Source: Pseudomonas sp. GGS8
Lineage (GTDB): Bacteria; Pseudomonadota; Gammaproteobacteria; Pseudomonadales; Pseudomonadaceae
DNA: 64,000 bases
Assembly (NCBI RefSeq): GCF_024168645.1
Contig: NZ_JALJWF010000001.1
Span: 5,335,501 to 5,399,500, forward strand
Reading direction: 5' to 3'
Shown: piece by piece, positions 1 through 64,000 of the stretch
Layout of the letters: the number at the start of each line of letters is the position of its first letter
Position numbering within the stretch: the first letter of the stretch is position 1
Notes under the pieces: generated by a model
The model's database searches: none
What the model was told of the DNA's origin: nothing
What the model saw: only the letters and a program-made list of their open reading frames with translations
Translations under genes and position numbers: made by a program

Positions 1-1038
1 CGAGAGGTTGGCGACGATGATCGTCGAGTCCTTGCTGGTCAGGTCGTAGAACTTGGACTCCAGCACCCGGGTCATGCCGTCGCCGTAACCGGTGGGCAAG
101 TGCGAGATCCAGGTGGGAATGTTGAGGATCGAATACGGCAGCACATTCCACGCCGTCGAAGCGTAATGGTCGTTGAAGCTGACGATGTTATCGGTCGCCG
201 AATCCTTGGGAGCATCGTGCACGCCTACCGTGGCCAGGTTGGCCGACGAGCCATCGAGGGCGCGAAACACCGGGTCGTTTTCATAACCGATGTTCAGCAC
301 TTTATCGCTGCTGCTTTGGGTCGGCGACGCGTAGGCGATGTAGTTGGAATCCTGGTAGAAGCCGGACCACTTTTCACCGCTCAAATCCGCCAGGCTGTTG
401 ACCGCCAAACCGCCGAGGCTGTGGCCGCTGACCAGCACATCGCTGCCTGACAGCCCATTGGCCTGGGCAAACGCCGCGACTTTGCCGAGCAAATTGCCAA
501 AGGCTTCGCCCACATAGTTTTTCGCGTAATCCTTGGGGCCGAGCGCCGCCAGCAGATCGTTAATCACATCACCGATGGAATCGCCGATCTGGATTTCCCG
601 TGGGCCGCTGGTGCCACGAAAGGCGATGCCGATTTCCGCGAGATGGCCCTGGGCGTCGTACTTGCCGAGGATTTCCACTTGGGCGCTGGTGTAACCGGCC
701 TTCTCGCCGAAGAAGGTTCCGCGAACATCGGTTTTGCCGTCATAGCCCAGTTGCGCGGCGGTGATCGGGGTCCAGCCGGCCTTTTGCACGGCATCAAGCG
801 CGGCCTTTTCCGAATCGGGGTTCCAGGGAATGCCGGGAATCACGCCCTGGGAATCGGTGCCGCCGATCAGCGCGGTCACCAGGGTGGCCGGCAAACCCAG
901 GCCGAAGCCGTTTTGCTGGTAACCGGTGGCGAAACCGTTGTCGAGGTTGTGATAGGAATACAGCGTGATGGCCATGGCATCGCTGAACAACGCCTTGGAA
1001 TCTGCTGTGCTGAAGTTTTTGTAGTCATACACACCCAT
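1..1038 (-). CDS. Family I.3 RTX lipase/polyurethanase, 3' end outside window
   Basis: This is the N-terminal 346 residues of an extracellular true lipase; the reading frame is open to the left edge, so the C-terminal RTX part is not seen. The start is the ATG at 1038 (MGVYDYKNF), the same opening as the neighbouring lipase (MGLFDYKNA). The nucleophile elbow GHSLGG is present, followed by an NIGYENDPVFR stretch that carries the presumed catalytic Asp region. There is no Sec signal peptide, as expected for a substrate secreted in one step by the AprDEF type I exporter encoded upstream. It is paralogous to the lipase at 1139-2836 over its whole visible length, so the pair arose by duplication. 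Lipase family is secure; substrate preference (triglyceride or polyester/polyurethane) is inference from PueA/PueB-like relatives. Confidence 0.9.
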   Translation of the reverse strand, partial: MGVYDYKNFSTADSKALFSDAMAITLYSYHNLDNGFATGYQQNGFGLGLPATLVTALIGGTDSQGVIPGIPWNPDSEKAALDAVQKAGWTPITAAQLGYDGKTDVRGTFFGEKAGYTSAQVEILGKYDAQGHLAEIGIAFRGTSGPREIQIGDSIGDVINDLLAALGPKDYAKNYVGEAFGNLLGKVAAFAQANGLSGSDVLVSGHSLGGLAVNSLADLSGEKWSGFYQDSNYIAYASPTQSSSDKVLNIGYENDPVFRALDGSSANLATVGVHDAPKDSATDNIVSFNDHYASTAWNVLPYSILNIPTWISHLPTGYGDGMTRVLESKFYDLTSKDSTIIVANLS

Positions 1039-1138
1039 TGGTATTGCCTCTCTCTTTGTTGGAATTGTCAGAGATAGCTCACAGCCAGGACGCCTCGATT
1101 ACGAAGCGCCCCGGAGCCTCTAGTGCATGCAGCAGCCT

Positions 1139-2836
1139 TTACGCAAACGTAATTCCCGAAGCCGACAGGTTATCCAGTCCCACCCCCACCAGCGTCACGG
1201 CGTAATCGCCAATCTTCAGCACCGTGTCGTTGCCGGCCTGTGAAGCATGCCGGGTGTAGTCATAGCCCTGCCCCGCGCCCTGGACGCCCATGAACACCAG
1301 TTTGTCGCTGCCCTGGTAGCCATTGATCGCGTCGAAACCGAAGGCGCCGCTGAACAGGAAGGTGTTGTTGCCGCCCGAGGCATGCATCACGTCATTGCCC
1401 GTGCCACCGACGAAGGTCACGTGGCTTTTGTCGCTGCGCAGCAGGTCGTTGCCGGCGTTGCCAAACAGCCAGTCACCGTCGACGCTGGCTACCAGCGTGT
1501 TGCTGTCGGCATCGCCGTTGAGCGAGTGGTTGTAGTGGGTCAGTTCCGTGCCATTGAGCAAGCCATTGGCGGTGACGTTGTAGGTCACCTCCTTGCTGCC
1601 CCACCACGAGCCCGATTCCTTGCTCACCAGCGCGCCGATGTCGCGGGTCATGCTGATGCCGCCGTAAGCGTCGCGCACATACAGGGTGCCGTCGCCGTCA
1701 TGGGCAAAGCTGAAGTTCTGCAACGGCTTCTGCAGCTCGAAGGTGTTGCTGCCCTTGCCGCCCAGCAGCAGGTTATAGCCACCGTCATCGCGGAACCGGT
1801 CGTTACCGTCTCGCCCTTCGATGAAGTCGTTGCCGGCGCCGCCCTTGAGTAAGTCATTGCTGTCGGTGCCGATGATGAACGTGCTGCCGGTGTGGGGCTC
1901 GCCGCTGCGGCCCAGGTCTTCGACCCAGGTGGTGCCTCGGGACGACTCCGACAGGTTGGAAACGATCAGCGTCGAGTCCTTGTCGGTGAGGTCGTAGAAG
2001 CGCGAGTCGATCACCCGGTTCAAGCCATCGGCATAGCCCAACGAACCATGGGCCGACCAGTTCAGCGGGTTGAGAATGCTGAACGGCACGAGGTTCTGCG
2101 CGGTGGATGCGTATTGGTCATTGAAATTGACGATGTTGTTGGTCGCCGAATCCTGATGACCGTCGTGCTTGCCCAGCGAGCCACTGCTGAACGTGGTGCC
2201 GTCGAGCACGCGAAACACCGGGTCGTTCTCGTAACCGATGTTCAGCACGTTGTTGCCGGTGGCGCTTTGGGTCGGCGAGGCGAAGGCGATGTAGTTGGCG
2301 TCCTTGAAGAAACCACCCCAGTTATTACCGCTCAACTCCGCCAGGCTGTTGACCCCCAACCCGCCGAGGCTATGCCCGCTGACCAGTACGTCTTTGGCGC
2401 TCAGGCCCTGGGCAATGGCAAACGCGGCGACGTTTTTGAGCAAGGTGTCGAAGGCGTTTTTTGCGTAGTTCGTTGCATAGTCCACCGGGCCGACCGCGGC
2501 CAGCAGGTTGTTTTTCATGTCGCCGAAGGTGTCGCTGTAGCCCAGGCCACCCGTGCCACGGAAGGCGATACCGAGACCGATCAGCTTTCCTAAACCGTCG
2601 TATTTACCGAGGATTTCGGCTTCGGCACTGGTGAAGCCGTCCTTCTCGCCATAGAAGGTGCCTTGAGGCCCGACCTTGCCCTGATAGCCCAAGGCTGTCG
2701 CGCCAATCGGCGCCCAAGCCGTCGCCGGCAGTGGCTGGCCGGTGGGCGTGTACGCGTAGAGCGTCAGCGCGATCGCGTCGGAGTACAACGCCTTGCCGGC
2801 CGCACTGCCGGCATTTTTGTAATCAAACAGTCCCAT
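1139..2836 (-). CDS. Family I.3 RTX lipase/polyurethanase (PueB/LipA-like)
   Basis: This is a complete 565-residue extracellular lipase. The N-terminal half is the alpha/beta-hydrolase domain with GHSLGG (nucleophile Ser156) and a downstream NIGYENDPVFR segment. The C-terminal half carries glycine/aspartate-rich RTX nonapeptides such as GGAGNDFIEG near residue 335 and LFGNAGNDLL near 455, which bind calcium after secretion. No N-terminal signal peptide is present, and the uncleaved C-terminus (GITFA) fits type I secretion through AprDEF. The length matches the PueB subgroup better than the shorter TliA-type lipases. It lies 23 nt downstream of prtA on the same strand and is followed by a second lipase, so it probably sits at the distal end of the apr transcript or has a local promoter. 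Confidence 0.92.
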   Translation of the reverse strand: MGLFDYKNAGSAAGKALYSDAIALTLYAYTPTGQPLPATAWAPIGATALGYQGKVGPQGTFYGEKDGFTSAEAEILGKYDGLGKLIGLGIAFRGTGGLGYSDTFGDMKNNLLAAVGPVDYATNYAKNAFDTLLKNVAAFAIAQGLSAKDVLVSGHSLGGLGVNSLAELSGNNWGGFFKDANYIAFASPTQSATGNNVLNIGYENDPVFRVLDGTTFSSGSLGKHDGHQDSATNNIVNFNDQYASTAQNLVPFSILNPLNWSAHGSLGYADGLNRVIDSRFYDLTDKDSTLIVSNLSESSRGTTWVEDLGRSGEPHTGSTFIIGTDSNDLLKGGAGNDFIEGRDGNDRFRDDGGYNLLLGGKGSNTFELQKPLQNFSFAHDGDGTLYVRDAYGGISMTRDIGALVSKESGSWWGSKEVTYNVTANGLLNGTELTHYNHSLNGDADSNTLVASVDGDWLFGNAGNDLLRSDKSHVTFVGGTGNDVMHASGGNNTFLFSGAFGFDAINGYQGSDKLVFMGVQGAGQGYDYTRHASQAGNDTVLKIGDYAVTLVGVGLDNLSASGITFA

Positions 2837-2859
2837 GTTGTGGCTTCCTTTGCGTCGAA

Positions 2860-5800
2860 TCAGAACTGCCAGTCCAGGGTCAGGCCCACACCGTGGTCTT
2901 TTTCCCGGGAGCCGAGCAGCCCGTTGTAATCCAGGTTCAAACGGGTATCGCGGCCCAGCGCCAGTCCGGCACGAGCGCCGACCACCGCGGCATCGCGGTC
3001 CATCGACACGCTTTGCACGCTGAACGCGGTGTTGCCGTTGACGAAGGCCAGGTGGTCTTCGGAACGGGTGCTGCTCAGGTTGTGCTGCCAGCCGAGCGTG
3101 CCGGACAGTTCCAACTGGTGCTGGTCGGACAACAAAATGGCTTGGCTCGCCCGCAGGCCGAGGGTCGAGAGCACCGCGTCGCGATTGTTTTCACCGACCT
3201 TGAGTGCGGCGGCATCACCTTTTTCGCTGAAGCTGTCGCTGTTCAAATGCACGTAGGCCAGGTTGGCGAACGGCTCCAGCGCCAGCGGTTGCAGGTCCAG
3301 GCGATAGGCCGCTTCGGTGAACAGCTGTGCAGTCGTCGCATCGCGCTTGGATTTCTGCTTGCCGCTGACGTCACCGAATTGCAGGTCGCGTTTGACGTCG
3401 ATGCGATGCCAGCTGTAAGCACCGCCGACACTCAGGCGCAGCGCGTCGATTTCATGGCCCAGGTAGGCGCCCAAGTGGTAGCTGTCGACCGAGGCTGAAG
3501 AGTGTGTGCCATCGCCCATGCTCAACGAGCTGTCGCTGTAACCAGTGACGAAACCCAACCGCGTATGTTCAGTAATCAAGCCATCGACACCGGCCAGCAG
3601 CCCGCCGATGGAGCTGTTGGAATTGGCGTTGTCATGCCCGCCATCGCTCTTGCCCCAGGCGCCGAGCACTTTGAGCCAGGCATTGCTGCGGTCATCGGTC
3701 GGTGCCGCGGCGTCGAACAGATCGTGCTCGCGCAGACGTTCACCGACGGCATCGCGCAGGTAGCGGCTGTCGTTGATCAGCAGCGTGCCGATTGCCGGAT
3801 GAATTTCACCGGAGAGTTGCTGGAACGCTTGTTGCGCGTCAGCGGCGGTCGGTGACAGCAGCAGGGTTTCGTACAGCGAATTGCCTGCGCCCAGTTGCTC
3901 GGCGGCAGCGGCCACGGCGCGTTGGTTCGGGGTTTGGCCGGCGCTGGTGAAGGATGTTGCGTTACGCACCACGGCCAGTTGAATACCGCTGGCCGAATAG
4001 TCGAGGGTGCCGCCAAGGAACAGGTAATCCGGCACCACCGCACCGAAGCGCCCTTCGATTCCGCCGGCCGCTTGCAGGATGTTGTACTGAGTGCCGAGCA
4101 GGGTTTTCGCTTCGCTGGTGGTCAGCAGCGTCGGGCTGTTTTCCAGGGACAGGCTGACGGTGGCGCCCTCGATCACTGCCTTGCCGCCGGCGATGATCTG
4201 GTCGCTGCGGGTGGGCGACAGCTCTACGGCGTAGGTCGAACCAGGTTCGAAGGTCACGTCGCCCGCCACCTGCAAGGTGCCGATGGAGTTGCCGGGCGCC
4301 ACGGTGCCGCCGCTTTTTGCGGTCAGCGCCGCGATGCTGCCGTTACCGCCGAGGATGCCGCTGTTGTTGACGGTGACCGCCGACAGCAGCGAACCGTTGA
4401 TCGCCAATCGCCCCTGATTGACCAGAGTCGGGCCGGTGTAGGTGTTGGCGCCGGTCAGCACCAGCGTGCCGATGCCCTGCTTGGTCAGGCCGCCATGGCC
4501 GGAAATGTCGTTGCGCCAGAAGTCGAGCCCGCAGTGCACGTCATTGCACACGCGCTCGGTGGGTTTGCCGGCGTCGATGATCGCGCCGATGCCCGGCAAG
4601 TCCGCGACAAACTGGCTGGAGCCGTAGGCGCCGTCGATGCGGAACTCTTCGGGAATGTCCTGCTCGGTGACGAACATCGCCGGGCCGTCGATGCCTTTGC
4701 GCAGGTTGATCATGCCCCAGCCGTACAGCGCGTCGACGCCCGGTGCGCCGAGGTCGGTGGCGGTGGTGCGCAGCACGCTGGCGACTTGGGCGCCAGTCAT
4801 GTACGGAAAGCGCTCCATCAACACCGCCGCCGAGCCGGCAACGTGCGGCGCCGCCATCGAGGTGCCGTTGTAGTTGGCGTAGCCGGTGGTCAGGTCAGCG
4901 GCATTGGTGCCGCTGATGATCGAGCTGTAGATGCGGCTGCCCGGTGCCGACACGCAGAAACTCGCGGTGTAGCCGCAGCGCGACGAGAAGGTGCTGATGA
5001 TGTAGAGGTCGGGGCTGTTGATGTCCGGGTTCTTCTGCAACGCGGCGACGGTCATCCAGTTAGGCGCGATCTGCGGGACGAAGTAACCGAGGCCGGCGAT
5101 GGCGTCCGGGTTGTTGAGGTTGTAGTCGTTGCCGGCAGCGAAGATCGTGACGATGCCGCTGCGGGCAGCGGCGATGGCGCCGTCGTAGGCACCGCCGGGT
5201 TTGGTCCCCAGCAAGGTCTGGATTTCGTTGAATTGCAGTTGCGCGTCTTGCACGGTGAAGTGCGGGTACGCCGGGTCCCGGCCACCCAGGTCGAAGCGGT
5301 CGGTGATGCCGATGCCCCAGCTGTTGTTGATGATCCGCGCGCCGCTGGCGATCAGGGCATCCCAACCGGCCTTGTACACCGCGCCGTCGTTGCCGCGAAT
5401 GATGCCGTCTTCCGGGCCAGGGTCACCGTTGTCGGCGCTGATGATCTGCCCGCCGAAGGCGACGCCGTGCATCGGCCCGCCATCGCGACTGCCCGCGGCG
5501 ATTCCGCCAACGTGGGTACCGTGGGCGCCGAGTTTGCCGTTGGAACCTACCGAGGGCGAACCGTCATAGAGAAAGGCGTCCCCGGCTTTGACCGGAATGT
5601 ACGGGTCGGTGTACTCGCGGATGCCGCTGGTGACCAGGGTTATTACCTTGTTGGCCCCGGAAAACTCCGGGTGCAAGGCGTAGACCGGTTGGTCGAAGAT
5701 CCCCAGTTTCACCCCTTTGCCGGTGTAACCGGCGGCGTAGGCCTCCTGAGCGTTGATCGCGCCCAGGCCCCAGTCGGCGTTGAACTCCGAGCTGCGCCAG

Positions 5801-5907
5801 CTATCGGGATCGCCTGTCCTGCCGTTTTCCACGTAGGGCGCCGCGTGTGCGGTGCCCAGGGTTGCCAGTGCGCAGAGCAAGGCAAGATTGTTGTACTTGT
5901 TATCCAT
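2860..5907 (-). CDS. prtA: Autotransporter serine protease (subtilase passenger)
   Basis: This gene encodes a 1015-residue type V secreted protease. A signal peptide covers about residues 1-23 (hydrophobic run then AHAA). The S8 passenger has the catalytic triad in standard motifs: Asp72 in GIFDQP, His129 in GAHGTHVGG and Ser350 in NGTSMAAPHVAG. An autotransporter-associated repeat region follows (LTGANTYTGPT near residue 490), then a C-terminal beta-barrel of about 280 residues ending in an aromatic (LDWQF), the usual signal for outer-membrane insertion. A TTG three bases earlier could also be read, but the ATG at 5907 with AAGGA upstream is preferred. It lies between the apr exporter genes and the lipases, the order seen in fluorescens-group pseudomonads. 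Its own barrel means it does not need AprDEF. Confidence 0.92.
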   Translation of the reverse strand: MDNKYNNLALLCALATLGTAHAAPYVENGRTGDPDSWRSSEFNADWGLGAINAQEAYAAGYTGKGVKLGIFDQPVYALHPEFSGANKVITLVTSGIREYTDPYIPVKAGDAFLYDGSPSVGSNGKLGAHGTHVGGIAAGSRDGGPMHGVAFGGQIISADNGDPGPEDGIIRGNDGAVYKAGWDALIASGARIINNSWGIGITDRFDLGGRDPAYPHFTVQDAQLQFNEIQTLLGTKPGGAYDGAIAAARSGIVTIFAAGNDYNLNNPDAIAGLGYFVPQIAPNWMTVAALQKNPDINSPDLYIISTFSSRCGYTASFCVSAPGSRIYSSIISGTNAADLTTGYANYNGTSMAAPHVAGSAAVLMERFPYMTGAQVASVLRTTATDLGAPGVDALYGWGMINLRKGIDGPAMFVTEQDIPEEFRIDGAYGSSQFVADLPGIGAIIDAGKPTERVCNDVHCGLDFWRNDISGHGGLTKQGIGTLVLTGANTYTGPTLVNQGRLAINGSLLSAVTVNNSGILGGNGSIAALTAKSGGTVAPGNSIGTLQVAGDVTFEPGSTYAVELSPTRSDQIIAGGKAVIEGATVSLSLENSPTLLTTSEAKTLLGTQYNILQAAGGIEGRFGAVVPDYLFLGGTLDYSASGIQLAVVRNATSFTSAGQTPNQRAVAAAAEQLGAGNSLYETLLLSPTAADAQQAFQQLSGEIHPAIGTLLINDSRYLRDAVGERLREHDLFDAAAPTDDRSNAWLKVLGAWGKSDGGHDNANSNSSIGGLLAGVDGLITEHTRLGFVTGYSDSSLSMGDGTHSSASVDSYHLGAYLGHEIDALRLSVGGAYSWHRIDVKRDLQFGDVSGKQKSKRDATTAQLFTEAAYRLDLQPLALEPFANLAYVHLNSDSFSEKGDAAALKVGENNRDAVLSTLGLRASQAILLSDQHQLELSGTLGWQHNLSSTRSEDHLAFVNGNTAFSVQSVSMDRDAAVVGARAGLALGRDTRLNLDYNGLLGSREKDHGVGLTLDWQF

Positions 5908-5983
5908 CAAGCTACCGTCCTTAGTTGTGTTGCCAAAATCCTTGTGGCCAGGGGGTCCAATTCCTCTGAGTTAAGGCGCGGAA

Positions 5984-6015
5984 CCTGTGGGAGCGGGCTT
6001 GCCCGCTCCCACAGG
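5984..6015. repeat. Perfect palindromic REP-like hairpin
   Basis: A 15-bp perfect stem (CCTGTGGGAGCGGGC and its complement) with a two-base TT loop lies between prtA and the autotransporter remnant. It resembles the extragenic palindromes scattered in fluorescens-group genomes. It sits inside the apparent apr transcript and has no T-tract, so it is more likely a REP unit or RNA-stabilising hairpin than an intrinsic terminator. Confidence 0.7.
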
Positions 6016-6041
6016 GATTGCGCCAAGCCCCCTCGCCTGCG

Positions 6042-6203
6042 TTAAAACTGCCAATTGAGAGTCAGCCTGACTCCATGGCTCTTCTCACGGCTGGCCAGTT
6101 GGCCGGTGTAATCGAGGTTCAACCGAATGTCCCGGCTCAAGACCAGGCTGGCATGGACGCCCACCCGCGCCGCATCGCGAACCAGCGGCGAGCTTTCCAC
6201 CAC
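6042..6203 (-). pseudogene. 3' remnant of a second autotransporter gene
   Basis: The last ~53 codons of an autotransporter beta-barrel survive here without any passenger. The peptide ends RDIRLNLDYTGQLASREK then SHGVRLTLNWQF, which lines up with the end of PrtA (RDTRLNLDYNGLLGSREK then DHGVGLTLDWQF). Upstream of about 6203 the homology stops, and the open frame runs into unrelated sequence and a REP element just after the aprF stop. Related loci in fluorescens-group strains commonly carry two autotransporter genes (prtA and prtB), so this is best read as the stump of the second one. It is very unlikely to make a functional protein. Confidence 0.82.
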
Positions 6204-6237
6204 GCCCATAAGCGCAATGGGTGATTCAACGGACCTA

Positions 6238-6276
6238 TCGCATCCGAACGGGGGCAAGCCCCCTCGCCACAAGGGT
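6238..6276. repeat. REP element abutting aprF stop
   Basis: On the minus strand this reads GTGGCGAGGGGGCTTGCCCC followed by CGTTCGGATGCG, a typical Pseudomonas REP with the GGGGGCTTGCCCCC palindrome. It lies directly after the aprF stop codon and marks the upstream edge of the truncated autotransporter gene. The same class recurs at 21407-21560. Confidence 0.8.
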
Positions 6277-7646
6277 TACTGAATCTTCGTTGGCCGGCCT
6301 TGGCCGAACGCCTCATCCACCTTGGCCAAGTCCTGTTCGTTCAAGGTGCCGGCGTAGTAGTGCAATTTGGTCCAGGCCATCAGATAGTCGTAGCGTGCCT
6401 GCGCCAGATCCCGGCGGGTGGTAAATAGTTGTTGTTCGGCATTCAAGGCGTCGAGGTTGACCCGCTCGCCACCCAGAATGCTTTGCTTGGTCGAGACCAC
6501 CAGCGCTTCAGCCGACGTCAGCGCTTTCTGATAAGCCCGCAACTTGTTGACCCCCGACAGGCAGGCGCTGAACTGGCGGCGTAGCTGGATCAAGGTTTCC
6601 CGGGTCTTGCCGTCCAGTTCGTACTCGGCCTGTTCCATGGTGCGGCTGGCCTGCCGGGTCGAGGCCGAGACCCCGCCGCCGGCATACAGCGGCACGTTGA
6701 CTTCGATGCCGATGGTGTTGGTGTCGTAGCGCTGGTTGTAGGTGTTGCCACTTTCCGATTCGTTCTGGCGCATCGAGGCGTAGGCGCTGACTTTCGGCAG
6801 ATGCCCGGCGCGGTTGCGTTCGACCTCATAGCGCGCCACTTCCACCGCCTGCCGTTGGGAGGCCAGGTTCGGGTTGTTGGCCACCGCCATCTCGTGCCAG
6901 GTGTCGTAATTGGCCGGTTGCAGGGTGAAGGTCTGGAAGTTCTGATCCAACGGCGTCAGGTCGCCAATGTCGATGGCGGCTACACCAATCAGGGCGCCCA
7001 GTTCCCGCAGAGCTGCATCCTGTTCGTCACGCGCCTCGATTTCCTCGGCGGTCGCCAGTTCGTAACGGGACTCGGCTTCGAGGATGTCGGTGCGCGTGCC
7101 TTCCCCTTGGCGGAACATCTGCTCGTTCTGCTGGAACTGCTCCTCGAAGGCTTTTTTCTTCGCGCGCGCGATGTCGATCTGGTCCTGAGCGAACAGCGCC
7201 TTGGTGTAATTCTCCAGCACGCGAACCAGCAGCTCCTGGCTCTTGCCCCGGAAGTTTTCATCGGCGAACAGCGATTGCGCCACGCCTTTGCGGTACGCCG
7301 CGTAAGCCTCGTAATCGAGCAATGGCTGTTGCAAGGTCAAGGTCGAGCCGTAGCTGCTGTAGTTGCGATCTTCACTCTGGCTGTTACCGCGGTCATTCAG
7401 TTGCGTGACCTTTGAGGAGTTACGCCCCTTGTTGTAGTTGTAACCCAGCTTCGGCAATAGCCCGGCGCGGCCGATGGCACGGTTTTCAAGGCCGGCATCG
7501 CGTTCCTTGATGGCGCCGAGGAACACCGGATCATTGCGTAACGCTTGCTCGTAGATTTCGAACGGCCCCAAGGCCATTGCGCTGTTGCACGTCAGCAACG
7601 CCAGGGTCGCTGCGAGCAGGGAAAGCTTATTCATACAACCGAACAT
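6276..7646 (-). CDS. aprF: Type I secretion outer-membrane channel AprF (TolC family)
   Basis: This is a 456-residue TolC-type outer-membrane factor, the exit duct of the AprDEF exporter. A Sec signal follows the start (hydrophobic run ending in NSAMA, cleavage before LGPFEIYEQA). The body shows the duplicated OEP helical repeats, for example ENYTKALFAQDQIDIARAKK and the C-terminal ARYDYLMAWTKLHYYAG. The ATG at 7646 has GAGG eight bases upstream and follows the aprE stop by two bases. An in-frame ATG at 7634 (MNKLSLLAATL) would give a more classical signal peptide and is a possible alternative. Gene order aprD-aprE-aprF with tight spacing shows translational coupling. Confidence 0.93.
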   Translation of the reverse strand: MFGCMNKLSLLAATLALLTCNSAMALGPFEIYEQALRNDPVFLGAIKERDAGLENRAIGRAGLLPKLGYNYNKGRNSSKVTQLNDRGNSQSEDRNYSSYGSTLTLQQPLLDYEAYAAYRKGVAQSLFADENFRGKSQELLVRVLENYTKALFAQDQIDIARAKKKAFEEQFQQNEQMFRQGEGTRTDILEAESRYELATAEEIEARDEQDAALRELGALIGVAAIDIGDLTPLDQNFQTFTLQPANYDTWHEMAVANNPNLASQRQAVEVARYEVERNRAGHLPKVSAYASMRQNESESGNTYNQRYDTNTIGIEVNVPLYAGGGVSASTRQASRTMEQAEYELDGKTRETLIQLRRQFSACLSGVNKLRAYQKALTSAEALVVSTKQSILGGERVNLDALNAEQQLFTTRRDLAQARYDYLMAWTKLHYYAGTLNEQDLAKVDEAFGQGRPTKIQ

Positions 7647-7648
7647 CC

Positions 7649-8998
7649 TTATTCCTCGGTCAACGCGGAGCCTGCCCGGTCGAGCAGCGGTTTGAACAGA
7701 TAGTTGAGGAGTGAACGTTCACCCGTGCGCACGAACATTTCTGCCGGCATGCCGGGTTTGATCACCAGGCCGTTGAGTTTTTCCATCGCCTGATCGCTGA
7801 CGCTGCTGCGCAGCACGTAATACGGCACACCGGTTTTCTCATCGACCATTTGGTCGGCGGAGATCAGGCTGACTTCGCCCGGCACTCGCGGGGTGCGGCT
7901 CTGGTTGAACGCGGTGAACAGAATGTCCACCGGCAAGTGCGTACCGACCTTGTCGATCAGGTTGATCGGCAAGTGCCCTTCCACTTCCAGGCGGGTGCCT
8001 TGCGGAACGATTTCCAGCAGCGACTCACCCTGGCGCACCACCGCGCCGACGGTATGAACCCCAAGGTTGACCGCGATGCCGTCGGCGGTGGCGATGATTT
8101 CACTGTGTTGCAGGTCGAAGCCGGCGGAAGTCAGTTGCTCTTCCAGGGTCACGCTTTTGAGCTGCGCGTCGGCCAACTGGCTGCGCACTTCCTTCTGGTA
8201 TTCCTCGCTGTGCTGTTGCAGCTTCAGCCGGGATTCAAGGATGCCCTGCTCGACCCGGCCACTTTCGCCGGTGTTCTCTGCCAACTGTTGCTGCACTTGC
8301 GACAACTGACGCTGGTACTCCATCAAGCGGTTGCGCGGGATGTAGCCGTTGTCTGCCAGGGGCTGCAGATTGTTCAGCTGTTGTTGCAGGGAGCTGGCTT
8401 GGGCCGTCAGGTCGGTGCGTGCGCGGCGCATGCCGGCCAGTTGCGCGCTGGCGCCTTCGATATTCGCGCGCAGGGCGGCTTGCTCACGGGAAAACGCTTC
8501 GCGACGGCTGCTGAACAATTGCCGTTGGCCTTCAAGCACCAGCGCCAGGCGCGGGTCAGGATCGTTGCTCAGTTCAGCGGGGAAACTCACCTGCTTGAGG
8601 TTGTCCCGTTCACTCTGCCAGCGCGCCAGGCTGGCCCATGCCATGCGGTATTGCGCTTGCAGCGATTGCACATCGGCCGCGACCTGGGTCTGGTCGAGGC
8701 GGAACAGCGGTTGGCCCTGTTTTACCACTTGGCCTTCGCGCACCAGAATCTGGCTGATCACGCCGTTGCTCATCGATTGCACGGCTTTGCGCTTGCCCGA
8801 GACCACAACGGTGCCCTGCACCGGGATGCCTTGATCGAGCGGCGCGAGGCTCGCCCAAGTGAAAAAACTACCGGCGCCGACAATCGCCAGAATCCAGCCC
8901 ATGCGGGCGAAGAAACGAGCGTCGCGCTCGGGGCGTTCGGCAATGTAATCGTGTTCCATCATCGCTTCGTTATCGTTGTTCATGCGTGTGCTGCTCAT
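7649..8998 (-). CDS. aprE: Type I secretion periplasmic adaptor AprE (HlyD family)
   Basis: A 449-residue membrane-fusion protein links the AprD ATPase to AprF. After a cytosolic N-terminus of about 30 residues there is one membrane anchor (WILAIVGAGSFFTWASLAPL). A barrel-sandwich half (VVVSGKRKAVQSMSNGVISQ), a long alpha-hairpin rich in Q/L heptads (about residues 130-290) and the second lipoyl half with EIVPQGTRLEVEGHL follow. The start ATG overlaps the aprD stop by four bases (ATGA), so the two are translationally coupled. The length is normal for HlyD/PrtE/AprE adaptors. Its role is defined by the neighbours: export of AprA and the RTX lipases. Confidence 0.94.
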   Translation of the reverse strand: MSSTRMNNDNEAMMEHDYIAERPERDARFFARMGWILAIVGAGSFFTWASLAPLDQGIPVQGTVVVSGKRKAVQSMSNGVISQILVREGQVVKQGQPLFRLDQTQVAADVQSLQAQYRMAWASLARWQSERDNLKQVSFPAELSNDPDPRLALVLEGQRQLFSSRREAFSREQAALRANIEGASAQLAGMRRARTDLTAQASSLQQQLNNLQPLADNGYIPRNRLMEYQRQLSQVQQQLAENTGESGRVEQGILESRLKLQQHSEEYQKEVRSQLADAQLKSVTLEEQLTSAGFDLQHSEIIATADGIAVNLGVHTVGAVVRQGESLLEIVPQGTRLEVEGHLPINLIDKVGTHLPVDILFTAFNQSRTPRVPGEVSLISADQMVDEKTGVPYYVLRSSVSDQAMEKLNGLVIKPGMPAEMFVRTGERSLLNYLFKPLLDRAGSALTEE

Positions 8999-10782
8999 AC
9001 ACCCGAATTCCTGGTCGTGGGCTGATACTGCCGGCTCATGCTGAGCCCGCCCGGTGCCTGCGCGGCTTTTTCACGTGGTTGTTCCTGGGGCGCCGACTGG
9101 TTGCCGGCAAGCGCCTTGAGCACTTCCTGGCTTGGGCCAAAGGCTTGCAAGCGACCTTCGTTGAGCACCAGCAACTTGTCGGCCTGGGCCAGGGCCGAAG
9201 AGCGATGGGTGACCAGAATCACGCTGGTGCCCCGGGCCTTCATGTGTGCGATGGCGCCGGCCAGTGCGGCTTCTCCGACGGTGTCGAGGTTAGAGTTCGG
9301 TTCATCCAGCACCACCAGGCTCGGATGGCCGTACAACGCGCGAGCCAGGGCCACCCTTTGCTTCTGGCCGCCGGACAAACCGTTGCCGTCTTCGCCGAGC
9401 ACGGTGTCGTAGCCCTGGGGCATGCGCAGGATCAATTCATGGACGCCAGCCTGTTGCGCAGCCTCGACGATTTTTTGCGGATCCGCTTCACGGAATCGAG
9501 CGATGTTTTCGGCGATGCTGCCGCTGAACAATTCGATGTCCTGAGGCAGATAACCGATGTAAGGGCCGAGGTCGTCGCGATTCCAGCGATGAATGTCCGC
9601 ACCATCGAGGCGCACCGTGCCGCCCAACGTCGGCCAGACGCCGACCAACACCCGGGCCAGGGTCGATTTACCGGAGCCGGAAGCCCCGAGCACGCCCAGC
9701 ACTTCGCCGGCGCCCAGGTGGAAATTGACCATGTGCAGGGTCGCTGCCCGTTGGCCTGGCGGGCCGGCGCTGACTTGTTCGAACGTGATCAGGCCTTTCG
9801 GCGCCGGCAGCGCCATGGCCTCGTCACTCGGCGCAAAGGCTTGCAGCAAAGCGTCGAGGCGGCGGTAAGCGAGTTTGGCGCCGCTCCACTGCTTCCACAC
9901 GGCAATCAACTGATCGATGGGGCTCAGCACCCGGCCCATCAAAATGGAACCGGCGATCATCATCCCGGCGGTCATGTCGCCCTTGATCACCAGCAAGGCG
10001 CCCAACCCCAGGACCAGGGATTGCAGGCACAGGCGCAGGGTTTTGCTCAGGGAGCTGATGACCGCGCCGGTATCGCTGGCCTGATTCTGCAAGCCAAGAA
10101 AACGCGAGTGCACCTGAAACCAGCGTTTGCGCAATGCGCCGAGCATGCCCATGGCCTGAATGGTTTCGGCGTTATGCAGGTGACTGGTAGCCAGTTGGCT
10201 GGACTTCTGGGAAAACCCCGCAGCTTCGCCCAAAGGCTTTTTGGTCATGGCCTCGTTGAGGCAGGCCAGCCCGATCAGCAGCACCGCACCCGCAGTGGCC
10301 AATACGCCGAGCCATAAGTTGAACAGGAAAATCACCAACAGATAGACCGGAAACCACGGCGCATCGAAGAAGGCAAACAGCGCCGGGCCGGTGACAAATT
10401 GGCGAATATGGGTCAAGTCGCCCAGGGATTGCCCTGCGTTGCCCTCGCCCTTGAACAGGTTGCGCTCGAAGGCGGCTTGATACACCCGCAGGTTGAAACG
10501 GCGCTCCAGTTGGCTGCCGATACGGATGACGATGAAACTGCGCACGGTCTCCAGCAGCCCGATGAAGGCGAAGAATCCGACCACCATCAGCGACAACATC
10601 GCCAGTGTGGTTTCGTTTTGCGACGACAGCACCCGGTCATAAACCTGGAGCATATAAATCGACGGGACCAACATCAGAACGTTGATCAATGCAGTAAAGC
10701 AGCCGACGCTGATCAAGATGCTCTTATAGTCACCCAGTGCCTTGAATAACGGTGCGGTGGCCGGGCTCTTCGCCATCTTCAT
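8995..10782 (-). CDS. aprD: Type I secretion ABC transporter ATPase AprD
   Basis: This is a 595-residue inner-membrane ABC exporter with an N-terminal six-helix membrane domain and a C-terminal nucleotide-binding domain. Walker A is GASGSGKST, the signature is LSGGQKQRVALARAL and Walker B ends VVLDEPN. The frame is open to 10830, but the ATG at 10782 (MKMAKSPATAP) has AGGA seven bases upstream and gives the usual AprD/PrtD N-terminus. The 212 bp between aprI and this start is longer than other gaps in the cluster and AT-richer, leaving room for a second promoter. Substrates carry C-terminal uncleaved signals: the serralysin and the two RTX lipases encoded nearby. Confidence 0.94.
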   Translation of the reverse strand: MKMAKSPATAPLFKALGDYKSILISVGCFTALINVLMLVPSIYMLQVYDRVLSSQNETTLAMLSLMVVGFFAFIGLLETVRSFIVIRIGSQLERRFNLRVYQAAFERNLFKGEGNAGQSLGDLTHIRQFVTGPALFAFFDAPWFPVYLLVIFLFNLWLGVLATAGAVLLIGLACLNEAMTKKPLGEAAGFSQKSSQLATSHLHNAETIQAMGMLGALRKRWFQVHSRFLGLQNQASDTGAVISSLSKTLRLCLQSLVLGLGALLVIKGDMTAGMMIAGSILMGRVLSPIDQLIAVWKQWSGAKLAYRRLDALLQAFAPSDEAMALPAPKGLITFEQVSAGPPGQRAATLHMVNFHLGAGEVLGVLGASGSGKSTLARVLVGVWPTLGGTVRLDGADIHRWNRDDLGPYIGYLPQDIELFSGSIAENIARFREADPQKIVEAAQQAGVHELILRMPQGYDTVLGEDGNGLSGGQKQRVALARALYGHPSLVVLDEPNSNLDTVGEAALAGAIAHMKARGTSVILVTHRSSALAQADKLLVLNEGRLQAFGPSQEVLKALAGNQSAPQEQPREKAAQAPGGLSMSRQYQPTTRNSGV

Positions 10783-10994
10783 TGGTTTTTCCTGAGGTAT
10801 TAAGCCTCGCCTCACTTGGCGAGGTTCCATTTAACTGTCCGCACACGGATCGAGACATTCTTTTGCCGGTTATCGCTTACAAATTAATAACAACTCTTTG
10901 TGGACTCTAAAACGTCCCGGTTATTGATCTGCCGCTTATAACTGCAATAACGGTCTTTATATTCAGCACCTGCTATCGATCCGACTCTTTTCGC

Positions 10995-11417
10995 TTATTG
11001 CGCTGCGCGCATGAGCGTAATAATCAGCCCCGACTTCAAGGTACTTTTATAAAGCCCCGCATGCAGTCGGCTGAAGAACACAATTTTTGAGCCTTCTTCC
11101 CCGGTCACGGCAATACCGTCCGGTTCCGGGAACCAGCCCTTCGCCGGCTTGTTCAGCCAGGCGCCGAGGCAGTCGGCGCCCTCACCCAGGGTCTGGTCCG
11201 ATTTAAGCTCGATCGTGCAGACATTCAACGGCTTGTCCTGCAGTGCCTGGGATTCGGGCGAGTCTTGCGCGGTATTCAAAATGGCTTGCCAATTGCCGGC
11301 GAGTTCCGACGGGTCGGCTAATTTCAGACTGCGTGCCATGGCTACCTCTCCAAGAAACATCATCAGCGTCGCCAACAGCCACGCGGTTGTTTTGCAGGTA
11401 AGAGCGTTCTGATTCAT
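10995..11417 (-). CDS. aprI: Alkaline protease inhibitor AprI
   Basis: A 140-residue periplasmic inhibitor of the serralysin. The signal peptide ends at GEVAMA, so the mature protein starts near RSLKLADPSELAGNW; in this family the N-terminal strand plugs the protease active-site cleft. Two cysteines (CTIEL and CLGAW) are placed to form the single disulfide of the Inh/AprI beta-barrel fold. The gene lies 67 bp downstream of aprA and upstream of the exporter, the canonical order. It protects the cell from AprA that folds before export. Confidence 0.92.
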   Translation of the reverse strand: MNQNALTCKTTAWLLATLMMFLGEVAMARSLKLADPSELAGNWQAILNTAQDSPESQALQDKPLNVCTIELKSDQTLGEGADCLGAWLNKPAKGWFPEPDGIAVTGEEGSKIVFFSRLHAGLYKSTLKSGLIITLMRAAQ

Positions 11418-11484
11418 AGGGCGTTTTACTCTGGATCAGGGCAGAGAGCGACGCGTAAAGCGCCACCCTCCTTTTTGCCTTGAA

Positions 11485-12933
11485 TCAGGCCACGATGTCC
11501 GAGAACGCCGCCTGGCCAACGGTGCTGACCAGGAAATCAGCCACGCCGTGCCCGGAGAAGTCCACCGACAACAGGCTGTTGCCGCCCGAAGTGCTCAACA
11601 CTGCATCGCCTGCCGCCCCGGTGAACGAGTTCACGAAATGCAGGCCCGCGCCCTTGGTGATGCCGGTCAGGTCGATCTTGTCCAGGCCGCTGACAAAATC
11701 GAGGATCTGGTCGACCGCACCTGGCTTGGAGTCGCTGCTGGCCGCAAACACGAAGGTGTCCGAACCCGAGCCGCCCCACAGTTTGTCCGCACCGCCCGCG
11801 CCGAAGAGGATGTCGTTGCCGGCACCGCCTTTCAGCTCGTTGGACACGCTGTTACCGATCAACAGATCGCTACCCGAACCGCCAATCGCGTTCTCGACAG
11901 TGACGCCTTTGGCGATGGACACGTTGCCCACTAGGCCGCCAACGTCGGAGAACGAGGCTTCATTGAGGTTGATTTTCTGGTTCTGGGTAAAGCCGGAGAA
12001 GTCCAGAGTATCCTTGCCGCCCGCATCCCACACCGAGAACACGACTTTGTCCGACGACGAAGACGCGCTCAGGAAGTCGCGACCGGCGTTGGAGTTGAAG
12101 CCGTAGGTGGTGTCACCGGTACGGGTGGTGGTATTGGCACCGTAGAGTTTCTGGATGGCCGCGATATCGTCCATCAGCGGGCCGGAAGAATAAGCTTCCA
12201 CGCCGCCCTTACTGAAGTTCTGGTCGGTATTGCTTTCACTCCAGTAGCTCATGACGCTGTAACCGCGGGTGTCTTGCCCGTAAGTCGCGTCATTGTAGGT
12301 CGGTGCGCCTTCACCGGCGTTGTAATCGCCAGGGTGCGCCAGGCCCAGGGTGTGACCGATTTCGTGGGTCAGGGTCTGACGGCCGTAGTTGTTCAGGTCC
12401 GGTGTCTTGTTCGGCGTGTAGCTGCTGTTGGTCAGGTACCACGAAGTACCGTCATAACCGGCGCCCGTGCCAGGCAGATAGGCGAAAGCCGCTGCGCCAT
12501 CCTGACCACCGCTGTAGTTACCGAAGGTCATATGGCCGTCACCGCCGGAGGACTTCTCGGTGAAGGTGACGTTGGCCACGTCGGCCCAGGATTGCATGGC
12601 GAGCACGGCCTGGGCTTTCTGTTGCGTATTGAACTGGCTGAACCCGGTAATGCCGTGCTTGTTCATGGTGCTCGACGAGGCCGAGGTCAGGAACGTGTAA
12701 GTGAGTTCGATTTTGCCGCTGCCGTCCTTGTCCTGGTAGGCAGCGCCGTCACGCAGCAGCTGGGTAGCGGCCTGGTCGACGGAGAAGGAGGGTTTGCCAT
12801 TGACCGTGAGATTGCCACCCCGGTCATACTGATGGCTGAAGCTATCGATCTGATTGTAGGCAGAACTGAAAGCAGCCAATGGTGCAAAGGCCTGTTCGGC
12901 AAGATCAATAGCGTTGTCTTTTACTTTCGACAT
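11485..12933 (-). CDS. aprA: Serralysin-type alkaline metalloprotease AprA/AprX
   Basis: A 482-residue extracellular zinc protease (peptidase M10B). The zinc motif [11 protein letters not shown] is at residues 190-200 and the Met-turn SVMSYWS near 226. RTX repeats ([29 protein letters not shown]) bind calcium in the C-terminal roll. The last four residues DIVA match the type I secretion signal of this family (Asp followed by hydrophobics). The open frame extends to 13038, but the ATG at 12933 has AAGGAAG seven bases upstream and gives the standard propeptide MSKVKDNA. It is the first gene of the apr cluster. The AT-rich upstream region should hold its promoter. Confidence 0.96.
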
Positions 12934-13445
12934 AAACACACTTCCTTGTTTAGCAATGGAACAGTTTTTGTCCGATACGACAATCTCTGGCGAGATCGTC
13001 CTATCACTCGCCCAATGAAGGCGTATAAAAACTGACACAATTCGAAATCAAACGTCTACATTTTTTTGACGTCAAATTGAACTGTTTCGTAGAACGCCCG
13101 CAAACATTGCTTGCGCTGTCGAAAGATTGTTTGTAGTTGAGGTTTCCAGCCTGATTGTCCGACAATTTCGTATTTAAATATTAAATATAGGTAAGTTGCT
13201 TTTTTGTTGATGAGTTCTCGTTTTTTGGATTTATTAGTATCTGTGCCAGTTTAAATTAAACATCCAGTTAGTTGCAGCAATGGCCGAAGACAGAACTCCG
13301 ACTGCCGGTCAATCCCAACACCGTCCTCAGATCATGCTCGTCATTGCGGCCTGCTAGACTGATTACGCCTTGGCTGCTGGTCAGCATTGCCAGACCACCG
13401 CATCCGAGCGGCCAAAGCACCTGTCTCTTGATCTGGAGGTATCCC
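12934..13445. other. AT-rich divergent intergenic region before aprA and adh
   Basis: About 510 bp with no convincing gene separates divergently transcribed aprA and the alcohol dehydrogenase. The part at about 13040-13265 is strikingly AT-rich compared with the rest (for example TATTTAAATATTAAATATAG near 13170). It is the likely place for the aprA promoter and its regulators. I could not assign a defined operator. Confidence 0.5.
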
Positions 13446-14477
13446 ATGAGCGACAGCACCGAACTCACAACTTTCACCGGCTGGGCTGCAACATCGGCAG
13501 GCGCTTCACTGGAGCGCTATAGCTACGATCCCGGTCCATTGGGAGACGAGGAGGTAGAAGTCGCCGTGGAGTATTGCGGCGTCTGCCACTCCGACCAGTC
13601 GATGATCGATAACGAATGGGGTCTGAGCCACTACCCGTTTATCCCTGGCCACGAAGTGGTCGGCAGGATCGTGCGAGTGGGCGCACAGGTACGCGGTCTC
13701 GACGTGGGACAACGGGTGGGCATTGGTTGGTACAAAGGCAGTTGCATGCATTGCGCCTCGTGTATCGGAGGCTCCCACAATCTGTGCAGCACCGTCCAAC
13801 CCACCATCGTTGGCAGCAACGGAGGCTTCGCCGATCGCCTGCGTTCGCACTGGGCCTGGGCGCTTGCGATACCGGACGGACTCGACCCGGCCATGGCCGG
13901 CCCCCTGTTCTGCGCCGGCTCGACGGTGTTCAACCCGCTGGTGGAATTTAACGTCAAACCTACTGACCGGGTCGGTGTCGTGGGAATCGGCGGCCTCGGT
14001 CATCTGGCGCTGCGTTTCCTCAACGCCTGGGGCTGCGAAGTCACGGCCTTTACCTCGTCGTTGAGCAAGCAGGACGAAGCCAGGCGCCTGGGGGCACACA
14101 ACGTGTTCGCCTCTACCGACATTAACGCGTTGAAATCCATTGCCGACACCCTGGATTTTCTCCTGGTCACCGCCAACGCCGATCTCGACTGGCCGACCCT
14201 GCTCGGAACGCTGCGCGGCAAGGGTCGCCTGCACTTTGTTGGCGTCGTGCCTAGCGCTATTCCAGTGCACGTATTCAACCTGCTTCCCCAACAAAAAAGC
14301 TTGTCCGCCTCGCCGGTTGGCTCGCCCAGCACCACGGCAACCATGTTGGAGTTCTGCGCTCGTCATCAGATCTTGCCGCAGGTCGAGCACTTTCCCATGA
14401 GCCGGATCAACGACGCCATTGATCACCTACGCAGTGGCAAGGCGCGCTATCGCGTCGTGCTGGATGCCAGCAAATGA
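13446..14477 (+). CDS. Zinc-dependent alcohol dehydrogenase (YahK/CAD-like)
   Basis: A 343-residue medium-chain dehydrogenase. The catalytic zinc motif CGVCHSDQSM and GHEVVGRI are near the N-terminus. Structural-zinc cysteines appear in GSCMHCASCIGGSHNLC, and the nucleotide-binding glycines are in VGVVGIGGLGHLAL. This combination fits the cinnamyl/aliphatic aldehyde reductase group (YahK/AdhC-like), which is usually NADPH-linked. The ATG at 13446 follows GGAGG by seven bases; the upstream open frame has no family resemblance. It stands alone on the plus strand, divergent from aprA. The substrate cannot be read from sequence. Confidence 0.88.
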   Translation: MSDSTELTTFTGWAATSAGASLERYSYDPGPLGDEEVEVAVEYCGVCHSDQSMIDNEWGLSHYPFIPGHEVVGRIVRVGAQVRGLDVGQRVGIGWYKGSCMHCASCIGGSHNLCSTVQPTIVGSNGGFADRLRSHWAWALAIPDGLDPAMAGPLFCAGSTVFNPLVEFNVKPTDRVGVVGIGGLGHLALRFLNAWGCEVTAFTSSLSKQDEARRLGAHNVFASTDINALKSIADTLDFLLVTANADLDWPTLLGTLRGKGRLHFVGVVPSAIPVHVFNLLPQQKSLSASPVGSPSTTATMLEFCARHQILPQVEHFPMSRINDAIDHLRSGKARYRVVLDASK

Positions 14478-14773
14478 CAGATTGGCGCGCCGAGTAACAC
14501 CGCACGCGCCCCACGGTTGACGGACCCACTCGGTATCGCGCTGAAGAATCGAAGTTCTGTCCGGGCTTCAATGACCAAAGGGATGCCCGGCAATGCTGGC
14601 CTTTGGCCGAAATGCCGGTCTCTCATGACCTGCGTCAAAAAAAATTGAACCAATCGCTAAACGGACTGAAAAATTACACATGCTTTTCACATCCGGGTGC
14701 TACTTTTAAAGACAGTCACCGGTTGAGCCATTGAAGGCTCTTCCCTCCTAACATGAGCTAAAGGAAGCGCTCG

Positions 14774-14797
14774 ATGAAGAAGGCGGGCAACACATGA
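14774..14797 (+). CDS. Possible seven-codon leader ORF (MKKAGNT)
   Basis: The ATG at 14774 follows a good Shine-Dalgarno (AAAGGAAG, eight bases) and encodes only MKKAGNT. Its TGA overlaps the ATG of the following DUF1652 gene as ATGA. The downstream gene has a weaker site of its own, so the leader could couple translation to it. It is a short ORF and may be coincidental. Confidence 0.35.
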   Translation: MKKAGNT

Positions 14798-15069
14798 ATC
14801 AAGGTTCATTCAGTAAGGTCACTTTTCCAAATGCCTGCCAGCTGATGCGCTGGCATTTTCATCCCATGGGTTTCGAGGCGACCATGGATGCACCGGGCAG
14901 CATGGTTGCTCGTCTATTTGACCGAGCCAGCGGCGAAACCATGATCGCCATTGCCGGTATTCCTTGTGCAACGGTTATGAATGCCGCCGATGTAGAACGG
15001 ATTATCGAAGCGGTTGAGGATGAACTGGAAGCGTTCATTCCACCTGTGGCGCTCAGGAGTTATGCCTGA
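14794..15069 (+). CDS. DUF1652 family protein
   Basis: A 91-residue small protein with the DUF1652 pattern common in Pseudomonas: a helix with HF-P near the start (RWHFHPMGFEATM), a strand segment VARLFDRASGE, an IAGIP turn and a C-terminal helix (VERIIEAVEDELEAF). No signal peptide or membrane segment is seen. The biochemical role of the family is unknown. A second member is encoded at 55449-55703. It is followed at once by a rho-independent terminator, so it is monocistronic, apart from the possible seven-codon leader. The region 14478-14773 upstream contains no other gene. Confidence 0.75.
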   Translation: MNQGSFSKVTFPNACQLMRWHFHPMGFEATMDAPGSMVARLFDRASGETMIAIAGIPCATVMNAADVERIIEAVEDELEAFIPPVALRSYA

Positions 15070-15086
15070 CGATCGGCACCCGACAC

Positions 15087-15117
15087 AAAGCCCGCTCATG
15101 GATTTAGCGGGCTTTTT
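15087..15117 (+). terminator. Rho-independent terminator after DUF1652 gene
   Basis: A 10-bp stem (AAAGCCCGCT with its complement) and nine-base loop run into a T-tract. It lies 17 bp after the DUF1652 stop and 14 bp before the convergent cystathionine gene, so it may act on both strands. Confidence 0.85.
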
Positions 15118-15130
15118 GTAGCAGCTGCTA

Positions 15131-16324
15131 CTAGGAATGCGTCGCCGCAACTTGCAACAAGGCCTGGGCCAGATCGGCGCGCAGGTCTTCGACATCCTCC
15201 ACCCCCACAGACAAACGCACCAGCGCATCGCTAATGCCGAGCTGCGCGCGTGTTGCTGCAGGAATGGTGGCGTGAGTCATGATCGCCGGGTGCTCGATCA
15301 GGCTTTCCACCCCGCCCAGGCTCTCAGCCAAGGCGAAGATCCGCACACTCTCCAGGAAACGTCTGGCGCCCGCCAGGTCGCTGTTCAGCTCGACGGAAAT
15401 CATCCCGCCGAACCCGCGCATCTGCCGCCGCGCCAGTTCGTGCTGCGGGTGCGAAGGCAGGCCCGGATAATAGACGCGTGCCACTTGCGGCTGACGTTCC
15501 AGCCATTGCGCCAACTCCAGCGCGTTGCTGCAATGACGCTCCATGCGCAGCGCCAGGGTCTTCACCCCGCGCAGGGTGAGAAAAGCATCGAACGGTCCGG
15601 CGATCGCTCCCACTGCGTTCTGCAGAAAACCCAGGCGCTCGGCCAGATCAACGTTTTGCCCGACCACCGCGATGCCGCCGATCACGTCGGAGTGACCGTT
15701 CAGGTACTTGGTGGTCGAGTGCAGCACGATATCGAAGCCCAATTCCAGCGGACGCTGGATCCACGGGCTGGCGAAGGTGTTGTCCGCCACGCAGATAATG
15801 CCTCGCTCGCGACAGATCCGCGCGACGGCGGCAAGGTCAGTCAGGCTTAACAACGGATTGCTCGGCGTCTCGACCCAAACCATCCGCGTGTCGACCTGCA
15901 GCGCCGCTTCGAAGGTCGCCAGATCAGTCATATCGACGAAGCTGAAGCGATGCCCGGCGCTGCGCCGGCGTACCCGTTCAAACAGTCGGAAAGTCCCACC
16001 GTACAAATCATTGCCAGAAACGATGTGCGCGCCAGCGTCGAGCAGTTCGAGCACCGTGGCGATCGCCGCCAATCCGGAGGCAAAGGCGAACGCCTGGGTG
16101 CCACCCTCAAGGTCTGCCACACAACGCTCCAAGGCGAAGCGCGTCGGGTTGTGCGAGCGCCCGTAGTCAAAGCCCTTGTGCACACCGGGGCTCTGCTGCG
16201 CATAAGTGGAGTTGGCGTAAATCGGCGGCATCAGCGCCCCGGTGGTAGGGTCCGGCGTCTGCCCGGCATGGATCACACGGGTGGCAAATCCGCGTGGCGC
16301 GGCAGTTTCATCGTGCTGACTCAT
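15131..16324 (-). CDS. Cystathionine gamma-lyase/gamma-synthase (PLP enzyme)
   Basis: A 397-residue Cys/Met-metabolism PLP enzyme. The Schiff-base lysine is Lys206 in [16 protein letters not shown]. The substrate-loop arginine region is YGRSHNPTR, and [12 protein letters not shown] is the cofactor phosphate region. The family cannot be divided into gamma-lyase and gamma-synthase by eye. The four-base overlap with a cystathionine beta-synthase gene argues for gamma-lyase in reverse transsulfuration (cystathionine to cysteine, and H2S as by-product). P. aeruginosa has the same gene pair. Confidence 0.9.
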
Positions 16325-17697
16325 GCGAGGGATCTCCTTAAGTGATTGAGCATGTCGACGCGAGTAATCAGGCCGTGGAAGCCCGAGGTGTCGGCGATGA
16401 TCGCCACCAGCCCACGGTCGAGCACCGCCTCCAGTTCAGCAAGACTGGCGCCGGGAGGCAGGGTTTCGAGCTTATCGGTCATCGCGCTGGTCACGGTCAT
16501 GCGAAAGTGCGTAGCGTCTTCGTGCACGCCAAGCAGGATGTCGGACTCGTCGATCACCCCGACCAACCGCTGCCCATCCACCAGCACCGGCAGTTGCGAT
16601 ACATCCGCCAGGCGCATGCGCTGGAACGCCGTGAGTAAGGTGTCGTCAGGCCCCACGCTGACCACCCGGCCATCCTCGAAGCGCCGGGCGATCAGGTCAC
16701 GCAAATCGCCGTAACGTTTGCGCGCAAGCAAGCCTTGGTCGTTCATCCACTGGTCGTTATAGACCTTCGACAGGTAGCGGGTGCCCGTGTCGCAGACGAA
16801 ACTGACCACCCGCTTCGGCTCGGTTTGTTCGCGGCAGTAACGCAGCGCCGCCGCCAGTAAGGTGCCAGTCGAAGAACCGCCAAGAATCCCTTCGGCGCGC
16901 AACAATTGGCGGGCATGATCGAAGCTTTCCTCATCGCTGATCGAATAGGCCTTGCGCACACTGGAAAGGTCGGCAATCGATGGAATGAAGTCTTCGCCGA
17001 TCCCCTCCACCGCCCAGGAACCGGGCGTACCAAGGGTGCCGCTGCGGCTGTATTCGGCCATCACCGAGCCGACCGGATCGGCCAGCACCATTTCCAGATT
17101 CGGTTGTACGCGCTGAAAGAAACGGGTCAGCCCGGTCAGTGTGCCGGCCGAACCGACGCCGACGACGATGGCATCCACATCATGCTGGGTCTGCGCCCAG
17201 ATCTCCGGCGCAGTGCTGCACTCGTGGGCCAGCGGGTTGGCCGGGTTGTTGAACTGATCGGCGAAGAATGCGTCGGGAATGTCTTTGGCCAGCCGCGCAG
17301 CGACGTCCTGGTAATAATCGGGATGGCCCTTGCCGACGTCGGAGCGGGTGATGTGTACTTCGGCGCCCATCGCCTTGAGGTGCAGCACCTTCTCGGTGGA
17401 CATCTTGTCCGGCACCACCAGCACCACCCGATACCCTTTGGCGCGGCCAACCAGTGCCAGCCCCAGACCGGTGTTGCCGGCCGTGGCCTCGACGATGGTG
17501 CCACCGGGGCGCAGGCGACCATCGCGCTCAGCGGTGTCGATCATCGCCAGACCGATACGGTCCTTGATCGAACCGCCAGGGTTCTGCGATTCGAGTTTGA
17601 GAAACAGTGTGCACGGGCCGGTATCGAAGCGGCTGATACGCACCAGCGGCGTATTACCGATCAGTTCGAGCACGGCGGGACGGGAGTTGTTCGGCAT
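16321..17697 (-). CDS. Cystathionine beta-synthase
   Basis: A 458-residue enzyme condensing serine and homocysteine. The catalytic fold-type II domain has PLP Lys45 in NPGGSIKDRIG and the asparagine loop EATAGNTGLGLAL; VGSAGTLTG holds the phosphate. After about residue 335 come two CBS motifs, so this is the bacterial full-length form rather than a plain cysteine synthase. The ATG at 17697 has GAGGTGA upstream. Its stop overlaps the gamma-lyase start (ATGA), giving a two-gene operon that makes cysteine from methionine-derived homocysteine. Confidence 0.92.
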   Translation of the reverse strand: MPNNSRPAVLELIGNTPLVRISRFDTGPCTLFLKLESQNPGGSIKDRIGLAMIDTAERDGRLRPGGTIVEATAGNTGLGLALVGRAKGYRVVLVVPDKMSTEKVLHLKAMGAEVHITRSDVGKGHPDYYQDVAARLAKDIPDAFFADQFNNPANPLAHECSTAPEIWAQTQHDVDAIVVGVGSAGTLTGLTRFFQRVQPNLEMVLADPVGSVMAEYSRSGTLGTPGSWAVEGIGEDFIPSIADLSSVRKAYSISDEESFDHARQLLRAEGILGGSSTGTLLAAALRYCREQTEPKRVVSFVCDTGTRYLSKVYNDQWMNDQGLLARKRYGDLRDLIARRFEDGRVVSVGPDDTLLTAFQRMRLADVSQLPVLVDGQRLVGVIDESDILLGVHEDATHFRMTVTSAMTDKLETLPPGASLAELEAVLDRGLVAIIADTSGFHGLITRVDMLNHLRRSLA

Positions 17698-17875
17698 GTC
17701 GTCACCTCGCTGCGGTAATCCGCATTTGGATGGACAGCAACCGGCGGCCAGTCAAACGCGCCAGTTGCAAGCAAACCTTCGCTTGGACCTTAGGCCGGGA
17801 TTGCGCCCCCCGCAACTTTTCGCAGCCCGTCGGTAGCGTCGTTGCCTGAACGCCACTGCCGACGGCTTATCGGTT

Positions 17876-20350
17876 TCAGGCAGAAACTTTTCCCTGACGA
17901 TGATCGGCAAAAAACGCCTTGCCCTTGCCGATCCGGTCGGAGGCCTTGGGCATATTCGCCGCTTGGGTATCCTGACCATCGACATACCAGTAGCAATGGC
18001 TCACCGCCCGAGTGATGCCCACGTAGGCCAGTCGCAGGATCTCGTCCTTCTGTGCGCTGTCGTAGGGCTCACTGTCGCCGGCCTTGCCGAGTCCGGCCAT
18101 GCGATAGACCTGATTTTTGTAAGGCGAACTGGTCAGATGCTGGCAATCGCCCAGCAGAAACACCGCGTCAGCCTGCAGCCCCTTGGCGCTGTGATAGGTC
18201 AGTTGCTTGAGCCTTCGCGCGTCGTACGGCAAGCTAGAATCCACATTAACTACAGACTGAATATGCTCCTCTATCAATGACTTATCGCTACTTTTTCGAT
18301 AAAGCATCAAGATTGAATCGCCTTTTTTATAGTGCTCGATCAAACGCTGGGCCATGCCCTGGTCATCCCGATCGAGCACATTCACCGGCAGCAAGGCCTT
18401 GGGTTCACCGCTGGCCTTGGCTTTCTTGCCGGCGATTGCCGGTGCAGCCCGGACGATATGCTCCGCCGCGTCGATGATGTGCTGATGGCTGCGGTAATTG
18501 TCGCTGAGCATCACCTTGGTCGTGCTCGGCGACGGGAACTCCTTGTTGAACTCCATGAAGTAGCTCGGCGAGCTACCACGCCAGCCGTAAATCGATTGCC
18601 AGTCGTCCCCCACACAAAGCAGTGACGAACGCTGCGCCCCGCGCCCTACATGCATGGCCGGGCCACGACTGCGGATCTCGGCCAGGCTGGCGCGAATCCA
18701 GGAAACGATCTGCGGCGACACGTCCTGAAACTCGTCAATCATCAAGTGCGACATCGGCCGGAGCAGCTCATCGCTGAGCAGCTTGAGATTCTCCGGTGAA
18801 TGCTCGCTGAACAGGGCAAACATCCGGTTGTAGGTCATCACGGGTGGCGATTGATCCAGCAGATGATCTTCCAGCGCTCGCCAGAACAGGCTCAAGGCCT
18901 CGAAGAAGAATCGGTCCGGATCATCCTTGGCGAAACTCATCTGGCCCACGGCATTGGGCACATCCAGGCCGAGGTTCTCGATAAACCCGGCCGCCGCGAC
19001 AAAACAGTCCAGCAACGGCGCGGAAGCAAGCTCGCCCTTGACCTTGTAATCGAAGCCCGGCCCGGCGCTGGCGTCACCGGCGAGAGACGCCAAAACACGC
19101 TTTGAAGATTCATAACTATCAAGCCATATCAATGGCTTACGACAGAAAGCTTGAAACAAGGTGCGCTTTACAGCCCACTCCGCACGCACGGTAAGCTTGG
19201 CATTCGGACGGCTGACCTGCGGGTTTTCCCGAGGGTCGAAACCCAGTACCACCCAGGCATCCAGCGCAGGAATGTAGCCGTGGCAATGGAAGGTCGAGCC
19301 GTTGATGTCGAAGGTCTGACGATTCGGCTCAATGCCCTTGATCGGCCAGGCGCCGGCGCGAAACCACAGGTCCTCGAGGGTGTCGCACAGCTCTTCATCG
19401 CGCTTAGCGGCCAGTTCAGTCACCGCCATGCGTTTTTGCACGTCCGGGTGATCGCGCTCCAGCTCCTTGAGCTGCAAGGCATGACGAGACAACGGCTTGA
19501 TCAATTCACGGAAACGCTCATCGCGGCTGTGCAGGTTGTGATAGCAGGCGTTGAGCGGCTGGCGCTGGGCGTCGTTGATTCGCAGGTCGAAGGGATTGCT
19601 GTCGACCTCCTCATCGGCACCCTGCACGCGCAAGCTGAGGTTTTCGAAAGCTTGCAGGCGCTCGAAACCCGGCAGGCTGCGCACCATCGGCAGGATCCGC
19701 GAATGGAAGGTGCGCACCAAGTCCCGCGCTTCTTTGAAGCTGAGTGCCCGACCCCACACGGCAAACAGTTCGATCAGCTTATTGATGAAGTCCTTGCGCG
19801 ACTCGCGGGTGAAAGTCACCACGGTCATCGAGCTCAGCTCAAACCCCAGGTAATGGCTGAGCAGCAGGATTCGCAGCACCAGGGTGGTCGATTTGCCCGC
19901 GCCTGCCCCGGCAATCACCGAGGTGGACGGTGTTTCGCTGAAAATCATCTTCCACTGGGCAGCGCTCGGCTGGGCATGCGCAGGCAGCAGTCGCGCCACG
20001 TCAGCCTTCATGCGCCTCTTCAGCTCGGCACTCAATGGCAGGCGCCAATCGTCGAACAGGTTGTCATCGACGTTGGGCGGCCGATGCTCGGTGGAGCGCG
20101 AGTCGCGGATCAGCAGAACCTGCCGACCTTCCTCCAGGCCCTCGAGCTTGCCTTCTTTATAGCCATACTCCACACCGGCGCTGTGACCACTGCGAAAACC
20201 GTCGGCTTGACCATGCAGCCAGGACGCACGGTGTTGCGCACGCAGGCGGGTCAAGCCGTGGCCAAAGAACCGGGCGGCCAGGCGCTTGAGCAAAGGCATC
20301 TCGGCCAAGGGACGAAGTTCAGGAGGAAGATCAGGTGTGTGTTGCGGCAC
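17876..20350 (-). CDS. UvrD/Rep-type superfamily I DNA helicase
   Basis: An 824-residue SF1A helicase. Walker A is GAGAGKSTTLVLR, motif II is IDEFQDVSPQ, motif III GDDWQSIYGWRGSSP, and motif VI YVGITRAVSHCYW. About 95 residues before the helicase core contain glycine-rich polar sequence (HGQADGFRSGHSAGVEYGY) of no known domain. The chosen start is GTG at 20350 with GGAG about ten bases upstream; an ATG at 20299 is possible. It is longer than UvrD and has no nuclease motifs that I can see. The gene is monocistronic, and its partner and substrate are unknown. Confidence 0.85.
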   Translation of the reverse strand: MPQHTPDLPPELRPLAEMPLLKRLAARFFGHGLTRLRAQHRASWLHGQADGFRSGHSAGVEYGYKEGKLEGLEEGRQVLLIRDSRSTEHRPPNVDDNLFDDWRLPLSAELKRRMKADVARLLPAHAQPSAAQWKMIFSETPSTSVIAGAGAGKSTTLVLRILLLSHYLGFELSSMTVVTFTRESRKDFINKLIELFAVWGRALSFKEARDLVRTFHSRILPMVRSLPGFERLQAFENLSLRVQGADEEVDSNPFDLRINDAQRQPLNACYHNLHSRDERFRELIKPLSRHALQLKELERDHPDVQKRMAVTELAAKRDEELCDTLEDLWFRAGAWPIKGIEPNRQTFDINGSTFHCHGYIPALDAWVVLGFDPRENPQVSRPNAKLTVRAEWAVKRTLFQAFCRKPLIWLDSYESSKRVLASLAGDASAGPGFDYKVKGELASAPLLDCFVAAAGFIENLGLDVPNAVGQMSFAKDDPDRFFFEALSLFWRALEDHLLDQSPPVMTYNRMFALFSEHSPENLKLLSDELLRPMSHLMIDEFQDVSPQIVSWIRASLAEIRSRGPAMHVGRGAQRSSLLCVGDDWQSIYGWRGSSPSYFMEFNKEFPSPSTTKVMLSDNYRSHQHIIDAAEHIVRAAPAIAGKKAKASGEPKALLPVNVLDRDDQGMAQRLIEHYKKGDSILMLYRKSSDKSLIEEHIQSVVNVDSSLPYDARRLKQLTYHSAKGLQADAVFLLGDCQHLTSSPYKNQVYRMAGLGKAGDSEPYDSAQKDEILRLAYVGITRAVSHCYWYVDGQDTQAANMPKASDRIGKGKAFFADHRQGKVSA

Positions 20351-20628
20351 GCAGGCGGACTCCAGTGTGTGAGGCTGTCGGGGCTATGGTGTCTGCATTT
20401 GCCATTGAGTTCTAGTGAAATGCTTACAGGTCATTGGCTTATGCGATGAAGTGAAGGCTGGATGAGAATTTTTCGAGGTTATTTGATATCGATTAATTCG
20501 ATTTAATTGAGGCATTTTTTACGCTTTTTATCGATCAGTACCTGATAGATGATGCTCACCATCAACCACCGGTTCTCGTTTGTGGCTCAGACGTTCTGCC
20601 CCATGACGAACCTTTTCAGGAGACGATC

Positions 20629-21324
20629 ATGCTTGAACTCAGACCTTTCAACTCCCTGGGCGGCGCGCACCATGGCTGGCTGGATGCTCACCACCACTTT
20701 TCGTTCGCCGAGTACTACGACCCCAAACGCATGAACTGGGGCAACCTGCGGGTGTGGAACGACGATGTGATTGCCCCCGGCACCGGGTTCCCGCAACACC
20801 CGCACCGGGACATGGAAATCATCACCTACGTTCGTGAAGGCGCGATTACTCACCAGGACAACCTTGGCAACAAGGGTCGCACCGAGGCCGGTGATGTACA
20901 GGTCATGAGCGCCGGCACCGGGATCGCCCACAGTGAATACAACCTGGAAGCAACCGAGACCCGGATCTTTCAGATCTGGATCATCCCCAACGAAACCGGT
21001 TTGGCACCTTCGTGGGGGGCCAAACCGTTTCCCCAAGGTCAGCGCGAAGGTTTCGTGACCCTGGCCAGCGGCAAGGCCGGCGACGATCAAAGCCTGCGGA
21101 TTCGTGCCGATGCGCGTCTGGTGGCCGCGAACCTTAAGGCTGGTGAGTCCGCCGAGTATCACCTGGACAGTGGTCGTCGTGCGTATCTGGTTCCCGCCAC
21201 CGGCGTCATTGAAGTCAATGGCTTGCGTGCACAAGCTCGAGACGGGGTCGCGATTGCCGATGAGCAAGTGTTGCGGGTGACTGCGATCGAGGACAGCGAA
21301 ATCGTTTTGGTGGACGTGGCTTGA
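20629..21324 (+). CDS. Pirin family protein (YhhW-type)
   Basis: A 231-residue bicupin. The metal-binding cluster is HPHRDMEIITYV with a following His in GTGIAHSEYN, matching the iron/zinc site of pirins such as YhhW, some of which cleave quercetin. The start ATG at 20629 has a strong AGGAGA site. It stands alone, ending in a hairpin terminator. The 278 bp upstream is AT-rich and holds no gene. The in-vivo role of bacterial pirins is not settled. Confidence 0.9.
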   Translation: MLELRPFNSLGGAHHGWLDAHHHFSFAEYYDPKRMNWGNLRVWNDDVIAPGTGFPQHPHRDMEIITYVREGAITHQDNLGNKGRTEAGDVQVMSAGTGIAHSEYNLEATETRIFQIWIIPNETGLAPSWGAKPFPQGQREGFVTLASGKAGDDQSLRIRADARLVAANLKAGESAEYHLDSGRRAYLVPATGVIEVNGLRAQARDGVAIADEQVLRVTAIEDSEIVLVDVA

Positions 21325-21342
21325 TGCGGTAAATCCGTGCGC

Positions 21343-21378
21343 AAAAAAGGGGCGACCGTTGATGGTCGCCCCTTTACG
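21343..21378 (+). terminator. Rho-independent terminator after pirin gene
   Basis: A 12-bp GC-rich stem (AAAGGGGCGACC and complement) with a six-base loop lies 20 bp after the pirin stop. A-runs before and T-runs after mean it could also stop transcripts arriving from the convergent pgm gene. Confidence 0.8.
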
Positions 21379-21406
21379 TGCAGCCATTGTGGTGAAGGGA
21401 TTTACT

Positions 21407-21560
21407 GTGGCGAGGGGGCTTGCCCCCGTTGGGTTGCGAAGCGACCCCAAATCAGGTCATCACAATTCTTCAAACTGACTGCATGCACCTACTCTACGAC
21501 TGCTTCGCAGCCGAACGGGGCGATGCGGCGTTCCGACAAGCCCCCTCGCCACAGGGCCTT
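21407..21560. repeat. Inverted REP pair (BIME/REPIN-like)
   Basis: A REP unit starting TGTGGCGAGGGGGCTTGCCC at 21407 is matched by its inverse ending CCCCCTCGCCACA at about 21557, with about 100 bp between. The pair lies just after the pgm stop. It is the same family as the unit at 6238. Confidence 0.8.
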
Positions 21561-21563
21561 CAA

Positions 21564-23210
21564 TCACTTCGCAGAGATTGCGCCATCCACCAGTGTCTGA
21601 GCCTCGGCCACCAATTGCTTGAGGTGGTCGTCACTGACAAAGCTTTCCGCGTAGATCTTGTAGATGTCCTCGGTGCCCGACGGCCGCGCCGCGAACCAGC
21701 CGTTCTCGGTCATGACTTTCAGACCGCCTATGGCCTGGTCGTTGCCCGGCGCGTGGCTGAGGATGCTCTGGATCGCTTCGCCCGCCAGTTGAGTCGAGGT
21801 GACCTGGTCTGGCGACAATTTGCTCAGCAGTGCTTTCTGCTCAGGATTGGCCTTGGCATCAACGCGTACCGAGAACGGCTCACCCAGTTCATCGGTCAAC
21901 GCGCGATAGGCCTGGCTTGGATCACGGCCCGTACGAGCGGTCATTTCAGCGGCCAGCAGCGCTGGTATCAAACCGTCCTTGTCGGTACTCCAGACACCGC
22001 CGTCCTTGCGCAGGAACGATGCACCCGCACTTTCTTCACCGCCAAAACCCAGGGAGCCGTCAAACAGACCGTCGGCAAACCATTTGAAACCGACCGGCAC
22101 TTCGTACAGACGACGGCCCAGACGTTTGGCCACGCGATCGATCAAGCCGCTGCTGACCACGGTTTTACCCACGGCCGCATCGGCGCGCCACTGTGGACGG
22201 TTCTGGAACAGGTAATCGATCGACACCGCGAGGTAGTTGTTCGGCGCCAGCAAACCACCGGACGGGGTCACGATGCCATGGCGGTCGTGATCCGGGTCGC
22301 AGGCAAACGCCACGTCGAAACGCTCTTTCAAGCCGATCAGGCCTTGCATGGCATAGCTGGACGATGGGTCCATGCGGATCTGCCCGTCCCAGTCGACGGT
22401 CATGAAACGGAACGTTGCATCAACCTGTTTATTCACCACTTCCAGGTCCAGGCGGTAGTGCTCGGCAATCGCCGACCAGTAGCGCACCCCTGCTCCGCCC
22501 AGCGGATCGACACCCAGACGCAGCTTCGCATCGCGGATAGCGTCGAAGTCGATCACGTTGATCAGGTCAGCGACATAGGTGTTGAGGTAATCGTGACGAT
22601 GGGTAGTGCTGGCCTTCAGGGCCTGCTCGTAGCTGATGCGTTTGACGCCGGCGAGCTTGGCTGCCAGCAACTCATTGGCCTTGGCTTCGATCCACTTGGT
22701 GATGTGGGTATCGGCCGGGCCGCCGTTGGTTGGGTTGTACTTGTAGCCACCGCTTTGCGGCGGGTTGTGGGACGGCGTGATGACGATGCCGTCCGCCAGG
22801 CCTGAAGTGCGCCCGCGGTTGTAGCAAAGAATCGCATGGGAAATGGCCGGCGTCGGCGTGTACTCGTCGCCTTCGGCGATCATCACGGTCACTCCGTTCG
22901 CTGCCAGCACTTCCAGGGCGCTGGCCCCGGCCGGCGTGGACAGCGCGTGGGTGTCGATCCCGACGAACAGCGGACCATCGATGCCCTGGGCTTCGCGGTA
23001 CAGGCAGATCGCCTGGCTGATGGCCAGGACGTGCCATTCGTTGAAACTCAAGTCGAACGAGCTACCTCGGTGTCCGGACGTGCCGAAGGCGACGCGCTGG
23101 GTAGAAATGGCTGCATCGGGCTGCCCGGTGTAATAGGCCGTTACCAGTCGCGGGATGTCGACCAACAGTTCTGCCGGTGCCGGTTTGCCCGCAAAAGGAC
23201 TGAGTGTCAT
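21564..23210 (-). CDS. pgm: Phosphoglucomutase (alpha-D-glucose-specific)
   Basis: A 548-residue enzyme interconverting glucose-1-phosphate and glucose-6-phosphate. The phosphoserine is Ser147 in [16 protein letters not shown]. The Mg2+ loop is [10 protein letters not shown], and the sugar-binding loop is [10 protein letters not shown]. The start ATG at 23210 has AGAGG upstream. Length and motifs match the E. coli Pgm type. It is monocistronic and feeds polysaccharide and trehalose/glucan synthesis, which is relevant to the glucan genes at the right end of the window although they are far away. Confidence 0.95.
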
Positions 23211-23280
23211 GCAAAACCTCTGAGAGAGAGTGGTTCGGAATATGAACGCAGTTTACTGACAGTTTGGCCATAGCGCGACG

Positions 23281-24717
23281 TTATCGATTGTCAGGTTCCG
23301 AGGATCCCTGGCGACTCGGCTCGATCGATTCCAGACGCAAGGCATCCCCCAGTTGCCCCAGAGCAGCGACGAGCTCGTGATCGCCACCGAACGTATGACT
23401 CAGGCGCAAGTGCTGCGCGTGCAAGCCCTGCAGGCTGAACAACTCCCCCGGTGCGATGACCACTTGCTGTTTGAGCAGCCGCTGGAATACTCGATGCACA
23501 TTGACCTGGCGCAACGAGCGGATCCAGATCGTCGCTCCGCCCTGGGGTTCGACGAAATGCAGCGCATCCGGCAGGCGCTCCTGGAGCAGTTGGGTCATCA
23601 GCACCATGCGTTCCTTGAGCAGTCGACGCAACACCAGCAGGTGTTGATCGATGCGTCCGTTGCTGTACAGCCGTGCGATGGCTTTCTGACGAATCAGCGA
23701 CAAACGGAATGCCCGCAACAGAAAGTGCCGTTGCAACTCGGCACGCAGTTGCCGCGAGAGCAGATAACCAAAGGGCGCCTCCGAGCCGATGATTTTCTCG
23801 AAAGTGGAAAACACGATCAGCCGATCAGGGTCCAGCAGGTCGCGAAACCGCAAGCCGCTCGGCTCAAATTCGAGCTCACCGTAACAATCGTTTTCCAACA
23901 CCCAACAGCCATGCCGTTCCAGCAGTTGCGCAATGGATTGCCGGTTGCCGTCAGGCGCCACACTCCCGCGCGGCATGTTCAGTCCCGATGAAAGCATCAC
24001 CAATCGCACCCGCTCGGTCTCGAGCAGTTTTCTCAGCTGTTCGAGATCCAGGCCGCCACAGGCTTGCAGCGGCAGCTCGACAACCTGCACGTCCGCGTCC
24101 TGAAACAAGCGCAGAATCACCCAGTCGCACGGCGACTCGACCACCACCACCGCATCTTTGAGTTCAAGGACGGCGATCAATATTTCAAGTACGCCGCGCA
24201 TATCTGCGCCGATATAGACATCATCGGCATGCCAGCAGCGCGTCGGTGAAGTGGTGTAGCGTGCCGCCAGGGCCGTGCGCAGTTCCAGCTCGCCGCAGGG
24301 TTGCGAAGACGGTTGCGGCTGGCGTGGATACTGGCGCAGCAATTCTCTCTCCAGCAACAATAACGGGCTGTCCAGAGGTTGTAACAACGCCGGCTCATCG
24401 GCGCTCAACACCAGCATGCCGGGGCGCCTGGCGTTGACATAGACTGTTTCGAGCAGGTCTTTGCCGCTGCCGGGCAGGCCGATGGAGGACACCGGCAGTG
24501 CGTAATAGCCCGACTTGGCAACCGAATAGATGCGTCCCTCCTTCTCCAGCAATGAATAGGCGTATTGAATGGTCGAGATCGACACACTCAAACGATCCGC
24601 CAACTGCCGCAATGAGGGCAGGCGCACTCGCACGTCACTGCCCGGTTCATTAATCAGATTGTTCAGGTAGCGGTACACCGCCTGGTACGCGAAATCGGAA
24701 TCTCGTGGTCCTTTCAT
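23281..24717 (-). CDS. MocR/PdxR-type regulator (GntR HTH + aminotransferase fold)
   Basis: A 478-residue fusion regulator. The N-terminal GntR winged helix covers about residues 10-75 (LPSLRQLADRLSVSISTIQYAYSLLEKEG). A fold-type I aminotransferase domain follows. The lysine expected to bind PLP is kept in STFEKIIGSEAPFGYL, and the SGLNMPRG and ENDCYGELEF stretches fit the cofactor pocket. Such proteins sense PLP or amino-acid aldimines. It lies 67 bp downstream of the 497-residue unknown gene on the same strand, suggesting a joint transcript. No palindromic operator was identified at its start. Confidence 0.88.
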   Translation of the reverse strand: MKGPRDSDFAYQAVYRYLNNLINEPGSDVRVRLPSLRQLADRLSVSISTIQYAYSLLEKEGRIYSVAKSGYYALPVSSIGLPGSGKDLLETVYVNARRPGMLVLSADEPALLQPLDSPLLLLERELLRQYPRQPQPSSQPCGELELRTALAARYTTSPTRCWHADDVYIGADMRGVLEILIAVLELKDAVVVVESPCDWVILRLFQDADVQVVELPLQACGGLDLEQLRKLLETERVRLVMLSSGLNMPRGSVAPDGNRQSIAQLLERHGCWVLENDCYGELEFEPSGLRFRDLLDPDRLIVFSTFEKIIGSEAPFGYLLSRQLRAELQRHFLLRAFRLSLIRQKAIARLYSNGRIDQHLLVLRRLLKERMVLMTQLLQERLPDALHFVEPQGGATIWIRSLRQVNVHRVFQRLLKQQVVIAPGELFSLQGLHAQHLRLSHTFGGDHELVAALGQLGDALRLESIEPSRQGSSEPDNR

Positions 24718-24784
24718 GGGTGATGACCGAACACGCTACGAACGTCATGACGCACTCTTGATGAATCCGCCAAACCAGGAACGT

Positions 24785-26278
24785 TCACTGGCCCGTCGAC
24801 CATTCGCCAGTCACTGCCACTTCACTTTCAAGGTCCATGCCTTCATCTCGCACGCCCACGTCACCGCTTTCCGTGCCAGGCCCCCTACCCTCGTCCCATA
24901 CCACCGGCCCCATGCGGTAAAGCGTACCGATCAGGCTGACCGGCAACCCGCTGACATCAACCATCCACTGCAGAACCTGCTCGGGTGCCGGGCCGCCCTG
25001 CATCGCCCGGTGCAATTCCGGCAGCGCCACCAGCATGCCGGGGTGGCACTGACGGAGAAAATGCTCCAGTGCCGCGCCATTATCGACAAAAGGGGCGAAC
25101 AGCAGACACACCAGTTGGGCTTCACTCAAACCGAGATTCTTTTGTGCCTCGGCCGTCGCCAATCCACGCTGATCGGCCATTGTCAGCGGATTGCCGAAGG
25201 TCTCCATGGCCTGCTCGCAAAAACGCTCGGGCAACTGTTTACGGCGCATCATCAGCAGCGCCCGTTGCAGGTACTCGATGACGCCCTCCTCGTAGGTGCG
25301 ACCGTGTACAAAGCGCGCTTGCAAGCCGCGAAGGTGTGCGGATATCGACAGACTGACATGGTCGTTATCGCTGAGTTGAGCCGTCAGTTCGTCAGGTTGA
25401 AACCCGAGGAAGTCCGTGAGCAGCGGCCAGCGCTCTTCCAGGTTGCTGACCAGCATGTCGTGAATGTCGATGAAGGTCGTGCGACGGCAGGCTTCAAAGC
25501 GGTCGGCAGGACGCCATGCAGCCTGAACAGAGTCGGGATAGAACTCGCGATAGCAATCACTGCCCAGCTCATCGAGCCGCGCGAACAATCCCTCGTAGCT
25601 CGCTTCATGGCGGCTCGGCGGCTGAAGCCCGGCCTTGGCTGCGGCGCGGTTCAAACCGTCGAGAAACTGCGCCTGCCGACGAGGTGAATCGCTACTGACC
25701 ATTACATCGACGCCGTTGTCCCAGCGGGCGATTTGCCCATAAAACTCTCCCGTGGCCAGGTACCCGTCGTCCCACAACTCGAGCGGCCCGTTCCAGGCGC
25801 GACGGTGCCCGACCATCAGTAGATTGAGCCGATTCGTCTCTCGGCCGGCCTCGGAGATTGGTCCCAGGTGATTGAACGGCAGGACTTCACGATTATCGAC
25901 CATCAACATTTCGACCCGGGGATCGTCGTAGAGAAACAATGCGCTGCTACTGTGATGGATGTTTTCCAGCGCTGTCGCAGCCGTGCCATTCAAGCGCAAA
26001 GTGGCCACTCGCAGCCGAAACGTCGCTGGTGCCCGACCGGCGATACTCAGTTGCGCGGCGCGCAGTAGAGCCAGTGTGTAGCAGCTGTCGCGGGACCCGG
26101 ACTGGATCGTAAGCACCTTGTAATCGCCGATACGCTCCATACCTCCAGCCGACACCACCAGGCGCTGAATCATCAGTTGCAATGCCGTGCGCTCGGCGCG
26201 AGAGAAAAAGCTCAGCAAACGCTGCAGTACTTGTTGATAAACATAATTCATTGCCTGTTCATGGGTATGGGTCATCAT
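24785..26278 (-). CDS. Uncharacterised 497-residue protein
   Basis: I do not recognise this protein. It has no signal peptide, no membrane helix and no familiar catalytic motif. The first 60 residues are helical and amphipathic (YVYQQVLQRLLSFFSRAERT). The middle contains RLRVATLRLNGTAATALENI and a charged stretch LFLYDDPRVEMLMVDNRE. The C-terminal ~40 residues are acidic and look disordered (DVGVRDEGMDLESE). Base composition and codon use match the neighbours, and the long unbroken frame argues for a real gene. The next gene is a MocR regulator on the same strand, so the pair may act together. The start ATG has AGG eight bases upstream; a second ATG follows directly. Confidence 0.75.
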   Translation of the reverse strand: MMTHTHEQAMNYVYQQVLQRLLSFFSRAERTALQLMIQRLVVSAGGMERIGDYKVLTIQSGSRDSCYTLALLRAAQLSIAGRAPATFRLRVATLRLNGTAATALENIHHSSSALFLYDDPRVEMLMVDNREVLPFNHLGPISEAGRETNRLNLLMVGHRRAWNGPLELWDDGYLATGEFYGQIARWDNGVDVMVSSDSPRRQAQFLDGLNRAAAKAGLQPPSRHEASYEGLFARLDELGSDCYREFYPDSVQAAWRPADRFEACRRTTFIDIHDMLVSNLEERWPLLTDFLGFQPDELTAQLSDNDHVSLSISAHLRGLQARFVHGRTYEEGVIEYLQRALLMMRRKQLPERFCEQAMETFGNPLTMADQRGLATAEAQKNLGLSEAQLVCLLFAPFVDNGAALEHFLRQCHPGMLVALPELHRAMQGGPAPEQVLQWMVDVSGLPVSLIGTLYRMGPVVWDEGRGPGTESGDVGVRDEGMDLESEVAVTGEWSTGQ

Positions 26279-26865
26279 TGTTTACCTGTTACTCATAAGT
26301 TCAACGCCACGCAAACAATTACATGGACTGCGCGTCGGATTGCCTGTCATGAATGGGGGGGCCGGGACTGTTATCAAATGCTAGCACTTAAGCATTGTGT
26401 AATTATTTGAAATGGTTGCATGTCCCCGGGGGACTCAAGCAGCGCCGGATCGCCGCAGCGCCCAGCGTGGCTGGCGTTCTTCGGACTCGAGCGATTTCCT
26501 AGGAAATTTCCGACAACATCCCACAGACATGTAATACAAGAAATAAAGAAAGAAGTTGCCAATAAATGCATGAGTGTCGAGCGACGTCGAATTATTTGTT
26601 GAGCATGTATTGCCGATGCGCGTTGAAAAGTTTCAACCTGATACCCAGCCATGACTCTTTCCTTGAGATGAAATAATCATTCAATTATCAGGGCTTACAT
26701 AATGATTAGAAGATACAGATCGAGAGCAAAAACCAGTTCAGTTGCTGAACCGCCCCACCGAGGGATCAATGGGATGTCTCATTTTGGAGGTTTTGACAGC
26801 GGAAAAGTCCATGCTTGCACGGACTTTTCCAGAGGGGCTTATACAAAGAGGCTCGTACGAAGAGC
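26279..26865. other. 587-bp intergenic region with palindromes, no gene
   Basis: Nothing coding is convincing here. The region holds several palindromes: GTCCCCGGGGGAC near 26421, TTTCCTAGGAAA at 26495-26506 overlapping GGAAATTTCC at 26502-26511, and the long hairpin at 26801-26830. It should contain the promoter of the 497-residue gene. A small RNA is possible, but I have no positive evidence for one. Confidence 0.4.
26801..26830. terminator. Hairpin downstream of mexS, possible terminator
   Basis: A perfect 10-bp stem (GGAAAAGTCC/GGACTTTTCC) with a ten-base loop lies 35 bp beyond the mexS stop. The minus strand after the stem reads GCTGTCAAAACC, which is a poor T-tract, so termination is plausible but not certain. 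Confidence 0.5.
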
Positions 26866-27888
26866 TCAGGCAGGTTCGACCTCAAGGGCGACTCGTTCGC
26901 GACATGGGCATTCGTCCATGTAGCGGTGCGCTTCGACAAACTGGGAAAACGGGAACACCCGAGTCTTGAGCGGCAGCAGCACACGGTCCGCGGTCAACTG
27001 GTTGATATCGCGCAGCGCACGTTGCAGCGCCGCCTGGTCCTGGAGGATGCCCAACTCTGGCTTGCCGGTGAAGTTACCGATGCAGTGCACGAAGAACTGA
27101 ATGTTCTTCTGGAACGCCGCACAAGCCGGAAATGGTGTCTGGTTACCGCCTTGCAGACCATAAAGCACCAGGCTGCCGCGAGGCGCGAGCACATCGCCGA
27201 GCATTGACATCTGCGGACCGCCAAGGCCATCGAACACCACATCGACGCCACGGTTATCGGTAATTTTGTTGATCCGCATCAGCAGATCTTCTTCTTCGGT
27301 GACGATGACTTTCTCGGCACCCAGTGACAGCAGGTATTCACGCTCGTCTGCGGTTTTGGTCGCAGCAATCACGCGCACGCCGAGGGCTTTGCCCAACTGT
27401 ACGAACGACGGCCCGGCGCAATGACTGGCGTCGGTCACCAGAGCGAATTGCCCGGGTTTGACGCGCGCCAGATCGGCATAAGCAAAATAGGCGATCAACA
27501 ACGGCGTGTAGTGCACGCTGGCTTCGACCGGACTGAGCACGTCCGGGTAGCGGGTCAGTGCCGAACGCGGCAGAACGATCTGTTCGCCGTAGACTGGATA
27601 GTCGTTGGGGCTTTCGGCCGGGAAACTGGCGACCTTGTCACCGACAGCCAGGTCATCGACACCCTCGCCAAGCGCCGTGACCACGCCGGCCATTTCATGA
27701 CCCAGGCCTGAAGGCAGGCGAGCATGGGACGAAGCCAGGTTCTGGCGCCAGAGAATGTCGTACCAGCTGATGCCAATCGCCTCGACACGCACCTGCACTT
27801 CGCCCGGCGCAGGCAGAGCAGCCGCATGCTCTTCGCATTTGAGCACCTCGGCTGGACCAAACTTGTGAAAACGGATCGTGCGGGACAT
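26866..27888 (-). CDS. mexS: MexS-type zinc-less quinone/alcohol oxidoreductase
   Basis: A 340-residue medium-chain dehydrogenase/reductase of the quinone oxidoreductase group. Motifs include GHEMAGVV, VGDKVASFP and the YFAYADLARVKPGQ region. It lacks the structural-zinc cysteine cluster. The ATG at 27888 has GAGG seven bases upstream. It is divergent from a LysR gene that matches MexT, the same arrangement as P. aeruginosa mexS-mexT. There, loss of MexS raises MexT activity and turns on mexEF-oprN. The assignment rests on both family and synteny. A candidate MexT box precedes it. Confidence 0.82.
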   Translation of the reverse strand: MSRTIRFHKFGPAEVLKCEEHAAALPAPGEVQVRVEAIGISWYDILWRQNLASSHARLPSGLGHEMAGVVTALGEGVDDLAVGDKVASFPAESPNDYPVYGEQIVLPRSALTRYPDVLSPVEASVHYTPLLIAYFAYADLARVKPGQFALVTDASHCAGPSFVQLGKALGVRVIAATKTADEREYLLSLGAEKVIVTEEEDLLMRINKITDNRGVDVVFDGLGGPQMSMLGDVLAPRGSLVLYGLQGGNQTPFPACAAFQKNIQFFVHCIGNFTGKPELGILQDQAALQRALRDINQLTADRVLLPLKTRVFPFSQFVEAHRYMDECPCRERVALEVEPA

Positions 27889-27965
27889 CGCAAACCTCGT
27901 CAAAATAACCTCTAATGCCCTGAACTCTATCTGGGCTTTCTACCCAAGACCATCAGTGGCCATTA

Positions 27966-27989
27966 ATAGTCGACATGCCTGTCATTGAT
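27966..27989 (-). promoter_or_regulatory. Candidate MexT box upstream of mexS
   Basis: On the minus strand the site reads ATCA-N5-AGGCAT-N4-ACTAT, against the published MexT consensus ATCA-N5-GTCGAT-N4-ACYAT. The outer half-sites ATCA and ACTAT are perfect, and the centre keeps two of six bases. It lies 78 bp before the mexS start, where an activator site is expected. Found by eye only. Confidence 0.42.
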
Positions 27990-28156
27990 TCCGCAGCGAC
28001 GGCGACATCATCCAATGCCGTAAAAACCGAAGCAGCCTTCCAAGGAAAACTGAATTACCCTGTGCAGAGTACCAGTCTTTCCCCGTAAGATTCACGCCGG
28101 CCATTGTTCTCATATGGTCGCTCACGTCAAGTTTGCTGAATCTGCCAGGACTCCAG

Positions 28157-29071
28157 ATGAATCGTAATGACCTGCGTCGTGTCGACCTGAACCTGTTGAT
28201 CGTTTTCGAAACACTGATGCACGAACGCAGCGTGACCCGCGCTGCGGAGAAATTGTTCCTCGGCCAGCCGGCCATCAGTGCGGCGCTCTCGCGCCTGCGC
28301 GGGCTGTTCGATGACCCGCTGTTCGTGCGCACCGGTCGTAGCATGGAACCTTCCGCCCGGGCGGTAGAAATCTTCGCCCTGCTCTCGCCGGCCCTGGACT
28401 CGATCTCCACCGCGGTCAGTCGTGCGGCGGAATTCGATCCGGCGACCAGTACCGCGGTATTTCGCATCGGCCTGTCGGACGATGCCGAGTTCGCGTTGCT
28501 GCCAATGCTGCTCAAACGGCTGCGTGCCGAGGCACCGGGCATCGTGTTGGTGGTGCGTCGCGCCAATTACATCCTGATGCCGAACCTGTTGGCCTCGGGC
28601 GAAATTTCCATTGGTGTCAGCTACACCGCCGACCTTCCGGCCAACGCCAAGCGCAAAGTACTGCGCCGCAGCATGCCGAAACTGTTGCGGGCCGACACCG
28701 TGCCGGGGCCGTTGAGCCTGGATGATTTCTGCGCCCGCCCTCACGCACTGGTTTCGTTCGCGGGTGACCTGAGCGGCTTTATAGATGAAGAGCTGGAGAA
28801 ACTGGGGCGCAAACGGCACGTGGTGCTGGCGGTGCCGCAATTCAACGGGTTGAGCACACTGATCAGCGGCACCGATATCGTGGCCACCGTCCCGGATTAC
28901 ACCGCCGAAGCGTTGACCGCCGCCGGTGGTGTCCGGGCAGAGGATCCACCGTTGCCGGTGCGCAGCTTTGAATTGCACATGGCCTGGCGTGGGTCGCAGG
29001 ATAATGATCCGGGTGAGCGATGGTTAAGGTCGCGGATTCAGATGTTTTTCGGTGACCCAGATAGTCTGTAA
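28157..29071 (+). CDS. mexT: LysR-type activator MexT
   Basis: A 304-residue LysR regulator beginning MNRNDLRRVDLNLLIVFETL, the MexT-type N-terminus. The winged HTH is SVTRAAEKLFLGQPAISAALSR, and the effector domain follows (FRIGLSDDAEFALLP). The ATG at 28157 has AGGA six bases upstream. MexT activates mexEF-oprN and mexS in response to disulfide/electrophile stress in P. aeruginosa. Here its target operon starts 13.9 kb away, because two gene blocks lie between. The last codons (MFFGDPDSL, stop) are repeated twice downstream without a gene attached. Confidence 0.88.
   Translation: MNRNDLRRVDLNLLIVFETLMHERSVTRAAEKLFLGQPAISAALSRLRGLFDDPLFVRTGRSMEPSARAVEIFALLSPALDSISTAVSRAAEFDPATSTAVFRIGLSDDAEFALLPMLLKRLRAEAPGIVLVVRRANYILMPNLLASGEISIGVSYTADLPANAKRKVLRRSMPKLLRADTVPGPLSLDDFCARPHALVSFAGDLSGFIDEELEKLGRKRHVVLAVPQFNGLSTLISGTDIVATVPDYTAEALTAAGGVRAEDPPLPVRSFELHMAWRGSQDNDPGERWLRSRIQMFFGDPDSL
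29042..29071 (+). repeat. mexT 3'-end repeat, copy 1 (in mexT)
   Basis: The final ten codons of intact mexT, encoding MFFGDPDSL and TAA. This is the functional copy of a segment that recurs at 40542-40571 and 42616-42648. It marks the left boundary of the 11.5-kb inserted block. Confidence 0.8.
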
Positions 29072-29150
29072 CAGATCTCCAACAAACTTAAAAAACCTTG
29101 AACCCTCTTCATTTTTCAGGCGACGCCCACTAAAAGCAGCACGCTATGGC

Positions 29151-32100
29151 CTACGGCTGAAGAACGACGAGAGGACGGGTGGCGTCCTCTCCTCCAGGCT
29201 CGTGTGCTACGTCACTTTCGCTGTTCAGTTGACCCTTATTGTCAGGACGGATCTTGAACCAGATGGAGTACATCGCTGGCAGGAACACCAGCGTCATGAT
29301 GGTCCCGACGAATGTGCCTCCAATCAGCGTGTAGGCCAGCGTCCCCCAGAAGACGGAGTGTGTCAGCGGAATGAATGCCAGGATGGCCGCCAGCGCTGTC
29401 AGCAGTACCGGGCGGGCACGTTGGACCGTGGCTTCGACCACTGCGTGAAACGGATCCAGCCCTTCTTGCGCGTTGTGATGGATTTGCCCAATCAGAATCA
29501 GCGTATTGCGCATCAGAATGCCCGAAAGGGCGATTAGACCGACTAAGGCGTTGATACCAAACGGCTGCTGGAAGATAAGCAATGTCGGCACCACACCAAT
29601 CAATCCCAGAGGCGCGGTGAGGAACACCATGATCATCGCCGAGATCGAACGGACCTGCACAATGATGATCAGCAGCGTCATGGCAATCATGATCGGGAAC
29701 AGCGGCAACATCGCTTTACCGGCCTTGCCCGACTCCTCGATTGCACCCGCCTGCTCGATCCGGTACCCGTCAGGCAGCTTGTCGATGACCGGCTGCAGCT
29801 CTTTCATGATCACGCTCGAGACGTCCGGTGGCTGCATGCCTTCGGCAATGTCACCGCGCACGGTAATGGTCGGCGTGCGGTCACGACGTCGGAGGATCGG
29901 ATCCTCCATACGCACGTCCACTTCCCCTACCTGGGACAGCGGAATACGCTGGCCCGCCGTGCCCACCAGCGTAAAGCCTTCTATCCTGGCGGGATCGAGC
30001 CGGATATCACCCGCTGCGCGACCAACCACCTGCACCGAGCGAATGTCCTCACGAACCGCGGTGATCGGTACCCCCGCGAGGAGAAACTGCAGTTGCTGCG
30101 CGACTGAGTTTGACGTCAACCCCACCGCCTCCAAGCGATCCTGATCCAGAGCAAAATGCAGCGTCGGCGTCAGTGGCCCCCAGTCAGTGTTGACGGTCCT
30201 CATCATCGGGCTCGACTGCATCACGTCCTGTACCTGGCCCGCGATCTCGCGCAATTTTGACGGATCAGGCCCCATCACCCGATAGGCAACAGGGAACGGC
30301 GAATACGGACCAAACACAAGCTGAGTTACCCTGACACGCGCTTCTGGGGCAAGTCCCTCAGCAGCGGCCTCGCGGAGACGGAACTTGAGGGCCTCGCGCT
30401 CCTCCTGACTGTCCGTCAGCACCACAATCTTCGCGAAAGACGGATCGGGGAGTTCCGGCGCCATCGCCAGATAGAAGCGCGGCGCGCCTTGCCCGATATA
30501 GGCCGTGACGATTTTTGCCTCACCCTGCTTTTGCAGCCAGGCCTCTATCTTGGCGGTGGTGGCGCTGGTCTGCTCAATGGAGGTTCCATAAGGCATTTGT
30601 ACTTCAATCAATACCTCTGGACGGTCCGAGGTCGGGAAGAACTGTTTCTTGACCAGGCTCATGCCGAGAATCGCCACGACAAACGTAGCGATAACAGTAC
30701 CGGCCACCAGCCATTTGCGAGCGATGACACGCGTCAACACCTGGCGGAAGCGGTTGTAATTTCGGGTGTTGTAGATGGCCGCGTGACCACCCTCGACCTT
30801 CTTGATGTTCGGCAACATCTTCACACCCAGGTACGGGGTAAAGGCCACCGCAACCACCCAGGAGGCAATCAGGGCAATGCCCACGATCCAGAACATGTTG
30901 CTGGTGTACTCGCCGGCTGTCGACTGCGCGAAACCGTTGGGCATAAAGCCGATAGCCGTCACCAGCGTACCGGAAAGCATCGGTGCGGCGGTATGACTCC
31001 AGGCATACGCGGAAGCTTTGATGCGGTCGTAGCCCTCCTCCATTTTCACCACCATCATTTCGATGGCAATGATGGCGTCGTCCACCAACAGTCCGAGCGC
31101 CAGAATCAACGAGCCAAGGGTGATACGGTCAAAGTTCTTTCCAGTGGCCGCCATCACCACAAACACCACAGCCAACGTCAACGGCACAGCCGCAGCGACC
31201 ACAACGCCTACACGCCAGCCCATGCTGAGAAAGCAGACAAGCATCACCACAAGCAGCGCGACGAAAAATTTGACCATGAACTCGCCGACGGCCGAACTGA
31301 TATTTACAGATTGATCGGTGACCTTGGAGAGCGTCATGCCCAACGGCATGCCTTCATTGATCTTGACCGTCTCCGCGTCCAACGCCTTGCCCAGGTCAAG
31401 ACCGTTCCAGCCCTCACGCATCACGATCCCCAGCAACAAGGCCTCTTCACCGTTATTACGCACGAGAAAGGTTGCCGGATCTTCATAACCACGTTCGATC
31501 GTCGCCACGTCCGAGAGCTTCAGCGTCCGCCCCTGAACCGCAATGGGTGTGTCACGAATCTTCTGCACCTTGTCGAAGGCGCCATCCAGCCGGAGGAAGA
31601 TTTGTGGCCCGTCGCTTTCGATCGAACCGGCAGGCGTGAGCACGTTCTGATTGTTCAGTGCGGCAAAGATGTCCTGAGGCGATATGCCCAAGGTGGCGAG
31701 GCGATCATGAGAAAAGGAAACAAAGATACGCTCGGGTTGCTCCCCAATAATGTTGACCTTCTTCACGCCCGGCACATGCAACAGTTGTTGGCGCAACGAC
31801 TCTGCATCACGTACCAACAGTCGCTGCGGTTCGCCTTTGGCTTTCAGGGCGAAAAGCGCAAATGTCACATCCGAAAACTCGTCGTTGACCATTGGCCCGA
31901 TGACACCCGCCGGCAGCTTCCTGGCCTCATCGTCGAGCTTTTTACGCGCCTGATAGAACTCCTCCTGCACTTGCGCGGGCGGCGTGCTATCGCGCAGTGA
32001 CACCATCGTGAAAGCGAGGCCAGGACGGGTGTAGGTTTCCGTGCGGTCGTACCATTTCAGTTCTTGCAGGCGTTTTTCAAGTGGCTCTGCTACCTGATCC

Positions 32101-32294
32101 TGCATCTCCTGCGCCGTGGCGCCCGGCCACGCGGTAATGACCGTCAACTGTTTGACCGTAAACGGAGGATCCTCCGCGCGCCCCAGCTGGAAGAACGACA
32201 GGATGCCCGCAACGGCGATCAGGAAGATCAGAAACACCGTGATGGAGCGCTCGCGAACGGCGATCGCGGAAAGATTGAAGCGCCCCTCGCTCAT
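29151..32294 (-). CDS. RND efflux transporter, inner-membrane pump
   Basis: A 1047-residue resistance-nodulation-division permease. TM1 is near residue 20 (TVFLIFLIAVAGILSFF). The porter domain follows, and the TM4 proton-relay motif is GLLVDDAIIAIEMM. The second half repeats the fold, ending with TM12 before an acidic tail. Sequence style (RAEDPPFTVKQLTVITAWPG) resembles the VexF/TriC-like subgroup rather than AcrB/MexF. The start overlaps the adaptor's stop by four bases. It forms an operon with the adaptor, with the outer-membrane factor divergent and sharing operators. Confidence 0.93.
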   Translation of the reverse strand: MSEGRFNLSAIAVRERSITVFLIFLIAVAGILSFFQLGRAEDPPFTVKQLTVITAWPGATAQEMQDQVAEPLEKRLQELKWYDRTETYTRPGLAFTMVSLRDSTPPAQVQEEFYQARKKLDDEARKLPAGVIGPMVNDEFSDVTFALFALKAKGEPQRLLVRDAESLRQQLLHVPGVKKVNIIGEQPERIFVSFSHDRLATLGISPQDIFAALNNQNVLTPAGSIESDGPQIFLRLDGAFDKVQKIRDTPIAVQGRTLKLSDVATIERGYEDPATFLVRNNGEEALLLGIVMREGWNGLDLGKALDAETVKINEGMPLGMTLSKVTDQSVNISSAVGEFMVKFFVALLVVMLVCFLSMGWRVGVVVAAAVPLTLAVVFVVMAATGKNFDRITLGSLILALGLLVDDAIIAIEMMVVKMEEGYDRIKASAYAWSHTAAPMLSGTLVTAIGFMPNGFAQSTAGEYTSNMFWIVGIALIASWVVAVAFTPYLGVKMLPNIKKVEGGHAAIYNTRNYNRFRQVLTRVIARKWLVAGTVIATFVVAILGMSLVKKQFFPTSDRPEVLIEVQMPYGTSIEQTSATTAKIEAWLQKQGEAKIVTAYIGQGAPRFYLAMAPELPDPSFAKIVVLTDSQEEREALKFRLREAAAEGLAPEARVRVTQLVFGPYSPFPVAYRVMGPDPSKLREIAGQVQDVMQSSPMMRTVNTDWGPLTPTLHFALDQDRLEAVGLTSNSVAQQLQFLLAGVPITAVREDIRSVQVVGRAAGDIRLDPARIEGFTLVGTAGQRIPLSQVGEVDVRMEDPILRRRDRTPTITVRGDIAEGMQPPDVSSVIMKELQPVIDKLPDGYRIEQAGAIEESGKAGKAMLPLFPIMIAMTLLIIIVQVRSISAMIMVFLTAPLGLIGVVPTLLIFQQPFGINALVGLIALSGILMRNTLILIGQIHHNAQEGLDPFHAVVEATVQRARPVLLTALAAILAFIPLTHSVFWGTLAYTLIGGTFVGTIMTLVFLPAMYSIWFKIRPDNKGQLNSESDVAHEPGGEDATRPLVVLQP

Positions 32295-33400
32295 GGATGA
32301 CTCCCGGCAACCTTGACGTCACCCGGTTGAGCCAGTCTCACCTCCTCACCATCGCGCAGCAGATGCGCGCCTAACGCTACAATCTGCTCGCCGACCTTGA
32401 GGTCGCCTGCGACTCGCGCTGCGTCGTCGCTCAAGCCCAGGACCTGAACAGATCGCCAAGTCACTTTCGCCGGTGTACCGGCGATGACCCACACGCCAGT
32501 GCCTTGGCCTGGGTCATAAACGGCAGCGATCGGTACTTGCAGCCCCTGCCCTTGCGTGGTGCCTTCGGCGATCCGAAGCGTGACGGTCGAACCTAACGGC
32601 GCATTGGCCAGCGCGCCCTCAAGCACATACCGCGCCTCGAAGGTGCGCGTCATACGGTCGGCCGAGTCAGAAAGCAGCCTCAGCTTCGCTGTAACAGCAC
32701 CCGTGGTGTTGCCATAAAGCGTCGCCTGCGCAGTGGATCCTGCTGTGGGGCGTAGCGTCTCGGGCAAGTGCACGATGGCTTCGCGCTGCCCGGCCCGCGC
32801 CAGTCGAACCACGGGCTGTCCCGGGCTGACAACTTGTCCGGGCTCGGCGAGCGTCTCCACCACAACGCCGTCGGAATCCGCAAACAGCACCGCATAACCA
32901 GAAGCATTGCGAGCCACGTCAGCCTGCGCTTCAGCAGCGCTGAGCTGCGCTTTTGCGGTATCCGCTGCGGCTTTGATCTGGTCATAGGCCGATGCAGAAA
33001 TAGCACCTGCGGCGACCAGGTCGCGATATCGCGCCTCGTCATCTGCAGTCTGCTTGGCTCGGGCCCGAGCGGCGATGACTGACTCTTGCTGTGCTCGCGC
33101 CTGCAACCCCAGGTCGATTGGGTCAAGGCGCATGAGTGGCTGACCACGTTTAACGGTCTGACCGGTGTCAACCAGACGCTCAAGTATCTTGCCTGATACC
33201 CGGAAGCCCAGGTCGCCCTGGACGCGGGCAGCCACGACGCCAGTGAAAGAACGTGAGACGTCGGACGAAGCCTGAACCGCAGAGGACCTCACCAGAGGGG
33301 CTTGCGTGCGTGGATCTTCAACGGTGGATGAGTCACCACACGCCGTCAGGACGAGAGGCAACAAGCAAGCGGCAATGGGGACAGGTCGAAGCCGGCGCAT
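32291..33400 (-). CDS. RND periplasmic adaptor lipoprotein
   Basis: A 369-residue membrane-fusion protein. The N-terminus carries a lipobox (LPLVLTACGD) for lipid anchoring. The lipoyl half-motif GDLGFRVSGKILERLVDTGQ, an Ala/Gln-rich hairpin (about residues 95-150) and the beta-barrel region follow. The ATG has GGGAA upstream. It is the first gene of the pump operon. The promoter region shared with the outer-membrane factor contains two TetR-type operators. Confidence 0.92.
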   Translation of the reverse strand: MRRLRPVPIAACLLPLVLTACGDSSTVEDPRTQAPLVRSSAVQASSDVSRSFTGVVAARVQGDLGFRVSGKILERLVDTGQTVKRGQPLMRLDPIDLGLQARAQQESVIAARARAKQTADDEARYRDLVAAGAISASAYDQIKAAADTAKAQLSAAEAQADVARNASGYAVLFADSDGVVVETLAEPGQVVSPGQPVVRLARAGQREAIVHLPETLRPTAGSTAQATLYGNTTGAVTAKLRLLSDSADRMTRTFEARYVLEGALANAPLGSTVTLRIAEGTTQGQGLQVPIAAVYDPGQGTGVWVIAGTPAKVTWRSVQVLGLSDDAARVAGDLKVGEQIVALGAHLLRDGEEVRLAQPGDVKVAGSHP

Positions 33401-33446
33401 AGGTTCCCTTACTTAAAAAATAGGACAGGCACCACATTCTCAGTCT

Positions 33447-33472
33447 GGTGACCATTACTGTCAATGGTCACA
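33447..33472. promoter_or_regulatory. TetR-type operator O1 (pump operon)
   Basis: The inverted repeat GGTGACCA-N10-TGGTCACA, with one mismatch from TGTGACCA, lies 47 bp before the RND adaptor start. It belongs to a four-member set in this region with identical half-site spacing. Confidence 0.78.
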
Positions 33473-33568
33473 TATTATGAAATGCCAAGCCCCTCGGCCT
33501 AAGCACCAGAACCACCGCACATATTGAGCCAATTCCGAACATAGCTCAAAGAGCGTCGATTGACAGAA

Positions 33569-33594
33569 TGTGACCACAACGTAATATGGTCACA
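33569..33594. promoter_or_regulatory. TetR-type operator O2 (outer-membrane factor)
   Basis: The perfect inverted repeat TGTGACCA-N10-TGGTCACA lies 26 bp before the ATG of the outer-membrane factor gene. It is likely to overlap the promoter, as expected for repression. Confidence 0.82.
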
Positions 33595-33619
33595 AACATC
33601 CTCGATTGAAGGTACCTCA

Positions 33620-35080
33620 ATGCCTCCCCTCCGCCCCATTGCTCTCTTGGTGAGTGCCAGCTTGATGACAGGTTGCGCGGTCGGTCCGGACTATCACCGT
33701 CCGGACGTCCCACTTTCGAACCATTACTTGGGGCAGTCTGCTGTCGAACAGAGGCCTGGGGCGACGCCGGCCAGTCTTGTCGCCTGGTGGGAAGGCTTTG
33801 GTGATCCACTGTTAGCCGACTTCGTCTCCAAGGCACTTGAGCAGAACCTGGATCTGGCGCAGGCGTCGGCGCGAGTCACGCAGGCACGGGCAGGACTGGG
33901 CGCTGCAAATGCCGCTTTACTGCCCTCAGGGAACATCAGCGGACAGGCCGCGCGCTCCTACCAGTCAATCGAGACGCCGCTCGGCCAGGTGTTGAACTCA
34001 ACGCCTGGCTATGATCGGTACGGAAGCTCCTACGAGGCCAACCTCGATGCCAGCTGGGAGGTAGATGTCTTTGGCGGATTGCGCCGCGGACGCGAGGCTG
34101 CTCTGGCCGAGTACCAGGCTTCCCAGGCCGGCGTCGCTGCCACACGATTGGCCGTCGCTGCACAGACCGCCGATATCTACATCACTATCCGCGGACTGCA
34201 GACCCGGCTAGACATTGCGAATCGGCAAGTCAAAACGCAGCAAGAGGTGCTAAAGAAAGTCCAATTACTCTACGGCAAGGGCCTCGCTGCCAACTATCAG
34301 GTTCACCAGACTGAGGGAGCGCTATCGCAGGTCCAAGCGACAGTGCCAGTCCTGCAGACCGGCCTGGATGCTGCCATGAATGCGCTGGATGTAATGCTCG
34401 GCACGCCGCCAGGCACTCACCGCACACAACTGGCAAGTGCGGGGAGCATTCCTGTAGCGCCGCAGTTAAAGGCGACGGGAACGCCGGCCGATTTGCTGCG
34501 CCGCAGGCCAGACCTCCTTGTGGCTGAGCGCCGTCTTGCGGCCTCAAACGCACGCATCGGGGAGGCGATTGCTGAGTACTACCCGAAATTATCCCTTAGC
34601 GCATTACTGGGCAGTGCCACGGCTGTATCCGCAGGCAACCTTTTTACTGGCGGCGCCAGCCAGTCGGCGGGCGTATTGGGACTGCGCTGGAGACTCTTCG
34701 ACTTCGGTCGCATAAACGCCCAAATCGACCAAGCCAAGGGACAGGAGGCCGAAGCCTTGGCCGCTTACCGCCAGTCCGTCTTGCGCGCCACCAAGGATGT
34801 CGAGAACGCTTTCTCCGCACTGGTGAATCGGGAAGCCCAGGCAACCACCCTCACCGGGGGTGAGGCGTCTCTGACACAGGCTCGCCAATCGTCGTTCATT
34901 GCCTACGAGAAAGGCACGGCCAGCCTGATCGACGTCCTGCATGCCGACGAGACGATGCTGCAGGCTTCCGATGCTCGGGCACAAGCACGAACGGAATCGG
35001 CACGGGCAGCGGTCGCGGCATTCAAGGCGCTCGGTGGTGGCTGGCAGCCTCCCGAAGCCCAGCCCGTGGCGACCCGATGA
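33620..35080 (+). CDS. Outer-membrane efflux lipoprotein (NodT/OprM family)
   Basis: A 486-residue TolC-like channel. The lipobox is SLMTGCAVGPDY, typical of OprM/NodT proteins. Two OEP repeats follow, with RRRPDLLVAERRLAASNARIG in the second half and the usual ending SFIAYEKGTASLIDVLHADE then AFKALGGGW. The ATG at 33620 has AAGG nine bases upstream. It is divergent from the RND adaptor-pump genes and completes that tripartite pump. An SDR gene follows on the same strand. Confidence 0.93.
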   Translation: MPPLRPIALLVSASLMTGCAVGPDYHRPDVPLSNHYLGQSAVEQRPGATPASLVAWWEGFGDPLLADFVSKALEQNLDLAQASARVTQARAGLGAANAALLPSGNISGQAARSYQSIETPLGQVLNSTPGYDRYGSSYEANLDASWEVDVFGGLRRGREAALAEYQASQAGVAATRLAVAAQTADIYITIRGLQTRLDIANRQVKTQQEVLKKVQLLYGKGLAANYQVHQTEGALSQVQATVPVLQTGLDAAMNALDVMLGTPPGTHRTQLASAGSIPVAPQLKATGTPADLLRRRPDLLVAERRLAASNARIGEAIAEYYPKLSLSALLGSATAVSAGNLFTGGASQSAGVLGLRWRLFDFGRINAQIDQAKGQEAEALAAYRQSVLRATKDVENAFSALVNREAQATTLTGGEASLTQARQSSFIAYEKGTASLIDVLHADETMLQASDARAQARTESARAAVAAFKALGGGWQPPEAQPVATR

Positions 35081-35212
35081 CTTGAAACGTGACGTGGCAC
35101 TTAATGCACCCCCTCCTCTTTCAGCTACTACCCAATCCGAGAGCGGGTTCGCTCACCGACTGACGCGGTCAGCGGCCAATTGCTCAATAGAAACCAACCG
35201 GAGAACAACGAA

Positions 35213-35998
35213 ATGAAATCGAACGAGAATTCCTGGGTGCTCATCACCGGTGCATCAAGCGGATTTGGCGAGGAGTTTGCCCGGCAATACGCAGCGCAGG
35301 GGAAATCTCTCGTCCTGGTAGCACGGAGACTGAGTAAACTCGAAGCGCTATCGGTGGAGTTGCACGAACGTTTCGGTGTTGATGTGATCGTCGAACAAGT
35401 AGACCTGTCCTCGATCCCGGCGATCATCGAACTGCACGAGCGGCTGAGCGAGCGCAATATAGTGATCGATGTACTCATCAACAATGCGGGTCATGGATTG
35501 CAGGGGCCTTTCCTGGATCAACCTCTGGATGAGTCCCTGACCATGATTGATTTGGATATCGCCAGCCTGACAGCCCTGACACGCCTTTTCGCGGCCGACA
35601 TGCGAGCCCGCAAACGTGGCCACATCCTGATGGTCGCCAGCTTGCTGTCCTTCCAGGGCGTGAAGAATTTCGCCGTTTACTCTGCCGCGAAAGCCTATGT
35701 TCTTCGCTTCTCTGATGCGCTTCATCGTGAACTGAAAAATGACGGCGTCGTCGTTACCGCACTTTGCCCTGGGATGTCAGATACCGGATTTGCAGAAAGC
35801 GCCAAACAACGGATCACACCGGCCTTAAAAATGGTGATGATGCAGCCTCAACCCGTCGTGCGTGCAGGAATCCGTGCGCTGCAAGCCGGACGCATGAGCG
35901 TGGTGCCGGGTTTTGGCAACAAGGCCATCACCGTCTTGACGTGGGCCACTCCACGTCGGTTTCATCAGAGCTTGATGGCGCAGGTGATGGGAGTCTGA
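35213..35998 (+). CDS. Short-chain dehydrogenase/reductase
   Basis: A 261-residue classical SDR. The cofactor loop is TGASSGFGEEFA, NNAGHG follows, and the catalytic Ser and Tyr-X3-Lys are in VASLLSFQ and YSAAKAY. An Arg after the glycine loop (ARRLSK) suggests NADP(H). The ATG at 35213 has GGAG ten bases upstream; the gene lies 132 bp after the outer-membrane factor on the same strand. Being co-regulated with an efflux system, it may modify a hydrophobic substrate; the substrate is unknown. Confidence 0.88.
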   Translation: MKSNENSWVLITGASSGFGEEFARQYAAQGKSLVLVARRLSKLEALSVELHERFGVDVIVEQVDLSSIPAIIELHERLSERNIVIDVLINNAGHGLQGPFLDQPLDESLTMIDLDIASLTALTRLFAADMRARKRGHILMVASLLSFQGVKNFAVYSAAKAYVLRFSDALHRELKNDGVVVTALCPGMSDTGFAESAKQRITPALKMVMMQPQPVVRAGIRALQAGRMSVVPGFGNKAITVLTWATPRRFHQSLMAQVMGV

Positions 35999-36004
35999 GG
36001 GGGC

Positions 36005-36037
36005 GAAAAAGAGGCCTTTTACCTCAGGGGAAAGGCC
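36005..36037 (-). terminator. Terminator of FadL-type gene
   Basis: A 7-bp stem (GGCCTTT/AAAGGCC) with an 11-base loop is followed on the minus strand by TCTTTTT. It lies about 75 bp past the stop of the convergent FadL-type gene. Confidence 0.65.
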
Positions 36038-36109
36038 CGAGATGTGCTCTTAACGGTCGGGAGGCAACGCCTGCTCCCGACAGGACATTCATCGTGTAAC
36101 AGCACTCAA

Positions 36110-37369
36110 TTAGAAGCGGTAACTAGCAGACGTACCGAGCCCGCTCGCACTGTTCTTATATCTGGCACTGTATGCACCTCTATTCGCAGAGGCATCGTTG
36201 ATCTGCACGCTCTCCTCCCATAGGTAGGAATAAGCAACATCGATCGTGACATTGTCCGCCGGAGTCCAGCCAGCACCGAAGCTGATAACCTTCCGGTCAC
36301 CCGTAGGAATACGTGGTCCACGGTTGGTGTTGTTGGTGGGCGACTGGTCGACCGAGAAGCCTGCGCGAAGTACCCATTGGCTGTTCAATTTGTACGCCGT
36401 GCCGATAGCGTGAGCCCACGTATCATGCCAGTTCTGTTCTTCGATAATAGTGCCCAGCGAGCCGTTCAACAAAGGGGGTAAACCAGTGTTCTCGATGGTT
36501 AATTCTTTAAAGCGACTCCAGCGTGTCCAGGTACTCCCCAAATATAGAGTCCAGTCATTACTGAGCTGATGAGTCACCGAGAAGTCCACAGACTCTGGGG
36601 TATCCACATCCAGCGAAGCGTCATAACTGCGGCCGCTGACCCCCAACACGCTAAAGATGCCGTCGGTGACTTTGGTCTTGGCGTCCAAGTGGTAACTGAC
36701 CTTGGAATGGTAGGTCATTCCCAGGCGGGTTCGGTCTGTAGCCTGCACCAGGATACCGGCGTTGAAACCGAGGGCCGTGTCGTCGCCCGTGCTTTTAAGT
36801 TTTCCGTCATTGCGACCTGGGCTAAGTGGATTGGGCACCATCCCGGACAGCTCACCGGTGATGCGGTTGATGGTCGGACCGAACCCGATCGAAACTTTGT
36901 CGTTAAAGGCATAGCTGATGGTGGGCTGGAACGTAAGGGTCGTGACCTCACTTTTGTTGGCGTAGTAACGCCCGGCAAAACCGCTGCCATAGTCAGTCAT
37001 CAGACCGAAAGGTACATAAAACCCTACACCGAACGCCCAATGCTCATCGATGGGTTTGACGTAGTAACCCATAGGCACTGTAGTGGTTGGCACCATGTCA
37101 CCGTCTTCCTGGCCCCCGAATGTACTGCGGGTTTGGCTTATGTCGGACTTAGCGAAAAGAGTCGCAGCCCCCACGCTGACCTGCTCCCTTTTCAAGCGAG
37201 ACATGCCCGCAGGATTACCGAAGACCGTGCTCGCATCTTCAGCGGAGGAAGAGCGACCGGCAAACCCGGATCCCATCCCACTGATGCTTTGTTCGTTGAG
37301 AGCGAAACCACTTGCAAACACATTTGAAGATGCGAGCACGACTGCGAGGCCAAATGGGCTCTTGAGCAC
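36110..37369 (-). CDS. OmpP1/FadL family outer-membrane transporter
   Basis: A 419-residue beta-barrel for hydrophobic compounds. The signal peptide ends SNVFA, and the mature N-terminus SGFALNEQSISGMGSGFAGR is the FadL hatch region with the NPAG motif (FGNPAGMSRL). The C-terminus ends in SASYRF, an aromatic barrel signal. The start appears to be GTG at 37369. An upstream ATG in another frame reads only ATGAAAAAATAG, so the start is somewhat uncertain. Relatives such as TodX carry aromatics and alkanes. The operator at 37445 places it in the same TetR regulon as the pump. Confidence 0.88.
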   Translation of the reverse strand: MLKSPFGLAVVLASSNVFASGFALNEQSISGMGSGFAGRSSSAEDASTVFGNPAGMSRLKREQVSVGAATLFAKSDISQTRSTFGGQEDGDMVPTTTVPMGYYVKPIDEHWAFGVGFYVPFGLMTDYGSGFAGRYYANKSEVTTLTFQPTISYAFNDKVSIGFGPTINRITGELSGMVPNPLSPGRNDGKLKSTGDDTALGFNAGILVQATDRTRLGMTYHSKVSYHLDAKTKVTDGIFSVLGVSGRSYDASLDVDTPESVDFSVTHQLSNDWTLYLGSTWTRWSRFKELTIENTGLPPLLNGSLGTIIEEQNWHDTWAHAIGTAYKLNSQWVLRAGFSVDQSPTNNTNRGPRIPTGDRKVISFGAGWTPADNVTIDVAYSYLWEESVQINDASANRGAYSARYKNSASGLGTSASYRF

Positions 37370-37444
37370 TATTTTTTCATTATTTGAACTCTATGGGTAT
37401 CACTGAGATGAAGCAGTGGAAGTAACGGACCACATGCTTATTCA

Positions 37445-37470
37445 TGTGACCAATTCCGTCAATGGTCACA
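37445..37470. promoter_or_regulatory. TetR-type operator O3 (FadL gene)
   Basis: Perfect half-sites TGTGACCA-N10-TGGTCACA lie 75 bp before the FadL-type start and downstream of tetR. The right half and its spacing are the same as in O1 and O2. Confidence 0.8.
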
Positions 37471-37475
37471 TAATG

Positions 37476-37513
37476 AATAAATGAAATGCCCTTCGACGAC
37501 TGGAAGAAGGGCA
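37476..37513 (-). terminator. Terminator-like hairpin after tetR
   Basis: An 8-bp stem (TGCCCTTC/GAAGGGCA) is followed on the minus strand by ATTTCATTTATTC. It lies about 65 bp after the tetR stop and would separate tetR from the FadL gene on the same strand. Confidence 0.55.
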
Positions 37514-37578
37514 AAGTGAAAAGCCGTTTTGGTGATGTGTCGCTTACACAGGCATGACGTAAAACCGTTAGCCGAAGG

Positions 37579-38205
37579 TCAAGGCATGAGGCTACGCAAA
37601 ATGAGGTTGGAGGTGAGCGTGGGCGCCTCCTCGACATAATCGAGGTTGTACTGCAGGAGTAAAGGATTGACGAAAGGCCGCAAAGCCAGATGTATCGCTT
37701 CTACTGTCTCGTCCAGGGGAGTCTTGCGTTCAAATTCGCCGATCTCTCGCCCCTCCCGCACGATTTGCAACACGAAGCGCTTGATCTGCGCGTCATAAGC
37801 CTGCGTACTGGGCCAGCTTTCCGACGCCGCGAATGCTGCAATGTCATAGAGTTTTCGGTCGTTAAAGAACAGATTCACACCTGTGGCGATCACAGTTTTG
37901 ACCAATCGTCGAAAGCGCTCCGTCGGCGACAGGTCTTCTACATTGATCGCCTGCTCCACAGCCGCGACGATTTCTGCTAGACAATTTGCGCAGATGGCTT
38001 CACCGATCGCCTGCTTGGAATCAAAAAATTTGTAGATATAGGCCTTGGAAAACCCGATGGCCCTAGCCAGGTCGGAAACCGTGGTTTTGGCGTAGCCGTA
38101 TTGACTGAAGTGTTCGTTGGCCGCCGCGACAATCTGGTCTCGAATGTCGTGATCGGCTGGGCCACGGGGGCTGGGCGAAGCTGAAGATATTGATGGCTGA
38201 TTCAT
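37579..38205 (-). CDS. TetR family repressor of the local efflux/uptake regulon
   Basis: A 208-residue TetR regulator. The N-terminal HTH is TTVSDLARAIGFSKAYIYKFF. The C-terminal ligand domain (about residues 70-208) is variable, as usual. A TGTGACCA-type operator lies 38 bp upstream of its start. Three more precede the pump operon, outer-membrane factor and FadL-type gene, so it most likely represses all of these and itself. Its ligand is not predictable, but target genes point to a lipophilic compound. Confidence 0.88.
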   Translation of the reverse strand: MNQPSISSASPSPRGPADHDIRDQIVAAANEHFSQYGYAKTTVSDLARAIGFSKAYIYKFFDSKQAIGEAICANCLAEIVAAVEQAINVEDLSPTERFRRLVKTVIATGVNLFFNDRKLYDIAAFAASESWPSTQAYDAQIKRFVLQIVREGREIGEFERKTPLDETVEAIHLALRPFVNPLLLQYNLDYVEEAPTLTSNLILRSLMP

Positions 38206-38612
38206 GGGAACAGCTTACTCATCCTATCGAGGACTGACAACTTGTGACCAAAAAGATATACAGTCACAAAACAGCAGCTATGGGCCGAGTGGCGTCCGAG
38301 GTACTAAACCGGCAACTCAGCCCTGATCGACATGAGTTCCGTCATACGACAGAGCCTCCCCGCGCCATGAAGAATCTAACGCTACATTACCTAGCGACAC
38401 TGTGTAGCCTGCGCGTAAATGCCCGGGCCGCACTGCAACGCAATTCTGTTTGCGCGGATGTTGAGTGGCCTTGGCATGTTCGCTCAATTGAAACAGTCAT
38501 GGCGCACTCAACAGCAGATTATGATCTCCACCTCGCAGCATCCGAGGCCAGACCTCTGATTCCTTCAGACTAAAACCTTTGTGGCATCACACTCTCCACT
38601 CCGCAATAAGGC
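38206..38612. other. 407-bp intergenic region, no convincing gene
   Basis: Apart from operator O4 near tetR, I see nothing functional. A 109-codon plus-strand frame begins at 38244, but it starts inside the operator, has no Shine-Dalgarno and resembles no family. The stretch may be decayed accessory DNA. Confidence 0.4.
38243..38268. promoter_or_regulatory. TetR-type operator O4 (tetR autoregulation)
   Basis: TGTGACCA-N10-CAGTCACA lies 38 bp before the tetR start. It has two mismatches in the second half-site, so binding would be weaker than at O1-O3, a common feature of autoregulatory sites. Confidence 0.68.
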
Positions 38613-39731
38613 TCAAACCAATTCGGCTAAAGATGCCGGGTTGAAGCCCTTCATATCTGCATAATCGCCATTTTCCACTTTAGCGGCCCAATCCTTGTCA
38701 CTCAGCAGAACACGCCCTACTGCGATCAGATCAAACTCTTCGCGCTCCATACGCTCAACGAGCCGATCCAGACTCGCAGGGGTTGATCCCTTGCCGGCGA
38801 ATGCGTGAGTAACATCATTATCCAGCCCGACCGAACCGACGCTAATGGTTGTGGCTCCAGTGACTTTCTTCGCCCAGCCCGCGCAGTTCAGCCCGTTCTC
38901 ACCATCAATTTCGGGAAATTCAGGGTCCCAGAAGCGTCGCTGCGAGCAATGCAGAACATCAACACCCGCCTCAACCAACGGTAGCAGCCAGTCTTCCATT
39001 AATGCCGGGGTCTCGGCGAGGCGCACTCCAAAGTCCTGCTGCTTCCATTGACTAACGCGCATGATGATAGGGAATTCGGGGCCGACCGCATGACGCACTG
39101 CAGACACGATCTCAGCGGCAAAACGCGAGCGCTCTTTGATCGTCGGTCCGCCATAACGATCGGTGCGCTGATTGGTACCCGCCCAGAAGAACTGATCGAT
39201 CAAATAACCATGAGCCCCATGGATCTCAACGGTGTCGAAACCCAGGCGTTTGGCATCCGCCGCTGCCTTGGCAAAAGCAGCAACTGTGTCTGCAATATCC
39301 TCTTCGCTCATTGCCACACCGCGCGGGTCGTTTGGCGAATCGAGGCCAGATGGGCTTTCAACCGGCGCATCAGGCTCCCAGCCGCTGACGTCACGCACTG
39401 CACCGGTGTGCCAGAGTTGCGGCCCCATACGGCCACCAGCATTGTGAACAGAATCGATCACGTTCTTCCATCCAGCTAGCGCTGCTTCACCGTGAAAAAA
39501 AGGGATGCTGGAACCGTTACGTGAAGCGGGACGATCGATGACGGTCCCTTCTGACAAAATCAATCCGACCCGACCCTCAGCCCGCCGCCGGTAGTATGCA
39601 GCGCTCCCTTCACCGGGGATGCCCTCTGGCGAAAATTGCCTCGTCATTGGCGACATGACAATCCGGTTTTTCAGTTCAAGCGATCGGATGGAAAAGGGAC
39701 GAAATAAAATGCTGGTATCTAGGTTTGACAT
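38613..39731 (-). CDS. Old yellow enzyme family NADH:flavin oxidoreductase
   Basis: A 372-residue FMN-dependent ene-reductase-like TIM barrel. The N-terminus ELKNRIVMSPMTRQF is the FMN-binding region. The EIHGAHGYLIDQFF motif carries the active-site His and the Asn-equivalent position. AVGRVLLSDKDW fits the phosphate site. The ATG at 39731 has GGAG upstream; the longer open frame adds 20 unrelated residues. It is divergent from an HxlR regulator, a common pairing for electrophile-responsive OYE genes. The substrate is unknown. Confidence 0.9.
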   Translation of the reverse strand: MSNLDTSILFRPFSIRSLELKNRIVMSPMTRQFSPEGIPGEGSAAYYRRRAEGRVGLILSEGTVIDRPASRNGSSIPFFHGEAALAGWKNVIDSVHNAGGRMGPQLWHTGAVRDVSGWEPDAPVESPSGLDSPNDPRGVAMSEEDIADTVAAFAKAAADAKRLGFDTVEIHGAHGYLIDQFFWAGTNQRTDRYGGPTIKERSRFAAEIVSAVRHAVGPEFPIIMRVSQWKQQDFGVRLAETPALMEDWLLPLVEAGVDVLHCSQRRFWDPEFPEIDGENGLNCAGWAKKVTGATTISVGSVGLDNDVTHAFAGKGSTPASLDRLVERMEREEFDLIAVGRVLLSDKDWAAKVENGDYADMKGFNPASLAELV

Positions 39732-39797
39732 TGGATGGACTCCATTTGCTTCTGGAAGCCATATAAGTATATTTTGTAAACCAAATGTCAATTAGGC

Positions 39798-39815
39798 ACC
39801 TAGAGTCGCCTAGGT
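39798..39815. promoter_or_regulatory. Candidate HxlR operator between OYE and hxlR genes
   Basis: The perfect inverted repeat ACCTAG-N6-CTAGGT, nested within TAGGC...GCCTA, lies in the 102-bp divergent promoter, 18 bp before the hxlR ATG. Position and symmetry fit a dimeric winged-helix regulator controlling both genes. Confidence 0.55.
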
Positions 39816-39833
39816 ATACATGAGGAAACTTCG

Positions 39834-40208
39834 ATGCTGGATTTAAAGCCGCAATGTTTTTCGTCGGAGTGCCCAAGCCGGGCGCTGTTTGACCAAATCG
39901 CAGATAAGTGGTCGATGATGGTTCTGGCGGTGCTTGATGACGGGCCGCATCGTTTTAATGCCATCAGGCGCCGCCTGGAGGGCGTAACTCAGAAGGCACT
40001 TACACAGTGCCTGCGGCGGCTGGAACGAAATGGTCTCGTCTCGCGCCAAGTCATTTCGTTCTCGCCTGTGGCAGTGCAGTATGAGATCACCCCACTTGGT
40101 CGAACACTGCAGCAGCCATTTCGCGAATTGCATAAATGGACGCTCGACAAATTGCCTGAGGTTGAAGCGGCCCGGTTGAAGTTTGACGAGGCCGCGGAGG
40201 TAAGCTGA
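39834..40208 (+). CDS. HxlR family transcriptional regulator
   Basis: A 124-residue winged-helix regulator of the HxlR/YodB type. The DKWSMMVLAVLDDGPHRFNA and VTQKALTQCLRRLERNGLV stretches are the family signature. Cys8 and Cys13 near the N-terminus (PQCFSSECPSR) include the position used by electrophile-sensing relatives. It is divergent from the OYE gene, which is likely its target, with a palindromic candidate operator in between. Confidence 0.88.
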   Translation: MLDLKPQCFSSECPSRALFDQIADKWSMMVLAVLDDGPHRFNAIRRRLEGVTQKALTQCLRRLERNGLVSRQVISFSPVAVQYEITPLGRTLQQPFRELHKWTLDKLPEVEAARLKFDEAAEVS

Positions 40209-40613
40209 CGGTGTGATTCTTTTTATCGACTCGCCGCTATTGCCATCCTGCAACGCATTACTTGATAGATTGCTGGCGGTATCCCTAAACCTACCAACGC
40301 CCACATTAAGTGCCTAATTGACTCTAGGTTTATCTGCAACCGTCTGATGAAGTTATTGCTGGCTCAGACGATCGCAGAGGCAACGCTACCAGGTATTGGG
40401 CGAGCGGAATCCGAATCCATCTTGGTCTCTGTTAGAAATCGCCATTCGCGATCGCTCGCAAACTTGATGCAACAGGGGGCAAAATTGGGAGCATATTTGA
40501 ACTTTTTCTGCCTAAAAATATTGTTCTAGAGCCTAGTCAAAATGTTTTTTGGCGACCCTGAGAGCCTTTGAATCAAAGCGGCGCAGAGCGCCTAATCGCT
40601 GGCGACCGGGCGT
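40209..40613. other. Intergenic region holding mexT tail copy 2
   Basis: No gene is convincing in this stretch. Its main content is the isolated mexT 3'-end copy and its arm at 40500-40571. The rest is of mixed composition and unexplained. Confidence 0.5.
40500..40571 (+). repeat. mexT 3'-end repeat, copy 2, with 45-nt arm
   Basis: Bases 40542-40571 read MFFGDPESL and TGA in frame, but the frame is closed by TAG 15 bases upstream, so no gene belongs to it. The 45 nt from 40500 through the ATG match the same stretch before copy 3 at 36 positions, including CTAGAGCC and AGTCAAAATG. It forms the boundary between the 11.5-kb and 2.1-kb blocks. Confidence 0.75.
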
Positions 40614-40793
40614 TCACAACGGCCCACATAAAGAGCCGCAGGCACTGCTGCTGAGCCAAATGGGCAGCGACCAACAGGGTATACGCCACCCCTCAAGGTC
40701 GTATGACAGCGCCTGCCACACCAACCACATGCAGGCAGAGGTGATGTCATAGGTGGCAATGTCGTCCAGGCCACACAGGATCACAGTCACCAT
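40614..40793 (-). pseudogene. Possible broken ORF downstream of EamA gene
   Basis: A minus-strand frame starting MVTVILCGLDDIATYDITSA has a strong GGGAG site close before its ATG and follows the EamA gene by 53 bp, as an operon partner would. After about 35 residues the sequence loses normal protein character (CWSLPIWLSSSACGS), and another frame stays open to the mexT tail copy. A frameshifted remnant is the best reading; the family is not recognised. Confidence 0.3.
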
Positions 40794-40846
40794 CAACTCC
40801 CTTGATTTAACGATGATTCAGATGGCGTGTGGTGTCGCGCCAGGCC

Positions 40847-41740
40847 CTACGTCACTTCCTGACGCGAGGTGCGGCCCGGCGACCAACCGAAGTTCATGCC
40901 CGCAGCCGCCAGCAGGATGGCGCTCGCGCCAATCACTTGCAGGACGCCGAGCGGGTGGGCGAAGGCAACCCAGTCGACCAGGATGGCGACGATCGGATAG
41001 ATGAACGACAGTGCCCCGACCAGCGCCGTGGGGATTTTCTGGATGGCGCTGTACAGCAGGGTCGACATGAGCCCGGTATGGACCACGCCGATAATGATCA
41101 GGTAAGTCCAGGCGCCCTCGACCGTATCGACCCTGGTGAAGTCCACGAACGGTGCCAGGATCAGCACGCCAACCACCATCTGGATCAGCACGATCAGGTG
41201 CACGGGTAAGTCCTTGAGGCGCTTGGTGATCGCCGCCGCCACAGCGTAGAAGAAGGCTGAAGCCAGGGCCAGGCAGACGCCCAGCAGGTAGTCGGCGCCG
41301 GTGGCCTGCCCGCTGCCTTTGGCGGACACGATCAGCATCAGACCGGCGAAGGCCAACAGCAACCAGCCGACCTTGGCGGCGCTGAGGCGCTCGGCGAAGA
41401 ACAGCACGCCTAGACCGACCAGCATGAACGGCTGAACGTGGTAGACCACCGTCGCAATGGCGATAGAGGAATGTTCGTAGGCACTGAATAACAGCACCCA
41501 GTTTAGAATCAGCGCCATCCCGCCCAGGCACACCAGAATGAACTGCCGGGCGTTGATCCGGGAGCGGCCCAGCACCCCGAGCACCAGGCACGCAACCAGC
41601 ATTGCCATGGCGCCGAACAAGCAACGCCAGAACACCACGGCCTCCGGGCTCTGCCCCGACATGATGACGAACCAGCCCACCGTGCCGGAGATCACCATGG
41701 CCGAAATCATTTCGAGCGTCCCACGGGTTTGCGACTTCAT
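40847..41740 (-). CDS. EamA/DMT superfamily transporter
   Basis: A 297-residue inner-membrane protein with ten predicted helices formed by two EamA repeats (first around FVIMSGQSPEAVVFWRCLFG, second around LLGVCLALASAFFYAVAAAI). Such proteins usually export amino acids or small metabolites. GTG at 41743 directly precedes the ATG, so the start may be one codon earlier. It is divergent from an XRE-cupin regulator, a usual pairing for metabolite exporters. Both lie between mexT tail copies 2 and 3. Confidence 0.88.
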   Translation of the reverse strand: MKSQTRGTLEMISAMVISGTVGWFVIMSGQSPEAVVFWRCLFGAMAMLVACLVLGVLGRSRINARQFILVCLGGMALILNWVLLFSAYEHSSIAIATVVYHVQPFMLVGLGVLFFAERLSAAKVGWLLLAFAGLMLIVSAKGSGQATGADYLLGVCLALASAFFYAVAAAITKRLKDLPVHLIVLIQMVVGVLILAPFVDFTRVDTVEGAWTYLIIIGVVHTGLMSTLLYSAIQKIPTALVGALSFIYPIVAILVDWVAFAHPLGVLQVIGASAILLAAAGMNFGWSPGRTSRQEVT

Positions 41741-41895
41741 CACTCACTGCTTCCTTGCTGTCGGCATTGCCGTAACCTAAGCCGCCATTCGCGGGGGTTG
41801 GCTCGGCAAAACGAAGTTTATAATGAACTAATGACTGCTATACTGAACAAGGCATCTGAGAGCGTCAACCCAATTCAGGATGATTTGCAAAACAA

Positions 41896-42477
41896 ATGAA
41901 CGACATAACGAACGCGCTACCGAGAAATAACCCGAGCCGAATCGATCTGCTGGCCCTTTCAATCAAACGCGAGCGCCTGGCCGCCGGGCTTTCCTTGACC
42001 GAGCTGGCGAAGCGCGCCGGGGTGGCGAAGTCGACCTTGTCTCAATTGGAGTCGGGAATTGGTAACCCCAGCATCGAAACCTTGTGGTCGCTGGCGATGG
42101 CAATGGGCTTGCAAGTCACCCGGTTCTTCGAGCACCCCCAGCAGACCCTGCGGGTGATTCGCGCCAACGAGGGCATGACCACCTATGCCGAGACTGCCAA
42201 TTATGCAGCGACACTGCTTGCCGATTGTCCGGCGGGAGTACAACGCGATATCTATCGGCTCAAAGTGCAGCCCGGCGAAGTTCGGCTGTCTCAGCCCCAC
42301 CCACTGGGCACCGTAGAGCACGTGGTGCTGTGCAGTGGCAGTGCCCATATCGGCCCGGCGACTGGACCTGTATTGCTGAACGCTGGCGACTACATCAGCT
42401 ACTTGGCGAATGTGCCGCACGTGTTCGAAGCACTCGAGGCGGACACCACTGCGGTGATGGTGATAGAGCATTCCTGA
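41896..42477 (+). CDS. XRE-type regulator with C-terminal cupin
   Basis: A 193-residue regulator. The N-terminal HTH_3 is LAAGLSLTELAKRAGVAKSTLS, and ESGIGNPSIETLWSLA follows. The C-terminal cupin (about residues 110-190) has the loop HPLGTVEHVVLCSGSA and a later H in VPHVFEALE. Its probable target is the divergent EamA gene, with the ligand bound in the cupin. The spacing region 41741-41895 is AT-rich, but I could not single out an operator. Confidence 0.87.
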   Translation: MNDITNALPRNNPSRIDLLALSIKRERLAAGLSLTELAKRAGVAKSTLSQLESGIGNPSIETLWSLAMAMGLQVTRFFEHPQQTLRVIRANEGMTTYAETANYAATLLADCPAGVQRDIYRLKVQPGEVRLSQPHPLGTVEHVVLCSGSAHIGPATGPVLLNAGDYISYLANVPHVFEALEADTTAVMVIEHS

Positions 42478-42573
42478 GGTGGGGTGGAGAACCCTAATGG
42501 AATTCTGCCAGCACTCGCCATTTTCGTTCGCTCGTGTATCACGAGCGAACGAGGGTAAAAGTGGGGCATTGCT

Positions 42574-42648
42574 AAGTTTTTCGGCCTTAAAACACCGCCC
42601 TAGAGCCAAGTCAAAATGTTCTTCGGGGATCCGGATAGCCTGGCTTGA
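42574..42648 (+). repeat. mexT 3'-end repeat, copy 3, with 45-nt arm
   Basis: Bases 42616-42648 read MFFGDPDSLA and TGA in frame; an in-frame TAG lies 15 bases before the ATG, so no gene belongs to it. The arm from 42574 resembles the arm of copy 2 (36 of 45 bases through the ATG). It lies 322 bp before mexE, exactly where the end of mexT would be if mexT were adjacent to mexE. Confidence 0.77.
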
Positions 42649-42677
42649 TCCGGATTTTGTGTTGAGGCTGATGGCCT

Positions 42678-42754
42678 CTTCGCGGGCAAGCCTCGCTCCT
42701 ACAAGGGATTTGTGTTTTGTTGGTCCAGTGTAGGAGCGAGGCTTGCCCGCGAAG
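42678..42754. repeat. Inverted REP pair upstream of mexE
   Basis: CTTCGCGGGCAAGCCTCGCT at 42678 and its inverse ending CTTGCCCGCGAAG at 42754 flank a 24-base spacer. This is the second REP class in the window (GCGGGCAAGCCTCGC type), repeated beside the IS element at 48927-50262. Confidence 0.82.
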
Positions 42755-42808
42755 ACTGCGACACGGCTTCAAGCCAGACCTTTGCACTCCCCGCAACACA
42801 CAATTGTC

Positions 42809-42832
42809 ATCATTTCATTTGATAGCCCGCTA
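42809..42832 (+). promoter_or_regulatory. Candidate distal MexT box upstream of mexE
   Basis: The site reads ATCA-N5-TTTGAT-N4-CGCTA against the consensus ATCA-N5-GTCGAT-N4-ACYAT. The ATCA half and central GAT agree; the right half is poor. It lies 62 bp before a better site. Found by eye only. Confidence 0.35.
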
Positions 42833-42870
42833 ACGAAAGGTGCATGCTAGAGGGCTTGCTCCTGGCTTAT

Positions 42871-42894
42871 ATCATTCTGAATGATAGTTACCTT
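42871..42894 (+). promoter_or_regulatory. Candidate proximal MexT box upstream of mexE
   Basis: The site reads ATCA-N5-AATGAT-N4-ACCTT against ATCA-N5-GTCGAT-N4-ACYAT. ATCA, GAT and ACC-T agree with correct spacing. It ends 75 bp before the mexE ATG. Two boxes in tandem would fit LysR activation of mexEF-oprN, and both lie on the mexE side of the inserted DNA. Confidence 0.5.
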
Positions 42895-42969
42895 CGCCTC
42901 ATTCGATTCGTGCGATACAACCCTGCCAAGCATCATCCGTCCCATCTCAATACATTGGCGGATGCATCC

Positions 42970-44223
42970 ATGGAACAGTCACTCAAACATTTGCGCTTCC
43001 CCTTGGCTCTGTTGGCCGTGCTGGTGATGAGCGCCTGCGGCAAGACGCCGGACGCCGCTGCCACCATGCCCGCGGCCAAAGTCAGCGTGGCCAAGGTGCT
43101 GGAGCAACCGGTCAACGAGTGGGACGAATTCACCGGGCGCCTGGAAGCGCCGGAAACGGTAGAGATTCGTCCACGGGTCTCCGGCCAGATCGATGACGTA
43201 ACCTTCACCGAAGGCGCATTGGTCAAGAAAGGCGACTTACTGTTCCAGATCGACCCGCGCCCCTTCCAGGCCGAGGTCCGCCGCCTAGAAGCTCTGGTCG
43301 CGCAAGCTCGCGCCACAGCCACCCGCAGTGAAAACGAAGCCCAACGCGGTGAGCGCCTGCGCACCAGCAACGCGATTTCCGCCGAACTCGCCGACTCGCG
43401 CACCAGCGCCGCCCAGGAAGCTCGCGCCGCCGTCGGCGCCCTCCAGGCACAACTGGACCTGGCCAAACTGAACCTGAGTTTCACCCGCGTGACTGCGCCC
43501 ATCAGTGGCCGTGTCAGCCGTGCGGAAATCACCGCCGGCAACCTGGTGACCGCCGACACCACCGCCCTGACCAGCGTGGTCTCCACCGACAAGGTTTACG
43601 CCTACTTCGACGCCGACGAGCGTGTGTTCCTCAAGTACAACCAGCTCGCCCGCCAGGGTCAACGCGGCGCCACCACCCCGGTTTACATGGGTCTGTCCAA
43701 TGAAGACGGCAACCCGCACCAGGGCCAGATGAACTTCGTCGACAACCAGGTCAACCCGAAGACCGGCACCATCCGCGGTCGTGCTGTGTTCGACAACAGC
43801 GATGGCAGCTACACCCCGGGTCTGTATGCACGCCTGAAACTGGTGGGTAGCGGCACTTACTCCGCTGTGTTGATCAACGACGAAGCGGTCGGTACCGACC
43901 TGGGTAAAAAGTTCGTGCTGGTGATGGATGCCGACAACAAAACGGCTTACCGCCCCGTCGAACTGGGTCCGAAGATCGAAGGTTTGCGCATCGTGCGCAG
44001 CGGTTTGAACAAGGACGACACCATCATCGTCAAGGGCCTGCAACGGGTACGTCCTGGCTCACCGGTCACCCCTGAGGTGATTCCGATGGCCAGCAAGGAA
44101 ACCCTCGCGGCCCTCGCTCAACAACGACAAGCGCTGGAAGCCAGCAACCTGCCCCAAGTCGCACCTGCCAAGGTTGCGCCGGGTACGGTTGTGAAACTGG
44201 CTGCTGCGACTCCACGCGGTTAA
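42970..44223 (+). CDS. mexE: RND periplasmic adaptor MexE
   Basis: A 417-residue membrane-fusion lipoprotein. The lipobox is LVMSACGKTP. The lipoyl motif RPRVSGQIDDVTFTEGALVK, an Ala/Arg-rich hairpin and the barrel domain with TGTIRGRAVFDNSDG follow, all in MexE style. The ATG at 42970 is preferred over the 42-codon open extension upstream, which has no family similarity and covers the promoter. It is the first gene of mexEF-oprN, which exports chloramphenicol, fluoroquinolones and quorum-sensing precursors in P. aeruginosa. Confidence 0.92.
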   Translation: MEQSLKHLRFPLALLAVLVMSACGKTPDAAATMPAAKVSVAKVLEQPVNEWDEFTGRLEAPETVEIRPRVSGQIDDVTFTEGALVKKGDLLFQIDPRPFQAEVRRLEALVAQARATATRSENEAQRGERLRTSNAISAELADSRTSAAQEARAAVGALQAQLDLAKLNLSFTRVTAPISGRVSRAEITAGNLVTADTTALTSVVSTDKVYAYFDADERVFLKYNQLARQGQRGATTPVYMGLSNEDGNPHQGQMNFVDNQVNPKTGTIRGRAVFDNSDGSYTPGLYARLKLVGSGTYSAVLINDEAVGTDLGKKFVLVMDADNKTAYRPVELGPKIEGLRIVRSGLNKDDTIIVKGLQRVRPGSPVTPEVIPMASKETLAALAQQRQALEASNLPQVAPAKVAPGTVVKLAAATPRG

Positions 44224-44238
44224 GGGGCAACTACTCCG

Positions 44239-47200
44239 ATGAATTTCTCCCAATTCTTCATTTCACGGCCGATCTTCGCAGCGGTATTGTCGCTGCTGAT
44301 CCTGATCGCCGGCGCCATCTCGCTGTTCCAGTTGCCGATCAGCGAATACCCGGAAGTGGTGCCACCGACCGTGGTGGTCCGTGCCAACTTCCCGGGCGCC
44401 AACCCTAAAGTTATCGGTGAAACCGTGGCCGCTCCGCTGGAGCAAGCCATCACCGGCGTCGAGAACATGCTGTACATGTCCTCGCAGTCCACCGCAGACG
44501 GCAAAATCACCCTGACCATCACCTTCGCTCTGGGCACCGACCTGGACAACGCGCAGGTGCAGGTGCAGAACCGCGTGACCCGGTCCGAACCGAAACTTCC
44601 CGAGGAAGTGACGCGCATCGGTATCACCGTCGACAAGGCATCGCCCGACCTGACCATGGTTGTGCACTTGACTTCGCCGGACAAACGCTACGACATGCTC
44701 TACCTGTCCAACTACGCCCTGCTCAACATCAAGGATGAGCTGGCGCGTCTGGGCGGTGTCGGTGATGTGCAGCTGTTCGGTATGGGCGATTACTCGTTAC
44801 GGGTGTGGCTCGATCCGAACAAAACCGCTTCGCGCAACCTGACCGCCACCGATGTGGTCACCGCGATTCGTGAACAGAACCGTCAGGTAGCGGCCGGTGC
44901 CCTGGGCGCTCCACCCGCTCCGAATGCCACGGCGTTCCAATTGTCGGTCAACACCCAGGGTCGTCTGGTGTCCGAGGAAGAGTTCGAGAACATCATCATT
45001 CGCTCTGGCGAAAATGGTGAAATCACTCGCCTCAAAGACATTGCTCGCGTAGAGCTTGGCTCCAGCCAGTACGCCCTGCGTTCCTTGCTGAACAACCAGC
45101 CGGCGGTGGCGATCCCGATCTTCCAGCGCCCAGGCTCCAACGCGATCCAGATCTCCAACGACGTTCGGGCGAAAATGGCCGAGCTGAAGAAGAACTTCCC
45201 GGAAGGCATGGACTTCAGCATCGTCTATGACCCGACGATCTTCGTGCGCGGCTCCATCGAGGCGGTGGTTCACACCCTCTTCGAAGCGCTGATCCTGGTT
45301 GTGCTGGTGGTGATCCTGTTCCTGCAAACCTGGCGCGCTTCGATCATCCCGTTGGTGGCGGTGCCGGTTTCGCTGATCGGTACGTTTGCCGTGATGCACC
45401 TGTTCGGCTTCTCGTTGAACGCCCTGTCGCTGTTCGGACTGGTACTGGCCATCGGTATCGTGGTCGACGATGCGATCGTGGTGGTGGAGAACGTCGAGCG
45501 AAACATCGGGCTCGGACTCACTCCGGTAGAAGCCACCAAGCGTGCGATGCGTGAAGTGACCGGCCCGATCATCGCGACGGCGCTAGTGCTGTGCGCGGTG
45601 TTTATCCCGGCTGCGTTCATTTCCGGCTTGACCGGTCAGTTCTACAAGCAGTTCGCCCTGACCATCGCGATCTCGACCGTGATCTCGGCCTTCAACTCGC
45701 TGACCTTGTCGCCGGCGCTGGCCGCCGTATTGCTCAAAAGTCATGACGCACCGAAGGACCGTTTCTCCAAGGTGCTGGACAAGATCTTCGGTGGCTGGTT
45801 GTTCCGTCCGTTCAACCGTTTCTTTGACAAGGCCAGCCACGGCTATGTCGGCACCGTGGGCCGGGTTATCCGCAGCAGCGGTATCGCCCTGCTGCTCTAC
45901 GCAGGCTTGATGGTGCTGACCTTCTTCGGTTTCTCCAACACGCCGACCGGTTTCGTCCCCGGCCAGGACAAGCAATACTTGGTGGCCTTCGCGCAACTGC
46001 CGGATGCCGCGAGCCTGGACCGTACCGAAGACGTGATCAAGCGCATGTCCGACCTGGCCCTGAAACAGCCTGGCGTGGAAAGCGCGGTGGCCTTCCCCGG
46101 CCTGTCGATCAACGGTTTCACCAACAGCCCTAACGCCGGCATCGTGTTCGTCACCCTGAAACCGTTCGACGAGCGTAAGGACCCGAGCATGTCCGCCGGT
46201 GCGATTGCCGGGGCGTTGAACGGCCAGTACGCTGGGATTCAGGAAGCCTATATGGCGATCTTCCCGCCGCCGCCGGTACAAGGCCTGGGGACCATTGGTG
46301 GTTTCCGCCTGCAGATCGAAGACCGGGGCAACCTGGGCTATGACGAGCTGTACAAAGAAACCATGAACGTCATCGCCAAAAGCCGCAGCGTGCCGGAACT
46401 GGCCGGTCTGTTCACCAGCTACACAGTGAACGTGCCGCAGGTCGATGCCGCCATCGACCGGGAAAAAGCCAAGACCCACGGCGTGGCTGTCAGCGACATC
46501 TTCGACACCCTGCAGATCTACCTGGGTTCGCTGTATGCCAACGACTTCAACCGCTTCGGTCGCACCTACCAGGTCAACGTTCAGGCTGAGCAACAGTTCC
46601 GCCTCGAGTCGGACCAGATCGGTCAGCTGAAAGTGCGTAACAACCGTGGCGAGATGATCCCGCTGGCGACCTTCATCAAGGTCAGCGACACCTCCGGGCC
46701 AGACCGCGTAATGCACTACAACGGCTTCATCACCGCCGAAATCAACGGTGCGGCAGCCCCCGGCTACAGTTCCGGCCAGGCCCAGAAAGCCATCGAGAAA
46801 CTGCTCAAGGATGAACTTCCGAATGGCATGACCTACGAGTGGACCGACCTGACCTACCAGCAAATTCTGTCCGGCAACACCGCGCTGTTCGTGTTCCCGC
46901 TCTGCGTACTGCTGGCGTTCCTGGTGCTGGCGGCTCAATACGAAAGCTGGAGCCTTCCACTGGCGGTGATCCTGATCGTACCGATGACCCTGCTGTCGGC
47001 CATTACCGGGGTGATTGCCTCGGGCGGCGACAACAACATCTTTACCCAGATCGGCTTGATCGTACTGGTGGGACTTGCGTGTAAGAACGCGATTCTGATC
47101 GTCGAGTTTGCCAAGGATAAACAGCAAGAAGGTCTCGGCCCGCTGGCAGCGGTTCTGGAAGCCTGCCGTCTGCGTCTGCGGCCGATCCTGATGACCTCCT

Positions 47201-47418
47201 TCGCGTTCATCATGGGTGTTGTGCCACTGGTCTTCTCCAGCGGCGCCGGTGCCGAAATGCGTCATGCCATGGGTGTGGCGGTGTTCTCCGGGATGCTCGG
47301 GGTGACCTTCTTCGGTCTGTTGCTGACACCGGTGTTCTACGTACTGATTCGCAACTTTGTGGAGCGCGGCGAGCAACGCAAAGCGGCCAAGGCGCTGAAA
47401 TTGGAGGCGCAACAATGA
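44239..47418 (+). CDS. mexF: RND inner-membrane pump MexF
   Basis: A 1059-residue RND permease. TM1 starts at residue 10 (FISRPIFAAVLSLLILIAG). The proton relay motif GIVVDDAIVVVENVERN is in TM4, and the second-half repeat has NAILIVEFAKDKQQEG. The fit to the MexF subgroup is close throughout, and the length is normal. It is 15 bp after mexE and overlaps oprN by four bases, so all three are one transcript. Confidence 0.95.
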   Translation: MNFSQFFISRPIFAAVLSLLILIAGAISLFQLPISEYPEVVPPTVVVRANFPGANPKVIGETVAAPLEQAITGVENMLYMSSQSTADGKITLTITFALGTDLDNAQVQVQNRVTRSEPKLPEEVTRIGITVDKASPDLTMVVHLTSPDKRYDMLYLSNYALLNIKDELARLGGVGDVQLFGMGDYSLRVWLDPNKTASRNLTATDVVTAIREQNRQVAAGALGAPPAPNATAFQLSVNTQGRLVSEEEFENIIIRSGENGEITRLKDIARVELGSSQYALRSLLNNQPAVAIPIFQRPGSNAIQISNDVRAKMAELKKNFPEGMDFSIVYDPTIFVRGSIEAVVHTLFEALILVVLVVILFLQTWRASIIPLVAVPVSLIGTFAVMHLFGFSLNALSLFGLVLAIGIVVDDAIVVVENVERNIGLGLTPVEATKRAMREVTGPIIATALVLCAVFIPAAFISGLTGQFYKQFALTIAISTVISAFNSLTLSPALAAVLLKSHDAPKDRFSKVLDKIFGGWLFRPFNRFFDKASHGYVGTVGRVIRSSGIALLLYAGLMVLTFFGFSNTPTGFVPGQDKQYLVAFAQLPDAASLDRTEDVIKRMSDLALKQPGVESAVAFPGLSINGFTNSPNAGIVFVTLKPFDERKDPSMSAGAIAGALNGQYAGIQEAYMAIFPPPPVQGLGTIGGFRLQIEDRGNLGYDELYKETMNVIAKSRSVPELAGLFTSYTVNVPQVDAAIDREKAKTHGVAVSDIFDTLQIYLGSLYANDFNRFGRTYQVNVQAEQQFRLESDQIGQLKVRNNRGEMIPLATFIKVSDTSGPDRVMHYNGFITAEINGAAAPGYSSGQAQKAIEKLLKDELPNGMTYEWTDLTYQQILSGNTALFVFPLCVLLAFLVLAAQYESWSLPLAVILIVPMTLLSAITGVIASGGDNNIFTQIGLIVLVGLACKNAILIVEFAKDKQQEGLGPLAAVLEACRLRLRPILMTSFAFIMGVVPLVFSSGAGAEMRHAMGVAVFSGMLGVTFFGLLLTPVFYVLIRNFVERGEQRKAAKALKLEAQQ

Positions 47419-48836
47419 GCCTGAAAGCCTTCCTGCCGAGCCTGCTGGTACTGGCGCTGAGCGCCTGTGCCGTCGGCCCGGACTACAAAACCCCAGCCAC
47501 CGAGGCGGCCAACATCACGGCCGCCACCGATGGCAGCGCCGGTCAGAAGAACTTTGACCGCGCCCGTTTCGAAGGCATCTGGTGGCAGCAATTCGACGAT
47601 CCGACCCTCAACCAGTTGGTGAAGCAATCCTTGCAGGGCAACCGTGATTTGCGCGTGGCCTTCGCCCGCTGGAAAGCGGCCCGGGCGATTCGCGATGACG
47701 CCAGCAATGACGCCATGCCAACCATCACCAGCCGCGCGAGCAGCGACCTGGCCAAGGGGCAGATTCCCGGCCAGACCACTAAACGGGTCAACAGCGAACG
47801 CTATGACCTGGGTCTGGACATGGCCTGGGAACTGGACTTGTTCGGTCGCATCCAGCGCAACCTAGAATCCAGCGACGCGGAACAGCAGGCGGTCGAAGCC
47901 GATCTTTACCAACTGCAAGTCACCATGATTGCCGAACTGGTGGACGCCTATGGCCAACTGCGCGGCGCGCAACTGCGGGAAAAGATCGCCCTGGCCAACC
48001 TGAACAACCAGCAGGAGTCACGCAAGATCACCGAAAGCCTGCGTGATGCCGGTGTCGGCGATCAGCTGGACGTGGTGCGCGCCGATGCGCGCCTGGCGTC
48101 TGTCGAAGCCAGCGTGCCACAACTGCAAGCCGAACAGGTTCGTCAGCGCAACCGCATCGCCACCCTGCTGGGTGAACGTCCAGACAAGCTGACCGTCGAC
48201 CTCAGTCCAAAAGACTTGCCTGCGATCGCCAAGGCCCTGCCTATTGGTGATCCGGGTGAACTGCTGCAACGGCGTCCGGACATCCGCAGCGCCGAACGCA
48301 AATTGGCAGCCGCCACCGCCCGCATCGGCGTGGCCAAGGCTGATTTGTTCCCTCGGGTGAGCCTCAGCGGCTTCCTCGGCTGGACTGCCGGGCGCGGTTC
48401 GCAGATCGGCTCGTCGGCGGCCAATGCCTGGGCACTGGGCCCGAGCATTACCTGGGCGGCGTTCGACCTGGGCAGCGTTCGGGCCCGTTTGCGCGGCGCC
48501 GATGCAGAAGCCGAAGGCGCGTTGGCAACCTATGAGCAGCACGTATTGCTGGCACTGGAAGAATCGGAAAACGCCTTCAGCGATTACGGCAAACGTCAGC
48601 AGCGCCTGATCTCGCTGATCCGCCAAAGCGAATCAAGCCGCGCCGCTGCGGACCTCGCCGAAATTCGCTACCGCGAAGGCACTGTGGACTTCCTCGTGCT
48701 GCTCGATGCTCAGCGTGAACGTCTGGCCGCCGAAGACACCCAGGCCCAGGCCGAAGTCGATTTGTATCGCGGCATTGTCGCGATCTACAAAGCCCTCGGC
48801 GGCGGCTGGCAGCCAGAGACTGTCGCCAGTAAGTAA
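47415..48836 (+). CDS. oprN: Outer-membrane efflux lipoprotein OprN
   Basis: A 473-residue NodT/OprM channel. The lipobox is LALSACAVGPDY. OEP repeats follow, with LQRRPDIRSAERKLAAATAR in the second half and the usual end YREGTVDFLVLLDAQRERLA then YKALGGGW. Its ATG overlaps the mexF TGA as ATGA. A strong terminator 48 bp later closes the operon. Confidence 0.94.
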   Translation: MSLKAFLPSLLVLALSACAVGPDYKTPATEAANITAATDGSAGQKNFDRARFEGIWWQQFDDPTLNQLVKQSLQGNRDLRVAFARWKAARAIRDDASNDAMPTITSRASSDLAKGQIPGQTTKRVNSERYDLGLDMAWELDLFGRIQRNLESSDAEQQAVEADLYQLQVTMIAELVDAYGQLRGAQLREKIALANLNNQQESRKITESLRDAGVGDQLDVVRADARLASVEASVPQLQAEQVRQRNRIATLLGERPDKLTVDLSPKDLPAIAKALPIGDPGELLQRRPDIRSAERKLAAATARIGVAKADLFPRVSLSGFLGWTAGRGSQIGSSAANAWALGPSITWAAFDLGSVRARLRGADAEAEGALATYEQHVLLALEESENAFSDYGKRQQRLISLIRQSESSRAAADLAEIRYREGTVDFLVLLDAQRERLAAEDTQAQAEVDLYRGIVAIYKALGGGWQPETVASK

Positions 48837-48883
48837 TGCATTAAAGAGCCCCTTTGGTTGGCCGCAACCCAACCAAATTTTTT

Positions 48884-48918
48884 GCCCCGCGCCTCATTCG
48901 GTCGCGGGGCTTTTTTTT
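48884..48918 (+). terminator. Rho-independent terminator of mexEF-oprN
   Basis: A GC-rich stem (GCCCCGCG and CGCGGGGC) with an 11-base loop runs into eight T residues. A textbook terminator. Confidence 0.93.
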
Positions 48919-48926
48919 GTCGGTCA

Positions 48927-49004
48927 GTAGGAGCGAGGCTTGCCCGCGAAGAACGGTGACGCGTAATACCTGAAGAACCGCAGTGCACTCTTCGCGGGCA
49001 AGCC
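48927..49004. repeat. REP pair interrupted by the IS element
   Basis: GTAGGAGCGAGGCTTGCCCG at 48927-48951 faces an inverse unit that starts CTTCGCGGGCAAGCC at 48990-49004 and continues as GCCTCGCTCCTAC only after the IS, at 50250. GCC is present on both sides. The uninterrupted form is seen at 42678-42754. Confidence 0.88.
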
Positions 49005-49075
49005 TGAACTGGCCTAATGATTTTGGACACTTCAATCGGGCGCTATGATGGCGCCCAAATCTGAGGTGTTTGGAT

Positions 49076-49378
49076 ATGCGTAAATCTTATTCCAGTGAAT
49101 TCAAGCTCAAGGCCGCCAGCATGGTGCTGGACGAGGGCCAGTCAGTTCCCGAAGTCTGTGCCAGTCTGGATATTGGCCCTACCGCCTTGCGCCGTTGGGT
49201 CGACCAGGTTCGCAAAGAGCGCTTGGGTTCGACCCCGGAGGGGGCTAAGGCAATTACCGCCGATCAGCGAGAGATTCAGCAGCTCAAAGCGTTGCTCAGG
49301 CAAAAAGACCTGGACATTGAAATCCTAAAAAAGGCCAGTGCTCTCCTGCTTTTGGACTCCAAAGATCATTCTCGTTGA
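49076..49378 (+). CDS. IS3-family transposase OrfA
   Basis: A 100-residue DNA-binding subunit. The HTH_Tnp_1 domain is YSSEFKLKAASMVLDEGQSV with DIGPTALRRWV, and a leucine-zipper-like helix follows (IQQLKALLRQKDLDIEIL). The ATG at 49076 has GAGG nine bases upstream. The heptamer A AAA AAG at 49327-49333 lies in this frame and would move some ribosomes by -1 into the OrfB frame, with no stop between, giving the OrfAB transposase. Confidence 0.92.
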   Translation: MRKSYSSEFKLKAASMVLDEGQSVPEVCASLDIGPTALRRWVDQVRKERLGSTPEGAKAITADQREIQQLKALLRQKDLDIEILKKASALLLLDSKDHSR

Positions 49379-50211
49379 TCAATGAGCTGGACGAGCAGTA
49401 CGGCGTTAACAATTGCTGTCGGGCGTTTGGAGTCAACCGCAGCAGCTTTTACGCCTGGCGTCAGCGCCAAGGCAAGGTGAAGCCTGAGCGGGAGAAACTC
49501 AAAGCCGTGCTGGTCGAGCATCACAAGGAGTCCAGAGCGTCCGCAGGCTCTCGCACCCTTTCCAAGGAGCTGCAAGCCAAGGGGCATCGTGTCGGGCGAC
49601 ATATGGCTCGCAGTTTGATGCGTGAAGCCGGGGTTGCCAGTCATCAGCGGCGGCGGCACAAGTACAAATCTTCCGGCGTGGAAGCGCTGGTGGCGCCGCA
49701 TGTACTCAAGCGCAAGTTTGATGTCACGGCGATCAACCAGGTGTGGTGTGGCGATGTGACGTACATCAAGGTTGGCAAGCGCTGGATGTATTTCGCGGTG
49801 GTGCTGGATCTGTTTGCTCGCCGGATCGTGGGGTGGTCGTTTTCAATGATTTCCGATGCCACGTTGACCTGCGAAGCGTTGCGGATGGCGGTCCAATTGC
49901 GAGGCCGTCCAAAAGAGGTGCTGTTTCACTCTGATCAAGGCTGCCAATACACCAGCCACAAATTCAGGAATGAGATGCGCAAGCATGGACTCCTGCACAG
50001 CATGAGTCGTAAAGGTGAGTGCTGGGACAATGCCCCGATGGAGCGTTTCTTTGGGAGCCTGAAGTCAGAGTGGGTGCCAGAAGATGGCTACAGCTCGGAG
50101 CATGAAGCCCGCGTGGATGTGCAGCGTTATGTGATGCGATACAACAACGTCAGGCTCCATAGCTACAACGATTACCGGTCGCCGGTAGCTATGGAGAAAC
50201 TGGCGGCGTGA
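49375..50211 (+). CDS. IS3-family transposase OrfB (DDE integrase domain)
   Basis: The 278-residue catalytic part of the transposase. An HTH_21 region is near the N-terminus, and the DDE triad is in WCGDVTYIKV, FHSDQGCQYTS and DNAPMERFFGSLKSEW. The nominal start is a TTG overlapping the OrfA stop. Expression is more likely as an OrfAB fusion by the upstream -1 frameshift, since the frame is open from 49333. No disabling mutation is visible. Confidence 0.92.
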   Translation: MINELDEQYGVNNCCRAFGVNRSSFYAWRQRQGKVKPEREKLKAVLVEHHKESRASAGSRTLSKELQAKGHRVGRHMARSLMREAGVASHQRRRHKYKSSGVEALVAPHVLKRKFDVTAINQVWCGDVTYIKVGKRWMYFAVVLDLFARRIVGWSFSMISDATLTCEALRMAVQLRGRPKEVLFHSDQGCQYTSHKFRNEMRKHGLLHSMSRKGECWDNAPMERFFGSLKSEWVPEDGYSSEHEARVDVQRYVMRYNNVRLHSYNDYRSPVAMEKLAA

Positions 50212-50267
50212 AAACCTTAACTGGTGTCCAGAATTACTTGACCAGTTCAGCCTCGCTCCTACAGGGG

Positions 50268-51239
50268 TTAGTGAGTGGCCTCGCTATCCCGGCGCTCTTC
50301 AACAGTCACCGTGGCCGTGGTCCCCGCACGCAGGCGGTTTTTGGCGATATAGTCGGCGTCGATCTGAATCCGCACCGGCACTCGTTGCGCCAGTTTGACC
50401 CAGGTGTAGCTGGGGTTGATGTTGGCCAGCAGGCGACTGCCGGGGGAGTTCTCACGGTCGGCGATAGCAAAGGCGATGCTTTGCACGGTGCCGCCGAAGG
50501 TCTCGCCGCTCATCAACTCGATCCTGACCCGATCACCCTCCTCGATTCGCGGCAGCTTGGTTTCTTCGAAGTAGCCACTAACATAAAACGATTGACTGTC
50601 AACCAACGCCAACAGCGCACTGCCACCACTAGCGAAGTCACCCTCGCGGGTCAGCAGATTCGTCACATAGCCACTGACCGGCGCCACCACCTGGGTTCGT
50701 TGCAAATCCAGCTCGGCCTGGGTCAAGGCGGCAATAGCCAGCTGCACATTGGCTTGCGCCAAGCCAAGGTTGGCCTGGTTTCTCAACAGGTCCGCCTGAG
50801 CTACCGCCACTTCGGTACTGGACTTTTCCCACTCTTCGCCGGAGATCGCGAAACGCTGCTTGAGCGTCCTTCGCCTGTGCTCTTCGCTCTGGCGTTGTTT
50901 GAGTAAGGCCTCACTGGAAATGATTGATGCCTGCGATTGGCCCTCAGTGGCTTTCGCCACTTCGACTGAGCGCTTCGCGTGTTCGACCGCCAGTGCGTAG
51001 CGCGCCGGGTCGATTTCCAGCAGCAACTGGCCCTTCTGCACATGCTGGTTGTCCTGCACCTGCAAGCTAATGATGCGTCCCGATACCTCGGCTGATAGCG
51101 TCACCACATCGGCACGCACTCGCGCATCACGAGTCCAGGGTGATCGAGTGTAATGATCCCAAGCAAACCAACCGAGCAGCACCGCCAACCCGACTACGGC
51201 CAAAGTCACCAGTTGTGCAACGGTTTTCTTCAGACTCAT
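50268..51239 (-). CDS. HlyD-family adaptor (EmrA/AaeA-like), orphan
   Basis: A 323-residue membrane-fusion protein. One N-terminal anchor (LVTLAVVGLAVLLGWFAWDH) is followed by the EmrA/AaeA-type motif RDARVRADVVTLSAEVSGRI, a Gln/Ala-rich hairpin and VVAPVSGYVTNLLTREGDF. The ATG at 51239 is preferred over a longer frame to 51347 that covers the promoter. Relatives usually lie beside a FUSC-type or MFS permease and a DUF1656 protein; neither is present here. The downstream side ends 18 bp before the IS end, so a partner may have been lost there or may be encoded elsewhere. Confidence 0.85.
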   Translation of the reverse strand: MSLKKTVAQLVTLAVVGLAVLLGWFAWDHYTRSPWTRDARVRADVVTLSAEVSGRIISLQVQDNQHVQKGQLLLEIDPARYALAVEHAKRSVEVAKATEGQSQASIISSEALLKQRQSEEHRRRTLKQRFAISGEEWEKSSTEVAVAQADLLRNQANLGLAQANVQLAIAALTQAELDLQRTQVVAPVSGYVTNLLTREGDFASGGSALLALVDSQSFYVSGYFEETKLPRIEEGDRVRIELMSGETFGGTVQSIAFAIADRENSPGSRLLANINPSYTWVKLAQRVPVRIQIDADYIAKNRLRAGTTATVTVEERRDSEATH

Positions 51240-51424
51240 GAGATACCCATCACCAAAATCACCACCGCACACACGCAAGCGTAGACGGTCATTTTCACTG
51301 AGATTTGAGATCACAGCCAAAAGCAGACAATCAGACTGCTTTTTCAATGCTGCCTCAGACTGAGGCTCGATAAACTCGATATAGGGTGTACCATCAGACT
51401 CTGTCCATCAGATATTAGTCAGTC

Positions 51425-51859
51425 ATGTCCACGCTAAGCGAAGAGAGCCGCCAGATCGTAGCTTCTCTGGCGCACCGTGTTGGCCCCGACGCTGACATTG
51501 CAAGGGTCGCCCAGGCGATCGTTTCAACCTTGCAGGATATGGACGCAGCCCTCACGCCCATCATTGGCCAGCAAGGGGTTGCCGCGCTTTACCGCCGCAG
51601 CCTCCAGCGGTGCGCTTGCGCTCATCCGCGCCTGGCCGGCACCTATGACCGCGTGCAGGCCGCGCTGGATCTGGCTGCCCTCAAATCCGTACTCGTCGAA
51701 CAAAGCGAAGCCGATGCGTTGTTTTTCGGTGAAGTGATGCTGATCACCTTCTACGAGCTGCTGACCACGCTGATCGGGCCCTCGCTCACCGCACGGTTGC
51801 TTCGTGACGTGTGGGAACCTTCTTTGAGCGACACCCCATCGCAGGAAAATTCGCCATGA
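51425..51859 (+). CDS. Small helical protein coupled to KaiC-like ATPase
   Basis: A 144-residue protein not recognised by me. It is predicted all-helical, with no signal peptide, membrane segment or catalytic motif. Features include SLAHRVGPDADIARVAQAIV and a late hydrophobic helix LITFYELLTTLIGPSLT. It has none of the KaiB thioredoxin-like features. Its TGA overlaps the ATG of the KaiC-like gene (ATGA), so the two are made together, and it may bind that ATPase. The frame is long and uninterrupted with normal codon use. Confidence 0.7.
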   Translation: MSTLSEESRQIVASLAHRVGPDADIARVAQAIVSTLQDMDAALTPIIGQQGVAALYRRSLQRCACAHPRLAGTYDRVQAALDLAALKSVLVEQSEADALFFGEVMLITFYELLTTLIGPSLTARLLRDVWEPSLSDTPSQENSP

Positions 51860-53331
51860 GCACCAAAGTGACTATCAACCGCTTGGCCACCGGCGTGCCA
51901 GGATTGGACGAGGTGCTGGGCGGAGGTTTGCCGGAGTTTTCGTTCAACTTGATCGCCGGCCCTCCCGGCTGCGGCAAGACCACCCTGGCTCACCAGATGA
52001 TGTTTGCCCTGGCGACGCCCGAACGTCCGGCGCTGTTCTTTACGGTGCTTGGCGAGCCGCCGTTGAAGATGCTGCGTTATCAACAGCAATTCGATTTTTT
52101 CGACAATGAAGCGATCAACCATTCGATTCGCTATATCAACCTGGCTAACGACACCCTCGCCGGGAATCTGGACGAAGTGCTGCGGCGCATCGTCAGCGAG
52201 GTGGAGGCGCACTCTCCGTCACTGGTGTTCGTCGACTCGTTCCGTTCGGTGGTGCTGGCCAGCCAAACCGAGGACAACCCCAACAACAACCTGCCGCAGT
52301 TCGTTCAGCAACTGGGCATGTTGATGACCACCTGGCAGGCGACGACCTTCCTGATCGGCGAATATTTCACCGAAACCGACACCAACCCGATTTTCACCGT
52401 GGCCGATGGCCTGATTTGGTTGCGTCAAAGCGTTCAGCGCAATTCCATGGTGCGCAAGATGGAAATCATGAAGATGCGCGGCCAACCGACACTGCCGGGG
52501 CTGCATACCTTCCGCATCGCGACGTCGGGGATCAAGGTCTTTGCGCCAGCGGCACCCAACCCGGTTGAAGCGCCGTTGGAGTTCCCTATCAAGCGCCTGA
52601 AGATGGGCGTGCCGCAGCTTGACGAGATGCTCGGCGGCGGTCTGCCCCGTGGTTACTCCTTGCTGGTAGCCGGGCCGTCGGGCTCGGGCAAAAGCATTCT
52701 GGCCTCGACATTTCTCGCTGAAGGCGCACGCAATGGCGAAACCGGCGTGATCGCGGTGTTCGAACAACGGCCCAATCACTCGCAAAACACCACCCTCGCG
52801 GATCTGATCCAGAACGGGCAGATCGGTCTGGTGGACAGCCGAGCCCCGGACCTCTCCATCGACGAGATCGTGCAGTTGCTGTTGAGCGAGATCACCCGGC
52901 TGAAAGCCACCCGCGTTGTTATCGATTCGCTGTCGGGCTTCGAACTTGCGCTGGCGCCGACCTTCCGCGAGGACTTTCGCGAGTCGCTGTCACGCATGGT
53001 CACCGCGCTGACCGGCGCCGGGGTCAGTGTGTTGATGACCTCCGAGCTGGAAGACCGCTACACCGATCTGCGGTTCAGTCCATACGGCACCGCCTTTCTC
53101 ACCGATGCGATCATCGTTCAGCGCTATATTGAAGTAGAGAGCCGCTTGTTGCGGATCATGGCCGTGGTCAAGGTGCGCGCCAGCGCCCACTCAGATCAGT
53201 TGCGCCAGTACTGCATCGACGATAACGGCCTCCAGATCGGCGAAATGCTGCCGGATCAGGAGGGGCTGCTCGGTGGTCGACCGACAAAACAGAGTTCAGG
53301 AGCGTTACGTACAGGGGATAAAAATGTTTGA
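51856..53331 (+). CDS. KaiC-like double RecA-domain ATPase
   Basis: A 491-residue cytosolic ATPase with two KaiC domains. Domain one has Walker A GPPGCGKTT near residue 37 and domain two has GPSGSGKS near residue 275; both are preceded by a GVPGLDEVLGGGLP-type motif. The C-terminal phosphorylation Ser-Thr pair of cyanobacterial KaiC is not evident. The ATG at 51856 has AGGA nine bases upstream. The next gene is a histidine kinase, nine bases on. No kaiA or kaiB is present, so this is a signalling KaiC homologue rather than a clock. Confidence 0.88.
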   Translation: MSTKVTINRLATGVPGLDEVLGGGLPEFSFNLIAGPPGCGKTTLAHQMMFALATPERPALFFTVLGEPPLKMLRYQQQFDFFDNEAINHSIRYINLANDTLAGNLDEVLRRIVSEVEAHSPSLVFVDSFRSVVLASQTEDNPNNNLPQFVQQLGMLMTTWQATTFLIGEYFTETDTNPIFTVADGLIWLRQSVQRNSMVRKMEIMKMRGQPTLPGLHTFRIATSGIKVFAPAAPNPVEAPLEFPIKRLKMGVPQLDEMLGGGLPRGYSLLVAGPSGSGKSILASTFLAEGARNGETGVIAVFEQRPNHSQNTTLADLIQNGQIGLVDSRAPDLSIDEIVQLLLSEITRLKATRVVIDSLSGFELALAPTFREDFRESLSRMVTALTGAGVSVLMTSELEDRYTDLRFSPYGTAFLTDAIIVQRYIEVESRLLRIMAVVKVRASAHSDQLRQYCIDDNGLQIGEMLPDQEGLLGGRPTKQSSGALRTGDKNV

Positions 53332-53340
53332 GCCCGACTC

Positions 53341-54363
53341 ATGAGTAAAGCTGGTGGCAAGAATGAGCATGAGATGGCCAATGCTGCTCACGAACTCTTC
53401 CTGCTTGGCCAAAAAACTGTTGAAGCACGCGCCGTACTGGCAGCACTGCAAAAACAGTTGAGCGACGCCAGCAGCCGGTTGGTGGATACCCAACAAGTCG
53501 AGCAAGTGATCGAGGCCAATCAGCAGCTGGTACTGGCGATACTCTTGGCGCAATCAGACGCTGTACCCCCCCCTCGTCTGGAGGAGCAGCGTTTGTACCA
53601 GGAATTGCGCGAGGCTAATGCCCAGTTGGTAATGGCTGCGCTCAGCGCTCAAGACCTTCAGGCTACCGCCGAGCGCGCATTGAGTCAGCAGAAAAGCGTA
53701 CTGGCGATGGTGGCCCATGAGCTGCGAAATCCGTTAACACCTATCAGCATGATTGCAGAGCGTATGGTTCGACTGCCTAGCGACCAACTGCCGCGAATGC
53801 GTGAGTTGATTGAGAGTCAAGTACAGCATATTTCACAGCTGGTCGACGATCTGCTCGACGTCTCCCGCGCCAGCACTGGCAAGCTGCGAATCAATCGCCG
53901 CGATGTCGACATGATGCAAATTCTGATTGAGGCTATTGATGCGTGTAGCCCTGTAATGATCGCGCAACAGCAGCATTTCGACGTCCATCTTCCAGATGGC
54001 ATCTTGATGGTGAATGGAGATTCAGGACGCCTCGCTCAGATTCTCCACAATCTACTGGCGAATGCGGCCAAGTACACTCCGGCCGACGGCAGAATCAAGC
54101 TGTCTGTCACGGTAGAGCCCGACGCTTTGAAGATAAGTATTTCCGACAATGGAATCGGCGTTTCGGCTAAAGCACTCCCTTTTATTTTTGACCCTTATGT
54201 TCAAGACGAACACGCCATAGGTTTCAACGGGTCCGGTTTGGGCATTGGGTTGACCGTCGTTCGGGAGCTGGTCGAAGCACACGGTGGCAAGGTTACCGTC
54301 ACGAGCGAGGGGGATGGTAAGGGAAGTGAGTTCGTGGTGATGTTGCCGCTGGTGAACCATTGA
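53341..54363 (+). CDS. Soluble sensor histidine kinase
   Basis: A 340-residue kinase without membrane segments. An N-terminal coiled-coil region (about residues 15-120) precedes the H-box VAHELRNPLTPISMIAE. N, G1 and G2 boxes (LLANAAKYTP, DNGIGV, GSGLGIGL) complete the HATPase domain. No receiver domain or neighbouring response regulator is seen. It is nine bases after the KaiC-like gene and likely receives a signal from it through the coiled coil. The start ATG at 53341 has only a weak ribosome site. Confidence 0.88.
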   Translation: MSKAGGKNEHEMANAAHELFLLGQKTVEARAVLAALQKQLSDASSRLVDTQQVEQVIEANQQLVLAILLAQSDAVPPPRLEEQRLYQELREANAQLVMAALSAQDLQATAERALSQQKSVLAMVAHELRNPLTPISMIAERMVRLPSDQLPRMRELIESQVQHISQLVDDLLDVSRASTGKLRINRRDVDMMQILIEAIDACSPVMIAQQQHFDVHLPDGILMVNGDSGRLAQILHNLLANAAKYTPADGRIKLSVTVEPDALKISISDNGIGVSAKALPFIFDPYVQDEHAIGFNGSGLGIGLTVVRELVEAHGGKVTVTSEGDGKGSEFVVMLPLVNH

Positions 54364-54593
54364 CGCTTCTTTGCACTTGGGAGCACTCACGCCTGATCAA
54401 AGCGCTCGCATCGTCTTCCTCCGTTACGCCGCTCTTCAAAGGCATGAAAGATGACAAGGAGCCTATGGAGCCGCCAATCCTCGACGACCGCCCGAATTGA
54501 ATGTGCCCGCAAAACCGACGGACGGCCCCTTCTGGCAGCGTACGACGTGCGTCATGGATTAATCTGTAGGTATCGGAAAAGTCTCAACCTCGG

Positions 54594-55334
54594 ATGCTGG
54601 CTGATATGTTTGATACACCCAAGCCACAACAGAACCATCTTCTGGCGGCCCTTCCCGCACAATCGAGGGAGCGCTTGTTGCCCTACTTCGAACTGATCAC
54701 CCTGCCGCTCGGCAAGGTGCTCTACGAATCCGGGGATATCCTGCGGTACGTCTACTTCCCCACCGACGCCATCGTGTCCTTACTGTATGTGATGGAAAAC
54801 GGCGCATCGGCGGAAATTTCAGTGGTAGGCAATGAAGGCTTGATCGGCATTGCCGTATTCATGGGCGGCGAAAGCACGCCAAGCCGGGCGATCGTACAGA
54901 GCGCCGGGCATGCCTTTCGGTTACCCAGCCAGCGACTCAAGGATGAGTTCAATCGCCACGGGGAGATGCTCCTGCTGATGTTGCGCTACACCCAGGCGTT
55001 GATCACCCAGATGGCGCAGACCGCCGCGTGCAACCGCCACCACTCGATCGATCAACAATTGTGCCGCTGGTTGCTGCTGTCTCTCGATCGCCTGCAAGAC
55101 AATCAACTGATCATGACCCAGGAGTTGATCGCCAACATGCTCGGCGTACGCCGTGAAGGCGTGACCGATGCCGCTGGCAAACTGCAACGCCTGGGCGTCA
55201 TCGAATACAGCCGTGGCCATATCAAGGTGCTGGACAGGGCCGCACTTGAGCAACTGAGTTGCGAGTGCTACGCCGTCGTCAGAAAAGAAACCGAGCGCCT
55301 GCTGCCCTATGTTCCATTAAAACCGGCTTGCTGA
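54594..55334 (+). CDS. Crp/Fnr family transcriptional regulator
   Basis: A 246-residue regulator. The N-terminal cyclic-nucleotide-type beta roll (YESGDILRYVYFPTDAIVSL) and a C-terminal HTH_Crp (MTQELIANMLGVRREGVTDA) are present. The Fnr iron-sulfur cysteine set is missing, and the phosphate-binding cassette of Crp is not conserved, so a different ligand or none is likely. An alternative ATG at 54606 gives MFDTPKPQQN. It is monocistronic, and the 230 bp before it hold no gene. This type is frequent in Pseudomonas with unknown targets. Confidence 0.87.
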   Translation: MLADMFDTPKPQQNHLLAALPAQSRERLLPYFELITLPLGKVLYESGDILRYVYFPTDAIVSLLYVMENGASAEISVVGNEGLIGIAVFMGGESTPSRAIVQSAGHAFRLPSQRLKDEFNRHGEMLLLMLRYTQALITQMAQTAACNRHHSIDQQLCRWLLLSLDRLQDNQLIMTQELIANMLGVRREGVTDAAGKLQRLGVIEYSRGHIKVLDRAALEQLSCECYAVVRKETERLLPYVPLKPAC

Positions 55335-55448
55335 CCCGCACCTGCGTGTTCTAGCGAACAGACCCGCCCGACGGCGTCCCTCACACTCCAGCTATGAGAC
55401 GGTTCAACACTCGCCCTTCCCGAGTCCACCGTCCTCACTGGAGTCATC

Positions 55449-55703
55449 ATGCTATCCACGCGTGAGTTGCGTCACATCATCGAGTCAGCACTCCGTCCCC
55501 TGTCCTGCGAGTGCCGAGTCGATCAAAGCGGATCACTGCAGGCTCTGATATTCGAGCCTGTCTCTGGTCGAGTAGAGCTGTTGGTTACGGGAATTCTTAC
55601 TGCCAGCCTCAATTGCAATCGAGCGATAGGCAAGCTCATAGCTGAAATTCAGGAGGACCTCGAAACGACTCATAGGCAGAGGCCAACACTCAGGATTGGG
55701 TAG
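55449..55703 (+). CDS. DUF1652 family protein
   Basis: An 84-residue DUF1652 protein: RHIIESALRPLSCECRVD, a strand-rich centre (LIFEPVSGRVELLVTGI) and a final helix (AIGKLIAEIQEDLE). It matches the family better than the copy at 14794. The next gene, a transketolase, begins ten bases after its stop, so they may be co-transcribed. The function of the family is unknown. Confidence 0.82.
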   Translation: MLSTRELRHIIESALRPLSCECRVDQSGSLQALIFEPVSGRVELLVTGILTASLNCNRAIGKLIAEIQEDLETTHRQRPTLRIG

Positions 55704-55712
55704 AGGACCATC

Positions 55713-57764
55713 ATGACCAGCAAACTCGACCAGCAATGCATCGATACCCTACGCTTCCTCTCGCTCGACATGGTGCAAAAAGCCGATAGCGGCCACCCCG
55801 GTTTGCCGCTCGGTGCTGCGCCGATGGCCTATGTGCTGTGGACGCGCTGGCTCAAGTTCAACCCGCACAACCCGCAGTGGCCCGACCGCGACCGTTTCGT
55901 GCTCTCCGCCGGACACGGCTCGGCGCTGCTCTACAGCCTGCTGCACCTCAGTGGCTACGAGCTTGCGCTGGAGGAGATCAAGCGTTTCCGCCAATGGGGT
56001 AGCAAGACGCCAGGGCATCCCGAGCGCGGACACACGCCCGGCGTGGAAACCACCACCGGACCTCTTGGCCAGGGCCTGGCCAACGCGGTCGGCATGGCGA
56101 TGGCCGAGGCGCAACTGTCCGCGCGCTACAACCGTCCCGGTCATGCGGTCGTCGACCACCATACCTACGCCCTCGTCAGCGACGGCGACCTGATGGAAGG
56201 CGTGGCAAGCGAGGCCGCTTCGCTCGCCGGCCATCTCGGGTTGGGCAAACTCACCTGCCTGTACGACGACAATGCCGTTACTCTGGCCGCCGGCACCGCC
56301 ATGACCTTCTCCGAGGATCGTGCGCGGCGATTTGAGGCCTACGGCTGGCACACGGTGTCGGTGCCAGATGGCAATAACCTATTGGCGATAGATGCCGCGC
56401 TGCAGGCGGCACGGGCGCAAAGCACGCGGCCGTCGTTAATTCTCGTTCGTACGCATATCGGCTACGGCTCACCCGAACAGGACACCTTCAAGGCCCACGG
56501 CTCGCCGCTCGGCGTGGAAGAGGTGCGCAAAACCAAAGAGAAGCTAGGCTGGCCCACCGAGCCGGACTTCCTGATACCCGACGCTGCCTTGGCGCATTTT
56601 CGCAAGGCCGTGGAACACGGGGCGCGGAGCGAGGCTGCCTGGCACATGCGCATGGACGTCTACACCAAGGCCTTTGCAGAACTGTCCCATGAATTGGAGC
56701 AGCGCCTGAACGGAGAACTGCCGCCAGGCTGGGATGCAGACATTCCGGTGTTTCCCGCCGATGCCAAGGGGTTGGCCACACGCGATGCCAGCGCCATGGT
56801 GATCAATGCCATCGCGCCCCGTCTGCCAGCACTGAGCGGAGGCTCCGCCGACCTCGATCCCTCAACGAAAACCGCGCTCAAGGGCCTTGGCGACTTCAAC
56901 CCGCCGCCCACCACGGGCACGGATCGGCAAGGCTCTGACGTGGGCGGCTGGAGCAAAGCGGGTCGCAACTTGCACTTCGGCGTGCGCGAACATGCGATGG
57001 GCGCCATCGTCAACGGTCTTGCCGCACACGGCGGCTTCATTGCCTTTGGCGCGACCTTCTTGATCTTCTCCGACTACATGCGCCCACCGCTACGCCTCGC
57101 AGCGCTGATGGGCCTGCACGTGGTGCATGTGTTCACCCACGACAGCCTGGCGCTCGGCGAGGACGGCCCTACCCATCAGCCTGTCGAACAACTGGCGAGC
57201 CTGCGCGCCATCCCGAACCTGGTGCTGATCCGCCCCGCCGACGCCAATGAAACCGCGGTCGCCTGGCAGGTTGCGGTGACCACCCGTGACCGCCCTGTGC
57301 TGCTGGTCTTGACCCGGCAAGCGTTGCCAACCCTGGATCGCAACCGCTACGCCACGGCCGATGGATTGCGCCACGGCGCCTATGTGCTGAGCGATGCGGC
57401 GAACAGTGAGCCCGAACTGATCCTGCTCGCCAGTGGCTCGGAAGTCGCCTTGATCCTGGCGGCGGGCGAACGCCTGATACGCGAAGGCATTGCCGTGCGC
57501 TGTGTCTCGATGCCCAGTTGGGAGCTGTTCGAGGCCCTGCCGCAGGCCGAGCGCGACGCCGTACTGCCGCCGTCAGTCGGCGCGCGGCTGGCGGTCGAGT
57601 TGGGTGTGCGGCAAGGCTGGGAGCGCTACATTGGCGCGCAGGGGGACATGCTCGGGGTAGAACGCTTCGGCGCCTCGGCACCGGCCGACGTCCTGCTGCG
57701 CGAATACGGCTTCACCGTCGACAATGTCTGTGCACGCGCCAAGGCGCTGCTGGCACGGCTTTAG
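55713..57764 (+). CDS. tkt: Transketolase
   Basis: A 683-residue thiamine-diphosphate enzyme of the pentose phosphate pathway. The TPP motif is [18 protein letters not shown] with the asparagine in YDDNAVT. The catalytic His region is [13 protein letters not shown], and the pyrimidine-binding domain has [20 protein letters not shown]. The ATG has GAGG seven bases upstream. This is probably an accessory copy, because its neighbours are not the usual gap/pgk/epd cluster. It ends nine bases before a convergent gene, with no terminator visible. Confidence 0.93.
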
Positions 57765-57773
57765 GCTACTGAC

Positions 57774-59297
57774 TCAGCGCTCCATCCAGCGCGCCAAACG
57801 TGACCTGACGCGAGGAGGCAAGCGGGTTCGATTGTAGGCATCGGCGGCCTTGCGGATCGCCTCCGCCTGCGTGGGATAGGCGTGGATCACCAGGGCCAAT
57901 GTGCGCAAGCCGACGCCCGCCACCATGGCCAGGGTGATTTCGTTGATCATGTCGCCGGCATGGCGAGCGACGATGGTGGCACCGAGAATCTGGTCCGTGC
58001 GCTCCCTGACGTGGATTTTCACGAAACCCACCTCCTCGCTGTCAGTGACCGCACGATCGACCTGATGCATGGGAATGGTGAAGGTTTTCACCGGAATATC
58101 CCGACGGTTGGCCTCACGCACATACAAACCGACGTGAGCAATTTCCGGATCGGTGTAGGTACACCAGGGGATCACTAGCCGGCTCATCCGCTCGCGACCG
58201 CGCAACAGGGCGTTCTGCACGACAATGCGGGCTGAAGCCAGGGCGGTATGGGTGTACTTGTGCTCAAGGCAGACATCCCCGGCAGCGTAGATAAGCGGAT
58301 TGCTGGTGCGCAGGAAGTCATCGACACGGATTCCCTCACTGGCGTCGTAGTCGACACCGGCGGCTTCCAGGTTCAGGCCCTGGACATTCGGCGAGAGGCC
58401 GATGCCGGCGAGGATCGCATCGACGGCAACCGTACTGCGGTAATCGTCGCTGACCAGGTCGACCAGTTTCTGCCCACCCTCTACGCGCACGGCAACGACC
58501 TGGGTGTTCAGACGGACCTCGATGCCGTCGCGAGCGAAGGCATCCGAGAGCAGTTGCGCGGCGTCCCGTTCCTCGTTGCCGAGGAACAGCGGCATGTCTT
58601 GCACGATGGTGGTTTGTGCGCCAAGCCGGGAGAAGGCCTGGGCCAGTTCACAGCCAAGGGGGCCACCACCAATCACCAGCAGGCGGCGCGGCAACTCGGT
58701 CAGATCGAAAACGTTTTCATTGGTTAGATAACCGGCTTGCGCGAGACCGGGAATCAGCGGGATATTCGGGGCCGCGCCAGTCGCAATCAAGGCTTTGCGA
58801 AAGCGCAGGGTCTGCCCATCGACCGTTAGTGAGTCAGCCCCCGTGAAGCGCACTTCGCCGAAGAACATATCCACGCCAATTGCGCTCAATCGTGCCGCCG
58901 AATCGCCGCCGCTGAGGTGACTGCGGATACGCCGTACGCGCGCCATCGCGGCAGCGAAGTCGACCTGAATGTCGCTCGGCACTTGCGCGCCATAGTGCCG
59001 GGCATCGCGCATTTCGGCATACAACTGCGCCGTCCGGATAATCACCTTCGACGGTACACAACCATTGTTCAGACAATCGCCACCGATCAACCTGCATTCA
59101 ATCAGCGCCACCCTGGCGCCGAGCGCTACAGCGGTTTTCGCGGCGCCCAGACCCGCAGGCCCCGCACCGACTATCACCAAGTGGTAGCGCTCGGCAGCGT
59201 GCGGATTGACCCAGCGCGGCGGATGCACACTGGCCAGGCGTTGACGCTCATAAGCATCCTGCGGCGTGGTGATCGACCCATCGTAGTCTTGCGTCAT
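57774..59297 (-). CDS. Pyridine nucleotide-disulfide oxidoreductase (mercuric/lipoamide-type)
   Basis: A 507-residue flavoprotein. The N-terminal FAD motif is VIVGAGPAGLGAAK, the redox pair is GGDCLNNGCVPSK, the NAD(P) motif is VIGGGPLGCELAQAF, and the second FAD motif is YAAGDV. A MerA-like HMA domain and the C-terminal vicinal cysteines are missing, so this is a MerA/lipoamide-dehydrogenase homologue of unknown substrate, not a mercuric reductase. The ATG at 59297 overlaps the preceding gene's stop by one base (TGATG), and GGGAG lies seven bases upstream. Co-expression with the glucanase gene is therefore strong. Confidence 0.88.
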   Translation of the reverse strand: MTQDYDGSITTPQDAYERQRLASVHPPRWVNPHAAERYHLVIVGAGPAGLGAAKTAVALGARVALIECRLIGGDCLNNGCVPSKVIIRTAQLYAEMRDARHYGAQVPSDIQVDFAAAMARVRRIRSHLSGGDSAARLSAIGVDMFFGEVRFTGADSLTVDGQTLRFRKALIATGAAPNIPLIPGLAQAGYLTNENVFDLTELPRRLLVIGGGPLGCELAQAFSRLGAQTTIVQDMPLFLGNEERDAAQLLSDAFARDGIEVRLNTQVVAVRVEGGQKLVDLVSDDYRSTVAVDAILAGIGLSPNVQGLNLEAAGVDYDASEGIRVDDFLRTSNPLIYAAGDVCLEHKYTHTALASARIVVQNALLRGRERMSRLVIPWCTYTDPEIAHVGLYVREANRRDIPVKTFTIPMHQVDRAVTDSEEVGFVKIHVRERTDQILGATIVARHAGDMINEITLAMVAGVGLRTLALVIHAYPTQAEAIRKAADAYNRTRLPPRVRSRLARWMER

Positions 59298-60646
59298 CAG
59301 CCTGCTCCCGCCAATGGCGGTTGCTGCAACCAGCCGCCGTGGAACCCGGCGCGCTGCAAACCGTCGCGGATGTAGGGGCAGGCGCGCATCAGCTCCCAAA
59401 TCCGTTGGCTACGATGGTTCTCGATCATCATCAGTACGATGCCCTGATCGAGCCCATAGTGCCCTGCGGACACCCAGGCGCGCCCGTTGGCATCGGCGAG
59501 GCTCGGATTGAAGCTGCTGGAAAAGCGCCCTTCGACGCACATTTCCGGGTAGCGTTCCATCATATGCCGCACCGCGTCGAGGACAATTTCCGGCGCAAAC
59601 GGCAACGACGCCAGCACCGAGGGGGCGCACAGTGTGCCGTCATCCGGCCCGTACGGTACGCCACGAGCGGCATAACCGAACAATCGCCGCTGCTCATTGG
59701 ACAGCTGCGGCTGCTCGTCGCTCGGCCCATCGCAAGCGGACAGGCCCCAGCAGTTTTCAGCGTAGCCGGCGAACTCTTGCGGGTTACGCCGCGCGTACTC
59801 ACGCTGGATGTAAGCGGCGCGCCGGCTGTTCTGGAAGTAGTCCGAGCACTTCTCACGCATGAAACCGTCGTGGATGCCGCGAAAATCTATCCATGCATGG
59901 GAGAAATGATGGACAAACAGCGGCCCGGCATAGAGATAGTCATGGTCGTAGAGGTTTTCCCACTGATAGGTGGAGGTCCATGCCCGGTAGCAGTCGCCCA
60001 CGATCGCACAGCTTGGCGAGCCGAGCGCCAACACATACAGCAGGATGGCCTCGCTGTAGCCTTCCCAGCCGTAATGCAGGAACCCGCATTCGGGTTTCCA
60101 ACCCTGCCTTATCGTCTCACCACTGTCCTGTGCCCAGCGCCAGTCGATGCGCCGATAAAGAAAGTCGGCCAGGCCCCGCAGCTCGTTCTCGTCGGCCGTA
60201 TCCGCGCAAAAATACAGGCTTGCCGTCAACACGCCGGCAATCAGCAAAGCGGTGTCGATCATCGACAGTTCCGAGCGCCAAACCCGCACACCCGTATGGA
60301 TATCAAGGAAGTGATAATAAAACCCTTTATATCCTGTCGCCGCAGGGCTACCGCTTTGATCGCTGGCCTGGAAAAAGCGCAACGCGGCGAGGCTGAACCG
60401 CAGCGCATCGGCCCGTGTCAGCCAGCCCCGATCTACCGCCAGCGGATACACTGACAGGGCGAATCCGACCACCGCGATACTGACGGGCGAGCCGGGACGC
60501 GAGGTATCGGCCACCAGTCCGTTAGGCGGATTCAATGCCTGCAGGAAATAACCGAAGGCGGCACGCTGCAGGCGATCGAAAAGCGCTTCATCGGCGAGAA
60601 TGGACTGTAGTGTCCGCGAACGGCGCCCAACCCTGTTCATCGGCAT
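59297..60646 (-). CDS. Glucoamylase-family protein, GH144-like endo-beta-1,2-glucanase candidate
   Basis: A 449-residue (alpha/alpha)6-barrel protein of the glycoamylase/COG5368 type. Recognisable stretches are FGYFLQALNPPNGLVADTSR, the GYKGFYYHFLD segment, SELSMIDTALLIAGVL and the C-terminal VEGRFSSSFNPSLAD then SAGHYGLDQGIVLMMIENH. Related GH144 enzymes cleave beta-1,2-glucan. No clear signal peptide is visible, although families vary. It lies in the same strand and order as the NdvB-type glucan synthase, so processing or turnover of that glucan is a natural role. Catalytic activity is inferred, not shown. Confidence 0.82.
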   Translation of the reverse strand: MPMNRVGRRSRTLQSILADEALFDRLQRAAFGYFLQALNPPNGLVADTSRPGSPVSIAVVGFALSVYPLAVDRGWLTRADALRFSLAALRFFQASDQSGSPAATGYKGFYYHFLDIHTGVRVWRSELSMIDTALLIAGVLTASLYFCADTADENELRGLADFLYRRIDWRWAQDSGETIRQGWKPECGFLHYGWEGYSEAILLYVLALGSPSCAIVGDCYRAWTSTYQWENLYDHDYLYAGPLFVHHFSHAWIDFRGIHDGFMREKCSDYFQNSRRAAYIQREYARRNPQEFAGYAENCWGLSACDGPSDEQPQLSNEQRRLFGYAARGVPYGPDDGTLCAPSVLASLPFAPEIVLDAVRHMMERYPEMCVEGRFSSSFNPSLADANGRAWVSAGHYGLDQGIVLMMIENHRSQRIWELMRACPYIRDGLQRAGFHGGWLQQPPLAGAG

Positions 60647-60664
60647 GTCGATGGCCGAAGAGGC

Positions 60665-60811
60665 TTATGAGCGCCTACTCTGAAAGAAACTGACCGCCAG
60701 CAAAATCAGCGCCACGATCAACAGGACATGAATGAAGCCGCCCAGGCTGTACGACGTTACCAGCCCAAGTAACCACAGGACGATTAGGACAACCACGATT
60801 GTTTGTAGCAT
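60665..60811 (-). CDS. Lmo0937-type 48-residue membrane protein
   Basis: This small gene encodes 48 residues with two hydrophobic helices: MLQTIVVVLIVLWLLGLVTS and HVLLIVALILLAVSFF, joined by YSLGGFI and ending QSRRS. This is the pattern of the lmo0937 family (DUF5670). GGAG lies eight bases before the ATG. It sits between the glucan synthase and glucanase genes on the same strand. Such proteins are frequent beside stress-response genes; the function is unknown. Confidence 0.82.
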   Translation of the reverse strand: MLQTIVVVLIVLWLLGLVTSYSLGGFIHVLLIVALILLAVSFFQSRRS

Positions 60812-60898
60812 GACGATTCTCCGATTGTGATCCAGGACCTTCTGAACACCTCCAGATTGAACGCATCGGCAACATCGTTCTGTGCGCCAGCGTACCCA

Positions 60899-63800
60899 TC
60901 AGAGAACAAGCTCAAGACGATGCGCACATCCGTCCAGCGGCACGCGAACGGCCCCTTGCTCGCAGGTCTGCGGTACACCATCGAGCAGCGCCTGCTCGAG
61001 GTCCCGGCAACGTCGTCCCGCCGACTTCAGGCTGATCGTGTAGTCGCTGCCGTCCAGCCTCAGACGGGCTTCAAAACCTGGCCAGTGACGCGGAATGCAG
61101 GGATCGACAACGAGAAACGCCCCCTCGCGGCGCAACCCCAGAATCCCCTCCACGCCGGCGCGGTACATCCAGCCGGCCGAGCCGGTGTACCAGGTCCAGC
61201 CTCCCCGGCCGATATGCGGCGCAACGGAATAGACATCCGCGGCGATCACATAAGGTTCGACCTTGTAGCGCTCGACCTGCTCTGGCGTGCGCGCATGGTT
61301 GATCGGATTGAGCAGCGCGAACAGCTCGACGGCCTTGTCCCCCTCCCCGAGTCGGGTCAACGCCAGGATCGTCCACATCGCCGCATGGCTGTACTGCCCG
61401 CCATTCTCGCGCAGGCCTGGCGGGTAGCCTTTGATATAGCCGGGGTCGAGCGAGGTGTGCGCGAACGGGGGGGCAAACAGTAGCGCCAGGTGGTCGTCGC
61501 GGCGGATCAGCAGACGCTCCAGCGAGGCCATTGCCAGCCTCGCGCGGGCGGGATCGGCGCCACCTGAGAGTACCGCCCAGGACTGCGCAATGGAGTCGAT
61601 CCGACATTCCTCGCACGCCGCCGAGCCGAGCCACGTACCATCGTCGAACGTCGCCCGGCGATACCAGTCGCCATCCCAGGCCTCACGTTCCAACGCTTTG
61701 CGCAGCAACCCTGCATGCGCCCGCCACCGCCTGGCACGCTGATCATCGCGGCCGTCGGCCAAAGGCGCAAAACTGTTCAAGGTGCTCAACAGCAACCAGC
61801 CGAGCCAGACACTCTCGCCCTGCCCGCCCGCGCCAACCCGGTTCATACCGTCGTTCCAGTCGCCGCTGCCGATCAGCGGCAAGCCGTGGGCACCGGTCAG
61901 CGTCAGACACTGGTCGAGACCGCGGGCGCAATGTTCGAACAGCGAAGCCGACTCGTCCGCGGGCATCGGCTGGAAGAACGCGTCGCTTTCGCTGGGGTCC
62001 AACTGCCGCCCTTCGATGAACGGCACGCTCTCGTCCAGCACCTCGGCATCCCCGGAAGACGTGACATAGGTGGCGCAGGCGAAGGCCAGCCAGACACGAT
62101 CATCGGAAATCCGCGTACGGACCCCCTGCCCCGAATGCGGTAACCACCAGTGCTGCACATCGCCCTCGACGAACTGCCGGGCGGCAGCACGCAGCAGGTG
62201 AGACCGGGTTTGCGCTGGGTGTGCGAATGCCAGTGCCATGCAGTCTTGCAATTGGTCGCGGAAGCCATAGGCACCGCTGGCCTGGTAGAACGCCGAACGA
62301 GCCCAGATGCGGCAGGCCAGAGTCTGGTAGAGCAGCCAGCCATTGAGCAGGATATCCAGGGCGCGGTCGGGCGTGCGTACCTGGACTGCACCGAGCACCT
62401 CGTCCCAGTGCCGTTTGACCGCTGCAAGTACCTCGTCCAGGTCACGCTCGCGGTAACGCAGAACCATCTCCCGGGCAGCATCGGTCGATTCGGCCTGACC
62501 CAGCAAGACCAGCACCTCGACAGACTCGCCGGGGGCCAACTCGACGACGCACTGCTGCGCCGCGCATGGGTCCAGACCGGCACCACAGGCCGCGGACAAC
62601 GGTGCTCTACCGAGCAGTGCCTGGGGTGCCGCCGGCCCGCCATGGCGACCGAGGAATTCGCGGCGGTCGGCGGTCCAGGCGCTTTGCCGGCCGCCAAGAT
62701 CAGCGAATGCCACCCGCCCCGGGAAGGCGATACTCCATGGGTTGTGCGCCAGCAGCATGCCAGTGGCGGCGTCGATCTCCGTTTGGATGAACGGCCCGTT
62801 GGTCCCGCGCGAGGTGCCGAGCACCCATTCCACATAGGCCGTCACCGACAGTTGACGTGGCCGCCCGGACAGATTGCGCAGGGTCAGTCGGGAAATTTTC
62901 AATGGGTCGTCCAGCGGCACATACTGCAGCAATTGCGTGTGAATGCCGTGTGCCGAATGGTTGAAGCGGCTATAGCCGAAGCCGTGCGCAGCGCGGTAGA
63001 CACCGTCGTCGCGGATCGGCTGCGCGGTAGGGCTCCAAAGCTGGTGACTCTCTTCGTCGCGGATATACAGCGCCTCGCCCCCCGGGTCAGCGACCGGGTC
63101 ATTGGACCAGGGGGTGAGTTGGTTCTCACGGCTGTTCTCGGCCCAAGTGTAGCCACTGCCGTGTTCCGAGACCTGGAAGCCGAACGCCGGGTTAGCGATC
63201 ACATTGATCCACGGCGCGGGCGTCGTCTGGTCGCGCTCAAGCGTGATCAGGTATTCCCGCCCGTTGCGATCAAAGCCTCCCAGGCCATTGAAAAACTCCA
63301 GGCCGTCATCCCCGACCGGTGCTTGCGGCAACGGCCACACTGGCATTGACGGAGGCTGGCGGGCGGCAAGCCAGTTGCGCGGCGCAGGCATTGGCAGGCG
63401 CGCGAGCTGGTCTGCAATAGAACCACGATGGGCGATCAACTCGACTCGCGCCACGGCCTGCAGCAACGCCCGTGCTTCAACGGTCATGAGGTCGGTTCGC
63501 AATGTGTAGACCGCACCGCGCCTGCGCTCCTCGCCAAAGCGCAGGCGAGACTGAGTGCTGCGTACTGCGGTTTCTATCGCCTCCTGCAGGTCCTGCACAT
63601 AGGACGACGCCCTTTCGTTGAGGATGACCAGGTCGACGTGCAGGCCCTTTATCCGCCAGTATTCACGGGCCCGCAGCAACTGACGGACCTGGGCGAGGTC
63701 CTCGACTTCGTCGATGCGCAAGAGAACCAACGGCAGGTCACCAGAAATCCCCAGCGGCCACAGCCCCGACTGGCACCCCGCCCCTCTTATGATGGCTGGC

Positions 63801-64000
63801 GCCGAAGCGCGAAAACGTGGGTCAACATAGAGAATCGGCGCGGCCAGGCGCTGGAAGTCCGCCGCCTCCTCGGAATCGATGCCAAGGTCGCGCAACTGCA
63901 CCTGGGCCTGGGTCCAGGCCAGGGTCTTGGCGCGCTCGAAGGCATTGCGCTCATGGTGCTTGTCGATCAGATCCAGTAATGCCTCTCGCGAGCTTGCGAC
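60899..64000 (-). CDS. ndvB: NdvB-type cyclic beta-1,2-glucan synthase, C-terminal part, 5' end outside window
   Basis: About 1033 C-terminal residues are present; the frame stays open to the right edge, so the N-terminal glycosyltransferase and membrane part are not seen. The visible part begins in the region linking to GH94 (LAWTQAQVQLRDLGI). The glycosyltransferase-36/GH94 phosphorylase module follows, with its catalytic Asp in GSGDWNDGMNRVG and a late GGWTWYTGSAGWMYR motif. In rhizobia and Brucella this module sets the ring size of cyclic beta-1,2-glucan through phosphorolysis. A GH94 phosphorylase without synthase activity cannot be excluded without the N-terminus. Confidence 0.85.
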   Translation of the reverse strand, partial: VASSREALLDLIDKHHERNAFERAKTLAWTQAQVQLRDLGIDSEEAADFQRLAAPILYVDPRFRASAPAIIRGAGCQSGLWPLGISGDLPLVLLRIDEVEDLAQVRQLLRAREYWRIKGLHVDLVILNERASSYVQDLQEAIETAVRSTQSRLRFGEERRRGAVYTLRTDLMTVEARALLQAVARVELIAHRGSIADQLARLPMPAPRNWLAARQPPSMPVWPLPQAPVGDDGLEFFNGLGGFDRNGREYLITLERDQTTPAPWINVIANPAFGFQVSEHGSGYTWAENSRENQLTPWSNDPVADPGGEALYIRDEESHQLWSPTAQPIRDDGVYRAAHGFGYSRFNHSAHGIHTQLLQYVPLDDPLKISRLTLRNLSGRPRQLSVTAYVEWVLGTSRGTNGPFIQTEIDAATGMLLAHNPWSIAFPGRVAFADLGGRQSAWTADRREFLGRHGGPAAPQALLGRAPLSAACGAGLDPCAAQQCVVELAPGESVEVLVLLGQAESTDAAREMVLRYRERDLDEVLAAVKRHWDEVLGAVQVRTPDRALDILLNGWLLYQTLACRIWARSAFYQASGAYGFRDQLQDCMALAFAHPAQTRSHLLRAAARQFVEGDVQHWWLPHSGQGVRTRISDDRVWLAFACATYVTSSGDAEVLDESVPFIEGRQLDPSESDAFFQPMPADESASLFEHCARGLDQCLTLTGAHGLPLIGSGDWNDGMNRVGAGGQGESVWLGWLLLSTLNSFAPLADGRDDQRARRWRAHAGLLRKALEREAWDGDWYRRATFDDGTWLGSAACEECRIDSIAQSWAVLSGGADPARARLAMASLERLLIRRDDHLALLFAPPFAHTSLDPGYIKGYPPGLRENGGQYSHAAMWTILALTRLGEGDKAVELFALLNPINHARTPEQVERYKVEPYVIAADVYSVAPHIGRGGWTWYTGSAGWMYRAGVEGILGLRREGAFLVVDPCIPRHWPGFEARLRLDGSDYTISLKSAGRRCRDLEQALLDGVPQTCEQGAVRVPLDGCAHRLELVL

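Follow-up and report, generated by a model that had tools for sequence, protein, structure and literature searches.

The window analysed here is a 64,000-nucleotide stretch of the Pseudomonas sp. GGS8 genome. Its left host flank holds a quinone oxidoreductase gene (26866..27903, - strand), an open reading frame with a sub-cut-off quinone-oxidoreductase match that is named mexS by position, and mexT (28133..29071, + strand), a LysR-family regulator gene with HTH_1 and LysR_substrate domains (Pfam). The name mexT also follows position, and the NCBIfam family scan gave a sub-cut-off LysR match. The right flank begins with mexE (42970..44223, + strand), whose match lies above its NCBIfam cut-off. 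An earlier note on this DNA described mexS, mexT and mexEF-oprN as intact, and all are open frames. The note also reported the end of mexT three times in direct orientation. A 26-bp mexT end, ATGTTYTTYGGNGAYCCNGANAGYYT, is indeed present at 29042, 40542 and 42616, always on the + strand with 0 mismatches. Its chance expectation is 0.00 (100 shuffles, up to 3 mismatches), and these are the only copies, at up to 2 mismatches, in the 6.72-Mb genome. Two details of that description change slightly. The spacing of 11,500 bp between the first two tails stands, and that between the last two is 2,074 rather than 2,077 bp. The shared peptide end MFFGDPDSL holds for mexT, but the copy at 40542 encodes MFFGDPESL and that at 42616 encodes MFFGDPDSLA.

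The three copies delimit two cassettes. The outer cassette carries an RND efflux permease (29151..32294, - strand) and periplasmic adaptor (32291..33400, - strand) and an outer-membrane efflux channel (33560..35080, + strand), all identified by domain scans. These are followed by a short-chain dehydrogenase (SDR; 35180..35998, + strand), a FadL-type outer-membrane transporter (36110..37369, - strand), a TetR regulator (37579..38205, - strand), an old yellow enzyme-type oxidoreductase (OYE; 38613..39791, - strand) and an HxlR regulator (39834..40208, + strand), identified by Pfam matches and, for the HxlR gene, comparison with relatives. The older cassette holds an EamA transporter (40847..41743, - strand; Pfam and comparison with relatives) and an XRE-cupin regulator (41896..42477, + strand) with helix-turn-helix matches and a putative cupin part. 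A weak, sub-cut-off NCBIfam match of the latter to TrbA is owed to its helix-turn-helix. Parts of this cargo recur in relatives in other arrangements. The permease has a 90% match in a tail-bounded cassette of another genome (G006), and the OYE-HxlR part lies behind mexT and an integrase remnant in P. farris, where the OYE match is 97%, and in strain FEN. The EamA/XRE cassette is preceded by different DNA in two other genomes, G139 and G237, both of which share the XRE-cupin gene; no tail was found separating the younger DNA from the EamA cassette in G237, and no core follows the right arm of this cassette in G139.

Comparison with genomes in which mexT and mexE are not separated locates the insert. 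The window mexT aligns with empty site G046 through the last base of the core at 29042..29067 (+ strand; 85.8% over 176 bp) and with empty site G005 for one base more (83.6% over 177 bp). From the first base of the core at 42616..42641 (+ strand), which has the same 26 bases as the G005 empty site, alignment resumes and continues through the native intergenic DNA (42642..42969, + strand) into mexE, with 83.9% identity over 422 bp to G046 and 83.3% over 425 bp to G005. The copy at 40542..40567 (+ strand), an exact repeat lying between the two cassettes, aligns with neither genome over more than 11 bp. Because the mexT match ends at the first copy and colinearity to mexE begins at the third, the insert and its core repeat are fixed almost to the base. 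The core at 29042 corresponds to attL, that at 40542 to a first displaced core, and that at 42616 to the displaced native 3' end of mexT.

The two orphan tails also share what precedes them. About 42 bp upstream is common to both and absent at mexT (repeat D1), and a profile extends the shared stretch to about 75 bp. This stretch had been overlooked in the earlier note and turned out to be the key feature of the locus. A right-end profile built from 32 distinct right ends taken from other loci matches the window below E 5 in only two places, 40468..40541 (+ strand; nhmmer E 3.4e-17) and 42545..42615 (+ strand; E 5.7e-15), the attR arms of the outer and older cassettes. Both are type A right ends, and type A also terminates integrase-bearing mexT islands. 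The distal tail could be read in 13 integrase-positive genomes: eight have the same type (G022, G016, G175, G119, G171, G160, G282 and G139), three have variants of it (G051, G289 and G170), and at the distal tail of the other two (G121 and G259) a recognisable right end is absent.

Scans for tRNA genes, for PF00589 and against Pfam and NCBIfam agree with the earlier note in revealing no integrase, transposase or tRNA in the insert. The window contains no tRNA gene and no PF00589 match, all 15 such matches in the genome lying outside it. Recombinase or transposase domains are absent from mexT and nine insert ORFs (Pfam) and from the XRE ORF (NCBIfam). A tblastn search of the interval found no integrase remnant (best E 0.91), and the insert ORFs encode transporters, enzymes and regulators, with no conjugation gene among them. 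On the features tested, an integron gene-cassette array is rejected, as no PF00589 match of the kind expected for an intI-type integrase lies in the window, and so is a transposon, as no transposase domain was found in the scanned insert ORFs. Six inverted-repeat pairs were found, none of which connects both ends of the insert.

A candidate for the missing enzyme is found beside mexT in relatives. It is a tyrosine integrase with Arm-DNA-bind_3, Phage_int_M and Phage_integrase domains. In a search of 298 genomes, 30 of 32 matches at ≥54% identity have a mexT tail 8-410 bp upstream on the same strand; up to six first-look candidates were scored per genome, so absences from this search are weak. 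Likewise, a tail lies close upstream of the integrase at 28 of 32 named Pseudomonas loci (orphan-type at one of them) and is lacking at the other four. The association does not extend to 11 other relatives of the integrase at 30-35% identity, none of which has a tail close upstream. Plasmids yielded one relative, at 31% identity. Among phages there were 167 records, none of which reached 60% identity, and the best-ranked stood at 31%. The GGS8 genome itself has relatives only at 27-34% identity (all 23 candidates scored). Six of the 13 integrase-positive genomes (G016, G160, G175, G051, G289 and G170) contain, between two att cores, the integrase together with a MobH relaxase (PF07514) and a TraC_PFL_4706-type conjugation ATPase. 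Given this gene content, the mexT-site elements of these six genomes are likely integrative and conjugative elements (ICEs).

Use of the site was surveyed in a panel of 80 genomes, of which 19 were set aside as not assessable; the tally excludes ten 3-mismatch rows whose contig or strand differed or which lay to the wrong side of mexE. Among the 61 assessable genomes, 17 have an empty site, 31 have one tail 0.5-100 kb from mexE and 13 have several collinear tails. The empty sites speak against an interval common to all relatives, the outcome named beforehand as damaging to the insertion model. Many cassettes lack a mover of their own, as in nine of ten multi-tail genomes the DNA between the tails encodes no tyrosine recombinase. 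A second left-end class, TTAGGCGTCGTCGGGCAGG, occurs with hxs genes at four loci at the same core; no recombinase was found for this class or for the second right-end type at that core. Cargo elsewhere at mexT includes Wadjet, Gabija, His-Xaa-Ser and catabolic genes. The proposal of a hotspot for efflux and regulatory cassettes is therefore upheld as regards a recurrent landing site and is too narrow as regards cargo, which extends to defence, radical-SAM peptide and catabolic genes and to what are likely whole ICEs. As far as sequence can tell, the mexT end is a landing site in many Pseudomonas species for islands and large conjugative-looking elements with a dedicated integrase.

The best of 127,924 positions scored with the left-end matrix of the integrase-carrying class is 29068..29105 (+ strand), a putative decayed left end. 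The match is weak: it scores below 37 of 39 training members of the 38-position matrix, and the left-end nhmmer profile reports nothing at 29068 at E ≤10. Arrival of the outer cassette with the second element class, by means of another recombinase, would fit the presence of the same RND-TetR block behind a second-class left end in G006. This is nonetheless improbable, because it is the integrase class that best fits the window left end (4.9, versus -27 to -52 for left ends of the second class), the right ends are type A, and the OYE-HxlR part follows an integrase remnant in P. farris and strain FEN. Still less probable is the movement of cassettes by homologous recombination between the mexT-mexE regions of different strains, with the tails as passengers and no integrase involved. 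The GGS8 genome lacks the integrase, and similar cassettes in several species could have spread by exchange between flanks, but this process creates neither the core repeat, nor element-type ends, nor an integrase beside mexT. It is, even so, a plausible source of secondary spread and of the union of the RND block with OYE-HxlR. Least credible, and rejected, are duplicated or decayed mexT paralogues: the tails do encode the C-terminus of MexT, and most of their differences are synonymous, but similarity to mexT is limited to the tail, the last tail keeps the colinearity of the native mexT-mexE junction, and what lies upstream of the orphan tails is an element end common to 32 other right ends rather than the mexT sequence that the earlier note had named as the sign of a paralogue.

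Serial integration at the mexT 3' end, as first suggested for this DNA, is supported by the empty sites, the integrase of relatives, the right ends and the occurrence of the EamA/XRE cassette behind different DNA. Very probably, judging from these comparisons, the mexT 3' end is the attB of a Pseudomonas family of integrase islands and likely ICEs that carry a tyrosine integrase gene just behind mexT, and the window records at least two insertions, now remnants. The integrase would perform the reaction, with crossover near the start of the 26-bp core. The element would supply the remaining mexT codons and stop, leaving mexT intact, and the old gene end would be displaced downstream, behind the right arm of the element. 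The first integration would have been that of an element now reduced to EamA/XRE-cupin and the second that of an OYE-HxlR element at the restored mexT end, which the RND/SDR/FadL/TetR block would have joined at some point. The two integrase-less cassettes now resemble cis-mobilizable remnants that serial integration has stacked, and an incoming relative might still move them. A wider reading, just short of favoured, is that the mexT 3' end is a genus-wide, dedicated dock where a family of MobH ICEs and a second, integrase-less class of cassettes with conserved ends of its own pile up and trade modules for defence, efflux and catabolism, with the integrase of a resident mexT ICE moving the integrase-less cassettes. 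A core multidrug-pump regulator would then double as a defence-and-resistance dock.

Several consequences follow from use of this site. The 26-bp core and 75-bp right end form a searchable marker for island ends, even those without an integrase. Insertion here accounts for the adjacency of mexT and mexE in some species versus their separation by up to 217 kb in others. It also ties a family of integrases, and a likely family of ICEs, to a defined target next to an efflux operon that has been studied intensively, and makes mexT an easy place to sample new cargo, phage-defence systems included. Searches of open-access papers found none that names mexT as an attachment site; the TIGER/Islander resource (PMC12424338) may already include such islands.

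The structure at mexT is of a known kind. Cis-mobilizable elements (CIMEs) are described in PMC5704250 as att-flanked cassettes that lack genes for integration and transfer. The window shares with CIMEs and the tandem accretion of ICESt1-related elements the same tandem att-flanked cassettes at a gene 3' end. Its cassettes retain cores at 29042, 40542 and 42616 and right arms, with a weak left arm, and integration and transfer genes are missing by ORF content (ten insert ORFs), PF00589 and tblastn. ICE-like elements compatible with them are present in relatives. The window differs in that the site is mexT in Pseudomonas, where cis-mobilization is a prediction. MobH ICEs of Pseudomonas include the PAPI-1, PsICE and ICEclc kinds, and tRNA-Gly is among their sites. 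They have a MobH relaxase and a TraC_PFL_4706-type ATPase, as found between mexT tails in six genomes, but the mexT-site elements occupy the 3' end of mexT instead of tRNA-Lys or tRNA-Gly. Integration of MobH ICEs at tRNA-Lys is reported in PMC10945833 and PMC9495688. Islands with a tyrosine integrase are also known at the 3' ends of the protein genes guaA, rplL and rpmE (PMC5704250). Compared with these, the target at mexT is a LysR regulator gene beside an efflux operon, and its 26-bp core lies in coding sequence and shows mainly synonymous variation.

The 26-bp end of mexT, ATGTTYTTYGGNGAYCCNGANAGYYT, lies three times in the window, at 29042, 40542 and 42616, each time on the + strand and against an expectation of 0.00 copies in shuffled sequence. 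No further copy with up to two mismatches was found elsewhere in the 6.72-Mb genome. The three direct tails described in an earlier note on this DNA are thus confirmed; of its two spacings, 11,500 bp stands and the second is corrected to 2,074 bp. The third tail is 328 bp ahead of mexE, like the single tail of two Pseudomonas genomes with empty sites (329 bp in G046, 318 bp in G005). It matches these sites from the first core base into mexE (84% and 83%, respectively, over ~420 bp) and encodes MFFGDPDSLA, as both of them do; the encoded end of the intact window mexT is MFFGDPDSL. The window mexT can be aligned with G046 as far as the final base of the 26-bp core and with G005 for one base more, and alignments of the middle tail (40542) with either are at most 11 bp long. 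Within the native mexT-mexE spacer, a 32-nt inverted repeat with TAGGAGCGAGGCTTGCCCGCGAAGA (42677-42755), which we take to be REP-like, is partly different in the same two genomes. Directly downstream of oprN is a two-ORF IS3-type transposase (49070-50211), its second ORF above the IS3 cut-off.

Both orphan tails, the displaced copies at 40542 and 42616, are preceded by a common sequence of ~75 bp that includes two GGGGGCA-like repeats and has ...CTAGAGCCnAGTCAAA immediately ahead of the core. A profile of this right end, built from 32 distinct ends that all come from other loci, hits the window below E 5 at exactly two places, with E 3.4e-17 at 40468-40541 and E 5.7e-15 at 42545-42615; across 20 shuffled windows the best E was 3.4. 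Behind mexT, the window left end has decayed further than the right ends. A 38-position matrix from 39 post-tail sequences at integrase loci ranks 29068 first among 127,924 positions, with a score of 4.9 that falls under 37 of the 39 training members, and the full left-end profile does not report 29068 at E<=10. Conservation was compared at 32 left junctions (attL), chosen by left-end sequence and probably including the window's own, and at 34 displaced cores with the conserved, type A right end (attR), the window's two included. The attL cores are 91-100% conserved at positions 10-20 and 72% at positions 6 and 9, with variation returning at positions 21, 24 and 25. The 12 bases ahead of the attR cores are 74-100% conserved, one position excepted, and these cores are variable past about position 11. 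From this pattern we infer that strand exchange would take place inside roughly the first 11 core bases, the element then bringing the remaining mexT codons and stop.

The insert itself has neither integrase nor tRNA, as had been noted earlier: the window contains no tRNA, all 15 Phage_integrase matches of the genome lie outside it, and domain scans of mexT, nine insert ORFs and the XRE ORF found transporters, enzymes and regulators only. An integrase gene does lie directly behind mexT, in two frames, in the relative G139. With its open piece as query, and up to 6 candidates scored in each of 298 genus genomes, at least 32 matches at 54% identity or more were found, and 30 of these 32 follow a same-strand tail at a distance of 8-410 bp; the other two are one in G247 and a 54% match in G282. 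Relatives of this integrase in the window genome reach only 27-34%, and none is close to the window. In a full-length copy the domains are Arm-DNA-bind_3, Phage_int_M and Phage_integrase, presumably a P4-like make-up. Among 43 integrase loci from named genomes, the tail starts 37-200 bp ahead of the matched integrase at 28 of 32 in Pseudomonas and is ahead of it at none of 11 in more distant relatives. Species with tail plus integrase include P. frederiksbergensis, viridiflava, baetica, grimontii, asturiensis, syringae GR12-2, salomonii, marginalis, gessardii, rhodesiae and others; P. haemolytica has an orphan-type tail followed by a short integrase remnant.

At the distal tail, 8 of 13 integrase-positive genomes have a type A right end (G022, G016, G175, G119, G171, G160, G282, G139), three have variants of it (G051, G289, G170) and two have no recognisable right end (G121, G259). 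In six (G016, G160, G175, G051, G289, G170) the span from the mexT tail to a further tail, about 112-272 kb long, contains a MobH relaxase (PF07514) together with a TraC_PFL_4706-type ATPase; neither was found between tails in the remaining seven. Behind many tails the conserved left end is a different one (TTAGGCGTCGTCGGGCAGG...), accompanied by hxs genes at four loci (L038, L050, L052, L053), and a different right end (GGGTACATCTGGGGGTACA...) stands ahead of six. No recombinase of this second class was found, and a Phage_integrase domain is absent between tails in 9 of 10 multi-tail genomes. The second class may rely on the integrase of the first.

Use of the site is widespread. At least one tail is present in 196 of 199 genomes and at least two in 53 (the window's included), all on one strand in 48 of the 53. 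In an 80-genome panel, tail and mexE are collinear in 61 genomes, the other 19 being left out of the tally. The empty sites for which a search had been proposed exist in 17 of the 61 (tail-mexE gap 171-459 bp); 12 have one tail at 0.5-5 kb from mexE, 19 have one at 5-100 kb, and 13 have several, reaching 217 kb.

Cargo varies. The RND/adaptor/OMF/SDR/FadL/TetR block of the window is also present, at 80-90% protein identity, in a G006 cassette that is bounded by tails. In P. farris and in strain FEN, OYE-HxlR follows mexT and an integrase remnant; in P. farris no second tail was found between it and mexE. The inverted repeat GTGACCATTnnnGTCAATGGTCACATA occurs twice (33448-33474, in the gap separating the starts of RND adaptor and OMF, and 37446-37472, upstream of fadL; 0.00 expected) and is likely a shared operator, perhaps serving the cassette's TetR. 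On either side of the HxlR gene, a 26-nt inverted repeat pair (39777-39802 and 40307-40332, 85% complementary) could represent HxlR operators or a cassette-internal end. Cargo elsewhere includes HxsA, B and C in G168, with relatives in G092 and G144, HxsD in G149, and in G104 a protein of the YhaV toxin family. A 13.8-kb cassette of G002 bounded by mexT tails (L151:694-14087) has Wadjet and Gabija genes as its large ORFs, GajA spanning two, and, judged by eye, a YhaV-like toxin gene as well.

The EamA/XRE-cupin cassette adjoins orphan tails in G139 and G237 also. In G139 it has its own right arm, but no core after that arm; ahead of it are a tail and an element of 23.5 kb that carries genes for meta-cleavage (catechol 2,3-dioxygenase, 4-hydroxy-2-oxovalerate aldolase, acetaldehyde dehydrogenase). 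In G237, the weakest of the three cases, it terminates at the native junction, with other DNA and an integrase remnant ahead and no tail found between. Outside this cassette and the end with mexT and integrase, nothing of 80 bp or more is common to the inserts of G237 and G139 at E 1e-5, and the only matches of the window outer cassette to either are the right-end arms. One older cassette thus stands behind three different inserts, as predicted by serial integration at mexT. As far as sequence can tell, the earlier note was right to propose such integration at the mexT 3' end.

In the open-access literature searched, including passages of PMC10945833, PMC5909648, PMC10734551, PMC5704250, PMC9495688 and PMC6945700, mexT is not named as an attachment site, and no description of the site, the element family or its spread over Pseudomonas was found. 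Predicted P. aeruginosa ICEs carrying mexT and mexEF-oprN are reported in PMC10734551, in which the terms "insertion site" and "integration site" are absent; tRNA-Lys is the site of the ICEs of PMC9495688. The arrangement behind mexT is of a kind already known: tandem CIME-type remnants at the 3' end of a gene.
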